Origin: Bacteroidota bacterium
Lineage (GTDB): Bacteria > Bacteroidota > Bacteroidia > Flavobacteriales_D > Sanyastnellaceae
DNA length: 64,000 nucleotides
Assembly (NCBI GenBank): GCA_027624855.1
Contig: JAQBTQ010000009.1
Coordinates: 1-64,000 of the forward strand
Reading direction: 5' to 3'
The notes beneath the pieces were generated by a model. That model saw only the letters and a program-made list of their open reading frames with translations, was not told where the DNA came from and ran no database searches. A program made the translations under genes and the position numbers. This document shows positions 1-64,000 of the stretch, in pieces. Each line of letters opens with the position of its first letter. The stretch's first letter is position 1.

Positions 1-345
1 ATCTGTTGCACTGCTGTTGTAGTTACAGGCCGTTGCATCTTGGCAACCCGCGATTTCGTCCGCGTCACACACGCCATCGTCATCCGAGTCGTTATCTACG
101 ATTATTCCGGTTCCATCGGTCTCTCCTGAACAAGTCTCACATCCTTGAGGATAAGTACAGGATCCTGCGTCTGTCGCAGCTGCATCGTAATTACACGCAG
201 TGTTGTCTTGGCATCCTACAACTTCGTCCGCATCGCAAACACCATCATCATCGGCATCGTTATCCACTACTGTACCGGAACCATCGGTTTCACCCGAACA
301 AGTTTCACAATCAACTGGCAATACGCATCCCCCATCATCTACAGT
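1..345 (-). repeat. Second tract of the ~168-bp Cys/Asp-rich coding repeat
   Basis: Two units of the same repeat as at 1180-1790 are visible (CETCSGETDG at about 125-145 and 293-315, minus strand). The tract continues past the window edge, so its copy number is unknown. Confidence 0.7.
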
Positions 346-2664
346 GGCCGAATCGTCATAATTACAAGCAGACGAATTCAAGCAGCCCAAAATCACTGGA
401 ATACAGCCACCATCATCGTAAAGCGCCTCATCATCATAATTCAATGCTTCCGTGTCGGTGCATCCACAATCTTGATAATTCGAAGCCATGGCACCATTCC
501 ACCCAGTAGCAGAGAACGTTCCCGGTCCATTGAATTCAAAGTGTTCGGTATGGAAAACACCGGCGCCATATTGTCCATTTTGCAATATTTGAACAGCCAA
601 TTCCCCTGATACCACTCCTTCAGAAGTCAACTGGGCAATCAACACTCGCCCATCCGTTCCACCAATGGCTGGATGATCCGGATCGCAGCTTCCCGCGTCT
701 GGACTTGGCGGAAGATCGCAATCGCGGGTATTGTACAATGTGAATCCTGAAGCATCATCTATGTATATATCCGAGCCCGCATTGAATGAGGACCAAAACG
801 TATTTGAGGCATCGATTGAACCGATGTTCAGATCCGCGTTCGCCGTATCCGACCCGAATGTCATCCAGCTATCGTATGCCAAATCAGGAAAGGCTTCCAC
901 CATCAAGGGCAGGATATCCGTACCCAAGTCAACGCTCAAAAGCGGATCATTGTACCAATTTGGAGTGGATGTTGAAGTCAAGGCAATGGGCGTATCCGTT
1001 CCCTCACCGTATATCGCACTCAAGAAATCGTTGGGATGCTCCATATTGACATACACACGATAGGTTGTGTGACCTGGGATACCATCTACCGCATGCTCTT
1101 CTACGGTGAGGCTGTAGGGTGACAACCCTGTCAATTGGCCGCAAGAACAGTATTCGCATGAGCCATCCTCATCCGTTGCGAGGGCATCAAAATTACATGC
1201 GGTAGCATCCTGGCAGCCGGCAACCTCATCGGCATCACAAATCCCATCGTCGTCGGCATCATTGTCAATGATAGTTCCTGTTCCGTCAGATTCTCCAGAA
1301 CATGATTCGCATCCAGTAGCATAAATACACGCTCCTGCATCCGTTGCACTACTCATGTAATTACAAGCCGTATTATCCTGGCAACCAACTACTTCGTCGG
1401 CATCGCACACCCCATCATCATCGGAATCATTATCAACTACGGTACCCGTACCGTCGGTTTCACCCGAACAACTTTCACAAATTCCATCGACAAAGATGCA
1501 AGCACCAGCGTCCGTGGCAGCGGCGTCGTAATTGCAAGCCGTTACATCCTGGCAACCAATCACCTCATCCGCATCACACACCCCGTCATCATCAGAGTCG
1601 TTGTCAACGATGGTTCCTGTACCATCTGTTGCTCCAGAGCATGTTTCACAACCCGTTGCGAAAGCACAAGAACCGTCATCATCCGTCGCAGCACTGTTGT
1701 AGTTGCAAGCTGAAGCATCTTGACAACCGGCAATTTCCAGCTCGTCACAAACGCCATCACTATCTACATCATTAACGCAATCGCCCGCACAATCATAGTA
1801 GAGCGGTGGATAATCACACGTTCCATTATCCGTCGTTGCCAGATCATAGTAGTTACAGGCATTGGGATCCGTGCATCCTTCAATGATGGGTGCACCCAAA
1901 GAAGTTCCATCGAATGATTGGGTCAAAATGACCTTATTGGTTGAATCTCCGTGAACCCAAATTTCTGCGTTCAATGTCCATGTGAATGTACCGTCAGTTG
2001 TGGCTTGAAGGACGATGAGTTGGTTGTCATCTCCTGCAAAACCGTTTGTAGCCTCCAAATCTTCTAGGCCCCATCCACCTTCACTATCCGGATCATTCAA
2101 TTGAATATCCAAGGCGCCATAATTTCCGCTGGACATGTAATCGAGGATAAAGTGGTCAGACCAAGTGTAAGTCAATGTTTGATCAATGACGACATCGGCC
2201 TCGTTATTCAGTCCAACTGGCCATTCGGTCAAACCAATTCCCACCCAAGAATCGTATTGGTGAACATTGTAGCCCGTGAATTGCCAGAAATCAGGTGGAG
2301 GAACACCTCCACTTGTTCCTCCCACGCAAACGTTGTTATTGTATACACCGGAAGGCGCCATGATTTCAAGCGGCAGATTCTCATCTCCGTATATTCTTCT
2401 AACAAAGTCGTCTGAATTCACCGTGTTCAAGTAAACCTTGTACATCGTATAGCCGTCAAAGTCGAAATTCTCATAGTCCCCGAGACTGAGGAGAAATGAA
2501 TTTGAAGTTTGAGTAAAGACATATTGACCCGGCAAGGTCTCTGCAGCAGAAATTTCATCTTCACAAAGAGCAGTGGTGGACAACATGGCTTGGGCGCAAC
2601 AAATGATGAGCAAGGTGCTCAACAGATGAAACCGCGCCGGCAGGGTATTGGCAGTTTGGCGCAT
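1..2664 (-). CDS. Giant Cys-rich exported repeat protein, C-terminus beyond the window
   Basis: Reading leftward from ATG 2662-2664 the frame stays open to base 1, giving 888 codons without a stop, so the C-terminus lies outside. Residues 1-35 look like a signal peptide. Two copies of an unassigned module (hallmarks YKVYLN or TYRVYVN, then YDSW, then LIAQLTS) lie at about 1900-2592 and 540-1135. Between and after them are Cys-rich units with GCTDPNACNY-type motifs alternating with thrombospondin-type-3-like Asp-rich stretches (DNDSDDDGVCDADE), likely calcium-binding. The export route cannot be read because the sorting end is missing; T9SS is the likely guess. A surface or adhesive role is inference. 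The gene is monocistronic as far as can be seen; no TAnnTTTG box was found close to the start. Confidence 0.88.
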   Translation of the reverse strand, partial: MRQTANTLPARFHLLSTLLIICCAQAMLSTTALCEDEISAAETLPGQYVFTQTSNSFLLSLGDYENFDFDGYTMYKVYLNTVNSDDFVRRIYGDENLPLEIMAPSGVYNNNVCVGGTSGGVPPPDFWQFTGYNVHQYDSWVGIGLTEWPVGLNNEADVVIDQTLTYTWSDHFILDYMSSGNYGALDIQLNDPDSEGGWGLEDLEATNGFAGDDNQLIVLQATTDGTFTWTLNAEIWVHGDSTNKVILTQSFDGTSLGAPIIEGCTDPNACNYYDLATTDNGTCDYPPLYYDCAGDCVNDVDSDGVCDELEIAGCQDASACNYNSAATDDDGSCAFATGCETCSGATDGTGTIVDNDSDDDGVCDADEVIGCQDVTACNYDAAATDAGACIFVDGICESCSGETDGTGTVVDNDSDDDGVCDADEVVGCQDNTACNYMSSATDAGACIYATGCESCSGESDGTGTIIDNDADDDGICDADEVAGCQDATACNFDALATDEDGSCEYCSCGQLTGLSPYSLTVEEHAVDGIPGHTTYRVYVNMEHPNDFLSAIYGEGTDTPIALTSTSTPNWYNDPLLSVDLGTDILPLMVEAFPDLAYDSWMTFGSDTANADLNIGSIDASNTFWSSFNAGSDIYIDDASGFTLYNTRDCDLPPSPDAGSCDPDHPAIGGTDGRVLIAQLTSEGVVSGELAVQILQNGQYGAGVFHTEHFEFNGPGTFSATGWNGAMASNYQDCGCTDTEALNYDDEALYDDGGCIPVILGCLNSSACNYDDSATVDDGGCVLPVDCETCSGETDGSGTVVDNDADDDGVCDADEVVGCQDNTACNYDAAATDAGSCTYPQGCETCSGETDGTGIIVDNDSDDDGVCDADEIAGCQDATACNYNSSATD
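1180..1790 (-). repeat. Tandem ~168-bp coding repeats (Cys/Asp-rich units)
   Basis: Successive units of roughly 168-171 bp encode the order CESCSGE, DGTGT, DNDSDDDGVCDADEV, GCQD, ACNY, ATD, GAC. About three and a half units lie here. A second tract of the same unit runs from about 345 to the left edge. Unit sequences are similar enough at DNA level to allow recombination between them. Confidence 0.75.
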
Positions 2665-2723
2665 GATAGTGATAAGGCGATTTAGCACTAAAATACAACA
2701 ATTAGCCTTTCATTTGTAAATAT

Positions 2724-3605
2724 CTAAGTTTTATCTTGATTATATAACTTTTCAAGATTTTGATCAATCCACTCCAATGCCCTTTCCAGACCATGGTGAT
2801 AATCATCCAAAACATCCTCTTTTGAGATCCGATATCCGTCTGATTTCAACTCATGCAAAGGAGCTATTTCACTCCAAGACTGATTCAGCTCTTTTTCCTT
2901 TTCCAATAAATCAACAACTTGATTGTATCGCGTATGCCAGGTCTGAAACAACGACGCTAAAGCTTGATTATCCCGATAGATGTAAGACACAATCAAGTCC
3001 AATGTATCCTGTTCAACCCGAACAGAACGTGGACGAGTGCGTATGACTAGAATATTCGCACAACCGTCTTCAATGGCTTTTTTCAATGGAATTGGATCAG
3101 AATATCCTCCGTCGAACATCCAACGATTTCGCAATTTCAATCTTCCTCTTGTGACCAGCGGCAGCGAAGAAGATGCCAAAACCGACCGAATCCAATTTTC
3201 GCGTTGTGGAGATAAATAGTGGGCTTCACCTGTTTCAAAATCCGTCGTAACGATGTGAACCTTTTTTCCTTCAATGAATTGATTGGCCGCGTTCCAATCA
3301 ATTGGAGACTCGTCTTTGACCACTTGTGCCAGACGCGACAAATTCATCAACCCTTCATCTGAAAAGGCCGCAGTGAAGCTAATGAACTTATTGTCTTCAA
3401 CCAATCGAAGCGCTAAATCCACAAAATGTCTTCGCTGACCGGACAAAAATGACGTAAGTGCCATCGATCCTGCAGACACCGCATAATAAGATTTGAATGG
3501 CCGAAACCCAATTGCAGCGAAAGTATCCAGCACTCCGGCTGTAAAAGAGCATCTTAAGCTCCCTCCTTCCAGAATTAGTGCATCATATGATGTCTTTTGC
3601 TTCAC
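2724..3605 (-). CDS. Patatin-like phospholipase (RssA/YjjU type)
   Basis: A 293-residue protein starting at GTG 3605. The N-terminal glycine loop ILEGGSLRCSF (about 11-21) is the oxyanion-hole region. The nucleophile elbow is A-V-S44-A-G, and the catalytic Asp is in the DGG motif at 165-167, so the Ser-Asp dyad of patatin-like acyl hydrolases is complete. No signal peptide is seen, so it is probably cytosolic or peripheral. The substrate is not readable; family members cleave acyl chains from phospholipids. The start lies 25 bp from the start of the divergent C26 lipoprotein gene. An upstream ATG is out of frame, which favours the GTG start. Confidence 0.85.
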   Translation of the reverse strand: MKQKTSYDALILEGGSLRCSFTAGVLDTFAAIGFRPFKSYYAVSAGSMALTSFLSGQRRHFVDLALRLVEDNKFISFTAAFSDEGLMNLSRLAQVVKDESPIDWNAANQFIEGKKVHIVTTDFETGEAHYLSPQRENWIRSVLASSSLPLVTRGRLKLRNRWMFDGGYSDPIPLKKAIEDGCANILVIRTRPRSVRVEQDTLDLIVSYIYRDNQALASLFQTWHTRYNQVVDLLEKEKELNQSWSEIAPLHELKSDGYRISKEDVLDDYHHGLERALEWIDQNLEKLYNQDKT

Positions 3606-3630
3606 TCCATTAATTTACGAAATTCCGGGC

Positions 3631-4428
3631 ATGGTTCGAATCCTAATTGTACTTGCATGCGCCTCGCTCCTTTGTGGCTGCTCAAATTCATACCAAGACA
3701 AATCAAATTCTCCTCATCCTGACACGTTGCATATTGTGGCCTCGAGGTTGTTCGAAAGTCAGACTTATGAGGACTTTCTGGAACCTTTGGCAGCACCAGA
3801 TGTAATTCAATGGCACGACGCATCTGAGCTAACAGATGCCGAGCTAGCAAGCGCTCTCGAAGAGGCTCAAGGCGTGCTGATGACAGGTGGTGCGGACATC
3901 CACCCTGCCCGGTATAGCCAAGCCGCGGACACGACAAGCTGTGGCGCCATTGACCTGGAAAGGGACCGCATCGAAAGCGCAATGCTCCATGCGGTGGATT
4001 CCCTTCGGCTTCCCTGTTTGGGTATATGCCGCGGGCTGCAGTTCATGAATGTCCACAACGGAGGCACCTTGCACGCTCACCTGCCGGACGTTTTGGGCAC
4101 TGACGTGCACCGCGCAGGCACGGAAGGAAATTCCCGTGATACGCTCCACACCGTGATCACTGAATCCAACGCTGGATTCATTGGAATTGAACAGGAATCA
4201 ACTTCTCAAGTGATATCACATCACCACCAGGGCATCAATCAGTTGGGTACAGGGCTCGAGGCATGGGCCTACGCTCCAGACGGCCTAATTGAGGGCATTC
4301 GACGGGCCGACACTATGGAATTTCCTTTTTATGTAGGGGTCCAATGGCATCCCGAACGATCGCCAAAGGCCCAGCCTTTGGTGGAGCCGGTCGGAATTCA
4401 TTTTATCCATGCTTTGCGAATGAAGTAA
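3631..4428 (+). CDS. Class I glutamine amidotransferase-like C26 peptidase, lipoprotein
   Basis: A 265-residue protein. The chosen start ATG 3631 gives a lipoprotein signal, MVRILIVLACASLLCGC, with the lipidated Cys at 17. The catalytic triad of peptidase C26 (gamma-glutamyl-GABA hydrolase, PuuD-like) is visible: C133 in GICRG, H240 and E242 in QWHPE. The segment MTGGADIHP (84-92) matches the family substrate loop. Family members cleave gamma-glutamyl bonds; export as a lipoprotein is less usual and suggests it acts on extracytoplasmic peptides (inference). The preceding bases ACGAAATTC sit before the start at the same spacing as in the exonuclease gene at 9350. Confidence 0.85.
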   Translation: MVRILIVLACASLLCGCSNSYQDKSNSPHPDTLHIVASRLFESQTYEDFLEPLAAPDVIQWHDASELTDAELASALEEAQGVLMTGGADIHPARYSQAADTTSCGAIDLERDRIESAMLHAVDSLRLPCLGICRGLQFMNVHNGGTLHAHLPDVLGTDVHRAGTEGNSRDTLHTVITESNAGFIGIEQESTSQVISHHHQGINQLGTGLEAWAYAPDGLIEGIRRADTMEFPFYVGVQWHPERSPKAQPLVEPVGIHFIHALRMK

Positions 4429-4482
4429 CCTGTCCATACCCCACCTCAACACAAGGAAAGTTCGGGAAAAGCGAGATCGTTG

Positions 4483-4626
4483 TTAGCTATCAATGCTTAG
4501 CTATCAACATGATAGTGAATATCGTCTAACATGTTATCTATCATGATATCACACTGTCTTGTGATAGGTTATCACAATAGGCTAAAAAATATCGTCTAAA
4601 AGATTAAAAAATTCGTCAAAATGACG
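4483..4626 (+). promoter_or_regulatory. Cluster of palindromes and direct repeats upstream of the Ig-repeat gene
   Basis: This 144-bp stretch holds TTAGCTATCAA twice (4483-4493 and 4497-4507), CTATCA-3-TGATAG (4501-4515), the palindrome TATCATGATA (4539-4548), TTGTGATA-3-TATCACAA (4559-4577), AATATCGTCTAA twice (4518-4529 and 4588-4599) and CGTCA-3-TGACG (4614-4626). The recurring TATCA/TGATA half-sites suggest an array of binding sites for a dimeric regulator. Its identity is not readable. Confidence 0.55.
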
Positions 4627-4640
4627 TATATTGCATTTAA

Positions 4641-5495
4641 ATGAAATTCAGTGTGATGAAAAAATATTTATTCCTCATCGTAATGTCTGTTGGTTTTGCC
4701 ATAGCATCGAATGCTCAAGTTCCGCTACAAGGTGACACTGTAATCCTGAAAGCACAGACATTCAGTCAACAAGTACACATTACCCTTGACCAAGAAGCAC
4801 TTCAAGATACCCTTGAAGCTTTAGGTGTTTTGGAAGGGCGTACCATTGGAACTGGAATTAGCTCGTTTTTATCGCTTTGGGATTCAGTACAGACGGTGGC
4901 AGGGCCACCGACCATGACCATTACGGCATCCGAAGTGAGTGATGGCGATACTTCAAACGACGCTACTTTGTCCTTAACATTTACTTCTGACAAGACCACC
5001 TCTGACTTTATTGCTGGAGACATTACAGTAGGCAACGGGGCGATTTCAGCCTTTGCAGGAACAGGCAAGACTTATACCGCTACTTTCACTCCTACAGGTG
5101 ACGGTGCTTGCACCATTGACGTAGCCGCAGACGCATTCAGCAACCTTGCTGGAACGGGCAATGGCGCAGCTGACCAGTTCAACTGGACTTATGACGGTAC
5201 AGGACCAACCATGACCATTACCGCTGCGGAAGTAAACGATGGAGACACATCAAATGACGCGTCGTTGTCTTTGACTTTCACCTCTTCCGAAAGCACCACT
5301 GACTTTATCGAAGGAGACATCACAGTAACAAACGGCGCACTTTCCAGTTTTGCAGGATCGGGGACAACCTACACCGCGACATTTACCCCAGCGGGTAATG
5401 GTGCATGTACCATCGATGTGGCCGGCAGCACATTCACTGATGCTTCTGGAAATAACAACACGGCGGCGAATCAATTCAACTGGACTAAAAACTAA
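4641..5495 (+). CDS. Exported protein with two bacterial Ig-like repeats
   Basis: A 284-residue protein. A second ATG at 4656 (MKKYLFLIV) is an equally good start; either gives a signal peptide ending near SNAQ. After a spacer of about 70 residues come two repeats of about 97 residues, each beginning [17 protein letters not shown] and ending in DQFNW or NQFNW, which resemble cadherin/Big-type Ig modules. There is no T9SS C-terminal domain, no lipobox and no anchor, so it may be secreted free or periplasmic. No catalytic motif is seen; a surface binding role is inference. It has its own terminator (5543-5571) and an elaborate upstream region. Confidence 0.8.
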
Positions 5496-5542
5496 TCTTA
5501 GACTGCGACAGGAACAATCTTGAATTAGAAAGCAAGATTTAA

Positions 5543-5571
5543 AAAGCCCGGCTGCAATGCAGCCGGGCTTT
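5543..5571 (+). terminator. Rho-independent terminator
   Basis: A perfect 14-bp inverted repeat, AAAGCCCGGCTGCA against TGCAGCCGGGCTTT, with one central base, followed by a T-rich run. It ends the Ig-repeat gene and separates it from the oppositely oriented tRNA. Confidence 0.9.
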
Positions 5572-5579
5572 CATTTTAG

Positions 5580-5653
5580 TGACCCTGTAGGGATTCGAAC
5601 CCCAAACCTTCGCATCCGTAGTGCGATGCTCTATCCAGTTGAGCTACAGAGCC
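5580..5653 (-). tRNA. tRNA-Arg (anticodon ACG)
   Basis: The reverse complement folds as a full cloverleaf. The acceptor strand GGCTCTG pairs with CAGGGTC (with wobbles), the D arm is GCTC/GAGC, the anticodon stem is TCGCA/TGCGA around loop CTACGGA, and the T loop is TTCGAAT. The 3' CCA is not encoded and must be added after transcription. Confidence 0.96.
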
Positions 5654-5677
5654 ATTTTTGTCCGTCGAAACGGGGGG

Positions 5678-5685
5678 CAAAGATA
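5678..5685 (-). promoter_or_regulatory. TAnnTTTG box for tRNA-Arg
   Basis: TATCTTTG on the minus strand matches the Bacteroidota -7 consensus perfectly and lies 24 bases before the mature tRNA 5' end. No clear -33 TTTG was found. Confidence 0.6.
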
Positions 5686-5741
5686 CCAACTCGTGTTGAA
5701 CCGCCAAACGGTTCGCAATAATTCTCTTTACCCGCGTACAA

Positions 5742-6851
5742 TCAACGCCCCATGGCCTTTCGCAATTCCTTGGTCAGCCCGTCCTCGTGCAGCATGATGC
5801 CGATGGTATGGTGGCGGAAGTAGGCCATGGAAACGTATTGTTTGCCGCCGTAGTCATTGCCCTGGCCCCACGAGTTCTTGATGATGAAGTACTCCCGGCC
5901 TTGGGCGTCAGCGGCCCGACCGACAATGTGCATGAGGTGGTCGTCTGTATTCTCCTGTGAATCAAAAGCAGATTGGCGCATGGCTTGGTCCACGTTAGGC
6001 TCTAGTGGCATCGCATCCAACGTCTCCCACTCCTCTTTGCTTGCCGCGGCTTCGGGCATAATCGCCCAGCCGTCGCGGAAGGAAAAGCCTTTGTTGCTCA
6101 CATCCGCGTCCCAAGCGACCGTGTAGCCGTTTTCGAGGGCGTGGTGCACCGCTTCTTCCAAATCATCCAGTTCAACATTGTAAAACGCTCCATGCGCGTG
6201 GTTGTCCGGCACTTCCAATACAAATGACGCACCAAACGGATGGTGTGTGAAGCTGGTCAGGGTCGCGTATGCTGCGGGATCGATTCCCACCGCATCCCGG
6301 AACGACGCCGGGGTGTACTGGGCGCCGTTGTACTCAAACGCCTCCGGCAAAGCACCGAGGTACGCATCAAGCGTCGCCTCCACGGCCTCCATGCCCGCGG
6401 GCGCCACCCCACCCGACTGTTCCACCAAAGCCTGCGCCATGGTCTCCATCATGCCGTCCAACGCTCCGTGGTCGTAAGCGCCCGATGCTTGGCCACCGCC
6501 GTACACCGATTGCGGCACAATGCCGAATTTGGCCGCGGCGTGTGTCACGTCGTGAGAGAGTCCGCCCGGTCCCATCTGGTGCTTGCCGTGGTAGCGTACG
6601 TAACGCTCAACTTTTTCGGGGTAAATCACCCGCACGCTCGCCATCTCGCTGAAATCGTGCAATTCGCCCGTGATGCGAAACGCCTCCGACTCTAGAAAAC
6701 TCGTCGTGCTGAAGCTCCAGCACGTGCCCGTGCGGCCTTGGCTGATCACCTCCGTCGCCGTCAAATCAATTTCCAATTCCGGACCTTGTGCTGATGCCGT
6801 CAGGGAGGTCGCCATTAGGACTCCGACAAAAACTAAATTCAGTACCTTCAT
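5742..6851 (-). CDS. Secreted C1B cysteine peptidase (aminopeptidase C / bleomycin hydrolase family)
   Basis: A 369-residue protein. The start at ATG 6851 gives the signal peptide MKVLNLVFVGVLMATSLTASAQ. The papain-fold catalytic residues are visible: Cys44 in QGRTGTCWSFS, His in HLMHIVGRA and Asn in IKNSWGQG near the C-terminus. It is shorter than typical cytosolic PepC (about 440-450) and carries a signal, so it probably works in the periplasm or outside. It should cleave N-terminal amino acids or short peptides (family knowledge). It is divergent from the hypothetical gene at 6877, with 25 bp between starts. Confidence 0.88.
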   Translation of the reverse strand: MKVLNLVFVGVLMATSLTASAQGPELEIDLTATEVISQGRTGTCWSFSTTSFLESEAFRITGELHDFSEMASVRVIYPEKVERYVRYHGKHQMGPGGLSHDVTHAAAKFGIVPQSVYGGGQASGAYDHGALDGMMETMAQALVEQSGGVAPAGMEAVEATLDAYLGALPEAFEYNGAQYTPASFRDAVGIDPAAYATLTSFTHHPFGASFVLEVPDNHAHGAFYNVELDDLEEAVHHALENGYTVAWDADVSNKGFSFRDGWAIMPEAAASKEEWETLDAMPLEPNVDQAMRQSAFDSQENTDDHLMHIVGRAADAQGREYFIIKNSWGQGNDYGGKQYVSMAYFRHHTIGIMLHEDGLTKELRKAMGR

Positions 6852-6876
6852 TTCTGATTTTTTCAAGGAAAGTGCA

Positions 6877-7479
6877 ATGTACAAAGGTCGCACGCATGAA
6901 GACCATCCCTCTCCCATTGAAATGATCCTTCCTTCATTAAGGCAGGGAGTGCCAATAGATGAGGTTAAGCAAATTGCCAAGCAATTATCGATGAGCTCGG
7001 ATTGGATTGAATCCCTCATCGCATTTATCAGTGAACCAGGAACCATTTCAAGGACACAACTTCGAAAAAGCGCTTGGATTTTGAATCATGCGTTCCAAAT
7101 AGATGAACGATTGTTCTTCGCCCAGCGCGATCAATTGAATCATTTGCTCGATGTCATAGAGGATTTTTCGGCATTGCGTGAACTATTAAAAATGCTCGCA
7201 CATCCCGTCTGGCTTGATTACGAAAACGACAAGCAACGGATTGAGCTTTTGGAATTGAGCTCGGCCATGCTCCACTTAGAAGGCATCCCCGTGGCAATCT
7301 ATTACGCTTGCATGCAAATCATGCAGTCCCGTGTCTTGAATTCATCAGAGTGTAAAGAGTGCATCGCATCATTGCAATCATTGCGGCAACGATCCGAAAT
7401 CAATTCACCTCTTTATCGATGCATCCATCGGTATGAAATCCGATTCCGTCAAAAGCTAACCCGTTCCGTCAAAAGCTAA
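6877..7479 (+). CDS. Hypothetical, mostly helical protein
   Basis: About 200 residues if translation begins at ATG 6877; ATG 6922 is an alternative, while starts further upstream would overlap the divergent peptidase. I do not recognise a family. The sequence is Leu-rich and looks all-helical (for example IDEVKQIAKQL and LRELLKMLAH), without signal peptide or membrane segment. The last residues are altered by a 20-bp tandem duplication (7444-7483): RQKLTR is read from the first copy and SVKS plus stop from the second. It ends convergently, overlapping the 3' end of the neighbouring gene by 11 bp. Confidence 0.6.
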   Translation: MYKGRTHEDHPSPIEMILPSLRQGVPIDEVKQIAKQLSMSSDWIESLIAFISEPGTISRTQLRKSAWILNHAFQIDERLFFAQRDQLNHLLDVIEDFSALRELLKMLAHPVWLDYENDKQRIELLELSSAMLHLEGIPVAIYYACMQIMQSRVLNSSECKECIASLQSLRQRSEINSPLYRCIHRYEIRFRQKLTRSVKS

Positions 7480-7483
7480 CCCG
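7444..7483. repeat. Perfect 20-bp tandem duplication across two convergent gene ends
   Basis: TTCCGTCAAAAGCTAACCCG occurs twice without a gap. The stop of the rightward gene (7477-7479) and that of the leftward gene (7469-7471) both lie in the second copy. Confidence 0.95.
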
Positions 7484-8449
7484 AGTGAACTTTGGAAACT
7501 GAGGAGGCACAACCCAAGTCAGGTAAAGTGATCCTTGCCACAAGTGATCCTCATAAGTGCCCAACCGAACGTGATCCCTGCTCACCCTTGCAGTCAGCAT
7601 CAAATTCCCCCCTTCTTCAAAAAACAACTCCACACCCACTGCACCATACCCACCGAATCCCGTGGAAGTCAAACTCGAAGTCGGATTGGTAAATTGTCCA
7701 TTTCCCATCGGCGCAGCCAGTAATTGATAGTTGCTGTTCTGAATTCGGACATAGTTTTGTTTCAATTGCGTCGCGAGCATATTCCCGCCCAATTCAAATA
7801 CCCAACTTACTTCATCCGTTACGTACGCAGCGGTGCGATATCCAAGTGAAAATTGAAACCGGTCTTCCTCACTGAAGATGCCAAATTCCCTTCGATTCTC
7901 AGAACCTGCGCCTTGAACGATTTCATTGGTTACCATGTTCCATCCTCCCTGCGACTTCAGCCCATTCATCACATCAAGGTGCAAAGTCAATGCGCTTTCT
8001 GGATTAAAAAACACCATGGTCTGCAGTCCCATGATGGTTCCGGGAGTGTAGCGGACTCCATACAATTTGAGCAGTTCACTGTAAATCGGGTACTCGATGT
8101 ATAAGAATTCGCCTTGCTCGAGACCGATGCTATTGAGCACTTGACTCCAAACCGTTCCATTGGAGCTATAAATGCCCAATCGCTCTTCAATCGTCATCAA
8201 GGTGGCCGTATTGTCTCCTAGGTCATAGATATCGCCCGCATAGCCGTTGTAGAAAGCACTTGATGCCTGATGATTCGCCTGATAAACCCCGAAGTTGATC
8301 GCAAATTCCACTCCTTTTCTCGACGGCTCATAAGAACTCTCTTCATCATCCCAATCATCCCAGTCTTGCGCCATAGCCGAGTTTACAATCCCCGAGTTTG
8401 TGGTGAATAAACACCAGGCCAAAATCCATATTAAACTCAATCGGCTCAT
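7469..8449 (-). CDS. Exported, probably outer-membrane beta-barrel protein
   Basis: A 326-residue protein from ATG 8449, a start supported by the ATGA overlap with the cyclophilin stop. The signal peptide ends near SAMAQ and is followed by an acidic patch, DWDDWDDEESS. The rest alternates short aromatic and Gly-rich strands (FQFSLGYRTAAYV, GYGAVGVELFF, SLYLTWVV), typical of a porin-like barrel. I do not recognise a specific family. It sits in an operon behind a cyclophilin-type foldase lipoprotein, which fits an envelope protein (inference). Confidence 0.7.
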   Translation of the reverse strand: MSRLSLIWILAWCLFTTNSGIVNSAMAQDWDDWDDEESSYEPSRKGVEFAINFGVYQANHQASSAFYNGYAGDIYDLGDNTATLMTIEERLGIYSSNGTVWSQVLNSIGLEQGEFLYIEYPIYSELLKLYGVRYTPGTIMGLQTMVFFNPESALTLHLDVMNGLKSQGGWNMVTNEIVQGAGSENRREFGIFSEEDRFQFSLGYRTAAYVTDEVSWVFELGGNMLATQLKQNYVRIQNSNYQLLAAPMGNGQFTNPTSSLTSTGFGGYGAVGVELFFEEGGNLMLTARVSRDHVRLGTYEDHLWQGSLYLTWVVPPQFPKFTRVSF

Positions 8450-9249
8450 GGCATCGAATTTAAGGCGGAGATGCGCAATTCTAATCGCTGCAATGGCCAA
8501 TCACTTTCGTCTGTTGCGACTCCTGCCAATTGATCAAGTACGTCAAATCCCTCAACCAACCTGCCAAAAACGGTATGTTCTTCATCCAAATGAGGGGTTC
8601 CACCTTCTTTGAAATACCTGGCGCGCTGAGCACTCGAATATCGAATGCCTTTTTCTCGCTCGATTTGTTGAAGTTCTACCTCTGTCACTTTTCTCCCGAC
8701 AACAATGTAAAAATCGTATGATGCCGATCGTTTCTCAGGATTGCCTTCGTAGGTTCTTCCCATCGCCAACGCACCTCGAACATGCCGATATTTTTCATTG
8801 AATTCGCTCGGTAAGGTGTGTTTACCGATTAACCATCGCATCTCTTGGGCACGTTGCTCTTCAGAATTACCACCTTGAACCACAAATTCTGGAACCACAC
8901 GAACAAATTCGCTCGGATTGTAATACCCTCGCTCAATTTTGTAGTGAAAGTTCGCTGAATGAATCGGTACGTCAGGAAATAACTCCAACGTCAGATTACC
9001 AAATTTGGTCTCGACCTCCACTCGACTCATTTCATGCTCTTTTCCCCATTCTTCCAAAAAGGATTCACAATTGGCATCAGTCAACGATGGATAGGCCAAA
9101 ATGGCGGATTTCGATGCGACAGTGGACGAATCTGGGACGATCCCTTTTTCTTCTGCAGACTTCACTTCTGAATCGTCAGCACCCGGTTCCACATCAGCGC
9201 ACCCCAACAAGAGAAAGCAAAACAACATTGAATGGATTCTGCGGTTCAT
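8446..9249 (-). CDS. Cyclophilin-type peptidyl-prolyl isomerase lipoprotein
   Basis: A 267-residue protein. The lipoprotein signal MNRRIHSMLFCFLLLGC is followed by a Ser/Glu-rich tether of about 60 residues. The cyclophilin domain starts at VETKFGNLTLELFPDVP and contains FVVQGGN (substrate-site Phe/Gln region), GALAMGRT and HTVFGRLVEGFDVLD. It should assist folding of envelope proteins at the inner or outer membrane. It is first in a two-gene operon with the barrel protein, overlapping it by 4 bp. A TAnnTTTG box lies four bases before the ATG. Confidence 0.9.
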   Translation of the reverse strand: MNRRIHSMLFCFLLLGCADVEPGADDSEVKSAEEKGIVPDSSTVASKSAILAYPSLTDANCESFLEEWGKEHEMSRVEVETKFGNLTLELFPDVPIHSANFHYKIERGYYNPSEFVRVVPEFVVQGGNSEEQRAQEMRWLIGKHTLPSEFNEKYRHVRGALAMGRTYEGNPEKRSASYDFYIVVGRKVTEVELQQIEREKGIRYSSAQRARYFKEGGTPHLDEEHTVFGRLVEGFDVLDQLAGVATDESDWPLQRLELRISALNSMP

Positions 9250-9253
9250 CTTA

Positions 9254-9261
9254 CAAATCTA
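9254..9261 (-). promoter_or_regulatory. TAnnTTTG box 4 nt before the cyclophilin start
   Basis: TAGATTTG on the minus strand is a perfect match to the consensus, followed by TAAG and then the ATG. The transcript should start at or within a few bases of the start codon. Confidence 0.6.
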
Positions 9262-9349
9262 CTTTGATTCAGCATGAACACAGAATGCAAGGGAACGACT
9301 GCATGCGATTGTAACCTGATTTCAATTTCTCAATGACGAAATTCGCATC

Positions 9350-10720
9350 ATGCGTTTCGCAATCGTCGACATTGAAACCACGGGTTCTCACGCCAAAGGC
9401 CATGGAATCACTGAAATCGCCGTCATCATCAGCGATGGATCAAAAATCCTCGAACGATGGGAAACGCTAGTCGATCCGGGCGAACCCATTCCCAATCACA
9501 TCGTACAACTCACCGGCATTACAGATGATATGGTTCGAAGTGCTCCAACTTTTGAGTCCATTGCTGATGAGCTCGAGAACTGGTTGAAAGAAGCCGTATT
9601 TGTAGCGCACAACGTAGGATTCGATTACGCCTTTATTCGAGGCCATTTTGAAGCCATGGGGCGCATTTGGCGGCGCCCAAAGCTTTGCACCGTTCGAATG
9701 GCTCGAAAACTGTTGCCAGGGCACAACAGTTACAGCCTGGGAAACATCTGCCGCGACCTCGACATCTCCAATGGCGCCCGACATCGTGCGATGGGAGACT
9801 GCGCAGCGACGGTGGAGCTTTTTCACCGCATGATGCAAAATCCGGGTTCGGCAGAAATTATTTCCAACATGCTTAAGCGAGGCGAGCGCGAATCCTGGTT
9901 GCCACAGCATGTTCCGGCTTCCGATTTTGAAAATCTACCCACCACTCCAGGGGTCTACCAATTTCTCGATCGAAAAGGATCCCCCATCTACATTGGCATG
10001 TCGCACAACATTCGGCATCGGGTGCGCTCCCATTTCAATGGGTCCATGAAATCTTCGAGACGACAGGCGTTTTTGCGGGATATCTACCGCATCCAATGCG
10101 AGCCAACGGGCTCGGCACTCATGGCCAGATTGATTGAAGATGAATCCATCAGGAAACATTGGCCCATTCATAACCGTGCCCAAAAATCCGTGCCCATTCG
10201 AATCGCACTCGTCTCCTACCTCGATCAACGAGGAGCCATGCGCCTTCACCTTAAACGTCAGCGAAACAATATGCACGCAATTCGGTGGTTTAGAAAAGAA
10301 GAAGATGCCCGAGCTTGGCTCCACAGCATGGCAGCAAAGCACGAATTGAATCCAGAATTGCTAGGCTTAGGGTCAGATGGCCGACCCACCACTTTTTCCA
10401 ATTCAGACATTGAACGTCATAATGACATCATGAATGAATTGATGCGTGAGGCGAGAACCATCAGCGAATGGGCAATCATCGATCGAGGGCGAACTCCAGA
10501 AGAATATGCGGTCGTCCTAATGGAAAATGAGCAGGTCAAAGGCTGGGGATATTCAGATGACGTTGTGAGCCGCTTTGAGCAAATCCATGAAATCGTCGAT
10601 ATCAAATCGAGTTCAGCCACATGCGATGCCATCGTCCAACATGCTTTGAGTGAACTGCAAGCTGGCAAAGCTCGATTCAAAATCATCAAAGCTGATCCAG
10701 CCTTGAACATCGAGGTATAA
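9350..10720 (+). CDS. DnaQ-like 3'-5' exonuclease fused to GIY-YIG nuclease
   Basis: A 456-residue fusion. Residues 1-170 form a DEDDh exonuclease: D7 and E9 in DIETTG, Asp in HNVGFDYAF, and the closing H and D in HRAMGDCAAT. From about 200 a GIY-YIG domain of UvrC/Cho type begins (PGVYQFLDRKG, then PIYIGMSHNIRHRVRSHF). The remaining ~170 residues are an unassigned C-terminal region. Such epsilon/UvrC-N fusions are known in Bacteroidota and other phyla and are usually linked to DNA repair. No helix-hairpin-helix of full UvrC is present. The gene is monocistronic with its own terminator. Confidence 0.9.
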   Translation: MRFAIVDIETTGSHAKGHGITEIAVIISDGSKILERWETLVDPGEPIPNHIVQLTGITDDMVRSAPTFESIADELENWLKEAVFVAHNVGFDYAFIRGHFEAMGRIWRRPKLCTVRMARKLLPGHNSYSLGNICRDLDISNGARHRAMGDCAATVELFHRMMQNPGSAEIISNMLKRGERESWLPQHVPASDFENLPTTPGVYQFLDRKGSPIYIGMSHNIRHRVRSHFNGSMKSSRRQAFLRDIYRIQCEPTGSALMARLIEDESIRKHWPIHNRAQKSVPIRIALVSYLDQRGAMRLHLKRQRNNMHAIRWFRKEEDARAWLHSMAAKHELNPELLGLGSDGRPTTFSNSDIERHNDIMNELMREARTISEWAIIDRGRTPEEYAVVLMENEQVKGWGYSDDVVSRFEQIHEIVDIKSSSATCDAIVQHALSELQAGKARFKIIKADPALNIEV

Positions 10721-10747
10721 AAAAAGCCGCTCACTAGCGGCTTTTTT
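10719..10747 (+). terminator. Rho-independent terminator of the exonuclease gene
   Basis: GCCGCT-CACT-AGCGGC is flanked by an A-run and a T-run, which makes it effective in both directions. It begins immediately at the stop codon. Confidence 0.9.
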
Positions 10748-10763
10748 CTAAATCAAAGTCGGT

Positions 10764-10934
10764 TCAATTTAAACCACTGATGAAGGTGCCGAAACGGCTC
10801 GTTTTCATCGCTTTTACCCCAGCAGAATATGCCAAGATATTTTGGACCGATTTTGCACGAGGCATTTTAAGATTGATGTCAAGAGAGGCGTCAAACCAAT
10901 CCGAAGTCAAATCGTCAAGTGTAGAATGTTCCAT
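10764..10934 (-). CDS. Small conserved-looking protein downstream of the ECF sigma factor
   Basis: A 56-residue frame from ATG 10934 (a 68-residue form from 10970 is possible). It begins MEHSTLDDLTSDW and ends in a basic segment, MPRAKSVQNILAYSAGVKAM. From memory, Bacteroidota often carry such a small P.K..I.NIL.YSKAL-like protein directly after this sigma factor; this could not be checked here. It lies about 70 bp behind the sigma gene in the same direction. There is no signal or membrane segment. Function unknown. Confidence 0.5.
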   Translation of the reverse strand: MEHSTLDDLTSDWFDASLDINLKMPRAKSVQNILAYSAGVKAMKTSRFGTFISGLN

Positions 10935-11003
10935 GGGCAAATTACTCAAGTTTGTAACCCATAAACGCAATCTACCTCTGCCTATTGTGCAATGCTCAAA
11001 ATT

Positions 11004-11600
11004 TTAATTTAAGGTCAGCTGAATGCCTTGCTCCTCCATGGATTTCCGCAAATTGATCAATGCATAGCGCATCCTTCCCAAAGCGGTATTAATGGACACG
11101 CCCGTTTCATCCGCAATTTCCTGGAAACTCATGTCCCGTTCAATTCGCATGCGAACGACGATTTGCTGTTCTTCCGGTAAGGTTTCAAGCAAATCTCGCA
11201 CGTCCTGGTGGATTTGATCCTGAATGATTTGATCTTCTGCATGAAGCTCATCTGTCTGCATGGTATCGAACACATCAAACTCTTCTGTTGCTCGTAACAT
11301 GCGCATCTTTTTGCCTCTCCTGAAATGATCAATGCTCAAGTTGTGCGCAATTCGCATCACCCAAGGCAGAAACTTGCCTTCTTCATTGTACTTCCCACTT
11401 TTCAGGGTATTCACCACCTTAATGAAGGTGTCTTGGAACAAATCATTGGCTAAATCATTGTCCCGAACGATGAAGAAAATTTTGGAATAAACTTGTTGTT
11501 GATGTCGGTTCAAAAGGGTTTCGAACGCCGCCTCGTCACCTGAGAGGTACAAGGAAATCAACTGTTGGTCTGAAAGTGATGCACGCATCATTTTACGCAT
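11004..11600 (-). CDS. ECF-type RNA polymerase sigma factor (sigma-70 family)
   Basis: A 198-residue protein. Region 2 includes LFQDTFIKVVNTL and the DNA-melting part FLPWVMRIAHNLSIDHFRR. Region 4 is a helix-turn-helix, MSFQEIADETGVSINTALGR. No anti-sigma factor gene lies next to it; it is followed only by a small protein. This resembles the general ECF-like sigma kept in most Bacteroidota rather than a FecI-type regulator (inference). Alternative starts at 11591 and 11588 differ little. Confidence 0.9.
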   Translation of the reverse strand: MRKMMRASLSDQQLISLYLSGDEAAFETLLNRHQQQVYSKIFFIVRDNDLANDLFQDTFIKVVNTLKSGKYNEEGKFLPWVMRIAHNLSIDHFRRGKKMRMLRATEEFDVFDTMQTDELHAEDQIIQDQIHQDVRDLLETLPEEQQIVVRMRIERDMSFQEIADETGVSINTALGRMRYALINLRKSMEEQGIQLTLN

Positions 11601-11735
11601 TTAAGGGTGACACAAAACCCGAATCAGGTAGTCATCGGGGCCTTACTTTGAAGCGTAAAATGTTTCTATCGCGTGAATTTTTTGAATTGTCTTTAACGAA
11701 TATAAGTCAAAATTTCATTCATCTGAAACCATAGG

Positions 11736-11743
11736 TAGCTTTG
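11736..11743 (+). promoter_or_regulatory. TAnnTTTG box upstream of uvrA
   Basis: TAGCTTTG matches the consensus perfectly, 18 bases before the uvrA ATG. No convincing -33 element was seen. Confidence 0.5.
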
Positions 11744-11761
11744 GAGTGTTAACAAAAGCGA

Positions 11762-14563
11762 ATGGAGATTCGAATCAACGGCGCGCGCGAACACAACCTC
11801 AAGAACATTGACGTTGTCATTCCGAAAAAAAAATGGACGGTCATTACGGGACTTTCAGGCTCGGGCAAAAGCTCCTTGGCCTTTGACACCCTTTATGCCG
11901 AAGGCCAGCGCCGTTATGTAGAGAGTTTAAGCAGCTACGCACGTCAATTCATGGGGCGATTGGATAAACCGGACGTCGATTCAATCGAAGGCATCTCCCC
12001 TGCCATTGCCATAGAACAACGCAGCTCCTCCGGAGGGCCAAGATCGACGGTGGCAACCCGCACGGAAATTCACGACCACCTCCGCATGCTCTACGCGCGC
12101 ATTGGAAAAACCATTTCACCAGTCAGCGGGGCCCTGGTGAGTAAAGACCGACCGGAAGATGTGCTCGAGCGCCTCCTGTCGCTGAAGGCTGGCACACGCT
12201 TCATGGTGACCACGACAATCGGAAAAAAATCAGATCGTTCTTGGGAACAACAACTTGAAATTCTTCAAAAACAAGGATTCAGCAGGGTGATGGACGATGA
12301 AGGATCTGTGCACAGCATTGCCGACGTCTTATCCAATTCGGCCGAATCGAACTGTTGGAAGTTGGTAATCGACCGCTTGGTCATTCCCGACACCGCAGAC
12401 AAAGATTTCGAATCAAGAACCCTGGACTCCATCGAAACAGCTTTTTTTGAGGGCCTTGGTCATTGCTCCATCTCATTTCCCGATGCAGCCGACACATGGG
12501 AATTTTCCGATCGATTTGAAAGGGATGGAATCACCTTTCTCGAACCAACACCGGAGCTTTTCACATTCAATAGTCCAATTGGAGCGTGCAACCGTTGTGA
12601 AGGATTCGGCCACATCATTGGCATCGACCCACAACGTGTCATACCCAATGCCAACTTGAGTATTTATGATGATGCCATCGCGTGCTGGAAGGGAGAGCGC
12701 ATGAGCAAATGGAAACAAAGGCTCTGTTTCGCTGCAAAAGACAACGGGATTTCGATTCATGCCCCGTGGCGCGAATTACCGGAAGAACAAAAAGATCTCA
12801 TTTGGCAAGGAGGCAAAGGATTTAAAGGAATCAACGCATTTTTTGAATACCTCGAGGAAAAATCCTACAAGATTCAGTTTCGCGTCATGCTCAGTCGTTA
12901 TCGAGGCAAAACAACTTGTACCGATTGCAAAGGGACTCGGTTGGGATCCAGCTCCAACAATGTTTATGTGGGAACAAACAACCTCTCGGAAGTATTGAGA
13001 ATGTCTGCTTCGGAGGCGTTGAATTGGACTAAAAATTTGGCTTTATCGCCGCACGATGAACAAATAGCAGATCGCTTGCTAGATGAAATCAGCAAGCGGC
13101 TCCAATACCTGGTCGATGTCGGATTGGGGTATCTCACCTTGGACCGTGCAAGCAAAACTTTGAGTGGCGGTGAATCTCAACGCATTGCTCTAAGCACTTG
13201 CCTAGGGAGCAGTCTCGTGGGAAGCACCTACGTGTTGGATGAACCCAGTATCGGTCTCCATCCCAGCGATACCCAACGGCTGATAGGAATTTTACAAAAA
13301 CTAAAGGCCCTTGGGAATACGGTAGTCGTGGTCGAACACGATGAAGACATCATGAGGGCTGCAGACTACCTCATCGATCTGGGGCCCAACGCTGGATCGC
13401 GAGGTGGAGAATTGGTTTTTCAGGGAGACGTAGCGAAGCTGACCCAACTAAAAAGGAATCACCCTTCCCACACCGCCGCTTTTCTCAATGGCAACCTAAC
13501 CAAATTGACTAAGCCAGATCGAGCAATTGGAAAGGAATTCATTGAAGTCTTAGATGCACGTCGACACAACATCCATGGAATCTCCGTGAAATTCCCGCTG
13601 AATGCACTGAGTGCCGTGACAGGTGTCTCTGGCTCAGGAAAAAGCACCTTGGTCACGGAAATATTGCTTCCACTTTTGCGAGCAGAACTCGAGGGACTGG
13701 GAGGCTTGACACATTCCATTGGCAGGTTATCTGGGAATCTATCGACCATTCAATCCATTGAATTTGTCGATCAAAATCCGATTGGTAAATCCTCGAGGAG
13801 CAATCCTGTAACATACATCAAGGCATACGACGAAATTCGACAGCTTTTCACCCAAACCAGCATGAGCAAGGCCAGAGGTTACAAACCCTCTCATTTTAGC
13901 TTTAATGTGGCCGGAGGTCGATGTGAAACGTGCGAAGGAGAAGGGCAAGTCACCATTGGAATGCAGTTCATGGCCGATCTCAAATTGCGCTGTGATGTTT
14001 GCAAAGGACAGCGATTTCAGGATGAAATTCTCGAAGTCAAATGGAATGACAAAAACATCGCAGAAGTCCTTGATCTGACTGTTGAGGACGCGATGGAGTT
14101 TTTCCGACCGACGAAAAGTGCAAAAAAACCGTCCGCCACCCAATCGAAGCTAATGGCCAAATTGCAGCCATTGATCGATACCGGATTGGGGTATGTAACA
14201 CTGGGACAGAGCAGCAATACATTGAGCGGCGGTGAAGCTCAACGCATCAAATTAGCGACTTTCTTAAGTCGTGGAAATCGCCAGGAGCATACGCTTTTCA
14301 TTTTTGACGAACCCACAACGGGATTGCATGCATTGGACGTTCAGAAGCTCATGATTTCCATCGATGCGCTGATTGAATTGGGCCACACCGTCATTGTCAT
14401 TGAACATCATTTGGATGTGATGGCTCATTCAGACCACATCGTAGACATGGGGCCCGGTGGCGGAGATCGCGGGGGAAATGTGGTTTTCCAAGGATCCCCT
14501 GAAAATTTGATTGGCAATAATGAATCAGCAACCGCCCCGTACCTCTCGAGCAAATTCGATTAA
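11762..14563 (+). CDS. uvrA: UvrA, excinuclease ABC subunit A
   Basis: A 933-residue protein of normal length. It has two ABC modules: Walker A GLSGSGKSS (about residue 30) and GVSGSGKST (about 620), with signatures LSGGESQRI and LSGGEAQRI and switch histidines after VVEHDED and VIEHHLD. Zinc ligands are present as CNRC/CTDC in the first half and C-E-T-C with CDVC in the second. The short CP.CG motif seen in some UvrA proteins near residue 120 is replaced by SPVSG, which I believe is usual in this phylum. UvrA recognises DNA damage and loads UvrB. It is followed after 4 bp by msrB. Confidence 0.97.
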   Translation: MEIRINGAREHNLKNIDVVIPKKKWTVITGLSGSGKSSLAFDTLYAEGQRRYVESLSSYARQFMGRLDKPDVDSIEGISPAIAIEQRSSSGGPRSTVATRTEIHDHLRMLYARIGKTISPVSGALVSKDRPEDVLERLLSLKAGTRFMVTTTIGKKSDRSWEQQLEILQKQGFSRVMDDEGSVHSIADVLSNSAESNCWKLVIDRLVIPDTADKDFESRTLDSIETAFFEGLGHCSISFPDAADTWEFSDRFERDGITFLEPTPELFTFNSPIGACNRCEGFGHIIGIDPQRVIPNANLSIYDDAIACWKGERMSKWKQRLCFAAKDNGISIHAPWRELPEEQKDLIWQGGKGFKGINAFFEYLEEKSYKIQFRVMLSRYRGKTTCTDCKGTRLGSSSNNVYVGTNNLSEVLRMSASEALNWTKNLALSPHDEQIADRLLDEISKRLQYLVDVGLGYLTLDRASKTLSGGESQRIALSTCLGSSLVGSTYVLDEPSIGLHPSDTQRLIGILQKLKALGNTVVVVEHDEDIMRAADYLIDLGPNAGSRGGELVFQGDVAKLTQLKRNHPSHTAAFLNGNLTKLTKPDRAIGKEFIEVLDARRHNIHGISVKFPLNALSAVTGVSGSGKSTLVTEILLPLLRAELEGLGGLTHSIGRLSGNLSTIQSIEFVDQNPIGKSSRSNPVTYIKAYDEIRQLFTQTSMSKARGYKPSHFSFNVAGGRCETCEGEGQVTIGMQFMADLKLRCDVCKGQRFQDEILEVKWNDKNIAEVLDLTVEDAMEFFRPTKSAKKPSATQSKLMAKLQPLIDTGLGYVTLGQSSNTLSGGEAQRIKLATFLSRGNRQEHTLFIFDEPTTGLHALDVQKLMISIDALIELGHTVIVIEHHLDVMAHSDHIVDMGPGGGDRGGNVVFQGSPENLIGNNESATAPYLSSKFD

Positions 14564-14567
14564 AATC

Positions 14568-15041
14568 ATGACCCGAATTCTATTCATAGTGTTATTGATC
14601 TCCACTGGCCATGGATGCACTCAAGGACAGGAACCATCCCCTGCGAGTGAAGTGGACTGGAGATCGAAATTGTCAGATGAACAATATCACGTATTGCGAC
14701 AATGCGGAACAGAGCCTCCATTTAGCGGTAAGTTTTGGAACCACCATGAAGACGGAGTGTATTGTTGTGCCGGATGTGGTCAAGCGCTATTCGACAGCCG
14801 AGATAAATACGACAGCGGTAGCGGGTGGCCAAGCTTTTTCGACGCTTTGGATGGCTCGGCAATTGACACCCGTACGGACTACAAACTAGGGTACCCTCGA
14901 ACCGAGCTCTTGTGCAGCGCGTGCGAGGGACACCTCGGACATGTTTTCAATGATGGGCCCGAACCTACGGGATTTCGTTATTGCATCAATAGCGCTTCGC
15001 TCAGATTCACGCCGAGGGACTCGCTTACGCAGAAAGATTAA
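14568..15041 (+). CDS. msrB: Exported peptide-methionine (R)-S-oxide reductase MsrB
   Basis: A 157-residue protein. The start at ATG 14568, four bases after the uvrA stop, gives a hydrophobic signal ending in GHGC, a possible lipobox. The MsrB domain shows both zinc-binding pairs (CAGC and CSAC), GSGWPSFFDAL, GHLGHVFNDGP, and the catalytic Cys in FRYCINSASLRF. It reduces methionine-R-sulfoxide in proteins and, given the signal, probably acts in the envelope. It is probably co-transcribed with uvrA. It ends one base from the end of the convergent gene at 15043. Confidence 0.93.
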   Translation: MTRILFIVLLISTGHGCTQGQEPSPASEVDWRSKLSDEQYHVLRQCGTEPPFSGKFWNHHEDGVYCCAGCGQALFDSRDKYDSGSGWPSFFDALDGSAIDTRTDYKLGYPRTELLCSACEGHLGHVFNDGPEPTGFRYCINSASLRFTPRDSLTQKD

Positions 15042-15042
15042 A

Positions 15043-15666
15043 TCAAAGTCCCCCGCAAACAAATCGAACTCCTTCGGCCTGGATGAGCTTTGCACCATCT
15101 TGCACCGAACCGTCAATTCCCAAAATGGCTTTGGTCCGCCCGTGTATGTTAATGAGACCTGTCACCTTTCCAGTAGTCGTGAATTGACCAATGAGGATTT
15201 TGCGGTCTTCAGGCGCAAAAGCTTGGCGCTTATCTGGTAAAACAAACCAAGCCCCATTATTCGTTGAAAGGGTTCCACCCTCTTCGAAAGCACCCATAAA
15301 ATCCGTATCCGGCGGGAATGAAGTGAGTGAATTCATGTAGTTATCTTCCAATCCGATTGTGACCCAAGAATCGAAGGCCAACGAACGATCGTTCTCAACG
15401 TCGTAACGCTGAACTTCGGCTGCCATCGCTCCTCCTTTGGGATGCTGATAAAAGCTGGTAGTCGTGGAAATTTCCAGCGGCATACCCTCTTCACCAAATA
15501 TTGCATCAATCAAATCACCTTCATTCTGCATCACAGCATACACCCGGTAGGTTTTTCCTGCAACAACTCCTCCATTGTCAATCTCTTCGACATGAATACG
15601 TGAAAACTGCCCAAACGAAACCACAGGCAGGCAAAGCATGAATAAACTCAACAATCTTAATTCCAT
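15043..15666 (-). CDS. Small exported protein consisting of one unassigned TYRVY/DSW module
   Basis: A 207-residue protein with signal peptide MELRLLSLFMLCLPVVSFGQ. The remainder is a single copy of the module repeated in the proteins at 1-2664 and 45834-51017: KTYRVYAVM, then TTSFYQHP, FDSWVTIG, AWFVLPD and ILIGQFTTTGKV. There is no Cys-rich linker, T9SS domain or anchor. It lies 10 bp behind the PorP/SprF gene, so it is probably the third gene of the adhesin operon. Function unknown; it could be a minimal partner or substrate of the larger module proteins (inference). Confidence 0.8.
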   Translation of the reverse strand: MELRLLSLFMLCLPVVSFGQFSRIHVEEIDNGGVVAGKTYRVYAVMQNEGDLIDAIFGEEGMPLEISTTTSFYQHPKGGAMAAEVQRYDVENDRSLAFDSWVTIGLEDNYMNSLTSFPPDTDFMGAFEEGGTLSTNNGAWFVLPDKRQAFAPEDRKILIGQFTTTGKVTGLINIHGRTKAILGIDGSVQDGAKLIQAEGVRFVCGGL

Positions 15667-15676
15667 CGCTTAATCG

Positions 15677-16660
15677 TTAATTCCTCCGAGGGCTCCTGTA
15701 CCGTCGGCTTGAATTCAATATACGACGATAATTCCAAGAATTCGAGCTAAAGCCCGTAGATCGAGGCACAAAATATGTCAATGTCACCTCGTGAGAATGT
15801 GGACTCAAGTATCGTGCAGCCGTGCTGGTCACATCATATACATAAGACAATCCAACATTATTGTATTGCCCCCCAACCCCGATGATCACCGCATCATTCG
15901 TTCGGAAACCAAGGCTCATCCATGCCATGCGGTTGTACCAACCCCTCAGATAAACATCCATTTGAGCGGGTGTCTGCGGCGTGACCCGCACCAAGGCTGA
16001 TGGCTCGATGGTGAATTCATCCGAAACATCATATCGGTAGTGCCCCATGAAACGGAAATGCCGCACTTGGGTGTTATCCAATCCAGAAACTGCGCTTGAT
16101 GTTCCCAATCCTGAAGAGGCTTGAATCAAATGGGGAATTGCAAAGCCAAAGGCATACGCATCGCCAAACACCATCATGCCAAAATGCGCATCCATGGATA
16201 ATGATTGCTCCATTCCATATTGAAGTGCCGGGTCTTCCACATCCCAAACGTCCAAATCGTTGTCAAAAGACCACTGATTCGCCATCAAGCTCAATCCAAA
16301 TGATACCGCGTCATAGTTATTCAAATCAATCGTGTACGAGCCCGCCAATTCGATTCCTGTTCTTCGAATGGCTCCACCTGTATCATCCGAATAAATCAAT
16401 CCTCCGACACCAATGCGATTGGGAAGTGCCGTGTGACCACTCAATGTCATGGTCTCAGGTGCACCTTCAAACCCGGTCCATTGATTGCGATAGCCCATCG
16501 AAACCATGGATTCGGGCAGCGTTCCGGCTATCGCTGGATTGCTCAAAAATGGATTGGTCATGAATTGAGACCTGCGAAATAATTGTTGCCCGTTCGATTC
16601 GGTTGTAACACACAAAGCGAAAAGGGTCACACCTATGATGGATAAAATAAAATTTCTCAT
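15677..16660 (-). CDS. PorP/SprF-family type IX secretion outer-membrane protein
   Basis: A 327-residue protein from ATG 16660; a TTG at 16669 would overlap the previous stop. A signal peptide ends near SNGQQ. The mature start QLFRRSQFMTNPFLSNPAIAGT is the family hallmark, followed by MGYRNQWTGFEGAP and a Gly/aromatic beta-barrel. In gliding Bacteroidota SprF-like proteins pair with one SprB-like adhesin each and help its secretion or surface attachment. The gene lies 5 bp downstream of such an adhesin here. Confidence 0.93.
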   Translation of the reverse strand: MRNFILSIIGVTLFALCVTTESNGQQLFRRSQFMTNPFLSNPAIAGTLPESMVSMGYRNQWTGFEGAPETMTLSGHTALPNRIGVGGLIYSDDTGGAIRRTGIELAGSYTIDLNNYDAVSFGLSLMANQWSFDNDLDVWDVEDPALQYGMEQSLSMDAHFGMMVFGDAYAFGFAIPHLIQASSGLGTSSAVSGLDNTQVRHFRFMGHYRYDVSDEFTIEPSALVRVTPQTPAQMDVYLRGWYNRMAWMSLGFRTNDAVIIGVGGQYNNVGLSYVYDVTSTAARYLSPHSHEVTLTYFVPRSTGFSSNSWNYRRILNSSRRYRSPRRN

Positions 16661-16665
16661 ATCGC

Positions 16666-19600
16666 TCAATATTTCAAGGTCACCGTTCCTGTAATCGGAT
16701 CTTCAGATCCAGAAAACTCTATGACATAATAATAATCCGCCATGGGCAGTGGCACGTTGTTGTACCGACCATCCCAGCGTTCTCGATATCCCGTTGAGGA
16801 GAATACTTGCTGGCCCCATCGATTGAAGACTCGAACGGTAGAATTAGGAAAATATTCCAACCCCCCGACAATCCATTCATCGTTGTATCCATCTCCATTG
16901 GGCGTAATGGCTTCGGCAATAAAGAAGCATCCAATGGTTGGATCGACTGTGACGACCCTCGTCAAAGTGCACCCTAAACTATCCGTGACAACTACAGAAT
17001 ACGTGTCTTCATACAAGCCCGTCGCAGTTGCGGTAGTCTGTGCTTGAGGATCAGACCACAAATATTCAATTGGAAGGTGTCCTCCGACCACCGATGCCGT
17101 GGCCGTGCCGTCTTGCTCATTCCAGCAGGTCACCGGTGAACTCAACATGTTAATGATCATGTCCGTATCCTCCTCTGCCCCAACGACAAAAATCGTGTCT
17201 TCCACGCAGCCCGTGGAATCGATAGCTGTGATGTTGTATAGGCCTTCGTAGAGGTTGAGCAAATCGATGCCTTGCTCCAATACCTCCCACGTGATGTCAC
17301 CCGTTCCGCCAACGGGGAAAATGTTCACCTCACCATCGTTCATCCCGGTGCAAGTCACATCGGTAACATCGATCAAAACTTCGATGGGGTCCGGTTCAGT
17401 GATTTCGAATTGAGTCGAATCTTGGCATCCGTTCGTATCAACAACATTCGCAGTGTAGTCGCCAGCGCAGAGTGATGAAAAGTTATAATCAGCCTGTCCA
17501 TTCAAGGTCAATTCAATCGAACCCGTTCCACCTGTGTAGTCAAGGACAACCGACCCATCGCAATCACCTCCGCAAACCACGTTTTCGAGAAATAACCACT
17601 CAACGACCAAAGAATCAGGCTCCACAATCTCAGACGCTACGGTTAAAATGCAACCGTTTGCATCCTGAACCGTGACGCCAATGGGTCCCTCATCCAGATT
17701 TTCAATGACATAGGGCAATGCGCCATTCTCTGGTTGAACCAAAGTCAGTTCACCCGTACCGCCAATACCATCAACAGCTAGTGTTCCATCGGCATAGGAT
17801 GTGCATGAAATTTCAGTTGGAGTTAAGATCACTTGAATTGCATCGGGTTCATCCAATATGAGCTGGGAAGATTCAACTTGACAGCCCGATTCATCTTGAA
17901 CAGTCACAACATACGTTCCAGAACCCACATCGAAGCAAGGGTCAAACTGAAACGCACCCGCAGGCGGGTCAATTTGGTAACTCAGCATACCCGAACCTCC
18001 ACTTGCATTTTCAATACAAATGGATCCATTTGCCTCGCCATTGCAGGTAACATCCGTAACAACCACATCAAACAAAATGGAATCTGGTGCTGCGATAGCG
18101 AATGGCTCTTGTACGACACATCCATTTTCATCTATTGCATTGGCGAAATAGTCCCCAACGCACAGGCCATCTTGATCGTAGACCGTTCCATCAGCATCAG
18201 CTACTTCATAATCGAAAACACCAGACCCTCCAAACGCCGCAATGTTCACCTCGCCATCACAGGCTTCCGCACACGCCAAATTCGATATGGTCAACTGAAT
18301 GGATACAGGATCAGGCTCCAATATGGTCACTGCCCCTTCCACCGTGCAGCCATTTTCATCTGTGACAATCAGTTGATAATCCGCTGCTACGAGGTCGTTC
18401 ACCGTAAAATTGACTGTGCCTTCACCAGAAATGTTTGAGCCTAGGTTAGGCGAACCCGTTAAAAACAAGTTTCCCGTTCCTCCAGCCATGAAGCCTTCAA
18501 TGATTCCATCTCCGTATGAAAAACATGTAATGTCTTCAGATGTCACTTCTAAGACCAGGTCTTGAATGCATGCTATCTCAATGGTCGTGTCTACTGAACA
18601 TCCATTGGCATCTGCAATCTCAAAGTCCCATTCACCATTTCCATTGACACATTCAAGACCAACCCACTGGTTATTTCCATCAGGGTATTCACCCGACCCC
18701 ACGTTCGCACCGGAAAAGGCAACGATATCAAATGGGCCCGTGCCTCCAGAATAATCAATTTGAATCACACTGGATAGGTCGCCTGGACAGACGTTGTCCT
18801 CCAAAAGCGTCCACGATGCCACCAATTCTTCAGGCTCTACAAAGACAAATACATCCGATGAATCTCGACATGTGTTGCCGTCCATGATGGCCACAAAGTA
18901 TTCCCCTTCTTCTAGGTTAGTAAAGGAGTTATCATCCACTTGGGAAGTGATGAATGTTGAATCCGTTGCATCATACAATTCATATAGAATGGGCGAAGCG
19001 CCATTGACATTCACATCCACCGCACCAAGGTCACCAAAACAGTCAATGGGGTTGGTCACTGCAATCTCCGCGTTATTTAGCGCGTAAGGTTCACAAGGAT
19101 TTTGAACAACTTCAGGGCCATCGCCATCGCCGTCCATGCACCACTCTTGGAATGGTGATTGGTTTCCATTCACAAACACTTGGAAACAAGCATGGAATTC
19201 GAATGGACCGCACGTGGTAATTTGAGCAAACTGGATTTTCAGATCATCACCAGCGGGTTCAGGAGTGACCGTAAAAATGAGTCCTGCATCCTCTTGCTCT
19301 TGACACATGTTCAGTGAATTGTAGCTCGTATTGGTTAGTGCAGCCTGCTCACCATCCGCAAACCCGAGTGTCCAATAAGTATCGTACACGACTTCTGGAA
19401 AAAATGAGAACAACGCCTCGTTTTGTGTTCCTCCAAGAAGCACGTCCCCTAAAGGAGGGTTATAACACCCGCACTCTGCGTTGATATAAAAGGGAGCCGT
19501 ACCCAAGATGGCTGCGTCAGAATAGATTGCGCTAAGCTCATCTCCTGGATTCGTGAATTCCGCATACAGTTTATACGTCACGTAGCCTTCTAAATCAGCA

Positions 19601-19794
19601 TAGAGCGGATCGCCCATTGCATTGAAGGTGGTTGGCTCATAAAAAGCGGTATCTACTTCCCAACTGATGCCTGTCATCTGCGATTGCGAAACGAGATAGG
19701 AGCCCATAAAAACCAGCATCAACATTGAGCTTCGCATCATGGACGCCAAAGAATGAGCTGATAGGATTTGTTTGAAATTCACGCCGTATTTCAT
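16666..19794 (-). CDS. SprB-repeat surface adhesin with T9SS type B sorting domain
   Basis: About 1042 residues from ATG 19794 (19740 is an alternative nearer the hydrophobic core). The signal peptide ends near VSQSQ. About nine SprB-like repeats follow, recognisable by VTCNGEANGS, ISCTSYADG, VTCTGMNDGE and GGTG. The C-terminus is a type B sorting domain: AITPNGDGYNDEW, VRVFNRWGQQVF, ending GTVTLKY. It should be exported by T9SS and displayed on the surface, possibly in gliding or attachment. The operon continues with the PorP/SprF partner and the 207-residue module protein. Confidence 0.93.
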   Translation of the reverse strand: MKYGVNFKQILSAHSLASMMRSSMLMLVFMGSYLVSQSQMTGISWEVDTAFYEPTTFNAMGDPLYADLEGYVTYKLYAEFTNPGDELSAIYSDAAILGTAPFYINAECGCYNPPLGDVLLGGTQNEALFSFFPEVVYDTYWTLGFADGEQAALTNTSYNSLNMCQEQEDAGLIFTVTPEPAGDDLKIQFAQITTCGPFEFHACFQVFVNGNQSPFQEWCMDGDGDGPEVVQNPCEPYALNNAEIAVTNPIDCFGDLGAVDVNVNGASPILYELYDATDSTFITSQVDDNSFTNLEEGEYFVAIMDGNTCRDSSDVFVFVEPEELVASWTLLEDNVCPGDLSSVIQIDYSGGTGPFDIVAFSGANVGSGEYPDGNNQWVGLECVNGNGEWDFEIADANGCSVDTTIEIACIQDLVLEVTSEDITCFSYGDGIIEGFMAGGTGNLFLTGSPNLGSNISGEGTVNFTVNDLVAADYQLIVTDENGCTVEGAVTILEPDPVSIQLTISNLACAEACDGEVNIAAFGGSGVFDYEVADADGTVYDQDGLCVGDYFANAIDENGCVVQEPFAIAAPDSILFDVVVTDVTCNGEANGSICIENASGGSGMLSYQIDPPAGAFQFDPCFDVGSGTYVVTVQDESGCQVESSQLILDEPDAIQVILTPTEISCTSYADGTLAVDGIGGTGELTLVQPENGALPYVIENLDEGPIGVTVQDANGCILTVASEIVEPDSLVVEWLFLENVVCGGDCDGSVVLDYTGGTGSIELTLNGQADYNFSSLCAGDYTANVVDTNGCQDSTQFEITEPDPIEVLIDVTDVTCTGMNDGEVNIFPVGGTGDITWEVLEQGIDLLNLYEGLYNITAIDSTGCVEDTIFVVGAEEDTDMIINMLSSPVTCWNEQDGTATASVVGGHLPIEYLWSDPQAQTTATATGLYEDTYSVVVTDSLGCTLTRVVTVDPTIGCFFIAEAITPNGDGYNDEWIVGGLEYFPNSTVRVFNRWGQQVFSSTGYRERWDGRYNNVPLPMADYYYVIEFSGSEDPITGTVTLKY

Positions 19795-19918
19795 GAATGA
19801 GGTTTCAGTGTCTAAGGAAAACAAGCGTTTTGAAAGAAACGTTGCATTTTCAATTGAAAGCGCAAAATAGCGGAATTCCGCTACATGAGCATAAAGATTA
19901 GTGCAGAAGCCTTGAAAT

Positions 19919-20632
19919 TTAGGAGACACCCTTAAGACTCTGAACCTCGTCTTCAGTTAAATGGCGCCATTTCCCTAAAGGAACATCCAATTGCAAGTCC
20001 ATGATTCGAACGCGCTTCAATCGCACAACACGATGACCCAGTGCCTCGCACATCCGCCTGATTTGCCTGTTTAATCCTTGCACAAGTATGATTTTAAACA
20101 TCGTCGGCGACAATCGCTCCACTTCACAAGGTCGTGTCGTTGTGTCCAAAATGTGTACTCCACGTGACATCGTTTTCAAAAAGGCATCATCAAATGATCG
20201 GTTGACAGTCACAATGTATTCCTTTTCATGACCGTGCCGCTCACGCAGTATGTGATTCACAATCTCTCCATCATCCGTCAAAATGATCAATCCTTCGCTC
20301 ATTTTGTCCAATCGGCCAACTGGAAAAATGCGTGAGCTGTAATTCACAAAATCGACAATGTTGTCCTTTTCGCGGCGCTGATCGGTGGTACAAACGATGC
20401 CAACGGGCTTGTGCAACGCGATGTAGACGTGCTGGGATTTCTTCGAGGGTTCGATGATTTCTCCGTGTACGGTAACGACATCACCTGGCAAGACTTTGGT
20501 CCCTTTTTCCGGGACTTGGCCATTAATTCTAACGTGACCTGCATCGATGAGCTTGTCTGCCGCCCTTCTCGAGCAGTATCCTACCACGGTAAAGTACTTG
20601 TTGATTCGTATGCCGTCGGCCTCGTTTTCCAT
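19919..20632 (-). CDS. rluF: Pseudouridine synthase RluF-like
   Basis: A 237-residue protein from ATG 20632. An N-terminal S4 RNA-binding domain ([22 protein letters not shown]) is followed by the RsuA/RluB/E/F catalytic domain with [13 protein letters not shown], whose Asp is catalytic, and [17 protein letters not shown]. The latter sequence and the lack of a long C-terminal tail favour the RluF group, which modifies 23S rRNA; RsuA-type specificity cannot be excluded. A near-consensus box TATTTTCG lies exactly four bases before the ATG and supports this start. Confidence 0.88.
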
Positions 20633-20636
20633 ACAG

Positions 20637-20644
20637 CGAAAATA
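20637..20644 (-). promoter_or_regulatory. TAnnTTTG-like box 4 nt before rluF
   Basis: TATTTTCG (one mismatch), then CTGT, then the ATG. Confidence 0.45.
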
Positions 20645-20648
20645 GCAC

Positions 20649-20681
20649 TTGCACCCATCGGTCCTCAACATCCTACCTTTG
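20649..20681 (+). promoter_or_regulatory. Promoter of icmF (TTG-N22-TACCTTTG)
   Basis: A perfect -7 box, TACCTTTG (20674-20681), has a TTG 22 bases upstream. Because the ATG at 20683 would lie at or before the expected transcription start, the ATG at 20704 is the more likely translation start. Confidence 0.55.
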
Positions 20682-20703
20682 CATGACGTTCAGGTTGATT
20701 TCA

Positions 20704-23700
20704 ATGAATAAAGAAGCCGTATACAGTCCGAAGAACAAGGTGCGAATTGTCACCGCTGCCAGTTTATTTGATGGCCATGATGCGGCCATCAACATCATGC
20801 GGAGAATCATGCAGCGATCGGGCTGTGAAGTCATCCACTTAGGTCACGACCGAAGCGTCGATGAAGTGGTTAACTGCGCCATACAAGAAGATGCTCAAGC
20901 GATCGCTATGACTTCCTACCAAGGAGGTCACATGGAATACTTCAAGTACATGAAGGACTTGCTGGACGAACGTGGTGCTGGACACATTCGAATATTTGGT
21001 GGCGGTGGTGGAACCATTCTTCCTGAAGAAATAAAGGAACTTCATGCCTATGGAATAGAACGGATTTACCATCCCGATGATGGCCGAGCCATGGGCTTGC
21101 AAGGAATGATCAACGATCTCATTGAACGTTGTGATTTTGTGACGGTTCCAAATGCTAATGAGGTGGAGTCTGACATTACAGCCTTATCAAACGGCAAAGT
21201 CCAATCCATCGCCCGGTGCATTACGGCAGCAGAATTGGATTCTGAGCAATTCCGGACCGTTTTTCGAGCCAAGCATCCGAACATCCCAAACGTACCCGTT
21301 CTGGGCATCACCGGGACTGGTGGGGCTGGAAAATCTTCCATGGTCGACGAGTTGGTTCGTCGTTTTTTGGCTGGTTTTCCTGACAAAAGAATTGGACTGA
21401 TAAGTGTAGATCCGTCAAAAAGAAAAACCGGAGGAGCGCTGCTCGGTGATCGGATCAGGATGAATGCGATTCAGAATGAACGCGTATACATGAGGTCCCT
21501 TGCAACGCGTCAATCAAATTTGGCATTGTCCAAACACGTGGCTGAAGGATTGGACATTCTCAAAGTAGCTGGATTCGACCTCATCGTGCTGGAAACGAGT
21601 GGAATTGGCCAAAGTGATACCGAAATAATGGATCACAGCGATGTGGCGCTTTATATCATGACACCCGAATTCGGCGCAGCTACTCAGCTCGAAAAAATAG
21701 ATATGCTGGATTTCGCTGACGTGGTTGCCATCAACAAGTTTGACAAACGGGGAGCACTGGATGCCATACGCGATGTTCGCAAGCAGTTCAAGCGGAATCA
21801 CGATTTGTGGGATGCTGCAGATGAAGACCTCCCTATTCTAGGAACCATCGCTTCCCAATTCAATGATCCAGGGACCAATCAACTCTTCGGGATGTTGATG
21901 AACAAAATTTCAGAGCGAACGAAAGTTGATTTCTATAAGGATCAGGAAAACGACGGCGCGGAAAGTGAAAAGTTATTTGTTATCCCTCCTAGCAGGACAA
22001 GGTACTTGAGCGAAATAGCGGAGCAGGTGCGCCATTACAATGAATGGGCCGAGCAACAGGCGAAAACAGCTGGTTTACTCCAAGCGCTGAATACGACGAA
22101 AGAACTGGTGAAGGATGCCCTGCCCGAAATCTTGACTCAAAAGGCCAAAGACATTCAGCTGGAATTGGATCCGAAAGTATTGGAATGGCTACAACAATGG
22201 CCAGAATTGCGAAAGCGCTATGAATCAGAAGTCTTTACATACCAGGTTCGAGGGCGTGACGTGAACGTCGAAACCACCAGCACAAGCCTCTCTCATTCGA
22301 GCATTCCAAAAATCGCTGTTCCTAAACTCGAAGGCTGGACGGATTTGACGCGTTGGGCTCTCCAAGAAAATCTACCGGGCTACTTCCCGTTCACAGCAGG
22401 CATCTATCCTTTCAAACGTCAGGGTGAAGATCCTGCAAGAATGTTTGCCGGAGAAGGCGGACCTGAGCGCACAAACAAACGGTTTCACTACGTTTCAAAC
22501 GACATGCCCGCGAAGCGGCTGTCGACCGCTTTCGATAGTGTTACACTATACGGCAGGGATCCCGATAGACGTCCGGACATCTATGGTAAAGTCGGCAATA
22601 GTGGAGTGAGCGTGTGCTGCTTGGACGATACCAAGATCCTTTACAGCGGATTTGATCTGTGCGACCCGAGCACGAGCGTTTCCATGACCATCAATGGCCC
22701 CGCTCCCATCATTTTGGCCTTTTTCTTGAACGCGGCGATTGATCAGCATTGCGAAAAGTACATTCGGCAAAATGGCTTGGAAGAAAAAGTAGAAGCCGTC
22801 TTGAAAGCCAAATGGGATGACAAGGGACTCCATCGCCCAACATACAATGGCTCACTCCCGAACGGTCACAATGGACTGGGATTATTACTCCTCGGATGCA
22901 CAGGGGATGAAGTGTTGGCAAAAGATGTCTATGTAAAGCTTCAGGCGGAAGCATTGAGCCAGGTTCGAGGAACGGTGCAGGCGGACATTCTCAAGGAAGA
23001 TCAGGCACAGAACACTTGCATTTTCTCGACGGAATTTGCACTTCGATTGATGGGAGATGTCCAGGAATCGTTCATTGAACGAAAAATCAGAAATTTCTAC
23101 AGTGTTTCCATCAGTGGCTACCACATAGCAGAAGCTGGCGCCAATCCCATCACTCAATTGGCCTTCACATTGGCCAATGGTTTTACCTACGTTGAGTACT
23201 ACATGAGCAGAGGAATGGACCTCAATGAATTCGGTCCCAATCTCAGTTTCTTCTTCTCAAATGGAATTGATCCGGAGTATGCCGTTATTGGAAGGGTTGC
23301 ACGCCGGATTTGGGCTAAGGCAATGCGCGAGAAATATGGCGCCAGCGAACGAGCGCAAATGCTCAAGTATCACATTCAAACTTCTGGGCGGTCGCTGCAT
23401 GCGCAAGAAATCGACTTCAATGACATTCGAACGACGCTGCAGGCACTGTATGCCATCTATGACAACTGCAATTCTCTTCATACCAACGCTTTCGATGAAG
23501 CCATAACCACACCAACCGAACATAGCGTTCGACGTGCCATGGCCATTCAATTGATCATCAATAAAGAATTGGGGCTGACGAAAAATGAAAATCCACTGCA
23601 GGGCTCATTCGTCATTGAAGCGTTGACCGATTTGGTAGAAGAAGCCGTGTTGATGGAATTTGATCGGATCACAGAACGAGGAGGCGTGATTGGTGCAATG

Positions 23701-24066
23701 GAAACCATGTATCAACGCTCACGTATCCAAGAAGAAAGTTTGCATTATGAAATGCTCAAGCACACCGGTGAGTTCCCAATCATCGGTGTCAATACATTCC
23801 TTGCAAAAAATGGTTCCCCTACGCTCACACCTGGCGAAGTCATTCGAGCTGAAGAAGATGAAAAAGAACGACAAATTGCGCAGGTCAGCCGGATGAAACA
23901 AGGATTTGAAATGGAACGGGATGATGCGATTGCAGCCATTCGATCAGCTGCAATTCGGAGCGAGAACATTTTTGAAGTCTTGATGTCTAGCGTAAAATAT
24001 TGTACGCTCGGGCAATTAAGCGAGGCGTTATTTGATGTCGGCGGGGCCTACCGCCGAAACATGTGA
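20704..24066 (+). CDS. icmF: IcmF, fused isobutyryl-CoA mutase with G-protein chaperone
   Basis: A 1120-residue fusion. The N-terminal B12-binding domain has the histidine-on motif DGHD (23-26) and GGGGG near 99-103. The MeaI-type GTPase follows, with Walker [13 protein letters not shown] (201-212), and then the TIM-barrel mutase domain. Two substrate-site residues match isobutyryl-CoA mutase rather than methylmalonyl-CoA mutase: F581 in ARMFAG (Tyr in MCM) and Q769 in AQNTCIF (Arg in MCM). The enzyme interconverts isobutyryl- and n-butyryl-CoA (possibly also isovaleryl/pivalyl-CoA) with adenosylcobalamin. It is translationally linked to the EamA transporter gene. Confidence 0.95.
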
Positions 24067-24941
24067 TGGGCTCGAACCAAGCCACAGCTGGAGTTGCATG
24101 GATGGTACTTGCAACCATTTTGTACACTGCTGCCAACCTCTGTGTAAAAGCCCTTTCTCATCTCCCCACCGAGGAATTGGTGTTTCTCCGTTCCATCATT
24201 TCATTGGTGTTGACTGGAGGGTGGCTTTGGTGGAAGGGGTATTCGCTTCTAGGGGTGAACCGAAAATGGCTACTCATTCGAGGGATTTTCGGAACCATTG
24301 GGCTCGCGACCTTTTTTCATACCCTGCGATTCATTCCCATTGCCAGTGCAACGGTGATCCAGTACCTCTCACCGATTTTCACAGTTTTACTTGCTCGATA
24401 TTTTGATGGACAACGGACCATGAAATCCATTCAGTGGTTGTTTTTTGCTACCGCATTTGCCGGTGTGCTCATGGTCAAAGGCTTCGATCCTCGCATCAAC
24501 TGGCTCTATTTCTCTTTGGGGGTAATCAGTGCAATGGCAGCAGCAGTCGCCTATCTCGCCACCATGAAATGCCGAGATACCGATCATCCAGTGGGCGTAG
24601 TCATTTGGTTTCACCTCGTAGCCGTGCCAGTCACGGGGGGTTGGACAGCGTTCACCTGGGTTCCTCCGGTTGGTGTAGAATGGCTGCTCGCTCTGGCCGT
24701 AGGATTGCTCAGCGTGATTGCTCAAATCGCAATGACCTTCGCTTTGCATCGAGGACAAGCCAACGTCATCATGCCCTTCAAGTACTTTGGAGCCATATTG
24801 GCGTTTGCATTTGGGCTGTTGTTGTTCGACGAAAGGCTGAGTGGTTGGGCCTTGATAGGCATGGTCATTGTCATACTAGCTGTGACAATGAACACACTGC
24901 TCAAGAAAAAATGGGAAGCTCAATCCACGGAAGCCGGCTAA
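24066..24941 (+). CDS. EamA-family (DMT) transporter
   Basis: A 291-residue protein with about ten hydrophobic segments in two EamA halves. The second half is recognisable from NVIMPFKYFGAILAFAFGLL. ATG 24066 overlaps the icmF stop by one base (TGATG), so translation is coupled. The substrate is not readable; family members export or import small metabolites such as amino acids. The coupling to IcmF may be only positional. Confidence 0.88.
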   Translation: MGSNQATAGVAWMVLATILYTAANLCVKALSHLPTEELVFLRSIISLVLTGGWLWWKGYSLLGVNRKWLLIRGIFGTIGLATFFHTLRFIPIASATVIQYLSPIFTVLLARYFDGQRTMKSIQWLFFATAFAGVLMVKGFDPRINWLYFSLGVISAMAAAVAYLATMKCRDTDHPVGVVIWFHLVAVPVTGGWTAFTWVPPVGVEWLLALAVGLLSVIAQIAMTFALHRGQANVIMPFKYFGAILAFAFGLLLFDERLSGWALIGMVIVILAVTMNTLLKKKWEAQSTEAG

Positions 24942-24945
24942 ACAA

Positions 24946-25863
24946 TCAAATGCTGCAATGCGATAATGGCCTTCCTGAATCGAGTATGGCCTCTTGATAA
25001 GACGATTGCAGTTTTTGTGTCCAAGGACCCATTGAATCACTTGACCCAATTCGACGCCCATCGATTTCGATGACATGAGCCAACCCTCCCATTGTTCCCG
25101 TAGTAAATACTTCGTTTGCGGTATAAAACTCAGTCAATGAAACCTGACGTTCTTCAATTTTCAACCCGACTTGCGTTGCAAGTTCAAGGACAAGTTTTCG
25201 GGTCAAGCCTGGCAGGCAGGCTGTGGCCAATGGTGTAAGCAACGTCGCACCTCGCACAGCAAATACATTCGTCGCATTCGTTTCGGCGACGAATCCCTCA
25301 AGGTCGAGCATTAGGGCATCATCGACCCCTGCTACGTTGGCATCAATTTTGGCGAGAATATTATTCAAAAGGTTGTTGTGATGGATTTTAGAATCCAGAC
25401 AAGAAGGACTATTCCGCCGAATGGCTGACGTAATCAATCGAATGCCTTGATTTCCATAAACCAAACCTTTGTACTCAGGAAGCACGATCAATGTACATCC
25501 ATGGGTATTGAGACGCGGGTCCATGCCGCTGGTCGATTTCAATCCCCTTGTCAATGTTATCCGCGCATGCACCCCATCGCACATGCCATTGGCTTCGAGC
25601 GTTTTGAAAATGGCTGATTCAATATCTTCCCTGGTTGGAATGTTGGCAAAAGCCAGCGCATGAGCTGAATCCAATAGGCGCGAAATGTGGTCGTCCACTT
25701 GCAATGCCCGCCCAGACTGAATCCTCAACCCTTCCCACACAGCATCTCCCCCTTGAACCACACTGTCCAACACACTTACTTTCGCTTCTCTCCTTGGCGT
25801 CAAGCCATTCACCCAAACCATGGTGTTTTGATTTCGTTCGTCTGGTAAGTTGAATTTCGCCAT
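24946..25863 (-). CDS. Class IV PLP aminotransferase (branched-chain/D-amino-acid type)
   Basis: A 305-residue protein. The PLP lysine is K159 in CLDSKIHHNNLLNN; a FVAETNATNVF motif and the phosphate-binding TTGTMGGL are present. It resembles the branched-chain aminotransferase-like proteins that, in plants and animals, are fused to an N-terminal P-loop domain, rather than IlvE itself (from memory). Its start codon overlaps the stop of the sulfotransferase-like gene (TAATG), so the two halves are encoded side by side. The amino-group acceptor and donor are unknown. Confidence 0.87.
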   Translation of the reverse strand: MAKFNLPDERNQNTMVWVNGLTPRREAKVSVLDSVVQGGDAVWEGLRIQSGRALQVDDHISRLLDSAHALAFANIPTREDIESAIFKTLEANGMCDGVHARITLTRGLKSTSGMDPRLNTHGCTLIVLPEYKGLVYGNQGIRLITSAIRRNSPSCLDSKIHHNNLLNNILAKIDANVAGVDDALMLDLEGFVAETNATNVFAVRGATLLTPLATACLPGLTRKLVLELATQVGLKIEERQVSLTEFYTANEVFTTGTMGGLAHVIEIDGRRIGSSDSMGPWTQKLQSSYQEAILDSGRPLSHCSI

Positions 25864-26582
25864 TAGATGATGGATTTCATTTTTAGCTCAAGGTAGATCG
25901 GTTCGATTTGATCCAATAATTTTCGCATTGCTTCATTTGGTTCAGGGCTCAATTGCTTCTTTGATTTTGGTGGCGCAGCCTCCCAGCCTGTTGAAGCATG
26001 GATACGTTGATACCAATATTTGGCCCAGACCCCATCTTCCGGACGTGGACCTTGCGGCCACGAGAGCATGCTCTCTTCGAAAGGAAGGGCTAACCAATCG
26101 CAAATGCGTCGCAAAGAATGCACTGGATCCCCAACCAATTTATCAGAATCCAACACCGCAACGGGAAGCCCTTTTTCATTGCAAGCGTTCCACCAATCCA
26201 ATTGGTGCTGATAGGCCAAATCCATCATGGTCGGGGACTCAACGTGCGCCTGAAACGATTTCAGAACGCTTCGAGGATTTCGAGTCAAAATCAAATGTCG
26301 ATGACCATCTAACGTTTCGATGGGCCATTGTTCCAAATGATTCGCCATGTGTTTCAAAAAAAGATGACCACGCACTTCACCTTGCCATGCAGCTGCAATC
26401 TCCTTTGGATCGGATGACATGATCTCCAAAACTTCGTCACGAGACGGCCGTGTCGCTCCTGTTTTCGTCAAAAAATGAGCAAAAATGGGCTCATCCAGCA
26501 CCCGCATGTCTGAGCGCTGGGCAAAGCTGTACATCAATGCAGTGCTGCAATTTCGTGGACCAGACCACAATGAAATGATCAT
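25863..26582 (-). CDS. P-loop sulfotransferase-like protein
   Basis: A 239-residue protein. It begins MIISLWSGPRNCSTALMYSF, where SGPRNCST fits the 5'-phosphosulfate-binding P-loop of sulfotransferases. A second cofactor motif is seen in ILTRNPRSVLKSF (3'-phosphate-binding Arg/Ser). There is no signal peptide, so it is cytosolic. It starts 9 bp behind the CotH gene and overlaps the aminotransferase start by one base. The same order exists as one fused polypeptide in eukaryotic aminotransferase-like proteins. Whether it transfers sulfate is not shown. Confidence 0.82.
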   Translation of the reverse strand: MIISLWSGPRNCSTALMYSFAQRSDMRVLDEPIFAHFLTKTGATRPSRDEVLEIMSSDPKEIAAAWQGEVRGHLFLKHMANHLEQWPIETLDGHRHLILTRNPRSVLKSFQAHVESPTMMDLAYQHQLDWWNACNEKGLPVAVLDSDKLVGDPVHSLRRICDWLALPFEESMLSWPQGPRPEDGVWAKYWYQRIHASTGWEAAPPKSKKQLSPEPNEAMRKLLDQIEPIYLELKMKSII

Positions 26583-26591
26583 GGCCTCAGG

Positions 26592-29500
26592 TTAACGGAC
26601 CACGGTCACATATCCACTGTAGAATCGAGGTGACAATTCATGAACGGACTGGATCTCCAATCGGTACATGTATTGACCATCTGGGACAAAATGGTCCCCT
26701 CCTTGGTGTTCACCAATCCAAGGTTGGCTTGGATTGAATGATTCGAACACCTTTTCTCCCCACCGATTCATCACGAGCAAATGATATGAAGTTGCGCTAA
26801 ACGACTCACCCACCGGAAGAAAGGCGTCATTCAGTCCGTCATTGTTTGGACTAAATGCGCTCGGCACGTAAACCGCAAATTCAATCGGGACAAAATGAGC
26901 AATCAGCTCTTCCTCTTCTTGGTTAACCAGCGTTATGGCAGATGCATATGGATCTGGATTGGGCGCGGAGTTCGCGATTTCCCAATGATCAAAAACCCAA
27001 TTTTCAACGGCGGTCGCTTCCGCATTGAGCAGTCCCGTTACCTCGATCCCGCCTTCCCAATAATTGGTGACAATCAATTCCCCGCCTTCGATTCGAACCA
27101 TGCCTTTGTTCGCCGGTTCAACCCGGACCTTCAAATCCATGTGTTCAATGACTTCAAAATGCGCAGTGATTGTCGCTGCTTCTGTAACAGAAATGCTACC
27201 GGAACTTGCCGCCATGGAAGGAGAAACAAGGGGACCCGTTGAAGACCATCCAGTGAAAACGTGCCATTCATCCAAACCCACAGCTTGAATATCGTGGGCT
27301 CCGTAGTCTACCAACTCCATGGCAGGGTAGTTTTCCAACGCGGTTCCATCAAGGTAAATTTCTCCTGCACCAGGAGGGTCTACAATGAAGGTTAACTCCT
27401 GTGGGTCAGCATTGGAAGCAAAGTATGCGACCAAGGTGGCATTCCCGTTCAAGGTAAATCCTAGTTCTGGATTCGTTGCATCCACTAAATTGATATCGCC
27501 TTCGAGCACCTCCCAGAACAAGAATATCTCTCCATAGTTCTCAATTGCAGTTAACTCCATAGGAACACCAGCGAAATAAGTGGCATCCATGGGCACATCA
27601 AATGGGCCAATTTCAACAGAGTTGACTTGTACGTCGCCCATGCCATCGATAATCAATGTCAATGTGACCGATTCGACATCATAACAGTCCTCAATCCCTC
27701 CAATCAAGGTCTCTGCACATCGCTCTTCGATGAAATCGTGAATTTCCTGCACATTGGCCTCCCATTGCGGATAATTGCCGCCCCAGCGCTCGATGTGTCG
27801 ATCCATCTCAGGTTCGATTACAGTAATCATGCTGTCGAGTACGGCATGCATGTTGTCACAACTGAAGTGGGTGTTGCTCAAGTCAGCCCATCGATTGATG
27901 TATGTGGCCCAAAAATCTTCATTCTCGAGCAATGCATTGAAAATGGGAATGTGACCTTGACCGCCCGGATTGTTGAGCGACTCAGGATTACAGGGATCGG
28001 CGTCAGGGGACTGCGACGGGATGCCCGTGTAGTTCGCGCCATGACCAAAAGTGTTATCCATGTCCCATAATGCATAGCGCCATTTCTTTCCACTTCCATC
28101 AGGATGCCTTCCTCGCCACCATGCGGTGTTCCAATTGAGCCAGTCCGCACATACGGTGAATGAGTTGAGTAACACATAGTCAATCAAACTCATTGTGTTG
28201 AACACACTTTCGACGTATTCGTAATTATCCGGATCCGTCATGTCTTGCGTCGTAACAAAATTCACAAAGGGAGCCCAATCCGCATTGCTACCATACTCGA
28301 CCCAAGTTCCACCCCAGGTTTTGATGAAGTCGACAAAGTGTCGAGGTTGATCATAGTATTCGGTGGTAAAATCCAAGTCATCCACTTTTTCGCGGATTTC
28401 ATAAACCCCCCAGTATTCTCCATTCAAGTAAACTATGCAACTTTCATTCGTCCGTTCGTCGATTTTTAAATCAGCCAAATGACTGAGTGTTTGAACGTAC
28501 GCATCTCGGATGTGCCCTCCCCCAGAACTTGGGTAATTATCGTTGGCTGCTGCCTTGAAAATCAGTCGCTGATAAGCATCACGGTCTTTTACATGAAACA
28601 ACGGCTCTGTAAGGGCATAACTGTGCCCCATTTGATCCCGTGTGATGTAGTCAAAGCCTTTCTGTGGGTAGGCATTGGAATCATTGCCGTGTTCGTTCGA
28701 ATCGCCAGATGCTTCACACCAATAACTTCCGTCCGCATGGAAAAACTCAACATGACAGGGCTCGTCAGGCCCACCGCCCCATCCGCCGGGCCAATTGCCA
28801 TCTTCCTGGCCATTACCAGAAACCGAAACCACCATGATTGTATGGTTATCATCACCGGTGAAATAGGTGTTCGTATTGATGTGTGAATCCGCCAATGTGC
28901 CACTTGGATCGAAGCATCGGGCACGAACGACCGTGGTTTCATTGATGGTGATAGGACCAGCGTAAATGGGATCAGCTGCTGTCGGTGCATACCCATCCAA
29001 TGTGTAATGAATCTCAAATCCAGCAGGCGCCGAAATGACGACATTGGTACCCCCTGCATAATAACCTGATTCCTGCTCGAATTGTGGCGTTGGGGCATAG
29101 TCTTCAAACAAATCTCCTGCGACGCCAAATCCTGGGGTAGGATTCGTGCACAACTTCCATTGACCCATTACTCCATCCACATCGCGTGTCCAGCTATGAT
29201 CCGCTTGCGTGGGCGTCCAGTCTTCGTAAAAGGTGTAAGACTCAAGAATGTTGCCACTTGGGTCAGAAAAAACGACGCTCTCTCCCATCGTTTGGGTGAC
29301 CTTAAAATTCGTGTTCAAGTTCCCACCAACATACAAGTTCTCAGGCACTTCCCCTTCGTTGGAGCAAATGACCAACAAGTATCCACCAGCATTGATAGTC
29401 GTTCCAGCGGGAATTTCGAACATTTCGGGATTATCCAGATTATCGGAAAGAAAATAGCCTTCCAAATCAACTTGAGTAGGCCCTGCATTGTAAAATTCAA

Positions 29501-29645
29501 TGAAGTCCTCATTGTCTCCGTTGACACCCAAGGTGTAGTTGGATGCTGAGAATTCATTGATGATGACTTGAGCGGACCCCACCAACGAAATCGCACACCC
29601 AATCAACCCTATAAAAATGGATTTCATTTGTTTCACTTTCTTCAT
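26592..29645 (-). CDS. Secreted CotH-kinase protein with lamin-tail domain and T9SS type B domain
   Basis: About 1017 residues from ATG 29645 (29660 would overlap the previous stop). The signal peptide ends at VGSAQ. Domains in order: lamin-tail-like (VIINEFSASN to about 180), a chitobiase-type Ig domain (IHYTLDGYAPT), and CotH kinase (about 270-600) with YLNGEYWGVYEIREKVD and the metal-binding WRYALWDMDNTFG. These are followed by beta-rich repeats (DPPGAGEIYLDG) and a type B sorting domain with FSPNNDGLNDAF and VMNRWGEKVF. CotH kinases phosphorylate spore-coat proteins in Bacillus; substrates of secreted bacterial forms are unknown. It is the second gene of the lysyl oxidase operon. Confidence 0.92.
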   Translation of the reverse strand: MKKVKQMKSIFIGLIGCAISLVGSAQVIINEFSASNYTLGVNGDNEDFIEFYNAGPTQVDLEGYFLSDNLDNPEMFEIPAGTTINAGGYLLVICSNEGEVPENLYVGGNLNTNFKVTQTMGESVVFSDPSGNILESYTFYEDWTPTQADHSWTRDVDGVMGQWKLCTNPTPGFGVAGDLFEDYAPTPQFEQESGYYAGGTNVVISAPAGFEIHYTLDGYAPTAADPIYAGPITINETTVVRARCFDPSGTLADSHINTNTYFTGDDNHTIMVVSVSGNGQEDGNWPGGWGGGPDEPCHVEFFHADGSYWCEASGDSNEHGNDSNAYPQKGFDYITRDQMGHSYALTEPLFHVKDRDAYQRLIFKAAANDNYPSSGGGHIRDAYVQTLSHLADLKIDERTNESCIVYLNGEYWGVYEIREKVDDLDFTTEYYDQPRHFVDFIKTWGGTWVEYGSNADWAPFVNFVTTQDMTDPDNYEYVESVFNTMSLIDYVLLNSFTVCADWLNWNTAWWRGRHPDGSGKKWRYALWDMDNTFGHGANYTGIPSQSPDADPCNPESLNNPGGQGHIPIFNALLENEDFWATYINRWADLSNTHFSCDNMHAVLDSMITVIEPEMDRHIERWGGNYPQWEANVQEIHDFIEERCAETLIGGIEDCYDVESVTLTLIIDGMGDVQVNSVEIGPFDVPMDATYFAGVPMELTAIENYGEIFLFWEVLEGDINLVDATNPELGFTLNGNATLVAYFASNADPQELTFIVDPPGAGEIYLDGTALENYPAMELVDYGAHDIQAVGLDEWHVFTGWSSTGPLVSPSMAASSGSISVTEAATITAHFEVIEHMDLKVRVEPANKGMVRIEGGELIVTNYWEGGIEVTGLLNAEATAVENWVFDHWEIANSAPNPDPYASAITLVNQEEEELIAHFVPIEFAVYVPSAFSPNNDGLNDAFLPVGESFSATSYHLLVMNRWGEKVFESFNPSQPWIGEHQGGDHFVPDGQYMYRLEIQSVHELSPRFYSGYVTVVR

Positions 29646-29649
29646 GAGA

Positions 29650-32577
29650 TTATTGGACATTTAATCTACCTGTAAAGGTTGGATTGGTTCCTCCACTCAA
29701 GGTGTAGACATAGGCACCGCGCTTTAAGGCACCGCGCTGAATGACATGGGATGTCCCGTTGGGTCGTGCTTCATAAACAATCCTTCCCGTCGCATCCGTA
29801 ATTTGGAGTAGCATCGGTTGTCGGGATGGATTCGCAAATCTCAATGTTGATTGTTCAATCATTGGATTGGGATACAACATGGGCGCCTCTGCATCCAACG
29901 CATCTGAGATTCCACTTGAAATCACGCAACCTTCTTCAATGACATTCAAGGTGTTGTGATAATCTTCATTGACTACGTCAGTAATGAAGTCAATGCAAAC
30001 CTCTTCCTCAATTTCCGTCCAATACAAGCGCACAAATGGTACGTATTCATAATGCTTTGGAAAGCTCATGTTCTCATAGGATAAACCAATGACTTCATTT
30101 CCACCCGGTGCAAACGATGGGGTAATCGGATATTCAATCGGGTCCGCAATACTTACTGCCGATGAAATTGAAATCCCGCTCATGGAGAATTGATAGCCGA
30201 CAATCCGATTGTTTGGATTGTGCACATAGACGTCCAAATATTGTTGCCCCCAATTCACTGCTCCAATGGTGAAATGCACCGTATCGAATGGGTTTACAAT
30301 GTGATTGACAGGGAAATTGCACTTGTCGTGATATCCCAAACTATCCGGGTGCTGATGCAACACATTGAAGTGTTGACACAGTGCCATGTACGCGGCATCA
30401 GAGACGGTGATTTCGTCATCTTGGTCGATGTCTGTGCAAGGAAGCGCCTCGATGTCGTCTCCTAAAATGTGCTCCACGTATGCAACGGCGTCAGCAAAAT
30501 CTTGTTCGCCATTGTTATCAAGGTCTCCCATCAATGCCGTTCCATTGCAATCACCGTTGCAATCGGTAACTGCTGTGCCAAAAGACACCCCCATGCAATC
30601 ATCAAATGGTTCACAACCTTCGACCGTTTCCACCACCAGTTCGCCAGACGAACGATCCAGGTTGATGCAAACCGCCGCGTGATTGTTTTCGTAAGATATT
30701 TCTGCTCGACCCAATGCATCCGGGATGAAATCATAATTCGCCCGAACGACCAAGTAATAGATGCCATCATTCACCTCCGTAACATCGATCCATTGACAGC
30801 TCAATCCTGAACCATAGATGTCTCCACAACCCGCAGAAATCCCCATGTTTCCGCAACCATATTGACCGGTCCCTCCCCCACTGCATTCTAAATCCATTAC
30901 GCAAAAGCCATTCTTAAATCCAATGGGAATCAACTGACCACCCAATGTAAATAAGTCGTATTTGGCATACCCTTGATGATGCCAGTGATTGTGGCAATCC
31001 CCCCATTCGAATTGATTGTTTCCCTCTTGGCTGGGCACTCCGATGTAATAATCGAGTTCACCAATGTTTTGAATGTGCGTCGTGAATCGAACCAATTCTC
31101 GATCACCATAACCGTTGAGACAACCTTCTTCAATGTAGCAATCGGTCTCACTCACTTGCATCACTTGAGCTGAGAGACTGTTGATGATTGCTTGCGCACT
31201 TACAATCAAATCTGGACCTGTGCATTCGGGATCACCTGGAAAAACACAATCCCCGCTATCGACCTCTGCAAGCGGATTGTAGTTGCATGCCTCCTCATCG
31301 GTACACCCCGTAGGAGGGCCCACAAAGTCAAATTCCCAATCGAACCCATTCGAACATGCGCCATTCGGATCTTCAAGCAATAGCGCAGCATCGAAACTGA
31401 TGTCCGAACTCGTTGCATTCGCCTGATGAATTTCAACTGCTAGAACGTTTTCTCCAGTTTGAAGGTTGAGGAGAATTGGGTATTCATTCACCATGGATTC
31501 ATTGTTGCCTTCAACGGTTGCCATAGCCATCGTTTCCGAATTAATCGGACCCGCAGGCATATTCGAGCGATACACCTCAACTCCATTGAGGTAAACCACC
31601 GCCCCATCATCCCGTCGCAATTGCAGCACACCGGGCATGCTCGAACCTGGATTTCCTGCATAGTCAAAAGAATGCCGGAAATAGGTAGTGATGTGTTTGT
31701 CAGAAGAGTTTTCTCCATACGAGACTACCGTGGCCTCATCTCCATCTCCATATCCCAATTCCGCATTGCCAACGGCCCAATCGGCATCATCAAAACCTGT
31801 TGCAGACCAAGCACTGCCCAAGTCTTCTCCTCCATCGTGATAGGCCCAAGCTGACTCCAAATCGACTAGCGTCATGTAATCTGGCGAACCCAATCCCATT
31901 CGCACCCAGTACGTAATTCCGCCTTCCAACAGCACCGTCAAGTTCGCTTGTTCACCACAACCACCCTCTTCATCATCGTAATAAATGGTTCCTTCGTTTG
32001 TGTTATCGAAGTTGCCCATGTTGCAGTAGTCATATATCCACAATCGGGTATCACACGTGGCACCGCAAGTTGAGAATGAATACATCCCATTCGATGGCGG
32101 CGTAAACGCATACCACATATTGCTCTGTTCTTGTGCAATCACTCCGTAATCCGTTTCGGTTAACTCCATGGCATCATTGCACGTGGCTCCCGGGGCACAA
32201 TCAAAATTCACCGTTTCACCATAATCATAGTCGTTCCCTGAGGCGATTTCAATGCCATCTTGATACAGCCAGTAACCTCCTGGGGCATAGATTCCATCAC
32301 CATATGAGTCATTGATGGAAAATTGCAAGCAGGGCTCCTCGATGCTTGAATCAAAGCAAATGATCGTGCCTTCTGCACCTCCAGAACCGAGGACATTGCC
32401 CTGATAGGTCAATTCCCACGAAATTTCATTTGGCCAGTTGTCCGGAACAATGACGATTTCTATTTCCGTCTCACCTGATTCACATTGACCTGCAGACGGG
32501 TTCGCACAAAACAGAGCTGCTGCAGACAAGAGCACCCCAATAAATTCCCGTGAGAATTTGGTTTTTAAAAAAGCCAT
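29650..32577 (-). CDS. T9SS-secreted multidomain protein with lysyl oxidase domain
   Basis: A 975-residue protein. In order: signal peptide (1-31); an SWEL...DSYGDG module (about 40-127); a beta-sandwich with WYAFTPP (130-235); a galactose-binding-like domain (240-405); a GCTDEEACNYN unit; a lysyl oxidase domain (about 455-640); a dockerin-like pair (DLDNNGEQDFADA, DIDQDDEITVSDAAY); and a type A sorting domain (LYPNPMIEQ to the end). The oxidase part keeps the copper ligands H529, H531 and H533 in DCHNHWH, and K555 (GFKNGFC) and Y588 (GDIYG), which align with the Lys and Tyr forming the LTQ cofactor, plus CQWIDVT. It should oxidise lysine side chains or amines outside the cell. It is first in an apparent four-gene operon. 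Confidence 0.93.
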   Translation of the reverse strand: MAFLKTKFSREFIGVLLSAAALFCANPSAGQCESGETEIEIVIVPDNWPNEISWELTYQGNVLGSGGAEGTIICFDSSIEEPCLQFSINDSYGDGIYAPGGYWLYQDGIEIASGNDYDYGETVNFDCAPGATCNDAMELTETDYGVIAQEQSNMWYAFTPPSNGMYSFSTCGATCDTRLWIYDYCNMGNFDNTNEGTIYYDDEEGGCGEQANLTVLLEGGITYWVRMGLGSPDYMTLVDLESAWAYHDGGEDLGSAWSATGFDDADWAVGNAELGYGDGDEATVVSYGENSSDKHITTYFRHSFDYAGNPGSSMPGVLQLRRDDGAVVYLNGVEVYRSNMPAGPINSETMAMATVEGNNESMVNEYPILLNLQTGENVLAVEIHQANATSSDISFDAALLLEDPNGACSNGFDWEFDFVGPPTGCTDEEACNYNPLAEVDSGDCVFPGDPECTGPDLIVSAQAIINSLSAQVMQVSETDCYIEEGCLNGYGDRELVRFTTHIQNIGELDYYIGVPSQEGNNQFEWGDCHNHWHHQGYAKYDLFTLGGQLIPIGFKNGFCVMDLECSGGGTGQYGCGNMGISAGCGDIYGSGLSCQWIDVTEVNDGIYYLVVRANYDFIPDALGRAEISYENNHAAVCINLDRSSGELVVETVEGCEPFDDCMGVSFGTAVTDCNGDCNGTALMGDLDNNGEQDFADAVAYVEHILGDDIEALPCTDIDQDDEITVSDAAYMALCQHFNVLHQHPDSLGYHDKCNFPVNHIVNPFDTVHFTIGAVNWGQQYLDVYVHNPNNRIVGYQFSMSGISISSAVSIADPIEYPITPSFAPGGNEVIGLSYENMSFPKHYEYVPFVRLYWTEIEEEVCIDFITDVVNEDYHNTLNVIEEGCVISSGISDALDAEAPMLYPNPMIEQSTLRFANPSRQPMLLQITDATGRIVYEARPNGTSHVIQRGALKRGAYVYTLSGGTNPTFTGRLNVQ

Positions 32578-32602
32578 TGATGTCCAATTTCTAGTCAGAG
32601 GT

Positions 32603-32610
32603 CGAAGATA
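32603..32610 (-). promoter_or_regulatory. TAnnTTTG-like box of the lysyl oxidase operon
   Basis: TATCTTCG (one mismatch), 25 bases before the ATG. Related TATCTT boxes precede other exported-protein genes at 34999-35006, 38022-38029 and 44272-44279. Confidence 0.4.
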
Positions 32611-32687
32611 ATCAAACCTTTACATATGAACCGAAGTCCTGCAAAATTGGTTGCTCGGCACTGCGTTTTTGAATCAGGAAATTGAAT

Positions 32688-32695
32688 TATTTTTG
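32688..32695 (+). promoter_or_regulatory. TAnnTTTG box 4 nt before the 42-residue gene
   Basis: TATTTTTG is a perfect match, followed by TGGC and the ATG; TTTG at 32668-32671 could serve as -33. Confidence 0.55.
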
Positions 32696-32699
32696 TGGC

Positions 32700-32828
32700 A
32701 TGGGACATGATTCATCACACGAGCACGGGCACCACGGTGAACCAGAACAAAACGAAATTGGCGGACCGGTGGTTTTTGCTTTGATTTTGTTTGGTCTAGT
32801 AGTGACCGTGATTGCATTTTTAGCGTGA
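32700..32828 (+). CDS. 42-residue His-rich single-span membrane protein
   Basis: ATG 32700 to TGA 32828. The N-terminus is His-rich (MGHDSSHEHGHHGEPEQN). It is followed by one strongly hydrophobic helix (GGPVVFALILFGLVVTVIAF) and ends directly after it. A perfect TATTTTTG box (32688-32695) sits exactly four bases before the ATG, as in several other genes here, with TTTG 16 bases further up; this is the main reason for the call. The His cluster could bind metal (inference). It lies between the divergent lysyl oxidase operon and the convergent S46 peptidase gene. No family recognised. Confidence 0.6.
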   Translation: MGHDSSHEHGHHGEPEQNEIGGPVVFALILFGLVVTVIAFLA

Positions 32829-32853
32829 ACGTGGGGGGTGATTCATCTCACCT

Positions 32854-34974
32854 TCAATCACGCACCACTTCCATTTCATCTACAAGGTGACCCGCACCTG
32901 CGTACACATCTGTAATCCACAGAACGTAACGAATATCGACCATGATGTTGCGGCACCTGGATCCATCGAACAGAATGTCGCTCATGGTGGATTCCCAAGA
33001 ACGATCGAAGTTGATTCCAACCAAGTGACCGTCGCCATCGATTGCCGGTGACCCGGAGTTTCCTCCTGTCGTGTGATTCGATCCTGTAAAGCAAACGGGC
33101 AACTCTCCCTTCTCATTGGCGTATTCGCCCCAATCAGCTTCGTTGAGCGCTTCAACCAAATCCTCTGGTAAATCAAAATCCGGATCTCCTGGAACGTACT
33201 TCTGGAGGATTCCTTGGGTAGTTGTAAATGGTCTATACTCCATGCCATCATAGGGTGACGACCCTTCAACTTTTCCGTAGGTCAAGCGCAATGTGCTATT
33301 GGCATCTGGGAAAAATGCGCGCTCCGGGAACAAAGCTCGCAGTGCGCGAGTGTATGCGCCCGTTAACGAATCCAACTCATCCTTCGTTGCACCATAACCT
33401 TGTGCAACCTTTGTGAAATAGGCCGAGCGCATCGACTTGATCAATGCAAAGGCAGGGTCTTTTGCCAGCTTGGTAAACGATTTTTGTTGGCCTTTTTCCA
33501 ATAAATTCAGCAGGGCAGTTTCATCTGAAAAAACAGATTTTTCGAAAAGGTTTTCTGACCAAACCTCCGGAGTTTTTTGAGCCACCAAAAGCTCCTCAGG
33601 GATAAATTCCGCGTCCATGTGCTTGATGTAAGGCTCCACCAATGCCGCCATGATGGCTGCATCCACTGTGGCATCATATTGGCGGAAATGATCCCGGGTG
33701 ATCGCCTCAAGTTTCATACGTTCGGCGTTAAGTTCTTCTTCGGATTCGAAGCCTTCCCATTTCTCTATCAACGAAGAAAAATTCCATGCGAAATTCAAAA
33801 TGTCAGGACCGTAGTACACCCATTCGATGAAGAGGCTTCTCGCCAGGTAATAGCGATTGTGATCAGCATTAACGGCCTGGATTTCGGCAATTAATTGCAT
33901 TTGATCAATGTCGCCTTGCTCCGAGGCACGCGACATGAATTCTGCCTCCAATGCCCTCTTTTTTTCCAGAGCCTCCAGTTCGATTAAACCGTTGTTTTGA
34001 CCAATCCATTTTTTCCATGCATTTGAAATGGAGCTTTGTTTGTCGGCATAGGCAATTTTCAAAGCTGGGCTGGATGCTCTAGCCGCATTGATCACCGCCA
34101 ATGAAGCATCGCGCATTTCAATTCGCGCCGGATTCAAAGTCTCAATGACAAATTCCACAGCATCACTGGTCAAATACTGCTCTGTTCGCCCAGGAAAGCC
34201 AAAGACCATGGTGAAATCGCCTTCTTTCACCCCACCGATATCTACTGGAAAATGATGACCAGGATGATAAGGGACGTTGTCTTCACTGTAATCTACGGGA
34301 TTGTTTCCAGCATCTGCATAAATCCGAAATATGCTAAAATCCCCTGTGTGCCGAGGCCACACCCAATTGTCTGTATCTCCTCCAAACTTCCCCACTGCGG
34401 ACGGTGGAGCTCCAACCAAGCGCACATCGCGGTACGTTTTTGTTGTGATCAGGAAAAAACTATTCCCGAAATCAAAAGCCACAACGCTTCCCTCCAATCC
34501 GGTTCCATCCGTTGCGGCCTCAATCAATGCTTCTTTGGATGCTTCAGGATCAGTAGAGGATGTTATTTCATTGGTCACATCGACGATTCCGTCGATAAAC
34601 GTTGCGACCAAATTTGGATTTGGAAGCTCTTCATCTCGGCTCATGGCCCAAAAACCATCGGTGAGGTAATCGTGTTCGACTGTGCTGTGATAAGCTATTT
34701 GACTGTACCCGCAATGATGATTGGTCAGTAGCAGGCCTTCCGATGAAACCATTTCTGCAGTGCACCCTCCATTGAAATGGACTATGGCGTCTTTCAAGCT
34801 TCCTTGGTTGATGCTGAAAATATCCTCCGCACTTAGATGAAGCCCCATGGATTGCATATCCCCTTCAACAGCCTGCAAAAGCGTTGGAATCCACATGCCC
34901 TCTTTTGCTGAAGACAAATTGACGTTCAAGAAAAAAACAAAGAGAAAAAGAAATGAGTGAGTGGTGATGCGCAT
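32854..34974 (-). CDS. S46 family dipeptidyl-peptidase, DPP11-like
   Basis: A 706-residue protein with signal peptide MRITTHSFLFLFVFFLNVNL ending near SSA. The S46 serine-peptidase triad is visible: His in TNHHCGY (86/87), Asp near DNWVWPRHTGDFS, and S640 in GGNSGSP. R658 in NFDRSWE lies 18 residues after the serine, the spacing of S655 and R673 in Porphyromonas gingivalis DPP11; this Arg marks preference for Asp/Glu at P1, where DPP7 has Gly. It removes dipeptides from peptide N-termini in the periplasm and feeds peptide use. No T9SS domain. Divergent from threonine aldolase. Confidence 0.93.
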   Translation of the reverse strand: MRITTHSFLFLFVFFLNVNLSSAKEGMWIPTLLQAVEGDMQSMGLHLSAEDIFSINQGSLKDAIVHFNGGCTAEMVSSEGLLLTNHHCGYSQIAYHSTVEHDYLTDGFWAMSRDEELPNPNLVATFIDGIVDVTNEITSSTDPEASKEALIEAATDGTGLEGSVVAFDFGNSFFLITTKTYRDVRLVGAPPSAVGKFGGDTDNWVWPRHTGDFSIFRIYADAGNNPVDYSEDNVPYHPGHHFPVDIGGVKEGDFTMVFGFPGRTEQYLTSDAVEFVIETLNPARIEMRDASLAVINAARASSPALKIAYADKQSSISNAWKKWIGQNNGLIELEALEKKRALEAEFMSRASEQGDIDQMQLIAEIQAVNADHNRYYLARSLFIEWVYYGPDILNFAWNFSSLIEKWEGFESEEELNAERMKLEAITRDHFRQYDATVDAAIMAALVEPYIKHMDAEFIPEELLVAQKTPEVWSENLFEKSVFSDETALLNLLEKGQQKSFTKLAKDPAFALIKSMRSAYFTKVAQGYGATKDELDSLTGAYTRALRALFPERAFFPDANSTLRLTYGKVEGSSPYDGMEYRPFTTTQGILQKYVPGDPDFDLPEDLVEALNEADWGEYANEKGELPVCFTGSNHTTGGNSGSPAIDGDGHLVGINFDRSWESTMSDILFDGSRCRNIMVDIRYVLWITDVYAGAGHLVDEMEVVRD

Positions 34975-34997
34975 GCGATGCCAATTTTATTTCGGGG

Positions 34998-35027
34998 TTG
35001 AAGATAATGATGGCAGGATTAGTTTTG
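34998..35027 (+). promoter_or_regulatory. Promoter of threonine aldolase, TTG-N19-TAGTTTTG
   Basis: TTG (34998-35000) and TAGTTTTG (35020-35027), separated by 19 bases, make a near-ideal Bacteroidota promoter. Only CTCC separates the box from ATG 35032, so the mRNA should be leaderless or nearly so. Confidence 0.65.
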
Positions 35028-35031
35028 CTCC

Positions 35032-36087
35032 ATGGAAATGCACGCCGATTACCGTTCTGACACCCTAACGCGACCAACACCTGGCATGCTAGATGCCATG
35101 CGAAATGCAGCAACAGGTGATGACGTTTTTGCAGAAGACCCTACAGCCAATGAGTTGGAGGAAAGGGTGGCAAATCTGTTTGGACATGAGGCGGCCCTTT
35201 TCTGCCCGTCCGGGACGATGACAAATCAAATCGCCATTAACGTGCATGTGCAACCAGGAGATGAGGTCATATGCGATCGCATGGCACACATCTACAACTA
35301 TGAAGGCGGCGGAATCGCTCGTAATTCAGGGGCTTCCGTGCGGCTACTTCATGGTGATCACGGACGATTTACTTGGAAAGATGTGCAAAGTGAAATCAAC
35401 CCCTCCGATAGCCATTATGCTCGGACTTCATTGGTCTGTATTGAAGACACTTGCAATCGAGGAGGCGGTGCTGTTTGGTCAATGGAATCCATCCAATCCA
35501 TTCAGCAAGGATGCAAGGAATCTAGATTGCCGTTGCATTTAGATGGTGCACGATGTTGGAATTCAATGATTTCGCGAGCCGGAAATACCATGCCTGCTGC
35601 GTCGGATTGGCAAGCTTATGGTCAGCATTTCGACTCGATCTCCGTCTGTTTCTCGAAAGGACTGGGTGCTCCCATCGGGTCTGTGCTTATCGGATCACGA
35701 GCCTTCATTGACGAAGCCCATCGTGTGCGAAAGGTACTGGGAGGTGGCATGAGACAAATCGGCGTTGTTACCGCAGCGTGCCTTCATGCACTGGACCATG
35801 AATTGCCCCGGTTGCACGAAGACCACAAACACGCGAAACAGATTGGAAGCGTTCTTTCGAGCTTATCCAGGGTGATCTCAGTTGACCCCGTTGAGACCAA
35901 TATCCTCATTTTCGAAATTGAACAAGGGCTATCAGCAGCAGAATTTGTTTCATGGGCTGAAAAACAACAGCTAAGGTGCTTTGCTTTTGGCCCGCAACGG
36001 GTACGCATGGTCGTCCATCGCGATCTTTCGCCAGATCAAATCAATTGGACTTGTGAGTTATTAGCGAACTCCATTTTGAATGATTAG
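35032..36087 (+). CDS. Low-specificity L-threonine aldolase
   Basis: A 351-residue protein (ATG 35038 is an alternative start). A fold-type I PLP enzyme: [13 protein letters not shown] at the N-terminus, [17 protein letters not shown], the cofactor-binding LHLDGAR, and the PLP lysine in [12 protein letters not shown]. It cleaves L-threonine or allo-threonine to glycine and acetaldehyde. The gene stands alone; its 3' end overlaps the convergent T9SS protein gene by 27 bp. Confidence 0.93.
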
Positions 36088-37974
36088 GGGCCAAGTCAAC
36101 ACCCGCTGATCATCCTGAAACTGCAAAATATAGTGCCCATCCGACCAGTTGGAAACGTCAAACACGGGTTCATTGACCCCATTCCAATTGCGACGCTCAA
36201 CAAGTTTTCCTGTGCGGTCAAATGCCTCTACCACCCATCCTTTTATTCCTGGGTTGACATCCAAGTAAACCAATCCGTTGGCCGGATTTGGGAACAACTT
36301 CGCTTCTCCTAATCCCATCTCCGTCGTACCGACACTGCAGTCGTGCACGGTCAAAATCAAGGCATCAGCAAAAGAACATCCGGTTTCTGTCGTTCCATTC
36401 AGGACAATGCTGTATGTACCAGGTTCAAAATCTCCCGGTGCAACGTAAAAAAATTGATTGTTTGAGCCGTCTTGCCATTCATAATCATATCCCAAAGGCC
36501 CGTAAATCAACAAAGGTTCATCTTCGCAAATAATCGTGTCGTTTCCGATATAAAAATCACTCGCCTCCACTTCCGGAACATATGCTGTCACAGGATAGGT
36601 GCATCCGTTGTTATCGGTAATGTTCAATAGGTAGGTTCCTGGAACCAACATGGAAATGTCTTCAGAGTCTGATGCGAATTCACCAGGACCTGTCCATGCA
36701 AATTCATAAGGTGAGGAAGCCCCTTGCACATCAACTTCAACGGAACCGTCAGCTGCCGTTTCACAACTGGCTTGAGTGATATCCGTGGTTACATCCCATG
36801 AAGCTGGTGCAGAAATCACTCGTTCAAGACTAAATGAAGTTCCGCAGGCCGTGGTAACCTCAGCGGTATAGGTTCCTGGGGACAAATCAAAAATCCAAGA
36901 TTCATTCGATTGAAAACCATTCGGACCTGTCCATGCACATTCAAAATCCGATCCTCCAGCGTTTACATAGGGTAAGATGAATCCATTCGGCACAACATCC
37001 TTATCCAGCGGACAAGTCACATTACGCACTTGGGCATCGACCGATGTCTCAAAAACTTCAGTTGTAAATACCGAAACATCCGCAATTCCCGTCTGTCCAG
37101 CCCATCCATCCACTTGAATCAGGTATTGCTCCCCAGCCTCCAAGCAGCTCGAGTACATCGTAGAACGATAACCGGCGCACCAGTCATCATTTGAGGCAAC
37201 CAACTCAAAGGTCGAAAAGTCGCTGCAATCGGTCACATGATAAAGCGCCAATTGGGTGTCAAATGTGGAACTGTCCGAGCAAGTGGTAATGGTTACTGGA
37301 TCGGTAGCCTCAGCAACAAATGAAAGCCAAACCGAACTGCTCACGTTGCCATCTGAACCACACCATGAACCCGAAAGGCTGCACGAACCGCTTGGAGCAG
37401 CCGGAGGACTGACTTCGCCTGATTGAATGCTCCCTCCGACGGAATTGACCATGACAGACGGGCCATTCACTTCAATAGGAGCAGCGGCGCAGGGAATGTC
37501 ATAATCAATGAAAAGGCTTTCACCAGCAGTAAAGGTCCACACATTACCATATCCCGTTCCATTGAAAATTCCCGACAACAAACCGTCCATGTATACATCA
37601 AATCGACTTCCGCCGTCCCCATAACTATCTACGTGAATCAAATCCAATCCTTGGCCTTCAGCAAGGCAAAAAGGCCCCTCCATATAAATGGCGTTGTTTC
37701 CGTATGTCGCACCCCCATTGCCTCCATTGCCAGCACCATCACATCCGACATTGGCTGAGTTTCCACCACTGGCAATAAAGTTCTCACCTCCGCAAGCTTC
37801 TCCAGTGGGTGTCAATTCCCAATACATCTCATAACCCCAAGCATCTGTGTCAATAACAAACTCAATGGCAACTTCTCCTGCATTACATTGAGCGGAAATT
37901 ATTGAATTCGTTAAAGCATACATCATCAGCGAACCAATGAAGAGGAATTTTGTAGGATTGAGCGAGGCATTCAT
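36061..37974 (-). CDS. Secreted multidomain protein with T9SS type A sorting domain
   Basis: A 637-residue protein with signal peptide ending near IISAQ. An SWEL/DSYGDG-type module comes first ([10 protein letters not shown] to [15 protein letters not shown]), similar to that at the start of the lysyl oxidase protein. It is followed by a beta-sandwich with WLSFVA and FDTQLALY (about 165-305), SprB-like repeats ([22 protein letters not shown]) and a type A sorting domain ([14 protein letters not shown] to the end). No catalytic motif; probably a surface or matrix protein. A TATCTTCG box lies at 38022-38029, 47 bases before the start. Confidence 0.9.
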
Positions 37975-38035
37975 GGCACTTGGAAGCGGAATTGGGTTAA
38001 AAAATCTTAGTTACAGGCATTCGAAGATAAGCGAA

Positions 38036-38066
38036 TTGCAATCACTGATGTCATGAACTAGTTTTG
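38036..38066 (+). promoter_or_regulatory. Promoter of yaaA, TTG-N20-TAGTTTTG
   Basis: TTG 38036-38038 and TAGTTTTG 38059-38066. The ATG at 38076 follows after nine bases, giving a very short leader. An in-frame TTG at 38064 lies inside the box and is unlikely to be the start. Confidence 0.55.
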
Positions 38067-38075
38067 CCCTCGCTT

Positions 38076-38831
38076 ATGGTCATCCTGTTATCACCATCTA
38101 AAACCATTTCTGAAGAAACAACAAAGGTCTCTTCGAATCTGTCAAGGCCGACATTTCTAGATGAAGCAGAGCGGCTAATGAAAAAGCTCAAAAAGTTGCC
38201 TGCAACCGAACTCGAAAAATTGATGAGCATCAATCCAACCCTCGCTGAAAAAACTGCTGAGTGGTTCAACGAGTGGTTACCATTGCCTCAACATGATAAG
38301 GCAAGAATCGCTGCTCATTGTTTTAAAGGTGCTGTATACACAGGATTGAATGCTCGTGCCTGGTCAGATTCTGATTTCGTTTTTGCGCAACGACATCTTC
38401 GAATCGTATCCGGATTGTATGGCCTTCTCAAACCCTTGGATCGAATCCAACCCTATCGATTGGAAATGGGCCTCAAGTGGCAAATGGAACCCCGCTACTC
38501 CAATCTCTACGAATATTGGGGGACACGAATCAGTGATAAAGTCGAAGATGAAGCCAATGGGTTCATCGTGAATCTTGCGAGCAAAGAATACAGCAAGGCC
38601 TCGATTTCAAAGGATTTCAAAGGCACTATAATCACCCCTGAGTTCAAAGAAAAGGTAGGGGATGTGTACAAAGCAAAGATGGCCTATGCGAAAGAAGCAA
38701 GAGGATGCATGGCAAATTTCATCATCAAAAACCGAATGACGAATCCTGAAGAAATCAAGAATTTTCAAGGCATGGGATACGCCTATCACCCAGATCTCTC
38801 AGATAATGAACAATGGGTGTTCACACGTTGA
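38076..38831 (+). CDS. yaaA: YaaA family peroxide-stress protein (DUF328)
   Basis: A 251-residue protein from ATG 38076. It has the family start MVILLSPSKT, the central SGLYGLLKPLDRIQPYRLEMG and the C-terminal NFQGMGYAY, which together identify YaaA/UPF0246. In E. coli YaaA limits intracellular iron during hydrogen peroxide stress and has a DNA-binding fold. No signal peptide. It is followed 49 bp later by the FKBP lipoprotein gene; a shared transcript is possible. Confidence 0.95.
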   Translation: MVILLSPSKTISEETTKVSSNLSRPTFLDEAERLMKKLKKLPATELEKLMSINPTLAEKTAEWFNEWLPLPQHDKARIAAHCFKGAVYTGLNARAWSDSDFVFAQRHLRIVSGLYGLLKPLDRIQPYRLEMGLKWQMEPRYSNLYEYWGTRISDKVEDEANGFIVNLASKEYSKASISKDFKGTIITPEFKEKVGDVYKAKMAYAKEARGCMANFIIKNRMTNPEEIKNFQGMGYAYHPDLSDNEQWVFTR

Positions 38832-38880
38832 TTATGCTGATCCCTTCGAAACAACCAATTAGAACCAATTACTTTCAAAT

Positions 38881-39570
38881 ATGAATTACCAAAAATCAAT
38901 CTTTTGGACGTTGATCGTCGCCGTCTCATTGAGCACCGCTGGATGTGCACAACAGCGAAACTCTTCTTCCACTGAAACTACACCTATGGACTCTATTAGC
39001 TATGCTCTAGGCATCTTGTTTGCGAACAACTTGCAATCACAAGGCCTGAATGAAATCGAAACCAATGACATGGCCAGTGGCCTAGCAGATCAAATGGCAG
39101 GAACAGCAAGCCTGACACCAGAAGAAGCCAACATCATGGTTGGAGAGTTCTTCAAAGCCAAGAAAGAAGCGGAAAGTGCCGAATACAAGAAAGAATGCGA
39201 AGACTTCCTCGAAGCGAATGCAGGTAAGGAGGGCATTCAAACAACGGCGTCCGGATTGCAGTACATCCACATCACTGAAGGCGAAGGAGAGGCTCCGACC
39301 GCAGCGTCGAACGTTACGGTTCACTACCGAGGCACCTTGATTGATGGAACGGAATTTGATTCTTCATACAGCAGAGGTGAACCAACGTCCTTTCCATTGG
39401 GGGGGGTAATTCGCGGTTGGACAGAAGGATTACAATTAATGAAGCCAGGAGGTAAGACCCGATTCTTCATTCCCCAAGAATTGGCTTATGGTGCCAACCC
39501 AAATCCCAACAGCCCCATCAAACCCTACGCAGCATTGATTTTTGAAGTTGAACTGATCTCAGTACAATAA
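38881..39570 (+). CDS. FKBP-type peptidyl-prolyl isomerase lipoprotein
   Basis: A 229-residue protein. The lipoprotein signal ends in STAGC (Cys at about 22). A helical dimerisation-like N-domain (ISYALGILFANNL, about 38-110) precedes the FKBP domain with VTVHYRGTLIDGTEFDSSY, VIRGWTEGLQLM, FFIPQELAYG and YAALIFEVELI. This is the Mip/FkpA layout and implies a folding catalyst in the envelope. A strong terminator follows. Confidence 0.94.
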   Translation: MNYQKSIFWTLIVAVSLSTAGCAQQRNSSSTETTPMDSISYALGILFANNLQSQGLNEIETNDMASGLADQMAGTASLTPEEANIMVGEFFKAKKEAESAEYKKECEDFLEANAGKEGIQTTASGLQYIHITEGEGEAPTAASNVTVHYRGTLIDGTEFDSSYSRGEPTSFPLGGVIRGWTEGLQLMKPGGKTRFFIPQELAYGANPNPNSPIKPYAALIFEVELISVQ

Positions 39571-39607
39571 GCCCATTGCTGACGTCACTCCTTATAAATA
39601 GCAAAAG

Positions 39608-39633
39608 AAACCCCGGAAATCCGGGGTTTTTTT
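39608..39633 (+). terminator. Rho-independent terminator of the FKBP gene
   Basis: AAACCCCGG-AAAT-CCGGGGTTT followed by a run of T. Confidence 0.92.
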
Positions 39634-39690
39634 GTGGCTAGCGCCCAACTTCATGCACTCTGAAGATGGAAAATGATTAGTTTGCACACC

Positions 39691-40989
39691 ATGGAAACAT
39701 TGATCACCAATGACGCCGTGGTACTCGGCCTTCTGGTTACCACCCTCGCCCTTGTCTTTTATAGCAGCAGCCTTCCTCAATTCAAGAAATTCTATACCAT
39801 TATCCCATCGCTACTGGTATGCTATTTCTTGCCAGCCATGTATAATTCTTTTGGACTCGTTGATGGGGAAGCGTCCAATCTTTATTTCGTTGCATCGCGC
39901 TATTTGCTTCCCGCTAGTTTGGTTTTGCTCTGTCTCAGCATCGACTTAAAAGGCATTTGGAATTTGGGACCAAAAGCCTTGATCATGTTTTTTGCCGCGA
40001 CCTTCGGCATCATCATTGGCGGTCCATTAGCGCTTTGGATTGTAAGTTTTATTGAACCAAGTGTCATGGGCGGTGATGATCCCGAAGCCTTCTGGAGGGG
40101 ATTGTCGACCGTTGCTGGGAGTTGGATTGGAGGTGGAGCAAATCAAGCGGCATTGAAGGAAATTTCCCAAACCACCGATGGGCAATTTTCTGCGATGATC
40201 ATTGTGGATGTGTTTGTTGCAAATCTTTGGATGCCCCTACTGCTCATAGGAGCAGGAATGAGTGCCGCGCTGGATAAAAAGCTCAAAGCAGACGCTTCGG
40301 CAGTTGACGACCTCAAATCCAAAGTCGAAAAGTTTCAATTGGGCATGGCACGTATTCCTTCATTTACTGATTTTATGGTCATTGCGGGCATTGCCTTTGG
40401 GGCCGTTGGTATTGCACATGTCGCAGCAGATTTTCTAGCGCCCAGTATCGGGTCTTGGTTTGCAGGAATCAAAGCCAATAATCCGAACAGCGTCGTGCAA
40501 TATCTCAGCAGCCTCGAAGGTGGGTTTTTCTGGATTGTCGTTGTCGCAACCTTGGCGGGAATCGCCCTGAGTTTCACCAAGCTTCGCAACTATGAAGGTG
40601 CCGGCGCGAGCAAACTCGGTAGCGTGTTTTTATACGTTTTGGTTGCTACCATCGGAATGAAAATGAATGTCGTTGAGCTTTATCACAACTGGGACGTTTA
40701 TTGGTCAGTGATATTGATTGGATTGATCTGGATGTTGACACACATTGTTGTGTTACTTGCTGTGGCAAAATTGATCCGCGCTCCTTTTTTCTTTGTCGCG
40801 GTAGGGTCGCAAGCGAACGTTGGAGGTGCAGCGAGCGCACCCATCGTTGCCAGTGCATTCTCCCCAGCTTTGGCACCTGTAGGTGTGTTGCTAGCAGTGT
40901 TGGGCTATGCAGTGGGAACGGTTGGGGCAATTCTTTGCATGGAAATGATGCACGCGTTGTCCATTGCCTTTGAGTATGGAGCCGTTTGA
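39691..40989 (+). CDS. DUF819 family integral membrane protein
   Basis: A 432-residue protein from ATG 39691; a near-consensus box TTAGTTTG (39677-39684) lies six bases upstream and argues against the ATG at 39673. It has about ten to twelve hydrophobic helices in two similar halves. Gly-rich motifs AGSWIGGGANQAALK and GSQANVGGAASAPIVASAF are typical of DUF819 and recall sodium-coupled carriers. The substrate is unknown. The gene stands alone and converges on ribA. Confidence 0.9.
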   Translation: METLITNDAVVLGLLVTTLALVFYSSSLPQFKKFYTIIPSLLVCYFLPAMYNSFGLVDGEASNLYFVASRYLLPASLVLLCLSIDLKGIWNLGPKALIMFFAATFGIIIGGPLALWIVSFIEPSVMGGDDPEAFWRGLSTVAGSWIGGGANQAALKEISQTTDGQFSAMIIVDVFVANLWMPLLLIGAGMSAALDKKLKADASAVDDLKSKVEKFQLGMARIPSFTDFMVIAGIAFGAVGIAHVAADFLAPSIGSWFAGIKANNPNSVVQYLSSLEGGFFWIVVVATLAGIALSFTKLRNYEGAGASKLGSVFLYVLVATIGMKMNVVELYHNWDVYWSVILIGLIWMLTHIVVLLAVAKLIRAPFFFVAVGSQANVGGAASAPIVASAFSPALAPVGVLLAVLGYAVGTVGAILCMEMMHALSIAFEYGAV

Positions 40990-41023
40990 TGGCGCGTGAG
41001 GATTTCAATCCAACGTAAGGATT

Positions 41024-41602
41024 TCAACCCAAAAAATGTCCCATGATTGACTTCTTGACCGCTAAGTATTCCGCATTTTCTGCGTGAGGCTGAATAATCA
41101 GCGGAACCCGCTCAATTACCTGGATGCCATTGGCTACCAATTCAGCGACTTTATCTGGATTATTGGTTAGCAGCTTAATCGTCGATATCCCTTCCGATTT
41201 AAGCATTTTTGCGGCAATCTCATACGATCTGCCGTCAACTGGATGACCCAATGCCTTATTCGCTTCGATGGTATCCATTCCTTCGTCTTGGAGGTTGTAG
41301 GCTTTTAGCTTCTCTACTAACCCTATGCCTCTGCCCTCCTGCCTCAAATAAATGAGGATTCCTCCCTCCTTGTCCACCCGTTGCATCGACTGTGTCAATT
41401 GTTCACCACAATCACATCGTTTGGAACCAAATACATCGCCGGTCATGCACTCACTATGCACACGAACCAACGGCACTGAATCCATTACCAATTTTTCGGA
41501 AGTCAACATGAGATGAGGATGGTGATCACCATCTTTACCATAGGCAGACAATAAAAATCGACCCCACTCAACTGGCAATCGCGATTCAACAAGCTTTTTC
41601 AC
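41024..41602 (-). CDS. ribA: GTP cyclohydrolase II, stand-alone
   Basis: A 192-residue protein starting at GTG 41602. The zinc cysteines C52, C63 and C65 (HSECMTGDVFGSKRCDCG) and the GTP-binding LRQEGRGIGL are intact, as are VDGRSYEIAAKML and KLLTNNPDKV. It opens GTP to the first pyrimidine intermediate of riboflavin synthesis. This copy matters because the RibA-like half of the protein at 55112 lacks these residues. A perfect TAACTTTG box lies four bases before the GTG and supports that start. Confidence 0.95.
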   Translation of the reverse strand: MKKLVESRLPVEWGRFLLSAYGKDGDHHPHLMLTSEKLVMDSVPLVRVHSECMTGDVFGSKRCDCGEQLTQSMQRVDKEGGILIYLRQEGRGIGLVEKLKAYNLQDEGMDTIEANKALGHPVDGRSYEIAAKMLKSEGISTIKLLTNNPDKVAELVANGIQVIERVPLIIQPHAENAEYLAVKKSIMGHFLG

Positions 41603-41606
41603 AGGG

Positions 41607-41614
41607 CAAAGTTA
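41607..41614 (-). promoter_or_regulatory. TAnnTTTG box 4 nt before ribA
   Basis: TAACTTTG, then CCCT, then GTG. No FMN riboswitch can fit, because almost no leader remains. Confidence 0.6.
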
Positions 41615-41652
41615 CACAGGGTTTGATGCATTGAAGCATTCAGCAGAAATAG

Positions 41653-41683
41653 AAAAGCCGGCTTCATAAATGAAACCGGCTTT
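41653..41683 (-). terminator. Rho-independent terminator of the six-module gene
   Basis: On the minus strand AAAGCCGGTTTCA pairs with TGAAGCCGGCTTT around a short loop, followed by T-rich sequence. Confidence 0.85.
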
Positions 41684-41710
41684 CCTGATTTAAGTTCTCT
41701 AATCAAATGA

Positions 41711-44209
41711 TCATTCGCAAGTCGTTCCGAAGACCGACAAGAATGACAACAAGTCAGGAGTAGCGACGAGGCCATCTCCATCGAGGTCACCAGGACATGT
41801 GTTCAATTCAAACTCACATGAGCCGTCGTCATTGGTTGCATCAGCATTGTAGTTGGTAGCATCTTCATAAACACAACCGAATACAACAGGCGTCACACAT
41901 GAACCGTCGTCTTCTTCAGCATATAAATCAAATTCAGCAAAGAATGGATCTGTACATCCTGGCATCAAGCAAGTCGCAGCGCAACTTCCAGCGCAGTATT
42001 GAACCATTGCACCTTCAGTAGCTGTAGCGATGTAGTTTCCGCCTCCTGCACCAATTGGCAAACCAGGATTCGCTTCACATTCCGTTGGCGCGTTGAAGAT
42101 CGATCCCCATCCTGACCAACCGTCAGCTGGACCAGTTGCTGCAATCACGAATTCAAAGACAGAACCTTCTTCCAATGTCAGGGTTCCGGTGAATACTCCA
42201 TCCATGTCATCATCTGCGAGTGTAACACCCCAAGCAAGCCATCCGTTCCAGCTTCCATTGATTACAACGTTGTCATAATCAGCATTCGGGAAACCGGTGT
42301 AGTTCATATCGATGGCGAAGGCGACATCAACGAAAACAGGTCCTGAAACCTCATCGCATGTCAAGCAAGTGCCATATGCATCTGAAGTAGTTGTTCCTGA
42401 ATCGGCCAATCGGTTGGCATAGCTTCCGTAATCCGTAACAGGAGCACAAGTAGCACCATCTAGCATATCGTCAATCAAATCTTCTTGATGAGCCCAGTAA
42501 TCTACCATGTACTTGTATTCGATTGTTGGTCCAGGAACATCCATCGTAATGGTGTAAGTTCCGTCCGCGTCATCATCAGACATCAAAATGTCAGCAGTCC
42601 ATCCCCATGTCGGACCCGTGATGTGTACTGTAGTAAAGTCCACACCAGCGCAAGTCATGTCAACATTGAATGTCGTGGTGAACAAGCATGAACCATCATC
42701 TACAGTGGCAGTTGGGTCGTAGTTTGTTGCCCCATCACTGGTGCATCCATAAACGTCTCCTTCGTTGATTTCACAAGCATCGCACGACTCCCAACATACT
42801 GCGTCCAAGACCATATCAACTCCACCTTCAACGTAGACGATACGATTGGTGAAATCACCTGTTGTTAAGGTACAAGCGGCGTCTAAAGAGTCCAATGCTT
42901 CATCAGAACCACTGTTTACGAATTTATATTCGTGGCCTCCAGCAGGAAGAGTAGCTGTGTATTCATAAATGCCGTCACCGTCATCATCGCTCATGACCTC
43001 ACCTGGGAATCCCCAACCGTTCAATGTTCCACCAAAGATGGTAACATCGCCAGCAACAGAAACTGTGTTCATGTCTACACGGAAGGTAACTGAAGCTTCA
43101 GAAACCGATTCACACGTTCCATCTGTGCTGCATTGTCCGAAACAAGTGCTGATAGAAGTTGGTCCGGTAACAGCAGGCAAGAATCGATCGTTGTAGTTCG
43201 CAGGATCTCCACAAGGCAATCCAGCGAGATTCTCCTTACAAGACCAGTCACCACAAGCACCATTTGTGAAGGTGTAGTAGCTTGAGAAACCTTCATCCAG
43301 CATCAAGGTGATGCTGTAGATTCCGTCTCCGTCAGGGTCGGTCATCTCATTATCTCCAGGGTTTCCAAAATTACCGCCTCCAGCAAGGTATACACCAGTC
43401 TCAGCTACAGTTTCATTGGCCATATTCACATTGAACGTGACTTCATGTTCTGGAATCTCAACATCACATGAGACGCATTCACCATAACAAACCAAATCGG
43501 TTGTAGCATCAGATGCTTCCAATTGGAAAAAACGGTTCCCGTATTCGGGAGTTGCACATGCACCAGGAACTGTTTCTTCATAGCCCCAGCCTGGTCCATT
43601 CATGTATTTCCACTGAATCAATGAACCCGCAACAATACCCTCTGCTGTGTAGGTGTAAATCCCATCACCATCAGGATCTGACATCGCATCAAAACCCCAG
43701 CCAATGAAATCACCAGCGATGTAAACGCCTGCTGGATTTGCTCCAACAGTGTTCATATCAACTTGGAAAGTCAGGGAAACAGGTTCTCCAGGATCTGAGC
43801 ATGTCTCAGTGCATCCTAGAGGACACATGTTGATTGTCATATCGTCTGCTCCAACTGTGAAGTGCCAGTTATTTGTGCCTGGTAACGCGCATTCCAAACC
43901 AGCTGCATTCCAAACCGAACCCCAACCGCCGTATCCGTCAGCGGCACCTGTGCCAGCAACAACGTATTCAATTACGGCTCCTTCGTTCAATTCAATTGAA
44001 CCAGTCCAGATGTTGTCACCATCTAAGTCTTCCAAAGGAACACCCCAAGCACCCCAGCCATTCCAGTTACCATTTACCGTTGCTGCGTCATAATCAGCAT
44101 TGGGGAAGCCAGTGTAATTGAAGTCAACATTAAAAGTGACTACTGAGGTTTGTGCATTTGACACCAAAGCGACCATACACAAAGCGATAAAGCCAATAAA
44201 ATTTTTCAT
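41711..44209 (-). CDS. Exported protein with six glycan-binding-like modules and a dockerin-like tail
   Basis: An 832-residue protein with signal peptide MKNFIGFIALCMVALVSNAQ. Six related modules of about 110 residues start near 22, 143, 254, 371, 511 and 626; each has VTFNVDM or VSLTFQVDM, G..GWG, M.DDDGDGIYEYT and EYKY. They resemble CBM20/48-like Ig folds that bind starch or glycogen (fold-level inference). Cys pairs close each module. GCTSDGATNY-type units lie between and after modules. The C-terminus, from CPGDLDGDGLVATPDLLSFL, is a half-dockerin-like motif instead of a T9SS domain. It lies behind the sugar transporter gene, with its own promoter. Confidence 0.87.
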   Translation of the reverse strand: MKNFIGFIALCMVALVSNAQTSVVTFNVDFNYTGFPNADYDAATVNGNWNGWGAWGVPLEDLDGDNIWTGSIELNEGAVIEYVVAGTGAADGYGGWGSVWNAAGLECALPGTNNWHFTVGADDMTINMCPLGCTETCSDPGEPVSLTFQVDMNTVGANPAGVYIAGDFIGWGFDAMSDPDGDGIYTYTAEGIVAGSLIQWKYMNGPGWGYEETVPGACATPEYGNRFFQLEASDATTDLVCYGECVSCDVEIPEHEVTFNVNMANETVAETGVYLAGGGNFGNPGDNEMTDPDGDGIYSITLMLDEGFSSYYTFTNGACGDWSCKENLAGLPCGDPANYNDRFLPAVTGPTSISTCFGQCSTDGTCESVSEASVTFRVDMNTVSVAGDVTIFGGTLNGWGFPGEVMSDDDGDGIYEYTATLPAGGHEYKFVNSGSDEALDSLDAACTLTTGDFTNRIVYVEGGVDMVLDAVCWESCDACEINEGDVYGCTSDGATNYDPTATVDDGSCLFTTTFNVDMTCAGVDFTTVHITGPTWGWTADILMSDDDADGTYTITMDVPGPTIEYKYMVDYWAHQEDLIDDMLDGATCAPVTDYGSYANRLADSGTTTSDAYGTCLTCDEVSGPVFVDVAFAIDMNYTGFPNADYDNVVINGSWNGWLAWGVTLADDDMDGVFTGTLTLEEGSVFEFVIAATGPADGWSGWGSIFNAPTECEANPGLPIGAGGGNYIATATEGAMVQYCAGSCAATCLMPGCTDPFFAEFDLYAEEDDGSCVTPVVFGCVYEDATNYNADATNDDGSCEFELNTCPGDLDGDGLVATPDLLSFLSVFGTTCE

Positions 44210-44271
44210 TTGATTAAGAGATTTCTACGAATTGCCATATACTACCATTGAGATGACAATTTTAATCGTCG

Positions 44272-44302
44272 GAAAGATAACAAACAAATCGTGTAATTAC
44301 AA
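44272..44302 (-). promoter_or_regulatory. Promoter of the six-module gene, TTG-N20-TATCTTTC
   Basis: TATCTTTC (44272-44279, one mismatch) with TTG (44300-44302) 20 bases upstream; the leader would be about 60 bases. Confidence 0.45.
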
Positions 44303-44355
44303 CACATCGGTATGAAAAGTTTCTCCTATGTGCTTGAATGCCATGAAATCAGCAA

Positions 44356-45717
44356 TTAATGAACCTCCTTTGTCACAAATAATAACGAAGCTGAGCTTAG
44401 GATCATGCTGAAACCTGCAATGAGCATTGTCGCCGAGACATCTCCACTAAAAATCGCATCATTCAATGAATTGATTCCACCAAGCGCCGCGACAATTTGC
44501 GGAATAACGATAAACATGTTGAATATTCCCATGTAAATGCCCATCTGTTCTTTGGGAATTGCACTTGATAACATCGCATAAGGCATGGAAAGAATGGATC
44601 CCCACGCAATTCCAATCAGAGCAAAACACCACTTCAATAAGTTTGAACTTTCAGGCTCAAGCTGGAGCATCCAAAAAAAGCCAAGGCCTCCAATAAGCAG
44701 GGATACACCATGCACTAACCTGCGGTTAATGGAATATCGGCTCGTGTAAAAAGCCAACATTAAAGCAAACAGCATTGAACTCAGCCCATAAACTCCCATT
44801 GCGCTCGACACCGCATTAGCCGCATCGTTATAGGCAGCGATTGCGGGAACATCGCTACACAATTCACAAATTGATCCAGACTCTGGGAAAGCAGCGTGAT
44901 ATACATGATCGGTTAATGCCGGTGTGGCAAAGGACCACATGGTGAAGAAAGCAAACCAACTAAAGAACTGAACGACTCCCAACTGCATCATGACTTTTGG
45001 CATGCTCACAATCGATCGCACAATTGACTGTGCTCCAGCCAAGAAGCCTTCGGTCTCTTCCTTTTCTTTTTGGAACGCCTCTAAATCAGCTGGAGGTTCC
45101 TCATCCGTGGTCCACACCGTAACCAATATGGTAATGAGAAAAACAGCCGCGCCGATGGCAAAAGAATAAAATACGGAGTCGGGTATTTCGCCAACTGGCG
45201 CTTCATTTTTCACGCCTAATCTCGTCACAATCCAAGGAAGATTCGAAGCGATCCACGTTCCAATTCCGATGATCAGTGTTTGAATTACAAAGCCAAAATT
45301 TCGCTGGTCCTCAGGCAGTTTGTCTGCAACAAGCGCGCGAAATGGCTCCATACTGATGTTGATGGAAGCATCCAATACCCAGAGTAATCCAGCGGCCATC
45401 CAAAGAGCAGAACTATGGGGCATGAAGAATAAAGCCGCTGAACTCAATATGGCACCTATCAAAAAGAAGGGTCGCCTTCTACCCCACTTTGGGCTCCAAG
45501 TGCGGTCGCTCCAATAGCCAATGATGGGTTGAACCAACAAACCCGTCAGCGGTGCGGCAATCCACAATCCCGGCAATTCCTCTGGACTGGCTCCCAATGT
45601 TTGAAAGATTCTGGACATGTTTCCTCCCTGAAGAGCAAAACCAAATTGAATTCCCAGGAATCCAAAACTCATATTCCAGATTTGCCAGAATGAAAGACGT
45701 TTTTTTGGCTGTAACAT
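44356..45717 (-). CDS. SLC45-like MFS sugar transporter
   Basis: A 453-residue protein with about twelve membrane spans. MFS signatures include GYWSDRTWSPKWGRRRPFFL after helix 2 and PFRALVADKLPEDQR. This matches the SLC45/GPH-like group that in Bacteroidota often takes up maltose or other glucosides. A Cys-containing loop (ICELCSD) sits between helices in the second half. The neighbouring six-module protein could bind glucans (inference), which would fit use of alpha-glucans, but no glycosidase gene is in the window. Confidence 0.85.
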   Translation of the reverse strand: MLQPKKRLSFWQIWNMSFGFLGIQFGFALQGGNMSRIFQTLGASPEELPGLWIAAPLTGLLVQPIIGYWSDRTWSPKWGRRRPFFLIGAILSSAALFFMPHSSALWMAAGLLWVLDASINISMEPFRALVADKLPEDQRNFGFVIQTLIIGIGTWIASNLPWIVTRLGVKNEAPVGEIPDSVFYSFAIGAAVFLITILVTVWTTDEEPPADLEAFQKEKEETEGFLAGAQSIVRSIVSMPKVMMQLGVVQFFSWFAFFTMWSFATPALTDHVYHAAFPESGSICELCSDVPAIAAYNDAANAVSSAMGVYGLSSMLFALMLAFYTSRYSINRRLVHGVSLLIGGLGFFWMLQLEPESSNLLKWCFALIGIAWGSILSMPYAMLSSAIPKEQMGIYMGIFNMFIVIPQIVAALGGINSLNDAIFSGDVSATMLIAGFSMILSSASLLFVTKEVH

Positions 45718-45784
45718 TTTTCGACTTTAGTTGATGTGAATTTATGACTTCGTGTCAAAATAACACGAACAAAAAGCACAAAAA

Positions 45785-45812
45785 AAACACCGAGCATAAG
45801 CCCGGTGCTTTC
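45785..45812 (-). terminator. Rho-independent terminator of the 1727-residue protein gene
   Basis: On the minus strand AGCACCGGGC-TTAT-GCTCGGTGT is followed by a run of T, about 25 bases behind the stop codon. Confidence 0.88.
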
Positions 45813-45833
45813 CTTTTTAGTAATGATTTTCCG

Positions 45834-48800
45834 CTATTCTGGGCAAGGATAGCTGTATGCCGCGAGGAATTCCAGCAAATCAGCAGACCCGACCAATCCA
45901 TTACCGTCCACATCAAATGGGCAAGGATCTTCACCGCTTGGCATTTCACAAGAGCCGTCATCTGCCGTTGCATCCGGATTGAAGTTTGGCGCTTCGAAAT
46001 AGGTACAGCCATAGATGTCATAAACACAAGACTCATCATCCACTAACGCCAGAGGACAATAGTTGCTCGCTGATTCATCAGTGCAACCCTCAAATGAACA
46101 AGATCCATCATCAAACGATGCCAAAGGATCGTAATTGGCGGCATTCGGATACAAACATCCTCCAGCGATACAAGAACCATCATCTACGTTAGCAGATGGA
46201 TCAAAGTTCTCCGCATTTGGATTGGTGCAACCAGGGTATTCGCACGATCCGTCGTCATCGGTCGCATCATCGTCATAGTTCTGGGCATCCTCATCTGTAC
46301 ATCCTGGCACTTCCAATTGATCGCAGATGCCATCTCCATCGGCATCTTGCAAGCAGTTCCCGTCACAGTCATAATAGGTTTCTGGGAAAACGCATGAACC
46401 ATCGTCCGTATTAGCTGAAGGGTCGTAGTTACAAGCGGTCGGAATGGTACATCCAAGGTATTCGCAGGACCCATCATCATCCGTCGCATCAGCATCATAA
46501 TTGTCTGCTGAAGCATCCGTACAACCTGGAATTTCCAGTTCATCACAAATTCCATCGCCATCTGCATCATTGTTGCATTCACCGTCACAACCGTAATACT
46601 GCGCTGGATACTCACAGCTACTGTCATCAGCTTCTGCTTCCGGGTCGTAGTTGCAAGCCTCTTCATCCGTACATCCGAATGCCAAGTCAGGGAACACCAA
46701 TGATTGGTTGAGTTCCTGCGGATTACTTCCGTCTTGGGCACGGTATTGCAAATTCAACGTCAATGAAACTTGGCCAGATGTGGTCAACTGGGCAACAAGT
46801 ACTTGTCCATTTTCATCTGGGAACGCCAGGGGTTCCATATCAGGCAGCACAAACCAACTTCCGCCCAGAGCATTATCAATAACGAAGTCTCCGCCTGCTT
46901 CAAAAGCAGTTGCCGCAACTTCAACACCCACGGTTGAAAGGCTCAAGTTGCTGTTCTCGCCTCCGATGGTAAACCAGCTATCATAGACCACGTCCGGATC
47001 GATCAAATCTGCGAATGGATTGATTTCACTTGCGAAAGCTCCTCCCACCGCGTTTTGATAAAACGACGATGTCGTCTCGATGGACATCGGATTGCCATCT
47101 TGAGCAAAGACTGCAGTCAATTGATCGTTTGGATTGGAGAAATTGGCATAAACCCTAAAGGTGCGCATTCCTACCTCGGGCTCATTTTCAGCCACGAGTT
47201 CATAGGTAAGGCCTGTGTAGCTGGGTTCTGGGTACGTGCAGGTCCCATCATCCAATAGCGCCTCCGGGTCGTAGTTATCGGCATCTGAATCGGTGCATCC
47301 GGCACCTGTAACTTCAACCTGTGGGAATGTCAAGGACAAGCCTTCAATCTCAACGGATTCGTCGTTTTCATCTCGAATCTGCAAATTGAACAAGGCATCG
47401 ACGGTTCCATTCGTGGTGACTTGAGCGAGCAGCACTTTACCATCGACTGGAATTGCTTGAGTTGAAGCTCCTGGTATCAAGAATACAGATCCCCCGAGGA
47501 ACGTGTTTACGTTGAGGGCATTGCCATCCTCAAAATCTGGGAAGAACGCATCCATTCCTACCGTGTTCGACTGATCGTTCTCTCCAGGAGCAGCGCCTAT
47601 GGCGATCCATGAGTCAAATTCCAAGGTAGGCACCACCGCAAAAAATGCGGGATTAATTCCACTGGCCAAAGGAGTGCCCATAGGATCTTGGTAAAAATTC
47701 GTCGTAGGCGACAATTCCCACGGAGCAGATTCAGTTCCGTAAAGTGCAGTCACCTCGATGTTGTCTGAAGCAAAATTCGCATACAAGCGGTAGGTAGTTG
47801 TTCCTGCGATTCCGTCTTCTGCATAGACTTCATATGATAGCGATTCCACTAATCCGCCTAGCCACTCACACGTACCGTTATCGGTAAGTGCTTCGGGATC
47901 ATAGTTATCAGCTGTTTCTGAGGTACAACCAAATACTTCCAATTCATCACATAGTCCATTCTCGTTGACATCATTGACACAAGTCCCATCGCAATTGTAT
48001 AGTTCATCAGGATAGGTACATGAGTCGTCATTATCCGTGGCATCCGCGTTGTAATTGCAAGCCGCATCATCAAGGCATCCTGGGATTTCCAACTCATCAC
48101 ACACTCCATCTCCGTCTCCATCATTGAGGCAAATGCCATCGCAATCGTAATAGGTTTCTGGCAAGTTGCCTTCGCAATCACAAGCCCCATCTGGTATTCC
48201 AGTTCCACCGCACACGCCACACTCATCCAATGAGGTGCATGAACCATCATCAACATTTGCCGCAGGGTCATAATTACAAGCCGCTGAATCAGTGCATCCT
48301 TCGACTATGGCCTCACCCACACATGAACAATCTCCCGTGTACACGTCATTCATCGTCATGGAATCGCCGTCATCACACGCATCACCTGGGTAAGTGCAGC
48401 TGCCGTCATTGGCCACTGCTTCTGCATCGTAATTACACGCGGTCGCATCCGTACAACCCGTGGCTACTTCCGGGAATGTCACGGTAAGTCCCACAGTATT
48501 GTAGCTATTCCCCATTTCATCGTCGTATTGGAAATTCATTACCAACGTCATCACACCATCTGTTGTGAGTTGGGCTACGAGCACGCGGTTGTCATCTCCA
48601 GCTACCGCATCGGCTGAACTTCCCGGAACAACAAACCAAGACCCACCAATAAAGGTGTCAATGGTGAATCCATTGCCATTATTGAATCCGTCATAGTATG
48701 GCTCCATGCCCACTGAATTCACCCCTCCAGATCCTTCTGTGCTTTCCGTGCCGATGGTCAACCAGCTGTCAAACTCTACTTCAGGGAAGGCCGAGAAAAA

Positions 48801-51017
48801 AGCCGGATTGATGAATTCACCATAATTCGAACCCAGCGTAGAGTTAAAGAAAGAAGTTGTTGTTGTCATCGTGAGCGGTGCATTTTCTTCTCCTCCCACC
48901 GTTCCGTAAACAGCCACCAATTCGTTCATTGGCGAATCAAATGTGGCATACACCCTGTAAGTTGTCCCGTATGCCGAAGTCGCATATTCTTCTACTTCAA
49001 GGCCAGCAGGTCCAGTGGGTACAAATGTTCCGGCGCAGGAGCAGTCGCTCTGGTAGACATCATCCACTGTATTGTTAAAGCCATCATCACAGGCATCCCC
49101 TGGATAGACACACGAATCGTCCGAAGCTTCTGCTTCAGCATTGTAGTTGCATGCAGTCGAATCCATGCAACCAAATACCAATTCCACACCAGCACAATTG
49201 CAATCATCTCCAATGACATCGCCACCAGTCGATTCATCTCCATCATCACAAGCATCTCCGATGTAGAAACAGGAACCATCATCCGTGTTGGCCTCAGCAT
49301 TGAAATTACAAGCACTCTCAGAAACACAGCCTTCGACGACAGCCTCCCCCACGCAACCGCAATCAGTGCTGTAGGTATCATTCAAGGTCATGGCGTTTCC
49401 ATCATCACATGAGTCTCCAGGAAAAACACAACTGCCATCAGAAACTTCTGCAGCCGCATCATAATTACAAGCGGTCGCATCCATGCAACCGGCTGGCACC
49501 TGCGGAAAGGTTGCGGTTAATCCCTCCGTATTGTAGGAGTTTGCTTCGGCATCATCGTATTGGAAATTCATTACCAACGTGACCACTCCATCGGTTGTAA
49601 GTTGGGCAACCAAGACGCGATTGTCATCTCCTGCAACTGCATCCTCATTGGAGCCCGGAACCACGAACCAAGACGCTCCAATAAACGTGTCAACTGTAAA
49701 GCCGCTGCCCGAGTTGAATCCATCATAATAAGGTTCCATTCCAACGGAACTTACACCGCCATCACCGTTGGTGTCCTCCGTTCCAATGGTGAACCAACTG
49801 TCATATTGCAACTCAGGGAAGACAGCAAAAAATGCCGGATTGATGAATTCACCATAATTCGATCCTACTTCCGAATTGTAAAATCCAGTAGTGGTCAATA
49901 CACTTAATGGAGCATTGGTGCCCTCACCCACGGTTCCATAAACTGCAATCAATTCATTAAAGGGAGAGTCAAAAGTCGCATAGACACGGTAGGTCGTTCC
50001 ATACTCAGATGTAGCGTATTCTTCAACTTCCAAACCAGCAGGTCCTGTCTGAAAATCTTCTCCTTGACAAGAACAATCGCTTTGATAGACGTCATTTACA
50101 GTACCTGCAAATCCATCATCGCAGGAATCTCCTGGGTAATAACAGCTCCCATCATTGTCGGTCGCTGAATCGTCATAATTGCAAGCTGTTGCATCATCGC
50201 AACCCGGAATTTCCTCAGCATCACAAATCCCGTCACCATCCGTATCGGGACTGATTTCTAATGCGTTGCAATCACAATTTGTATCATAAGTGCCCGCAGT
50301 AACGCAAAGCGTTGCTTCAGAACATTGATCACCAGGATAGAGGCATGATCCATCATCTTCACTGGCTGAGCCATCGTAGTTGCACGCCGCAGTATCCGTG
50401 CACCCTGGCGTCGCATCAGGTGATGAAACGGTCAATCCGATACTTGTCGATGTATTTCCATTGGCATCATCATACTGCGCGTTGAGAACGACGGTGACTT
50501 GACCATCCGATGTCAATTGTGCTACGAGGACTCGATTGTCAGGCCCTGCAATGGCATCCGCCGAAGAGCCTGGAATGACAAACCACGATCCCCCTGTGAA
50601 GGTATCAATGGTGAAACCCAATCCGGCATTGAAGTCCGCTAAGTAGGGTTCCATCCCTACCGCACTCACACCACCTGAACCAGAGTTATCTTCTGAACCA
50701 ATGGTGAACCAACTGTCAAAATTGATTTCGGGAAAAACCGCAATGAATGCCGGATTGATGTCTTGGCCGTAATTCGCTCCAAGTGGGGTGTTGTAAAACG
50801 TGGAGGTGGTCAAAATGCTCAAGGGAGCGTTCTGCGCCTCCCCGACCGTTCCATACAAGGCGACCAATTCATCATCGGATGAATCGAAATTAACATAGAC
50901 GCGGTAAGTCGTTCCAAATTCAGAGGTTGCATGTTCTTCTAGTTCAATTCCCACAAGAGTGGCTTGAGCAGGAAATGCAAACAATCCTGATATCAGAATC
51001 ATGATGAAATTTCGCAT
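45834..51017 (-). CDS. 1727-residue exported protein with five TYRVY/DSW modules and Cys-rich repeats
   Basis: Signal peptide MRNFIMILISGLFAFPAQA. Five copies of an unassigned module occupy residues 21-203, 324-508, 668-853, 1055-1238 and 1266-1447. Each runs TTYRVYATF, NELIAVYGTVG, TTTGFYNS, DSWFTIG, SWFVVPG, VLVAQLTTDG. Between them are three-Cys units of the form GCTDATACNYD...DDGSC and Asp-rich calcium-type stretches (DGDGICDELE). Residues 1448-1690 are such units alone. The last 30 residues (CPFDVDGNGLVGSADLLEFL to the end) form a half-dockerin-like tail almost the same as in the protein at 41711. No T9SS domain. A stalk-like surface or matrix protein is likely (inference). Monocistronic. 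Confidence 0.9.
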   Translation of the reverse strand: MRNFIMILISGLFAFPAQATLVGIELEEHATSEFGTTYRVYVNFDSSDDELVALYGTVGEAQNAPLSILTTSTFYNTPLGANYGQDINPAFIAVFPEINFDSWFTIGSEDNSGSGGVSAVGMEPYLADFNAGLGFTIDTFTGGSWFVIPGSSADAIAGPDNRVLVAQLTSDGQVTVVLNAQYDDANGNTSTSIGLTVSSPDATPGCTDTAACNYDGSASEDDGSCLYPGDQCSEATLCVTAGTYDTNCDCNALEISPDTDGDGICDAEEIPGCDDATACNYDDSATDNDGSCYYPGDSCDDGFAGTVNDVYQSDCSCQGEDFQTGPAGLEVEEYATSEYGTTYRVYATFDSPFNELIAVYGTVGEGTNAPLSVLTTTGFYNSEVGSNYGEFINPAFFAVFPELQYDSWFTIGTEDTNGDGGVSSVGMEPYYDGFNSGSGFTVDTFIGASWFVVPGSNEDAVAGDDNRVLVAQLTTDGVVTLVMNFQYDDAEANSYNTEGLTATFPQVPAGCMDATACNYDAAAEVSDGSCVFPGDSCDDGNAMTLNDTYSTDCGCVGEAVVEGCVSESACNFNAEANTDDGSCFYIGDACDDGDESTGGDVIGDDCNCAGVELVFGCMDSTACNYNAEAEASDDSCVYPGDACDDGFNNTVDDVYQSDCSCAGTFVPTGPAGLEVEEYATSAYGTTYRVYATFDSPMNELVAVYGTVGGEENAPLTMTTTTSFFNSTLGSNYGEFINPAFFSAFPEVEFDSWLTIGTESTEGSGGVNSVGMEPYYDGFNNGNGFTIDTFIGGSWFVVPGSSADAVAGDDNRVLVAQLTTDGVMTLVMNFQYDDEMGNSYNTVGLTVTFPEVATGCTDATACNYDAEAVANDGSCTYPGDACDDGDSMTMNDVYTGDCSCVGEAIVEGCTDSAACNYDPAANVDDGSCTSLDECGVCGGTGIPDGACDCEGNLPETYYDCDGICLNDGDGDGVCDELEIPGCLDDAACNYNADATDNDDSCTYPDELYNCDGTCVNDVNENGLCDELEVFGCTSETADNYDPEALTDNGTCEWLGGLVESLSYEVYAEDGIAGTTTYRLYANFASDNIEVTALYGTESAPWELSPTTNFYQDPMGTPLASGINPAFFAVVPTLEFDSWIAIGAAPGENDQSNTVGMDAFFPDFEDGNALNVNTFLGGSVFLIPGASTQAIPVDGKVLLAQVTTNGTVDALFNLQIRDENDESVEIEGLSLTFPQVEVTGAGCTDSDADNYDPEALLDDGTCTYPEPSYTGLTYELVAENEPEVGMRTFRVYANFSNPNDQLTAVFAQDGNPMSIETTSSFYQNAVGGAFASEINPFADLIDPDVVYDSWFTIGGENSNLSLSTVGVEVAATAFEAGGDFVIDNALGGSWFVLPDMEPLAFPDENGQVLVAQLTTSGQVSLTLNLQYRAQDGSNPQELNQSLVFPDLAFGCTDEEACNYDPEAEADDSSCEYPAQYYGCDGECNNDADGDGICDELEIPGCTDASADNYDADATDDDGSCEYLGCTIPTACNYDPSANTDDGSCVFPETYYDCDGNCLQDADGDGICDQLEVPGCTDEDAQNYDDDATDDDGSCEYPGCTNPNAENFDPSANVDDGSCIAGGCLYPNAANYDPLASFDDGSCSFEGCTDESASNYCPLALVDDESCVYDIYGCTYFEAPNFNPDATADDGSCEMPSGEDPCPFDVDGNGLVGSADLLEFLAAYSYPCPE
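46677..50957 (-). repeat. Five copies of the ~185-residue TYRVY/DSW module
   Basis: Copies lie at 50409-50957, 49494-50048, 48459-49016, 47304-47855 and 46677-47222. Copies 2 and 3, together with their linker DVYQSDCSC, are the most alike, which suggests recent internal duplication; copies 4 and 5 are more divergent. Confidence 0.85.
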
Positions 51018-51135
51018 GTGAATCGGGTTTTGGTTAATCTTTCGTTGTGAATCTGCAAACTACAATTCTTCCAACGAAAGCGCAACTATTCACCCTAATT
51101 GCACCAATGAAATTTTAAATCCGCGACTTAATCGC

Positions 51136-52758
51136 TCAATTTTTCAATCGATCGATCAAACCTTGGGTGCTTTCATCGTGCGGCACTTGGCTCGATTCTG
51201 AAGTCAACTCCTTCAAAACTTGATTTGCCAGCACTTTACCCAATTCCACCCCCCACTGATCAAAACTGCATACGTTCCAGATCAATCCTTGGATGAAGAT
51301 CCGATGCTCATAAATGGCGATAAGCATTCCTAGGCTCTTTGCATCGAGCTGATCAAGCAGGAAAAATGTCGATGGCCGGTTTCCATCGAACACGCGATGG
51401 GGCGCGATTTCATCCACCTGTTGTAAACTCAGACCTGACTCCAACATCGATTGCCGCACCTCATCCACCGTTCTGCCTCGCATCAAAGCCTCCGCTTGAG
51501 CAACAGCATTGGCTAATAGTTTTTGATGATGGGCTGTGTAATTGGACATCGGCTGCTTCACGGCAATGACATCGACTGGGTGAACATCGGTTCCTTGGTG
51601 CAAGAGCTGATAAAATGCATGTTGGCCATTCGTTCCGGCTTCCCCCCAGACGACTGGTCCAGTTGTATGCTCTACTCTTTTTCCGTCACGCCCGATGGAT
51701 TTGCCATTGCTCTCCATATCTGCTTGCTGCAAATACGCCGGGAACCGGTCCAAATCCTGCGCATAGGGCAATATTACGTGAGTAGGAAGTCGGAGGTATT
51801 CCCGATACCAAATACCAATCAAAGCGCTGATGAGGGGAATGTTTTGTTCTGGAGAGGCCGTGCGAAAGTGAACATCCATTTCACGGGCGCCGTCCAACAA
51901 TGCTTCAAATGACTTGGATCCTACCGCACATGCTATGCTCAGCCCAACCGGGCCCCACAAGCTGTAACGACCACCAACCCAATCATCAAAACCAAAAATT
52001 GACGATTTTGGAACACCGAAATTCAACGCCGCTTCCACATTGGTTGAGACTGCTGCGAAATGTTCTCCAATGGCATTTTCTCCAAGCGAATCAATCAACC
52101 ACTCCTTTGCAGCTTGAGCATTGGCCATGGTTTCCTGCGTGGTAAATGTCTTTGAAACCACGATTACCAGTGTTGATGCTGGTTTCAAGTTGTCCAGAGT
52201 CGATGCAAGATGCGCTCCATCAACGTTGCTTACAAAATGAACCTTTGGACCCGCTTTCCCTTCATTGCGGAGTGCCTTTGTGACCATCAATGGTCCCAAG
52301 TCTGATCCACCAATTCCAATATTGATGACGTCCTTGATAGCAGGATTTGATCGAACGGCATCCGCAAACGCCAACATCTCCTTTCGCGTTTGGAGTACAG
52401 ATGGTAAAACGTCAACACCATCGACCTGAAATGCATCGTTCTTATTGGCTCGCAAAGCCATGTGTAGAACGGCTCTCGACTCCGTTTGATTGATGGCATC
52501 TCCTTCGAAAAATTGGTCAACTGCCCCTCTCCAATCGGCTTCTTCAGCGAGTTCAATCAACTGTTTCAGAACATCCGAGGTAATTCTATTTTTTGACCAA
52601 TCGACGAAAATAGGCCCCAATTCAGCGCTGAACTTGTCCACGCGGTTTGGATCTCGTTGAAACAAATCGAGCAAATGCTCCTCTCCATCCGTTTGTGCCA
52701 ATGCGCTCAGTGCAGCATGGGCCTTGGATGCCCTTAAATGAAACGCTTTTAACGCCAT
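51136..52758 (-). CDS. pgi: Glucose-6-phosphate isomerase
   Basis: A 540-residue protein of usual length. Signatures are INIGIGGSDLGPLM, GFDDWVGGRYSLWGPVG and GQHAFYQLLHQGT; the catalytic Glu lies in WGEAGTNGQH and the C-terminal Lys in the GLIWNVCSFDQWGVELGK segment. It converts glucose-6-phosphate to fructose-6-phosphate. ATG 52758 overlaps the stop of the aldolase gene by one base (TAATG), so the two glycolytic enzymes are translationally coupled. Confidence 0.97.
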   Translation of the reverse strand: MALKAFHLRASKAHAALSALAQTDGEEHLLDLFQRDPNRVDKFSAELGPIFVDWSKNRITSDVLKQLIELAEEADWRGAVDQFFEGDAINQTESRAVLHMALRANKNDAFQVDGVDVLPSVLQTRKEMLAFADAVRSNPAIKDVINIGIGGSDLGPLMVTKALRNEGKAGPKVHFVSNVDGAHLASTLDNLKPASTLVIVVSKTFTTQETMANAQAAKEWLIDSLGENAIGEHFAAVSTNVEAALNFGVPKSSIFGFDDWVGGRYSLWGPVGLSIACAVGSKSFEALLDGAREMDVHFRTASPEQNIPLISALIGIWYREYLRLPTHVILPYAQDLDRFPAYLQQADMESNGKSIGRDGKRVEHTTGPVVWGEAGTNGQHAFYQLLHQGTDVHPVDVIAVKQPMSNYTAHHQKLLANAVAQAEALMRGRTVDEVRQSMLESGLSLQQVDEIAPHRVFDGNRPSTFFLLDQLDAKSLGMLIAIYEHRIFIQGLIWNVCSFDQWGVELGKVLANQVLKELTSESSQVPHDESTQGLIDRLKN

Positions 52759-53828
52759 TACTTATTTCGATTCACGCAATTCAAATCTTCAAAAGCTTGC
52801 GTTAACCGATCCACAAAGGCCGTCTCGCCATGCCGCAACCAAACCCTTGGATCATACTTTTTCTTGTTCGGAACATCCGAACCTTCAGGGTTGCCAATTT
52901 GCGTCTTTAGGTATGCTGAATGTTCATTCACATAATCTCGCACGCCACTTAAAAATGCCCATTGCATGTCCGTGTCAATGTTCATTTTGATTGCCCCGTA
53001 TGAAATGGCTTCTCGAATCTCTTCAACACTCGAACCACTACCACCATGAAAAACAAAATCGACCGGATTCGACTTGGTGTTGAATTTCTCTTGAATGTAT
53101 TTCTGGCTATTATCCAAGATTTTGGGCGTCAAGGAGACGTTTCCTGGTTTGTAAACCCCATGCACATTTCCAAAGGCAGCAGCCACCGTAAACCGATCGC
53201 TGATGGAATTCAAATGCTCATATGCGTATGCCACTTCCTCTGGTTGCGTGTAGAGTTTGCTGCTATCCACATCGGTGTTGTCCACCCCGTCTTCCTCTCC
53301 TCCAGTCACACCCAATTCTATTTCCAAAAACATCCCCAAACCATGCATCCTTTTGTGGTAGTCTTTGCACGTGGCAATGTTTTCTTCCAGCGGCTCTTCG
53401 CTCAAATCAATCATATGGCTGCTAAAAAGTGGTCGGCCAAATACTTCAAAATGCCGAGTGCTTTCTTCGAGCAACCCATCGATCCAAGGAAGCAGTTTTC
53501 TAGCGCAATGATCCGTGTGCAAGATGACAGGTACTTCGTAGGCCTTGGCCAATGCATGAATGTGATGAGCTCCGGCAATGGATCCCAACACCGCCGCATG
53601 CTGTCCTTCAAGCTTTAAGCCTTTTCCTGCATTGAACACGGCTCCACCGTTTGAAAACTGAACGATTACGGGAGATTGAACGGCTTTCGCCGTTTCCAAT
53701 ACAGCATTCATGGAATTTGAGCCAATCACATTAACCGCAGGCAGCGCATAGCCACGATCTTGTGCATCTTGAAAAACCTCACGCACTTCGTCTCCCCAGA
53801 GCACGCCAGACCGGAATTTATTCGCCAT
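52758..53828 (-). CDS. fbaA: Fructose-bisphosphate aldolase, class II
   Basis: A 356-residue protein from ATG 53828. Zinc ligands are in ILHTDHCARK, and the segments GVTGGEEDGVDN, FVFHGGSGSS and GAIKMNIDTDMQW define the FbaA type of class II aldolase. It cleaves fructose-1,6-bisphosphate to two triose phosphates. First gene of the fba-pgi operon. A perfect TAATTTTG box lies 24 bases before the start. Confidence 0.97.
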   Translation of the reverse strand: MANKFRSGVLWGDEVREVFQDAQDRGYALPAVNVIGSNSMNAVLETAKAVQSPVIVQFSNGGAVFNAGKGLKLEGQHAAVLGSIAGAHHIHALAKAYEVPVILHTDHCARKLLPWIDGLLEESTRHFEVFGRPLFSSHMIDLSEEPLEENIATCKDYHKRMHGLGMFLEIELGVTGGEEDGVDNTDVDSSKLYTQPEEVAYAYEHLNSISDRFTVAAAFGNVHGVYKPGNVSLTPKILDNSQKYIQEKFNTKSNPVDFVFHGGSGSSVEEIREAISYGAIKMNIDTDMQWAFLSGVRDYVNEHSAYLKTQIGNPEGSDVPNKKKYDPRVWLRHGETAFVDRLTQAFEDLNCVNRNK

Positions 53829-53852
53829 AGTATAGTTTTTGATTTTGGGGCA

Positions 53853-53860
53853 CAAAATTA
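53853..53860 (-). promoter_or_regulatory. TAnnTTTG box of fba-pgi
   Basis: TAATTTTG, 24 bases before ATG 53828; no clear -33 element at normal spacing. Confidence 0.5.
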
Positions 53861-54001
53861 ATTCCCGCAAATGACATAGCACGTGAACCGAGGGTTATTT
53901 GTTTGATTTAACCCAGAATTCAAGATCAATGCATGGAGACAAACCCGGCTTTTTTTTTGTTTTTCGTTGAAACGCGTCCCTCTTCCCTTTGACTCGGTGC
54001 T

Positions 54002-54496
54002 TTAGTTGGTGGATTGATTCAAACTTTCAATCGATAATTTCGCCCATTCTGCTGCGTCCGATTCAGGGTGTAATTCAATGACTTGCTCGTATGTTTTTTT
54101 CGCTTGTTCACGATCGTTCAATTCTACCTCTGCGATGAACCCTACCAAAAATGCACTGATCGCGCGTTTTTCGAATTGTGGATAATGATCGTGCACGTCC
54201 CTTAATTGGGTCATGGCCTCTTGGAATCGGCCTGCCGATCGAAGCAAATCTGCCCGTCGGAATAACATTTCAGGGGTCTCGGCTGCATCGTGGCATTCAT
54301 TTGCAAATTCCCCATAACATTTCATCAATTGGGACCTTACATCATCATGCACCATTTCTTCATTACCAAACAGTTGCTGTTCCAATTCCGCTATTGCTTC
54401 AAGTTGCGAAGCACAATCATTTGGCTGTTCTGACGCGCAACGCATTGCGAACAATGCCAATGCTACCAAAAAGAGGTGATGGCCCACTTTAATCAT
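54002..54496 (-). CDS. Small exported TPR-like protein
   Basis: A 164-residue protein. A hydrophobic signal (HHLFLVALALFAMRC) has a Cys in lipobox-like position, but the Arg before it is atypical, so lipidation is uncertain. The C-terminal half has two TPR-like helix pairs (EMLFRRADLLRSAGRFQEAM and DREQAKKTYEQVIELHPES). It starts 4 bp behind def in the same operon. The role is unknown, probably a protein-protein scaffold in the envelope. Confidence 0.75.
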   Translation of the reverse strand: MIKVGHHLFLVALALFAMRCASEQPNDCASQLEAIAELEQQLFGNEEMVHDDVRSQLMKCYGEFANECHDAAETPEMLFRRADLLRSAGRFQEAMTQLRDVHDHYPQFEKRAISAFLVGFIAEVELNDREQAKKTYEQVIELHPESDAAEWAKLSIESLNQSTN

Positions 54497-54500
54497 CGAA

Positions 54501-55061
54501 CTAAACTTTTTTCATCCTGTAATCGACTGGGACTTTACCTTGGGTGATGTCCCGGAGCTTACCGTGCAACAGCCTTCTGCGCATGGGATTGACATGATCA
54601 GTAATGAGAACCCCGTCGAGGTGGTCATTTTCATGCTGCACAATCCTGGCTGCGAGGCCACTCAGACGTTCTTCTTTCAATTCCCACTTTTCGTTGTAGT
54701 ACTCTACCGATATCGTCTCCGGTCTCTCCACAGCTTCTCGAATTCCTGGAATAGAAAGACATCCTTCTTCCATTTGACTTCGCTCCTCTGACTCGTCAAA
54801 AATTACCGGATTGATCATCACACGCTTAAAATCCAAGCATGAGGCATCGCCCTTCTCGCCCTCGGCAAATGGTGTGCCGTCGCAAACAAAAATCCTCAAG
54901 GAAAGTCCGACCTGTGGCGCGGCGAGCCCAACCCCATCTGCTTGATACATGGTCTCCCACATATTGTTGACGAGTTCATCCAGCCCTTGAAATTCTTGTC
55001 CTACATCATCAGCCTCTTTTTTTAAAACGGCATCTCCGTATGCAACGATGGGTAAAATCAT
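54501..55061 (-). CDS. def: Peptide deformylase
   Basis: A 186-residue protein with the three motifs GVGLAAPQVG, EEGCLSIPG (metal Cys) and QHENDHLDG (two metal His and the catalytic Glu). It removes the formyl group from nascent proteins. A perfect TAAATTTG box lies four bases before the ATG, and the promoter is back to back with that of ribB (start-to-start 50 bp). The TPR-like gene follows. Confidence 0.97.
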   Translation of the reverse strand: MILPIVAYGDAVLKKEADDVGQEFQGLDELVNNMWETMYQADGVGLAAPQVGLSLRIFVCDGTPFAEGEKGDASCLDFKRVMINPVIFDESEERSQMEEGCLSIPGIREAVERPETISVEYYNEKWELKEERLSGLAARIVQHENDHLDGVLITDHVNPMRRRLLHGKLRDITQGKVPVDYRMKKV

Positions 55062-55065
55062 GGGG

Positions 55066-55073
55066 CAAATTTA
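55066..55073 (-). promoter_or_regulatory. TAnnTTTG box 4 nt before def
   Basis: TAAATTTG, then CCCC, then the ATG at 55061. Confidence 0.6.
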
Positions 55074-55099
55074 GGAAAGAGAATCGGCTGTCCTCGCCC

Positions 55100-55107
55100 T
55101 ACTTTTG
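55100..55107 (+). promoter_or_regulatory. TAnnTTTG box 4 nt before ribB
   Basis: TACTTTTG, then CATC, then the ATG at 55112. Two further ATG codons follow at 55118 and 55121. No room for an FMN riboswitch. Confidence 0.58.
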
Positions 55108-55111
55108 CATC

Positions 55112-56227
55112 ATGAAAATGATGGATTCCATCCCTGAAGCAATTGAGGCCATCCGGCGAGGCGAAGTAATCATAGTGGTAGACGACGAAGATCGAGAGAA
55201 TGAAGGGGACTTTTTGATAGCCGCTAGGCATGCAACTCCGGAGGTGGTCAATTTCATGGCCACCCATGGGCGAGGTTTGATTTGTGCTCCCTTAATCGAA
55301 AACCGTTGTGATGAGTTAGGACTTGAGTTGATGGTCGAATCCAATAATGCCGCTTACGAAACCCCGTTCACTGTTTCTGTGGATTTGATTGGTCATGGCT
55401 GTACAACTGGGATATCTGCCCAGGATCGGTCAAAAACGATCCAAGCGCTTATTGATCCAAAAACGGATCCTAAGTCGCTCGGAAAACCAGGACATATTTT
55501 CCCGTTGCGAGCCAAAAAAGGGGGTGTACTGCGCAGACCAGGTCATACAGAGGCAGCCATAGATTTCTCACGCCTTGCAGGTTTTGAACCCGCTGGAGTC
55601 ATTGTTGAAATCATGAATGAAGATGGTTCGATGGCCCGCTTACCCGAATGCCGCGAGTTGGCAGAGAAATTCAATTTGAAACTCGTTTCGATTGCAGATT
55701 TAATCGAATACCGATTGCAAAACGAGACCCTCATCGAAAGGAAATTCGAAACTGAAATCCAAACTGCGTTTGGGGAATTCAAGGCAATCGTCTTCAAGCA
55801 ACTCACCAATGAAGTCGAACACCTCGCACTTGTCAAAGGGGCATGGGACATCAACGATGAAGTGCCGCTTCGTGTGCATAGCACGAGTATGGTTGGTGAC
55901 GTTTTTCAAATAACCGACTTCGGAAAGGGCCCAATGCTGCATGCCGCAATGCAAAAAATCGATGAAATCGGTCACGGCGCCATCATTTACATCAACAAGC
56001 TTCGGAAGGGGGGCGGAATTTTAGATGAGCTAAAGGCCTACAATAAACTCAAAGGCACCGATCGGTCATTCGAAAACAAGATGGACGCCAAAGATTATGG
56101 CATTGGCGCCCAAATTATCCGCCAGCTAGGAATCCAAAAGTGCCATGTCCTGACCAATACTCCCCGAAATCCGGGTCCAATTGGGTATGGACTGGAAATC
56201 ATCAAAACTTCGCCTTTGACCCCTTGA
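55112..56227 (+). CDS. ribB: DHBP synthase with degenerate GTP cyclohydrolase II domain
   Basis: A 371-residue protein. Residues 1-205 are a complete RibB: VVDDEDRENEGDF (metal-binding acids), THGRGLIC, HGCTTGISAQDR and RRPGHTEAAID. Residues 210-371 align with GTP cyclohydrolase II but have lost the zinc cysteines (RVHSTSMVGDVF followed by no CDC) and the GTP-binding RQEGRGIG, here LRKGGGILD. So it should make only 3,4-dihydroxy-2-butanone-4-phosphate, like the RibBX-type variants known in other phyla; RibA activity comes from the gene at 41024. The gene is monocistronic with its own terminator. Confidence 0.93.
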   Translation: MKMMDSIPEAIEAIRRGEVIIVVDDEDRENEGDFLIAARHATPEVVNFMATHGRGLICAPLIENRCDELGLELMVESNNAAYETPFTVSVDLIGHGCTTGISAQDRSKTIQALIDPKTDPKSLGKPGHIFPLRAKKGGVLRRPGHTEAAIDFSRLAGFEPAGVIVEIMNEDGSMARLPECRELAEKFNLKLVSIADLIEYRLQNETLIERKFETEIQTAFGEFKAIVFKQLTNEVEHLALVKGAWDINDEVPLRVHSTSMVGDVFQITDFGKGPMLHAAMQKIDEIGHGAIIYINKLRKGGGILDELKAYNKLKGTDRSFENKMDAKDYGIGAQIIRQLGIQKCHVLTNTPRNPGPIGYGLEIIKTSPLTP

Positions 56228-56240
56228 AAGAGAATAAAAA

Positions 56241-56260
56241 AAGGGGCTTTTCAGCCCCTT
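56241..56260. terminator. Bidirectional rho-independent terminator between ribB and rpmE2
   Basis: AAGGGGCT-TTTC-AGCCCCTT is flanked by an A-run on the left and T-rich sequence on the right, so it can serve both convergent genes. Confidence 0.88.
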
Positions 56261-56286
56261 GATTTTTCTTCATTTAATTCCTCAGC

Positions 56287-56568
56287 TCAAGCCTCTTCCC
56301 CTTTGGGGGCATCCTTCTTATCAAACTTCTGATACTTCTGTCGGAATTTATCAATACGTCCTGCAGTATCCACGAATTGCGCCTTTCCGGTATAAAACGG
56401 ATGCGACTTGTGACTGACTTCTACCTTAACCAATGGATATTCATTGCCATCTTCCCATTGAATGGTTTCTTTGGTCGCAGCTGCAGACCGACTTAAGAAA
56501 GCATATTCATTTGACATGTCTTTGAAGACAACCAATCGATAGTTCTCGGGGTGAATTCCTGATTTCAT
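56287..56568 (-). CDS. rpmE2: 50S ribosomal protein L31, type B (zinc-free)
   Basis: A 93-residue protein beginning [20 protein letters not shown], with [12 protein letters not shown] and [10 protein letters not shown]. It has no cysteine, which defines the zinc-independent type B form. A perfect TATCTTTG box is 29 bases upstream. No Zur-like operator was recognised. Confidence 0.96.
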
Positions 56569-56597
56569 AGTGCGTAATTAATAACCCAAAAGGGGCG

Positions 56598-56605
56598 CAA
56601 AGATA
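56598..56605 (-). promoter_or_regulatory. TAnnTTTG box of rpmE2
   Basis: TATCTTTG on the minus strand, perfect match, giving a leader of roughly 25 bases. Confidence 0.58.
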
Positions 56606-56699
56606 ATCCACATCTAGTGAAATTCAAATACTGGCATTTTTTAACGAACTCATGTCAATAACACTTTTTAGTTCAGCGTTTATCATTTGAAATGCCACC

Positions 56700-56801
56700 G
56701 ATGTTTGTAGTGGTTTTAAGTGAGTTTAGCGCAAGCTAAGCATCAAGTGATAATTTGGTTAAGTTGGTCCTGTCCCAGAACGCTGGGACAGGACTATTTT
56801 T
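56700..56801 (+). ncRNA. Candidate small RNA ending in an orphan terminator
   Basis: The 358-bp gap 56569-56926 has no credible reading frame. It holds a perfect 12-bp hairpin, GTCCTGTCCCAG-AACG-CTGGGACAGGAC (56767-56794), followed by TATTTTTTTA, an ideal rightward terminator. The only upstream rightward gene, ribB, already ends at its own terminator, and rpmE2 between them is leftward. About 30 bases before it is TTAGC-GCAA-GCTAA (56726-56739), a stem with a GNRA loop. The 5' end is a guess; GATGTTTG (56699-56706) resembles a promoter box with one mismatch. Confidence 0.4.
56767..56801 (+). terminator. Orphan rho-independent terminator
   Basis: Perfect 12-bp stem, AACG loop and T-rich tail on the plus strand, with no protein gene directly in front of it. 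Confidence 0.85.
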
Positions 56802-56926
56802 TTATACTCTTCTTAACGCCTTCACAACAAAACCCGAGAAACAAAAGCGGAATGTTCCACATCAACCGGTTGGCAAAATCAGATTAAGCCATTAAATCCT
56901 GGCAACCCTGAGATTAGCTTGCCTTC

Positions 56927-58138
56927 ATGTTCGTAACGACCATTACGCATGGAATCTGGATCTTACTCCATCTATGGTCTCCTTTGAGTTCAACCATCAA
57001 AGGAAACGCTGGACTTGTAGAAGAACACCAACTCCCCTCTGCACTTGCAATAGGGCAATCATACAATGCCACCTGGACGCTGGATATTCATGAGGCCTCA
57101 GGCTTTGCACGATTCCAAGTCCAATTTCCAATTGGCATCGAAGTCGAACCCGTTCAAGTAGAAAACGCTTCATTCTCTTTCAAAGACGGAAAAGCGAAAT
57201 TCATTTGGATTGAAATCCCTCAACAACAGGCGCTTCAACTCGAACTAAAACTGACTGCAGCGCAAGATTTTGAAGGAGGTGAGATCGAACAACAGTTCTC
57301 CTTCATTCGCAATGGAAGCAGGCAAGATGTCGCACTTGCTTCTCACTCCATTTCACTTCCAACAGAAAATGCAATGGCCTCAAAAAGTGATGCATTCAAA
57401 GTGCGCCGGTCTTGGAGTCAAGCAGAATCTTCTGGTGAGGGCATTATGAAATTGGTTCTTTCTGGATTTGAACCCGGGCAGTTTTTAAAAATAACAGAGC
57501 TTATAAAAGACGAATATTCCATTAACCCTCTTTCTGATGGAGCATCTGCGATTCGTGATCGACACAAGAATGAATTGATTTACATCTGGCAATCTGCACC
57601 CAATACCCCGGAAATTGAAATCACTTATTCCGTCGATGAGTCCGCGAAAAACACAATCTCCGGAACGTATTCGACCGTAAAAGATCTCAAGCCCGTCAGC
57701 GGATCCATTCCTGCAATCACTGCCTCAGAAATCGAATCAATTGAACAAGCATCGAACGAAACCGAATTGGCTCAAGTTTCGGAGAAAGATCAAGGAAAAA
57801 CCACACCTCGCGAAGCACCTCTAAAGCAATCAAGCGCCACGCAATCAGACGACGAAGTCGCATTTCGGGTTCAATTATTGGCGACCCGAAAGTCCGTGGG
57901 CCGATCGCGCGTGAAGCGAATCTATTCTTTCCAGGGAGACCTCCGTTCTGAAAAACATGATGCTTGGAACAAATACACAACTGGAAATTATAGCGAATAC
58001 CAGGAGGCTCGGAATTTACGAGAGGACTTGAATGTAAGTCATGATTTCCCCGGCCCATTCGTTACAGCTTATCGCGGCGAAAAAAGAATCACCGTGCAAG
58101 AAGCCCTCCTCATTACGCATCAAAATTGGATTCCCTAA
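56927..58138 (+). CDS. Exported protein with C-terminal SPOR-like domain
   Basis: A 403-residue protein with a hydrophobic N-terminus (THGIWILLHLWSPL). The middle is beta-rich and unassigned, followed by a Ser/Glu/Thr-rich linker (about 255-310). The last 90 residues resemble the SPOR-like peptidoglycan-binding fold of Bacteroidota: AFRVQLLATRK, WNKYTTGNYSEYQEARNL, GPFVTAYRGEKRITVQEAL. SPOR domains bind glycan strands lacking stem peptides at division sites. Its stop overlaps the xerD start (TAATG), which gives a plausible cell-division/chromosome-segregation link (inference). Confidence 0.75.
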   Translation: MFVTTITHGIWILLHLWSPLSSTIKGNAGLVEEHQLPSALAIGQSYNATWTLDIHEASGFARFQVQFPIGIEVEPVQVENASFSFKDGKAKFIWIEIPQQQALQLELKLTAAQDFEGGEIEQQFSFIRNGSRQDVALASHSISLPTENAMASKSDAFKVRRSWSQAESSGEGIMKLVLSGFEPGQFLKITELIKDEYSINPLSDGASAIRDRHKNELIYIWQSAPNTPEIEITYSVDESAKNTISGTYSTVKDLKPVSGSIPAITASEIESIEQASNETELAQVSEKDQGKTTPREAPLKQSSATQSDDEVAFRVQLLATRKSVGRSRVKRIYSFQGDLRSEKHDAWNKYTTGNYSEYQEARNLREDLNVSHDFPGPFVTAYRGEKRITVQEALLITHQNWIP

Positions 58139-59085
58139 TGCCTCGAATAAAATCAGATTGGAATTCTGCTATCAACGGATATGAAACCTACCTCGCATTG
58201 GAGCGAGGACTCAGCGCCAATTCCATTGCTGCATACCTGCGCGACATCTCCAAATTCTCTTCATATTGTTTAGAGCATGAAGCGATTTCCGATCCAGGAC
58301 TCATCGGAATGACTCACATAGAGCATTACATGGGCTTTCTCTTTGATGAGGGAATTGCCCGGAACAGTCAGGCGCGCATGTTATCAGGCATTCGCAGCTT
58401 TTGCAAATACCTCCGTCTCGAAAAGATCCTCGAAGGAAACCCCGTAGAATTGATTGAAGCACCGAAACCACAGCGCAAACTTCCTGATGTTTTGTCTGTG
58501 AATGAAATCAGTGCCATCATCCAAAGCGTGGATTTGTCCAGAAGAGAAGGCGTGAGAAATCGCGCTATGCTTGAAGTATTGTATAGTTGTGGCTTGAGGG
58601 TAACCGAATTGTGCGAGCTCCAATTGTCCAAAGTCGATTTCGTGGACAAAGTCATTCAAGTAATCGGAAAAGGCAACAAGGAACGGATGATTCCTATTGG
58701 GACAACTGCGATCAATGCCATCGATGATTATCTGGCGCAATACCGCGCAGATATCATCCCGATGAAAGGACACGAAGACACCTTGTTTCTCGGTCGACAA
58801 GGACGAGGGTTGAGCCGTCAAATGGCGTTTACCATGTTGCGCCGTGTTGCCATACAGGCCCAGGTACGAAAGTCCATTAGTCCCCATACCTTTCGACACA
58901 GCTTTGCTACCCATCTATTGGAAGCGGGCGCCGATCTTCGAGCCGTTCAAGAAATGCTTGGACATGCACAGATTGTGACCACTGAAATTTACACGCACTT
59001 GGACCGGAGGTTTTTAAGAAACCAAATCGATCAATTTCATCCAAGAAGCCAACAGGCAGCTCGGGCGGTAAAAAATCCTTCATGA
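58138..59085 (+). CDS. xerD: Tyrosine recombinase XerD
   Basis: A 315-residue protein. The N-terminal SAM-like domain (YETYLALERGLSANSIAAYL) precedes the catalytic domain with the pentad visible: Arg in YSCGLRVTEL, Lys in GKGNKERMIP, HTFRHSFATHLLEAGA (His and Arg), His in LGHAQIVTTEIYTH and the Tyr nucleophile in EIYTH. It resolves chromosome dimers at dif with XerC. ATG 58138 overlaps the previous stop, and its own stop overlaps the next start (ATGA). Confidence 0.93.
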   Translation: MPRIKSDWNSAINGYETYLALERGLSANSIAAYLRDISKFSSYCLEHEAISDPGLIGMTHIEHYMGFLFDEGIARNSQARMLSGIRSFCKYLRLEKILEGNPVELIEAPKPQRKLPDVLSVNEISAIIQSVDLSRREGVRNRAMLEVLYSCGLRVTELCELQLSKVDFVDKVIQVIGKGNKERMIPIGTTAINAIDDYLAQYRADIIPMKGHEDTLFLGRQGRGLSRQMAFTMLRRVAIQAQVRKSISPHTFRHSFATHLLEAGADLRAVQEMLGHAQIVTTEIYTHLDRRFLRNQIDQFHPRSQQAARAVKNPS

Positions 59086-59618
59086 GCACCATCGCAAAAG
59101 CCTTAGGAACCATGGGAATGTTGATTGCTGTGCTCCATTGCAGTGCACAAGCCCATCCAATGGATGAAAGAGGATACATTGTACGTGTAGGAGATCAAAT
59201 CCCGAGTTTTGAACTCACGGACATAGAAGGAACAACTTATTCATCAAAGTCCTTGCTGGGCACCACCTATGTTCTTCAGTTTACGGCCTCTTGGTGCGGT
59301 GTTTGCCGGGCAGAAATGCCCCATTTAGAATCAGAAGTGTGGCAACGGTTTCGCGAGAAGCCTTTTCTCCTGATTGGCGTTGATTTGGATGAACCTCAAG
59401 AAAAAGTTGCCCAATTCACAGCATCCACTGGTGTAACTTATCCAATGGCACCAGATCCTGGAGGCGAATTGTTTTATCAAATTGCAGGGCCTAAAAGTGG
59501 TGTGACGAGAAATGTTGTGGTCGATGCTAAGGGAGAAATCGTTTTCCTCACTCGTTTATTTAATGAAAGTGAATTCAATGCGATGATTGAGGTCATCGAT
59601 TCAATTTTGAGCCGCTAA
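59082..59618 (+). CDS. TlpA-like thioredoxin-fold protein, exported
   Basis: A 178-residue protein with a signal peptide ending near SAQAHP. The redox motif is W-C-G-V-C in FTASWCGVCRAEMP, followed by LIGVDLDEPQEKVAQF and the cis-Pro region SGVTRNVVVDAKGEIV. It is a TlpA/ResA-like periplasmic thiol reductase or cytochrome c maturation protein; the partner is unknown. Third gene of the SPOR-xerD operon, with 4-bp overlap. It converges on gluQ with 18 bp of overlap. Confidence 0.88.
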   Translation: MSTIAKALGTMGMLIAVLHCSAQAHPMDERGYIVRVGDQIPSFELTDIEGTTYSSKSLLGTTYVLQFTASWCGVCRAEMPHLESEVWQRFREKPFLLIGVDLDEPQEKVAQFTASTGVTYPMAPDPGGELFYQIAGPKSGVTRNVVVDAKGEIVFLTRLFNESEFNAMIEVIDSILSR

Positions 59619-60434
59619 GTTGTCCTTCCAGTGCTTGATGGCCAGCTCAAGCTGTTGGCCAACAGTCCCTTCCAAGTGCGGAATTCCGAGGTGATCAAAG
59701 ACCTCTTGTAACACAAACTCAGGTTTCATTTCGTCTACTGCAGGAGCCATGGATTGTTTTGAAAGTTTCTGGCCTTGTTGATCCAAAGCAAGCGGAACAT
59801 GATGGTACACGAGGGGCTGGCCTCCAAAAACGGATCTCAAATAACAATGAGCTACCGTTGAATGAACCAAATCTGCTCCACGAACAACGTGGGTTATGTT
59901 CAAATCCAAATCGTCGACCACATTGGCCAGGTGATAACTGGGAATTCCGTGCGCATTGCGCAAAACAAAATCACCTACCTCATCGACAAGATTAAACGAT
60001 AGAAAACCCTCACCTTTATCATTCCAGTCAATTTGCTGAGAAGTTGCAAGCAATCGCATGGTTCGCTGGGTTTTCAATGCAAGATCGCGACAGGTGCCAG
60101 GATAAAGTTCATGTCCTTCTAAGTCTTTTCTTGTGCATTGGCATCCATAGGTCAACCCCCTTTCCTTCAACTGATCTAACGCCCATTCGTATCGATCGAA
60201 ATGTTCGGATTGAAAATGAATGTCATCCCAATCCATACCAAACGTTTCCAGCGTATTTTGAATGGAGAGGACCGAACCCTCCGCAACTCGAGGTGCATCC
60301 AAGTCGTCAATTCTCAACAACCACTTCCCACCATGTGCTTTGGCATCCAACCACGAAGCCACTGCTGCGACCATGGACCCCATGTGCAGTGGACCAGAGG
60401 GCGTTGGAGCAAATCGACCTACATAATCAACCAC
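59601..60434 (-). CDS. gluQ: Glutamyl-Q tRNA(Asp) synthetase
   Basis: A 277-residue protein, too short for full GluRS, with no anticodon-binding domain. The HIGH-like motif is in GRFAPTPSGPLHMGSM, zinc ligands in YGCQCTRKDL and YPGTC, and the KMSKS-like motif is QKLSKQS. It charges glutamate onto queuosine of tRNA-Asp. It overlaps the ettA 3' end by 8 bp in the same direction, so it is co-transcribed and probably reinitiates. Confidence 0.94.
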   Translation of the reverse strand: MVDYVGRFAPTPSGPLHMGSMVAAVASWLDAKAHGGKWLLRIDDLDAPRVAEGSVLSIQNTLETFGMDWDDIHFQSEHFDRYEWALDQLKERGLTYGCQCTRKDLEGHELYPGTCRDLALKTQRTMRLLATSQQIDWNDKGEGFLSFNLVDEVGDFVLRNAHGIPSYHLANVVDDLDLNITHVVRGADLVHSTVAHCYLRSVFGGQPLVYHHVPLALDQQGQKLSKQSMAPAVDEMKPEFVLQEVFDHLGIPHLEGTVGQQLELAIKHWKDNLAAQN

Positions 60435-62115
60435 GAACCAGTTTTCGATATTTCACGCGCTGTGGGCCAGCATTGCCCATCCGCTTCTTCCGATTTTCCT
60501 CGTACTCACTATATGTTCCTTCGAACCAGTAGACCTGAGAATCGCCTTCAAAAGCCAAAATGTGCGTGCAAATTCGATCTAAAAAATACCGGTCGTGAGA
60601 AATCACTACTGCGCAGCCAGCAAAGGATTGAATTCCTTCTTCCAATGCTCGCAATGTATCCACATCGATGTCGTTCGTAGGCTCGTCCAGCAAAAGCACA
60701 TTGGCTTCTGTTTTCAACGTCATGGCCAAATGCAATCGATTACGTTCACCACCTGATAGCACGCCGCATTTCTTTTGCTGATCTGCACCGTTGAAATTGA
60801 AACGAGATACATAAGCCCGGCTATTGAACAGCTTTCCGCCAATCTCGAGCTGCTCATTCCCTCCACTAATCACTTCCCATACCGATTTGTTCGGGTCAAT
60901 CTCTTTGTGCCGTTGGTCCACATATCCAATTTCAACTGTCTCTCCTACTTGAAACTCCCCACGATCTGGCTGTTCCTCACCCATAATCATCCTGAACAAC
61001 GTTGTTTTTCCGGCTCCGTTAGGACCAATAACCCCCACAATTCCGGCCGGCGGTAGCTTGAAGTTCAAATCTTCAATGAGCAAACGATCACCAAAGGCCT
61101 TTTGCAAATTGGTTGCATCGATTACTGCGTTCCCCAATCGAGGACCATTGGGAATTGGGATGGTAAGCCTCGCATCTTTCTCATTCGTTCCTTCAGCCAA
61201 CATTTGCTCGTAGTTGTTGACACGGGCCTTGTTCTTAGCACGTCGGCCTTTTGGAGATTGTCGCACCCACTCCAATTCACGCTCCAATTCTTTGCGTCTT
61301 TTTGACTCTTGTTTTTCCTCCCGAGCCAATCTTTTTGATTTCTGTTCCAACCAAGATGCGTAATTCCCCTCGTAAGGAATGCCTTCGCCTCGATCCAATT
61401 CCAAAATCCATTTTGCCACATTGTCCAGGAAATACCGGTCGTGTGTCACACACAAAACCGTTCCAGGATATTGTTCCAAATGTTGCTCCAACCAATCGAT
61501 GGACTCCGCATCCAAATGGTTCGTTGGCTCGTCCAACAACAATACATCTGGCTGTTGCAATAGCAATCGACACAAGGCCACCCGACGGCGCTCTCCACCT
61601 GATAACAATTCGATTTTAGCGTCATCTGGAGGACAGCGAAGCGCATCCATCGCAATGCTCAACTTGGTATCCAATTCCCATGCATTGAGTGCATCGATTC
61701 GATCCTGTACCTCCGATTGCCGCTGAATCAGTGATTCCATTTTGTCCGGATTGTTCAGGATTTCTTCATCCATAAATCGGGCATTGATCTCTTCGTATTC
61801 CTTGAGAACATTCACGATTTCCGCCGTTCCCTCTTCCACGATTTCCCTTACGGTTTTTTGCTCATCCAATTCTGGTTCTTGTGAAAGGTATCCAACCGTG
61901 ATACCCGGCGACCAAGTCACATCACCGCTATAGGCATCGTCAAGCCCTGCAATGATTTTCATCACAGTGGATTTCCCTGCACCATTGGCTCCAAGGATCC
62001 CAATTTTGGCACCGTAATAAAACCCGAGCGTCACGTCTTTGAGTATCTGTTTTCCAGCGGGCGTCACCTTGTTTACCCGGTGCATACTAAAAATGACTTT
62101 CTTATCGTCTGACAT
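60427..62115 (-). CDS. ettA: Energy-dependent translational throttle EttA (ABC-F)
   Basis: About 562 residues from ATG 62115 (MSDDKKVIFSMHRVNK). Two ABC domains: Walker A GANGAGKST and GPNGAGKTT; signatures LSGGERRRVAL and LSGGERNRLHL; Walker B LLLDEPTNHLD and LLLDEPTNDID. The linker (REEKQESKRRKELERELEW) and the arm insertion in the first domain are typical of EttA. No membrane domain: it binds the ribosomal E site and gates elongation according to the ADP/ATP ratio. It is followed by gluQ. Confidence 0.96.
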   Translation of the reverse strand: MSDDKKVIFSMHRVNKVTPAGKQILKDVTLGFYYGAKIGILGANGAGKSTVMKIIAGLDDAYSGDVTWSPGITVGYLSQEPELDEQKTVREIVEEGTAEIVNVLKEYEEINARFMDEEILNNPDKMESLIQRQSEVQDRIDALNAWELDTKLSIAMDALRCPPDDAKIELLSGGERRRVALCRLLLQQPDVLLLDEPTNHLDAESIDWLEQHLEQYPGTVLCVTHDRYFLDNVAKWILELDRGEGIPYEGNYASWLEQKSKRLAREEKQESKRRKELERELEWVRQSPKGRRAKNKARVNNYEQMLAEGTNEKDARLTIPIPNGPRLGNAVIDATNLQKAFGDRLLIEDLNFKLPPAGIVGVIGPNGAGKTTLFRMIMGEEQPDRGEFQVGETVEIGYVDQRHKEIDPNKSVWEVISGGNEQLEIGGKLFNSRAYVSRFNFNGADQQKKCGVLSGGERNRLHLAMTLKTEANVLLLDEPTNDIDVDTLRALEEGIQSFAGCAVVISHDRYFLDRICTHILAFEGDSQVYWFEGTYSEYEENRKKRMGNAGPQRVKYRKLVRG

Positions 62116-62154
62116 TGTGCGTATTGATCTTATGTGCAATAATAATCGGTGAAA

Positions 62155-63402
62155 TTAACCTTTCATCAATTCAATTACCGTGATTTCTGGTGGCATTCCA
62201 ATCCTGCCATGAAAACCCAAGACTCCAAAACCTCGGTTGATATGCAAAAATTGTCCTTGCTCTTCATACAACCCACCCCACCGTTTGTACCTCCATTTGC
62301 TCGGCGACCACTTCACTCCCAGCCATGGAATCTCCATACCGAATTGCATCCCATGGGTATGCCCACTTAGGGTGAGTTCAATGGGTGCTTTCCCTTGCAT
62401 CACTTGTTCTTCCCAATGGGTGGGATCATGCGACATGAGAATGGTCACCTTGTTCTCACATCCGCTTTCTTCCATAGCTTTCTTCAAATCACCCGACTTG
62501 CGAAATCCCCTTCCCCAATTTTCGACGCCCAAGAGCAGTAGTTCTTCATTCCCTTTTCGAATTTTCACATGCTCGTTTCTCAATAGACGAAAGCCCATCT
62601 CTTCATGAATTTGATACAGTCTTTGGCGACTCGCTTCTCGCTCTTCATCTTCGAATGGGCCATAGTCAGCATAATCATGATTTCCCATGATGGAAAACTT
62701 TCCAAGCGGTGCACTCAACTTGGCAAAGGGAGAAATCCAAGGCTCTGCTTCCTCAGCGTGAACGTTGACTAAATCGCCCGTGAACAAAATCAAATCTGCA
62801 TTCAGTCGATTGATTCCCTCTAGCGCATCCAATACAGGTCCAGGAGTTCCGATAAAACTCCCCAAGTGTGCATCGGATATTTGGACAATACACAAGCCAT
62901 CGAAACTGTCCGGCAACGAGGGAATTGGAATCCGTATTCGCTCTGTTCGAAAGGCAAATTTGCCCCATGTTACGCCATACAAGAAGCTTGCGAAGGTCAA
63001 ACCTGACAAAGCCACCCCCAAATCTGTCAAGAACGATTTCCGCGAAATTGGACGGATAGAACCTGAGGACCTGCTTTGACCAAATGATAGCAATTGACGA
63101 ATCCATTCAGCTATTTCAAAACTCGACATCACCAGTTTCGGCATGAAGACTGTGAAAAATGAGATGGACAGGATGGAAAGCAATCGTGGATGTGTCGCCC
63201 TCCAAGTTGGCCACATGAATCCATTGATTACAAATGCTATCCAAACAATAACCATCAAAAAAACCCATGTGCGCCGTATCTGAAACCAATGAGCACTTCG
63301 CTCAAATTTTCGTTTCAAAAGTCGGTAAGCCAGCCATTCAATGGTGGAAAGCAAAGACGTCATGAAGACGAACATGAAAATCATTCTACCTATCGGGGGC
63401 AT
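62155..63402 (-). CDS. Membrane-anchored metallophosphoesterase
   Basis: A 415-residue protein (ATG 63384 is an alternative start). About four N-terminal hydrophobic helices (to about 150) precede a calcineurin-like phosphoesterase domain with its metal motifs in order: ISDAHLG, FTGDLVN, MGNHDYAD, MSHDPTHW and SGHTHGMQ. The layout matches YkuE/YaeI-like enzymes; some act on UDP-diacylglucosamine or lipids, but the substrate here is not known. It is probably its own transcription unit, upstream of ettA on the same strand with 39 bp between them. Confidence 0.9.
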   Translation of the reverse strand: MPPIGRMIFMFVFMTSLLSTIEWLAYRLLKRKFERSAHWFQIRRTWVFLMVIVWIAFVINGFMWPTWRATHPRLLSILSISFFTVFMPKLVMSSFEIAEWIRQLLSFGQSRSSGSIRPISRKSFLTDLGVALSGLTFASFLYGVTWGKFAFRTERIRIPIPSLPDSFDGLCIVQISDAHLGSFIGTPGPVLDALEGINRLNADLILFTGDLVNVHAEEAEPWISPFAKLSAPLGKFSIMGNHDYADYGPFEDEEREASRQRLYQIHEEMGFRLLRNEHVKIRKGNEELLLLGVENWGRGFRKSGDLKKAMEESGCENKVTILMSHDPTHWEEQVMQGKAPIELTLSGHTHGMQFGMEIPWLGVKWSPSKWRYKRWGGLYEEQGQFLHINRGFGVLGFHGRIGMPPEITVIELMKG

Positions 63403-63497
63403 AATCTTGAATGCTTATTCAATTTATCCAAGCGCCGCAAAAATAAGAACCGGGTGCTCGGACAAACTGTCAATACACGCCAATTCTTCGAAAATTT

Positions 63498-64000
63498 TCA
63501 ACCCATTTGTCGATGCCACAAACGAGGATTTGATGCCAAGTCAATCTCCATCCAATGGGACTCGTCAATGAGATGCACCGATGCCAAATTCACATGTTCT
63601 GATAATTCAGCGTAATCATGGGTCGCAATAATGAACCCCTTTCCATTGACTGAAGCGATACCTAGCTCCTTCCAAAAGGCCATTTTCGAAGGCACATCAA
63701 GGAAGGCGGTCGGCTCGTCTAGAATCGTCCATTCGGTGTTTTGAAGCATTACCCTAGTGAACATAACCCGCTGCGCTTGGCCATCGCTCAAAGTATGAAG
63801 CGATTGATTCCACCAATCAACTTCACCAAAAGACCGAAGCGCCCCCCTGTTTTTCTCCTCATCCTCAGACACCAGCGCCAAAACTTCTGCAACCGACAAT
63901 TCGCTCGTTTTCGGAGGAAGGCTATGGACAAAAGATATCTGCTGAGCACGTTCCACTTGGGACATACATTGGATGGGCTGATCGCCAATCTTGACGACGC
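63498..64000 (-). CDS. ABC transporter ATP-binding protein (iron-chelate type), N-terminus beyond the window
   Basis: The frame is open to the right edge, giving 167 visible codons. It has the Q-loop region (ISFVHSLPPKTSELSVAEVL), an ABC signature in altered form LSDGQAQRV, Walker B WTILDEPTAFLD and the switch His in IATHDYAE. Walker A must lie outside. The sequence fits FecE/HmuV-type ATPases for siderophore or cobalamin import (family-level guess). An internal ATG at 63965 is not the start. The 95 bp between it and the phosphoesterase gene hold nothing recognisable. Confidence 0.85.
   Translation of the reverse strand, partial: VVKIGDQPIQCMSQVERAQQISFVHSLPPKTSELSVAEVLALVSEDEEKNRGALRSFGEVDWWNQSLHTLSDGQAQRVMFTRVMLQNTEWTILDEPTAFLDVPSKMAFWKELGIASVNGKGFIIATHDYAELSEHVNLASVHLIDESHWMEIDLASNPRLWHRQMG

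Follow-up and report, generated by a model that had tools for sequence, protein, structure and literature searches.

A lysyl oxidase domain in a modular, predicted T9SS-exported protein of the Flavobacteriales

Introduction

Lysyl oxidase (LOX) cross-links collagen in animals. What might an enzyme of this family do in a bacterium? The question is raised by a gene at positions 29650..32577 (minus strand) of the window, meaning here the whole 64,000-nucleotide stretch of a Bacteroidota contig (JAQBTQ010000009.1) that was analyzed. The gene is an open reading frame for a protein of 975 amino acids, and it has homologs, with synteny, in many metagenome-assembled genomes (MAGs). A preliminary description, made from the letters of this DNA, placed a LOX domain within the protein, set among modules suggestive of carbohydrate binding and secretion, and proposed that it either cross-links a bacterial matrix or uses amines outside of the cell.

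Prokaryotic LOX are not, of course, new in themselves. As that description said, bacterial homologs are known from surveys, and Bacteroidetes LOX with conserved residues were reported in 2015 (PMC4448552). Thus, bacterial and archaeal LOX, their presence in Bacteroidetes and the conservation of their residues are already known, and in this respect the core of the finding is ordinary. As far as the open-access literature shows, what is new is the setting of the domain among T9SS, dockerin and cohesin parts, its lineage-wide conservation, its coupling to a CotH gene, and its closeness to the animal enzymes. A search of that literature found no earlier report of a LOX with T9SS or of a LOX in marine Flavobacteria, an absence that is no proof.

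Computation gives the LOX family, the fold, the key residues, the T9SS tail, the conserved modules and the gene order. The protein is quite probably a genuine enzyme of the LOX family, exported by T9SS and acting outside of the cell. Its role is a matter for more tentative argument.

Identity of the catalytic domain

The preliminary description proposed two checks, a search with the Pfam Lysyl_oxidase model and a superposition on human LOXL2. The first gave a significant match to PF01186 at residues 455-641 (30655..31215, minus strand), with 111.4 bits where the cut-off is 20.4 (E 5.9e-32), and covered profile positions 1-195 of 204. The domain had been placed at 30658-31215, which is residues 455-640 of the same 975-residue frame. 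When the entire protein was compared with the PDB using phmmer, the sole sequence match was human LOXL2 (5ze3; E 7.6e-25). A profile built from 20 homologs again had LOXL2 at the top (E 1.9e-32), and beyond it found only filamin-C chains, at E ~0.05.

Structure prediction agrees. An AlphaFold2 model of residues 399-905 has a mean pLDDT of 74, with the LOX core mostly at 70-93. Superposed on 5ze3, the predicted LOX fold gives a VIA Z of 21.3 and an rmsd of 2.4 A over 191 residues. LOXL2 is also the top structural match found by Foldseek (E 3e-15).

Copper site, cofactor residues and cysteines

A family member need not be an enzyme, and the active-site residues must therefore be considered individually. 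The putative copper site, H529-N-H531-W-H533 (30979..30993, minus strand), has its three histidines aligned with LOXL2 H626, H628 and H630. The predicted lysine of the lysyl tyrosylquinone (LTQ) cofactor, K555 (30913..30915, minus strand), aligns with LOXL2 K653, and the predicted LTQ tyrosine, Y588 (30814..30816, minus strand), with Y689. All five lie intact exactly where the preliminary description put them. They are invariant in 20 homologs drawn from several families of the order, at 53-91% identity, and the same histidine triad, lysine and tyrosine are also kept in more divergent LOX, the short forms and those called "type B", at identities as low as ~20%.

Studies of LOXL2 give these positions meaning. 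Mutating any one of H626, H628 and H630 abolishes both cofactor and activity; H623 and H652 mutants retain part of the activity (PMC9694262). In the window protein, the H623 position holds glycine and the H652 position phenylalanine. Bacterial LOX that lack the first histidine of the animal motif have been noted before (PMC4448552).

The cysteines follow the same pattern. Here, C480, C486, C528, C559, C565, C575, C584 and C594 align with the core-disulfide cysteines of LOXL2, and they are invariant in LOX of the window's form, called type A. In LOXL2, these form the disulfides C573-C625, C579-C695, C657-C673 and C663-C685, four of the five in that protein (PMC9180022).

The preliminary description had also looked to a clustering of the histidines, lysine and tyrosine in the predicted fold. 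This does not discriminate, because in the LOXL2 precursor crystal (5ze3) K653 lies 16.6 A from Y689 (PMC9694262). The sequence and fold tests that were made all agree that the predicted domain is competent as an enzyme. One might still suppose that the LOX fold is kept here without catalysis, for binding or as a structural scaffold, as would suit a domain set among many binding-type modules. But the invariance of three histidines, a lysine and a tyrosine to ~20% identity would be unexpected without catalysis, and this supposition is very improbable.

If the domain is an active oxidase, copper would sit on H529, H531 and H533, and lysyl tyrosylquinone would form from K555 and Y588 after export. 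Extracellular primary amines would then be turned into aldehydes, giving ammonia and hydrogen peroxide.

The other modules of the protein

What surrounds the domain bears on where the enzyme would act. Residues 1-30 (32488..32577, minus strand) were recognized by eye as a probable Sec signal peptide, MAFLKTKFSREFIGVLLSAAALFCANPSAGQ, with a basic start followed by a hydrophobic stretch. At the other end, residues 901-972 (29662..29877, minus strand) match the T9SS type A sorting domain, both as PF18962 (Por_Secre_tail; E 3.7e-7, over the cut-off) and as TIGR04183 (E 6.8e-8). This is the sorting domain claimed in the preliminary description; export itself is predicted. SprA is encoded in the same genome (E 1.2e-162).

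Between the signal peptide and the LOX domain, two beta domains come first. One, at residues ~36-127 (32197..32472, minus strand; AlphaFold2 pLDDT 80-91), is kept in nearly all homologs. The second, at residues ~129-232 (31882..32193, minus strand), is conserved in homologs and may have the fold of a collagenase collagen-binding or PPC domain. That suggestion comes from a single structural match, to the ColG collagen-binding domain 5iku (VIA Z 10.8, with 99 residues superposed at an rmsd of 2.4 in the aligned range 129..415). The modeled likeness to ColG is a lead, and is no evidence for collagen binding.

Residues 233-404 (31366..31881, minus strand) are modeled as a jelly-roll that resembles the domains with which GH2 enzymes bind sugars (VIA Z ~11.5 to GH2 N-terminal domains). 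This is a lineage-specific insertion, found in the window protein and some near relatives and missing from most homologs. The "carbohydrate-type modules" of the preliminary description are supported to this extent, and for this one module only. A cysteine motif, GCTD...ACNYNP...DSGDC, follows at residues 424-444 (31246..31308, minus strand), where the homolog alignment has conserved columns.

Downstream of the LOX domain, residues ~684-738 (30364..30528, minus strand) hold a dockerin-like pair. In the window protein, the Dockerin_1 match lies below the cut-off (E 1.5-2.3), and the model has two helices at this place. Among the 20 homologs, 12 match Dockerin_1 at E values up to 1, the best being 7.5e-4. 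After this pair comes a domain that is absent from the preliminary description, a cohesin-like beta sandwich at residues ~761-892 (29902..30297, minus strand), modeled with pLDDT mostly 81-93. In structural searches it is most like cohesins (Foldseek E 2e-5 to 1e-3; VIA Z ~10-11); for 6kgf, the VIA Z is 10.9, with rmsd 3.0 over 124 residues. Neither the window protein nor the 20 homologs gave a Pfam match for this domain. The LOX-dockerin-cohesin block aligns across families of the order and is thus the conserved unit. The modular setting first described is therefore borne out, and is richer than it seemed.

A comparison with cellulosomal cohesins and dockerins is natural. What is shared is the predicted fold of residues 761-892 and the sub-threshold Dockerin_1 match. 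What differs is that identity is ~10%, that both modules lie within one protein, and that there is no known cellulase partner. The two modules would most likely tether the protein to itself, to partners or to a surface layer.

Conserved neighbors

The gene downstream of LOX (26592..29660, minus strand) overlaps it by 11 bp. Its Pfam matches are to LTD, CHB_HEX_C_1, a CotH kinase and a T9SS CHU_C tail. In Bacillus, CotH is a kinase that patterns the outer spore coat (PMC7821199), and cellulosomal proteins of Clostridium thermocellum contain CotH modules, LTD forms included (PMC6083626). Upstream lies a gene for an S46-family peptidase (32854..34974, minus strand; PF10459, E 1e-212), also a conserved neighbor.

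Among 79 retrieved loci, a CotH gene comes directly after LOX in 41, and in 39 of these the spacing is between -41 and +43 bp. The S46 peptidase gene is directly upstream of LOX in 50 of the 79, and both neighbors are present in 38. It would be tempting to take adjacency as proof that LOX and CotH function together. This was rejected. The LOX region as a whole is syntenic among relatives, so that adjacency is in part general synteny, and LOX loci from the order's other families have no CotH gene beside them. The more telling feature is the close spacing, because the region as a whole is syntenic; only the spacing is specific.

Distribution and divergent forms

The source genome has one LOX copy. 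LOX is carried by 4 of 395 genomes in a sample of the phylum, by 160 of 399 in the order, and by 100 of 114 in the family. GTDB contigs hold 449 relatives; the best 80 of the 449 are nearly all from MAGs of Flavobacteriales, and the titles of many point to marine surveys. Some genomes have two or three LOX genes, at separate loci. As to viral carriage, no LOX relative was found among IMG/VR contigs.

These data speak to a concern that any animal-like sequence within a draft genome must raise, that it is an assembly chimera or eukaryotic contamination. But the frame has no internal stop, the bacterial T9SS tail is in frame, core metabolic genes share the window, and the gene order is repeated in dozens of independent MAGs, quite apart from the 449 relatives. 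An artefact is vanishingly improbable, and independent assemblies already refute it.

Type B LOX of the Flavobacteriales (loci L062, L071, L061 and other loci of family f2) have the motif HPSHGHNH and only a partial Pfam match; their C-terminal end resembles a T9SS tail. They share with the window protein its phylum, HxHxH and the lysine and tyrosine. They differ in having ~30% identity to the window domain and LOX near the N-terminus, and in matching LOXL2 at 12-16 bits rather than 74-95.

Paralogous LOX genes of the same clade were also seen at other loci, one group with a different neighborhood that its members share and another, of ~38% identity, beside the gene for methylmalonyl-CoA mutase. 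The loci of paralogous LOX fall in two groups (L116, L124, L128, L132, L135, L138, L140; and L117, L118, L121, L127, L129, L130, L133). LOX loci of the Flavobacteriales type also occur on contigs labeled "Euryarchaeota archaeon SP189" (L104 and L116; PBNL01000055.1 and PBNL01000011.1). These contigs are probably from a mislabeled or mixed MAG, and give no basis for claims about archaeal LOX.

Relation to animal and other known lysyl oxidases

How close is type A to the animal enzymes? Scored against the LOXL2 catalytic fragment, type A sequences give 74-95 bits, those from Streptomyces and Gemmatirosa 29-32, and such short and type B forms of the Bacteroidota as matched 12-16. In a tree, the Streptomyces, Gemmatirosa and type B sequences fall outside of a group formed by LOXL2 and type A (UFBoot 89, SH-aLRT 81). 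Both the tree and the scores compare one animal sequence with few bacterial groups, with thin sampling outside of the Bacteroidota. Of the bacterial LOX groups in this small comparison, type A is, as judged from sequence, the nearest to LOXL2.

With animal LOX and LOXL1-4 (human LOXL2, 5ze3), the window protein shares the fold, HxHxH, the LTQ lysine and tyrosine, CQWxDxT and eight core cysteines. It differs in having no SRCR domains, no propeptide and no first histidine (LOXL2 H623), and in adding a T9SS tail and dockerin-like and cohesin-like modules. With the prokaryotic LOX of Grau-Bove et al. (2015) it shares a bacterial LOX domain and the conserved histidines, lysine and tyrosine. All but three of that set are LOX-only, whereas the window LOX is large and multi-domain, is kept across the order, and has the full animal-like cysteine set (PMC4448552).

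In the survey of 2015, some environmental sequences fell inside the LOX clade of the opisthokonts, and bacterial transfer was allowed as a source of opisthokont LOX (PMC4448552). Type A has a bearing on how animal LOX arose, a matter that the survey could not settle (PMC4448552), and points to a widespread and named group, the marine Flavobacteriales, with the full animal-like catalytic and cysteine set. A far-reaching reading would make this lineage the prokaryotic one nearest to opisthokont LOX, as possible source or sister, and would have it serve as it does in animals, a tethered, exported LOX cross-linking a protein layer outside of the bacterial cell together with the secreted CotH kinase of the overlapping gene. 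Taken whole, this is unlikely.

Candidate roles and the question of substrate

A LOX fixed in a bacterial lineage allows the function of LOX without collagen to be asked in bacteria, and may supply a new source of enzymes for lysine aldehyde chemistry. Matrix cross-linking and extracellular amine use, the two proposals first made, both fit the data; they are proposals. Tentatively favored here is the modification and cross-linking of proteins of the cell surface or matrix, perhaps together with the product of the overlapping CotH kinase gene.

A second reading starts from an archaeal enzyme. HTU-LOX, from Haloterrigena turkmenica, has amine oxidase activity that is sensitive to BAPN, and acts on a broad range of substrates (PMC6452851). 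It belongs to the same prokaryotic LOX family and has the same catalytic residues; it differs in having 308 amino acids, and no T9SS, dockerin or cohesin parts are described for it. It oxidizes amino acids as well as cadaverine, histamine and taurine, and the authors of that study propose that it helps to supply nitrogen (PMC6452851). The window protein might likewise be an extracellular scavenger, which would obtain nitrogen by releasing ammonia from polyamines, taurine, peptides or free lysine and would cross-link nothing. An S46-family peptidase gene upstream would suit such a life. But the tethering-type modules and the tightly coupled CotH kinase gene suggest a protein or a structure as the target, and neither an amine transporter nor an aldehyde dehydrogenase was identified among the scanned neighbors. 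Scavenging is a serious possibility, though somewhat short of an even one; cross-linking is slightly preferred.

Amine oxidation by LOX also yields hydrogen peroxide, on which the assay of the archaeal enzyme is based (PMC6452851), and the protein could be a generator of extracellular peroxide against competitors. This is improbable. Neither an immunity gene nor a catalase gene was seen among the scanned neighbors, and a gene that most of the family's genomes conserve looks like one for housekeeping.

Collagen-like proteins were considered as the substrate for cross-linking. The source genome encodes one such protein, of 652 amino acids (G000:C7 ~42752-44710; L039:4753-6711, minus strand). It has long GXY repeats (G-P-Q-G-E-Q-G-L-P), and it matches in part some models of Scl/Lcl collagen-like adhesins, always below their cut-offs. 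As a substrate this sole candidate was rejected, its GXY repeats having no lysine. Nor are LOX and collagen-like proteins associated within the family, where genes for the latter are present in 42 of the 100 genomes with LOX and in 9 of the 14 without it (Fisher p 0.15).

Lysine content was considered as a second line of support. In the window, T9SS-type proteins have 0.1-1.7% lysine, against mostly 4-7% in cytosolic ones. Such depletion might protect exported proteins from the cell's own LOX, an idea that was rejected: ten LOX-positive genomes (0.6-3.4%) and ten LOX-negative genomes (0.7-4.2%) overlap fully. Because they do, the lysine poverty of T9SS proteins is a general trait of the order. 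It means, in turn, that few sites for self cross-linking are available, since the exported proteins of the lineage are lysine-poor. Both attempts to support cross-linking, through collagen-like proteins and through lysine poverty, thus failed.

Other genes of the window

Several large exported-type proteins of the window are strikingly poor in both lysine and arginine (16666-19929, 36061-37974, 41711-44209 and 45834-51017), and one, of 1727 amino acids, has 0.1% lysine. At 58126-59085 lies a gene for a tyrosine recombinase (Phage_integrase, E 8e-46), beside an open reading frame for 403 amino acids (56927-58138) without a Pfam match. The window also has genes for an MFS transporter, PGI and an aldolase, and the 832-amino-acid protein encoded at 41711-44209 has glycogen-binding matches of the AMPK1_CBM/CBM48 type.
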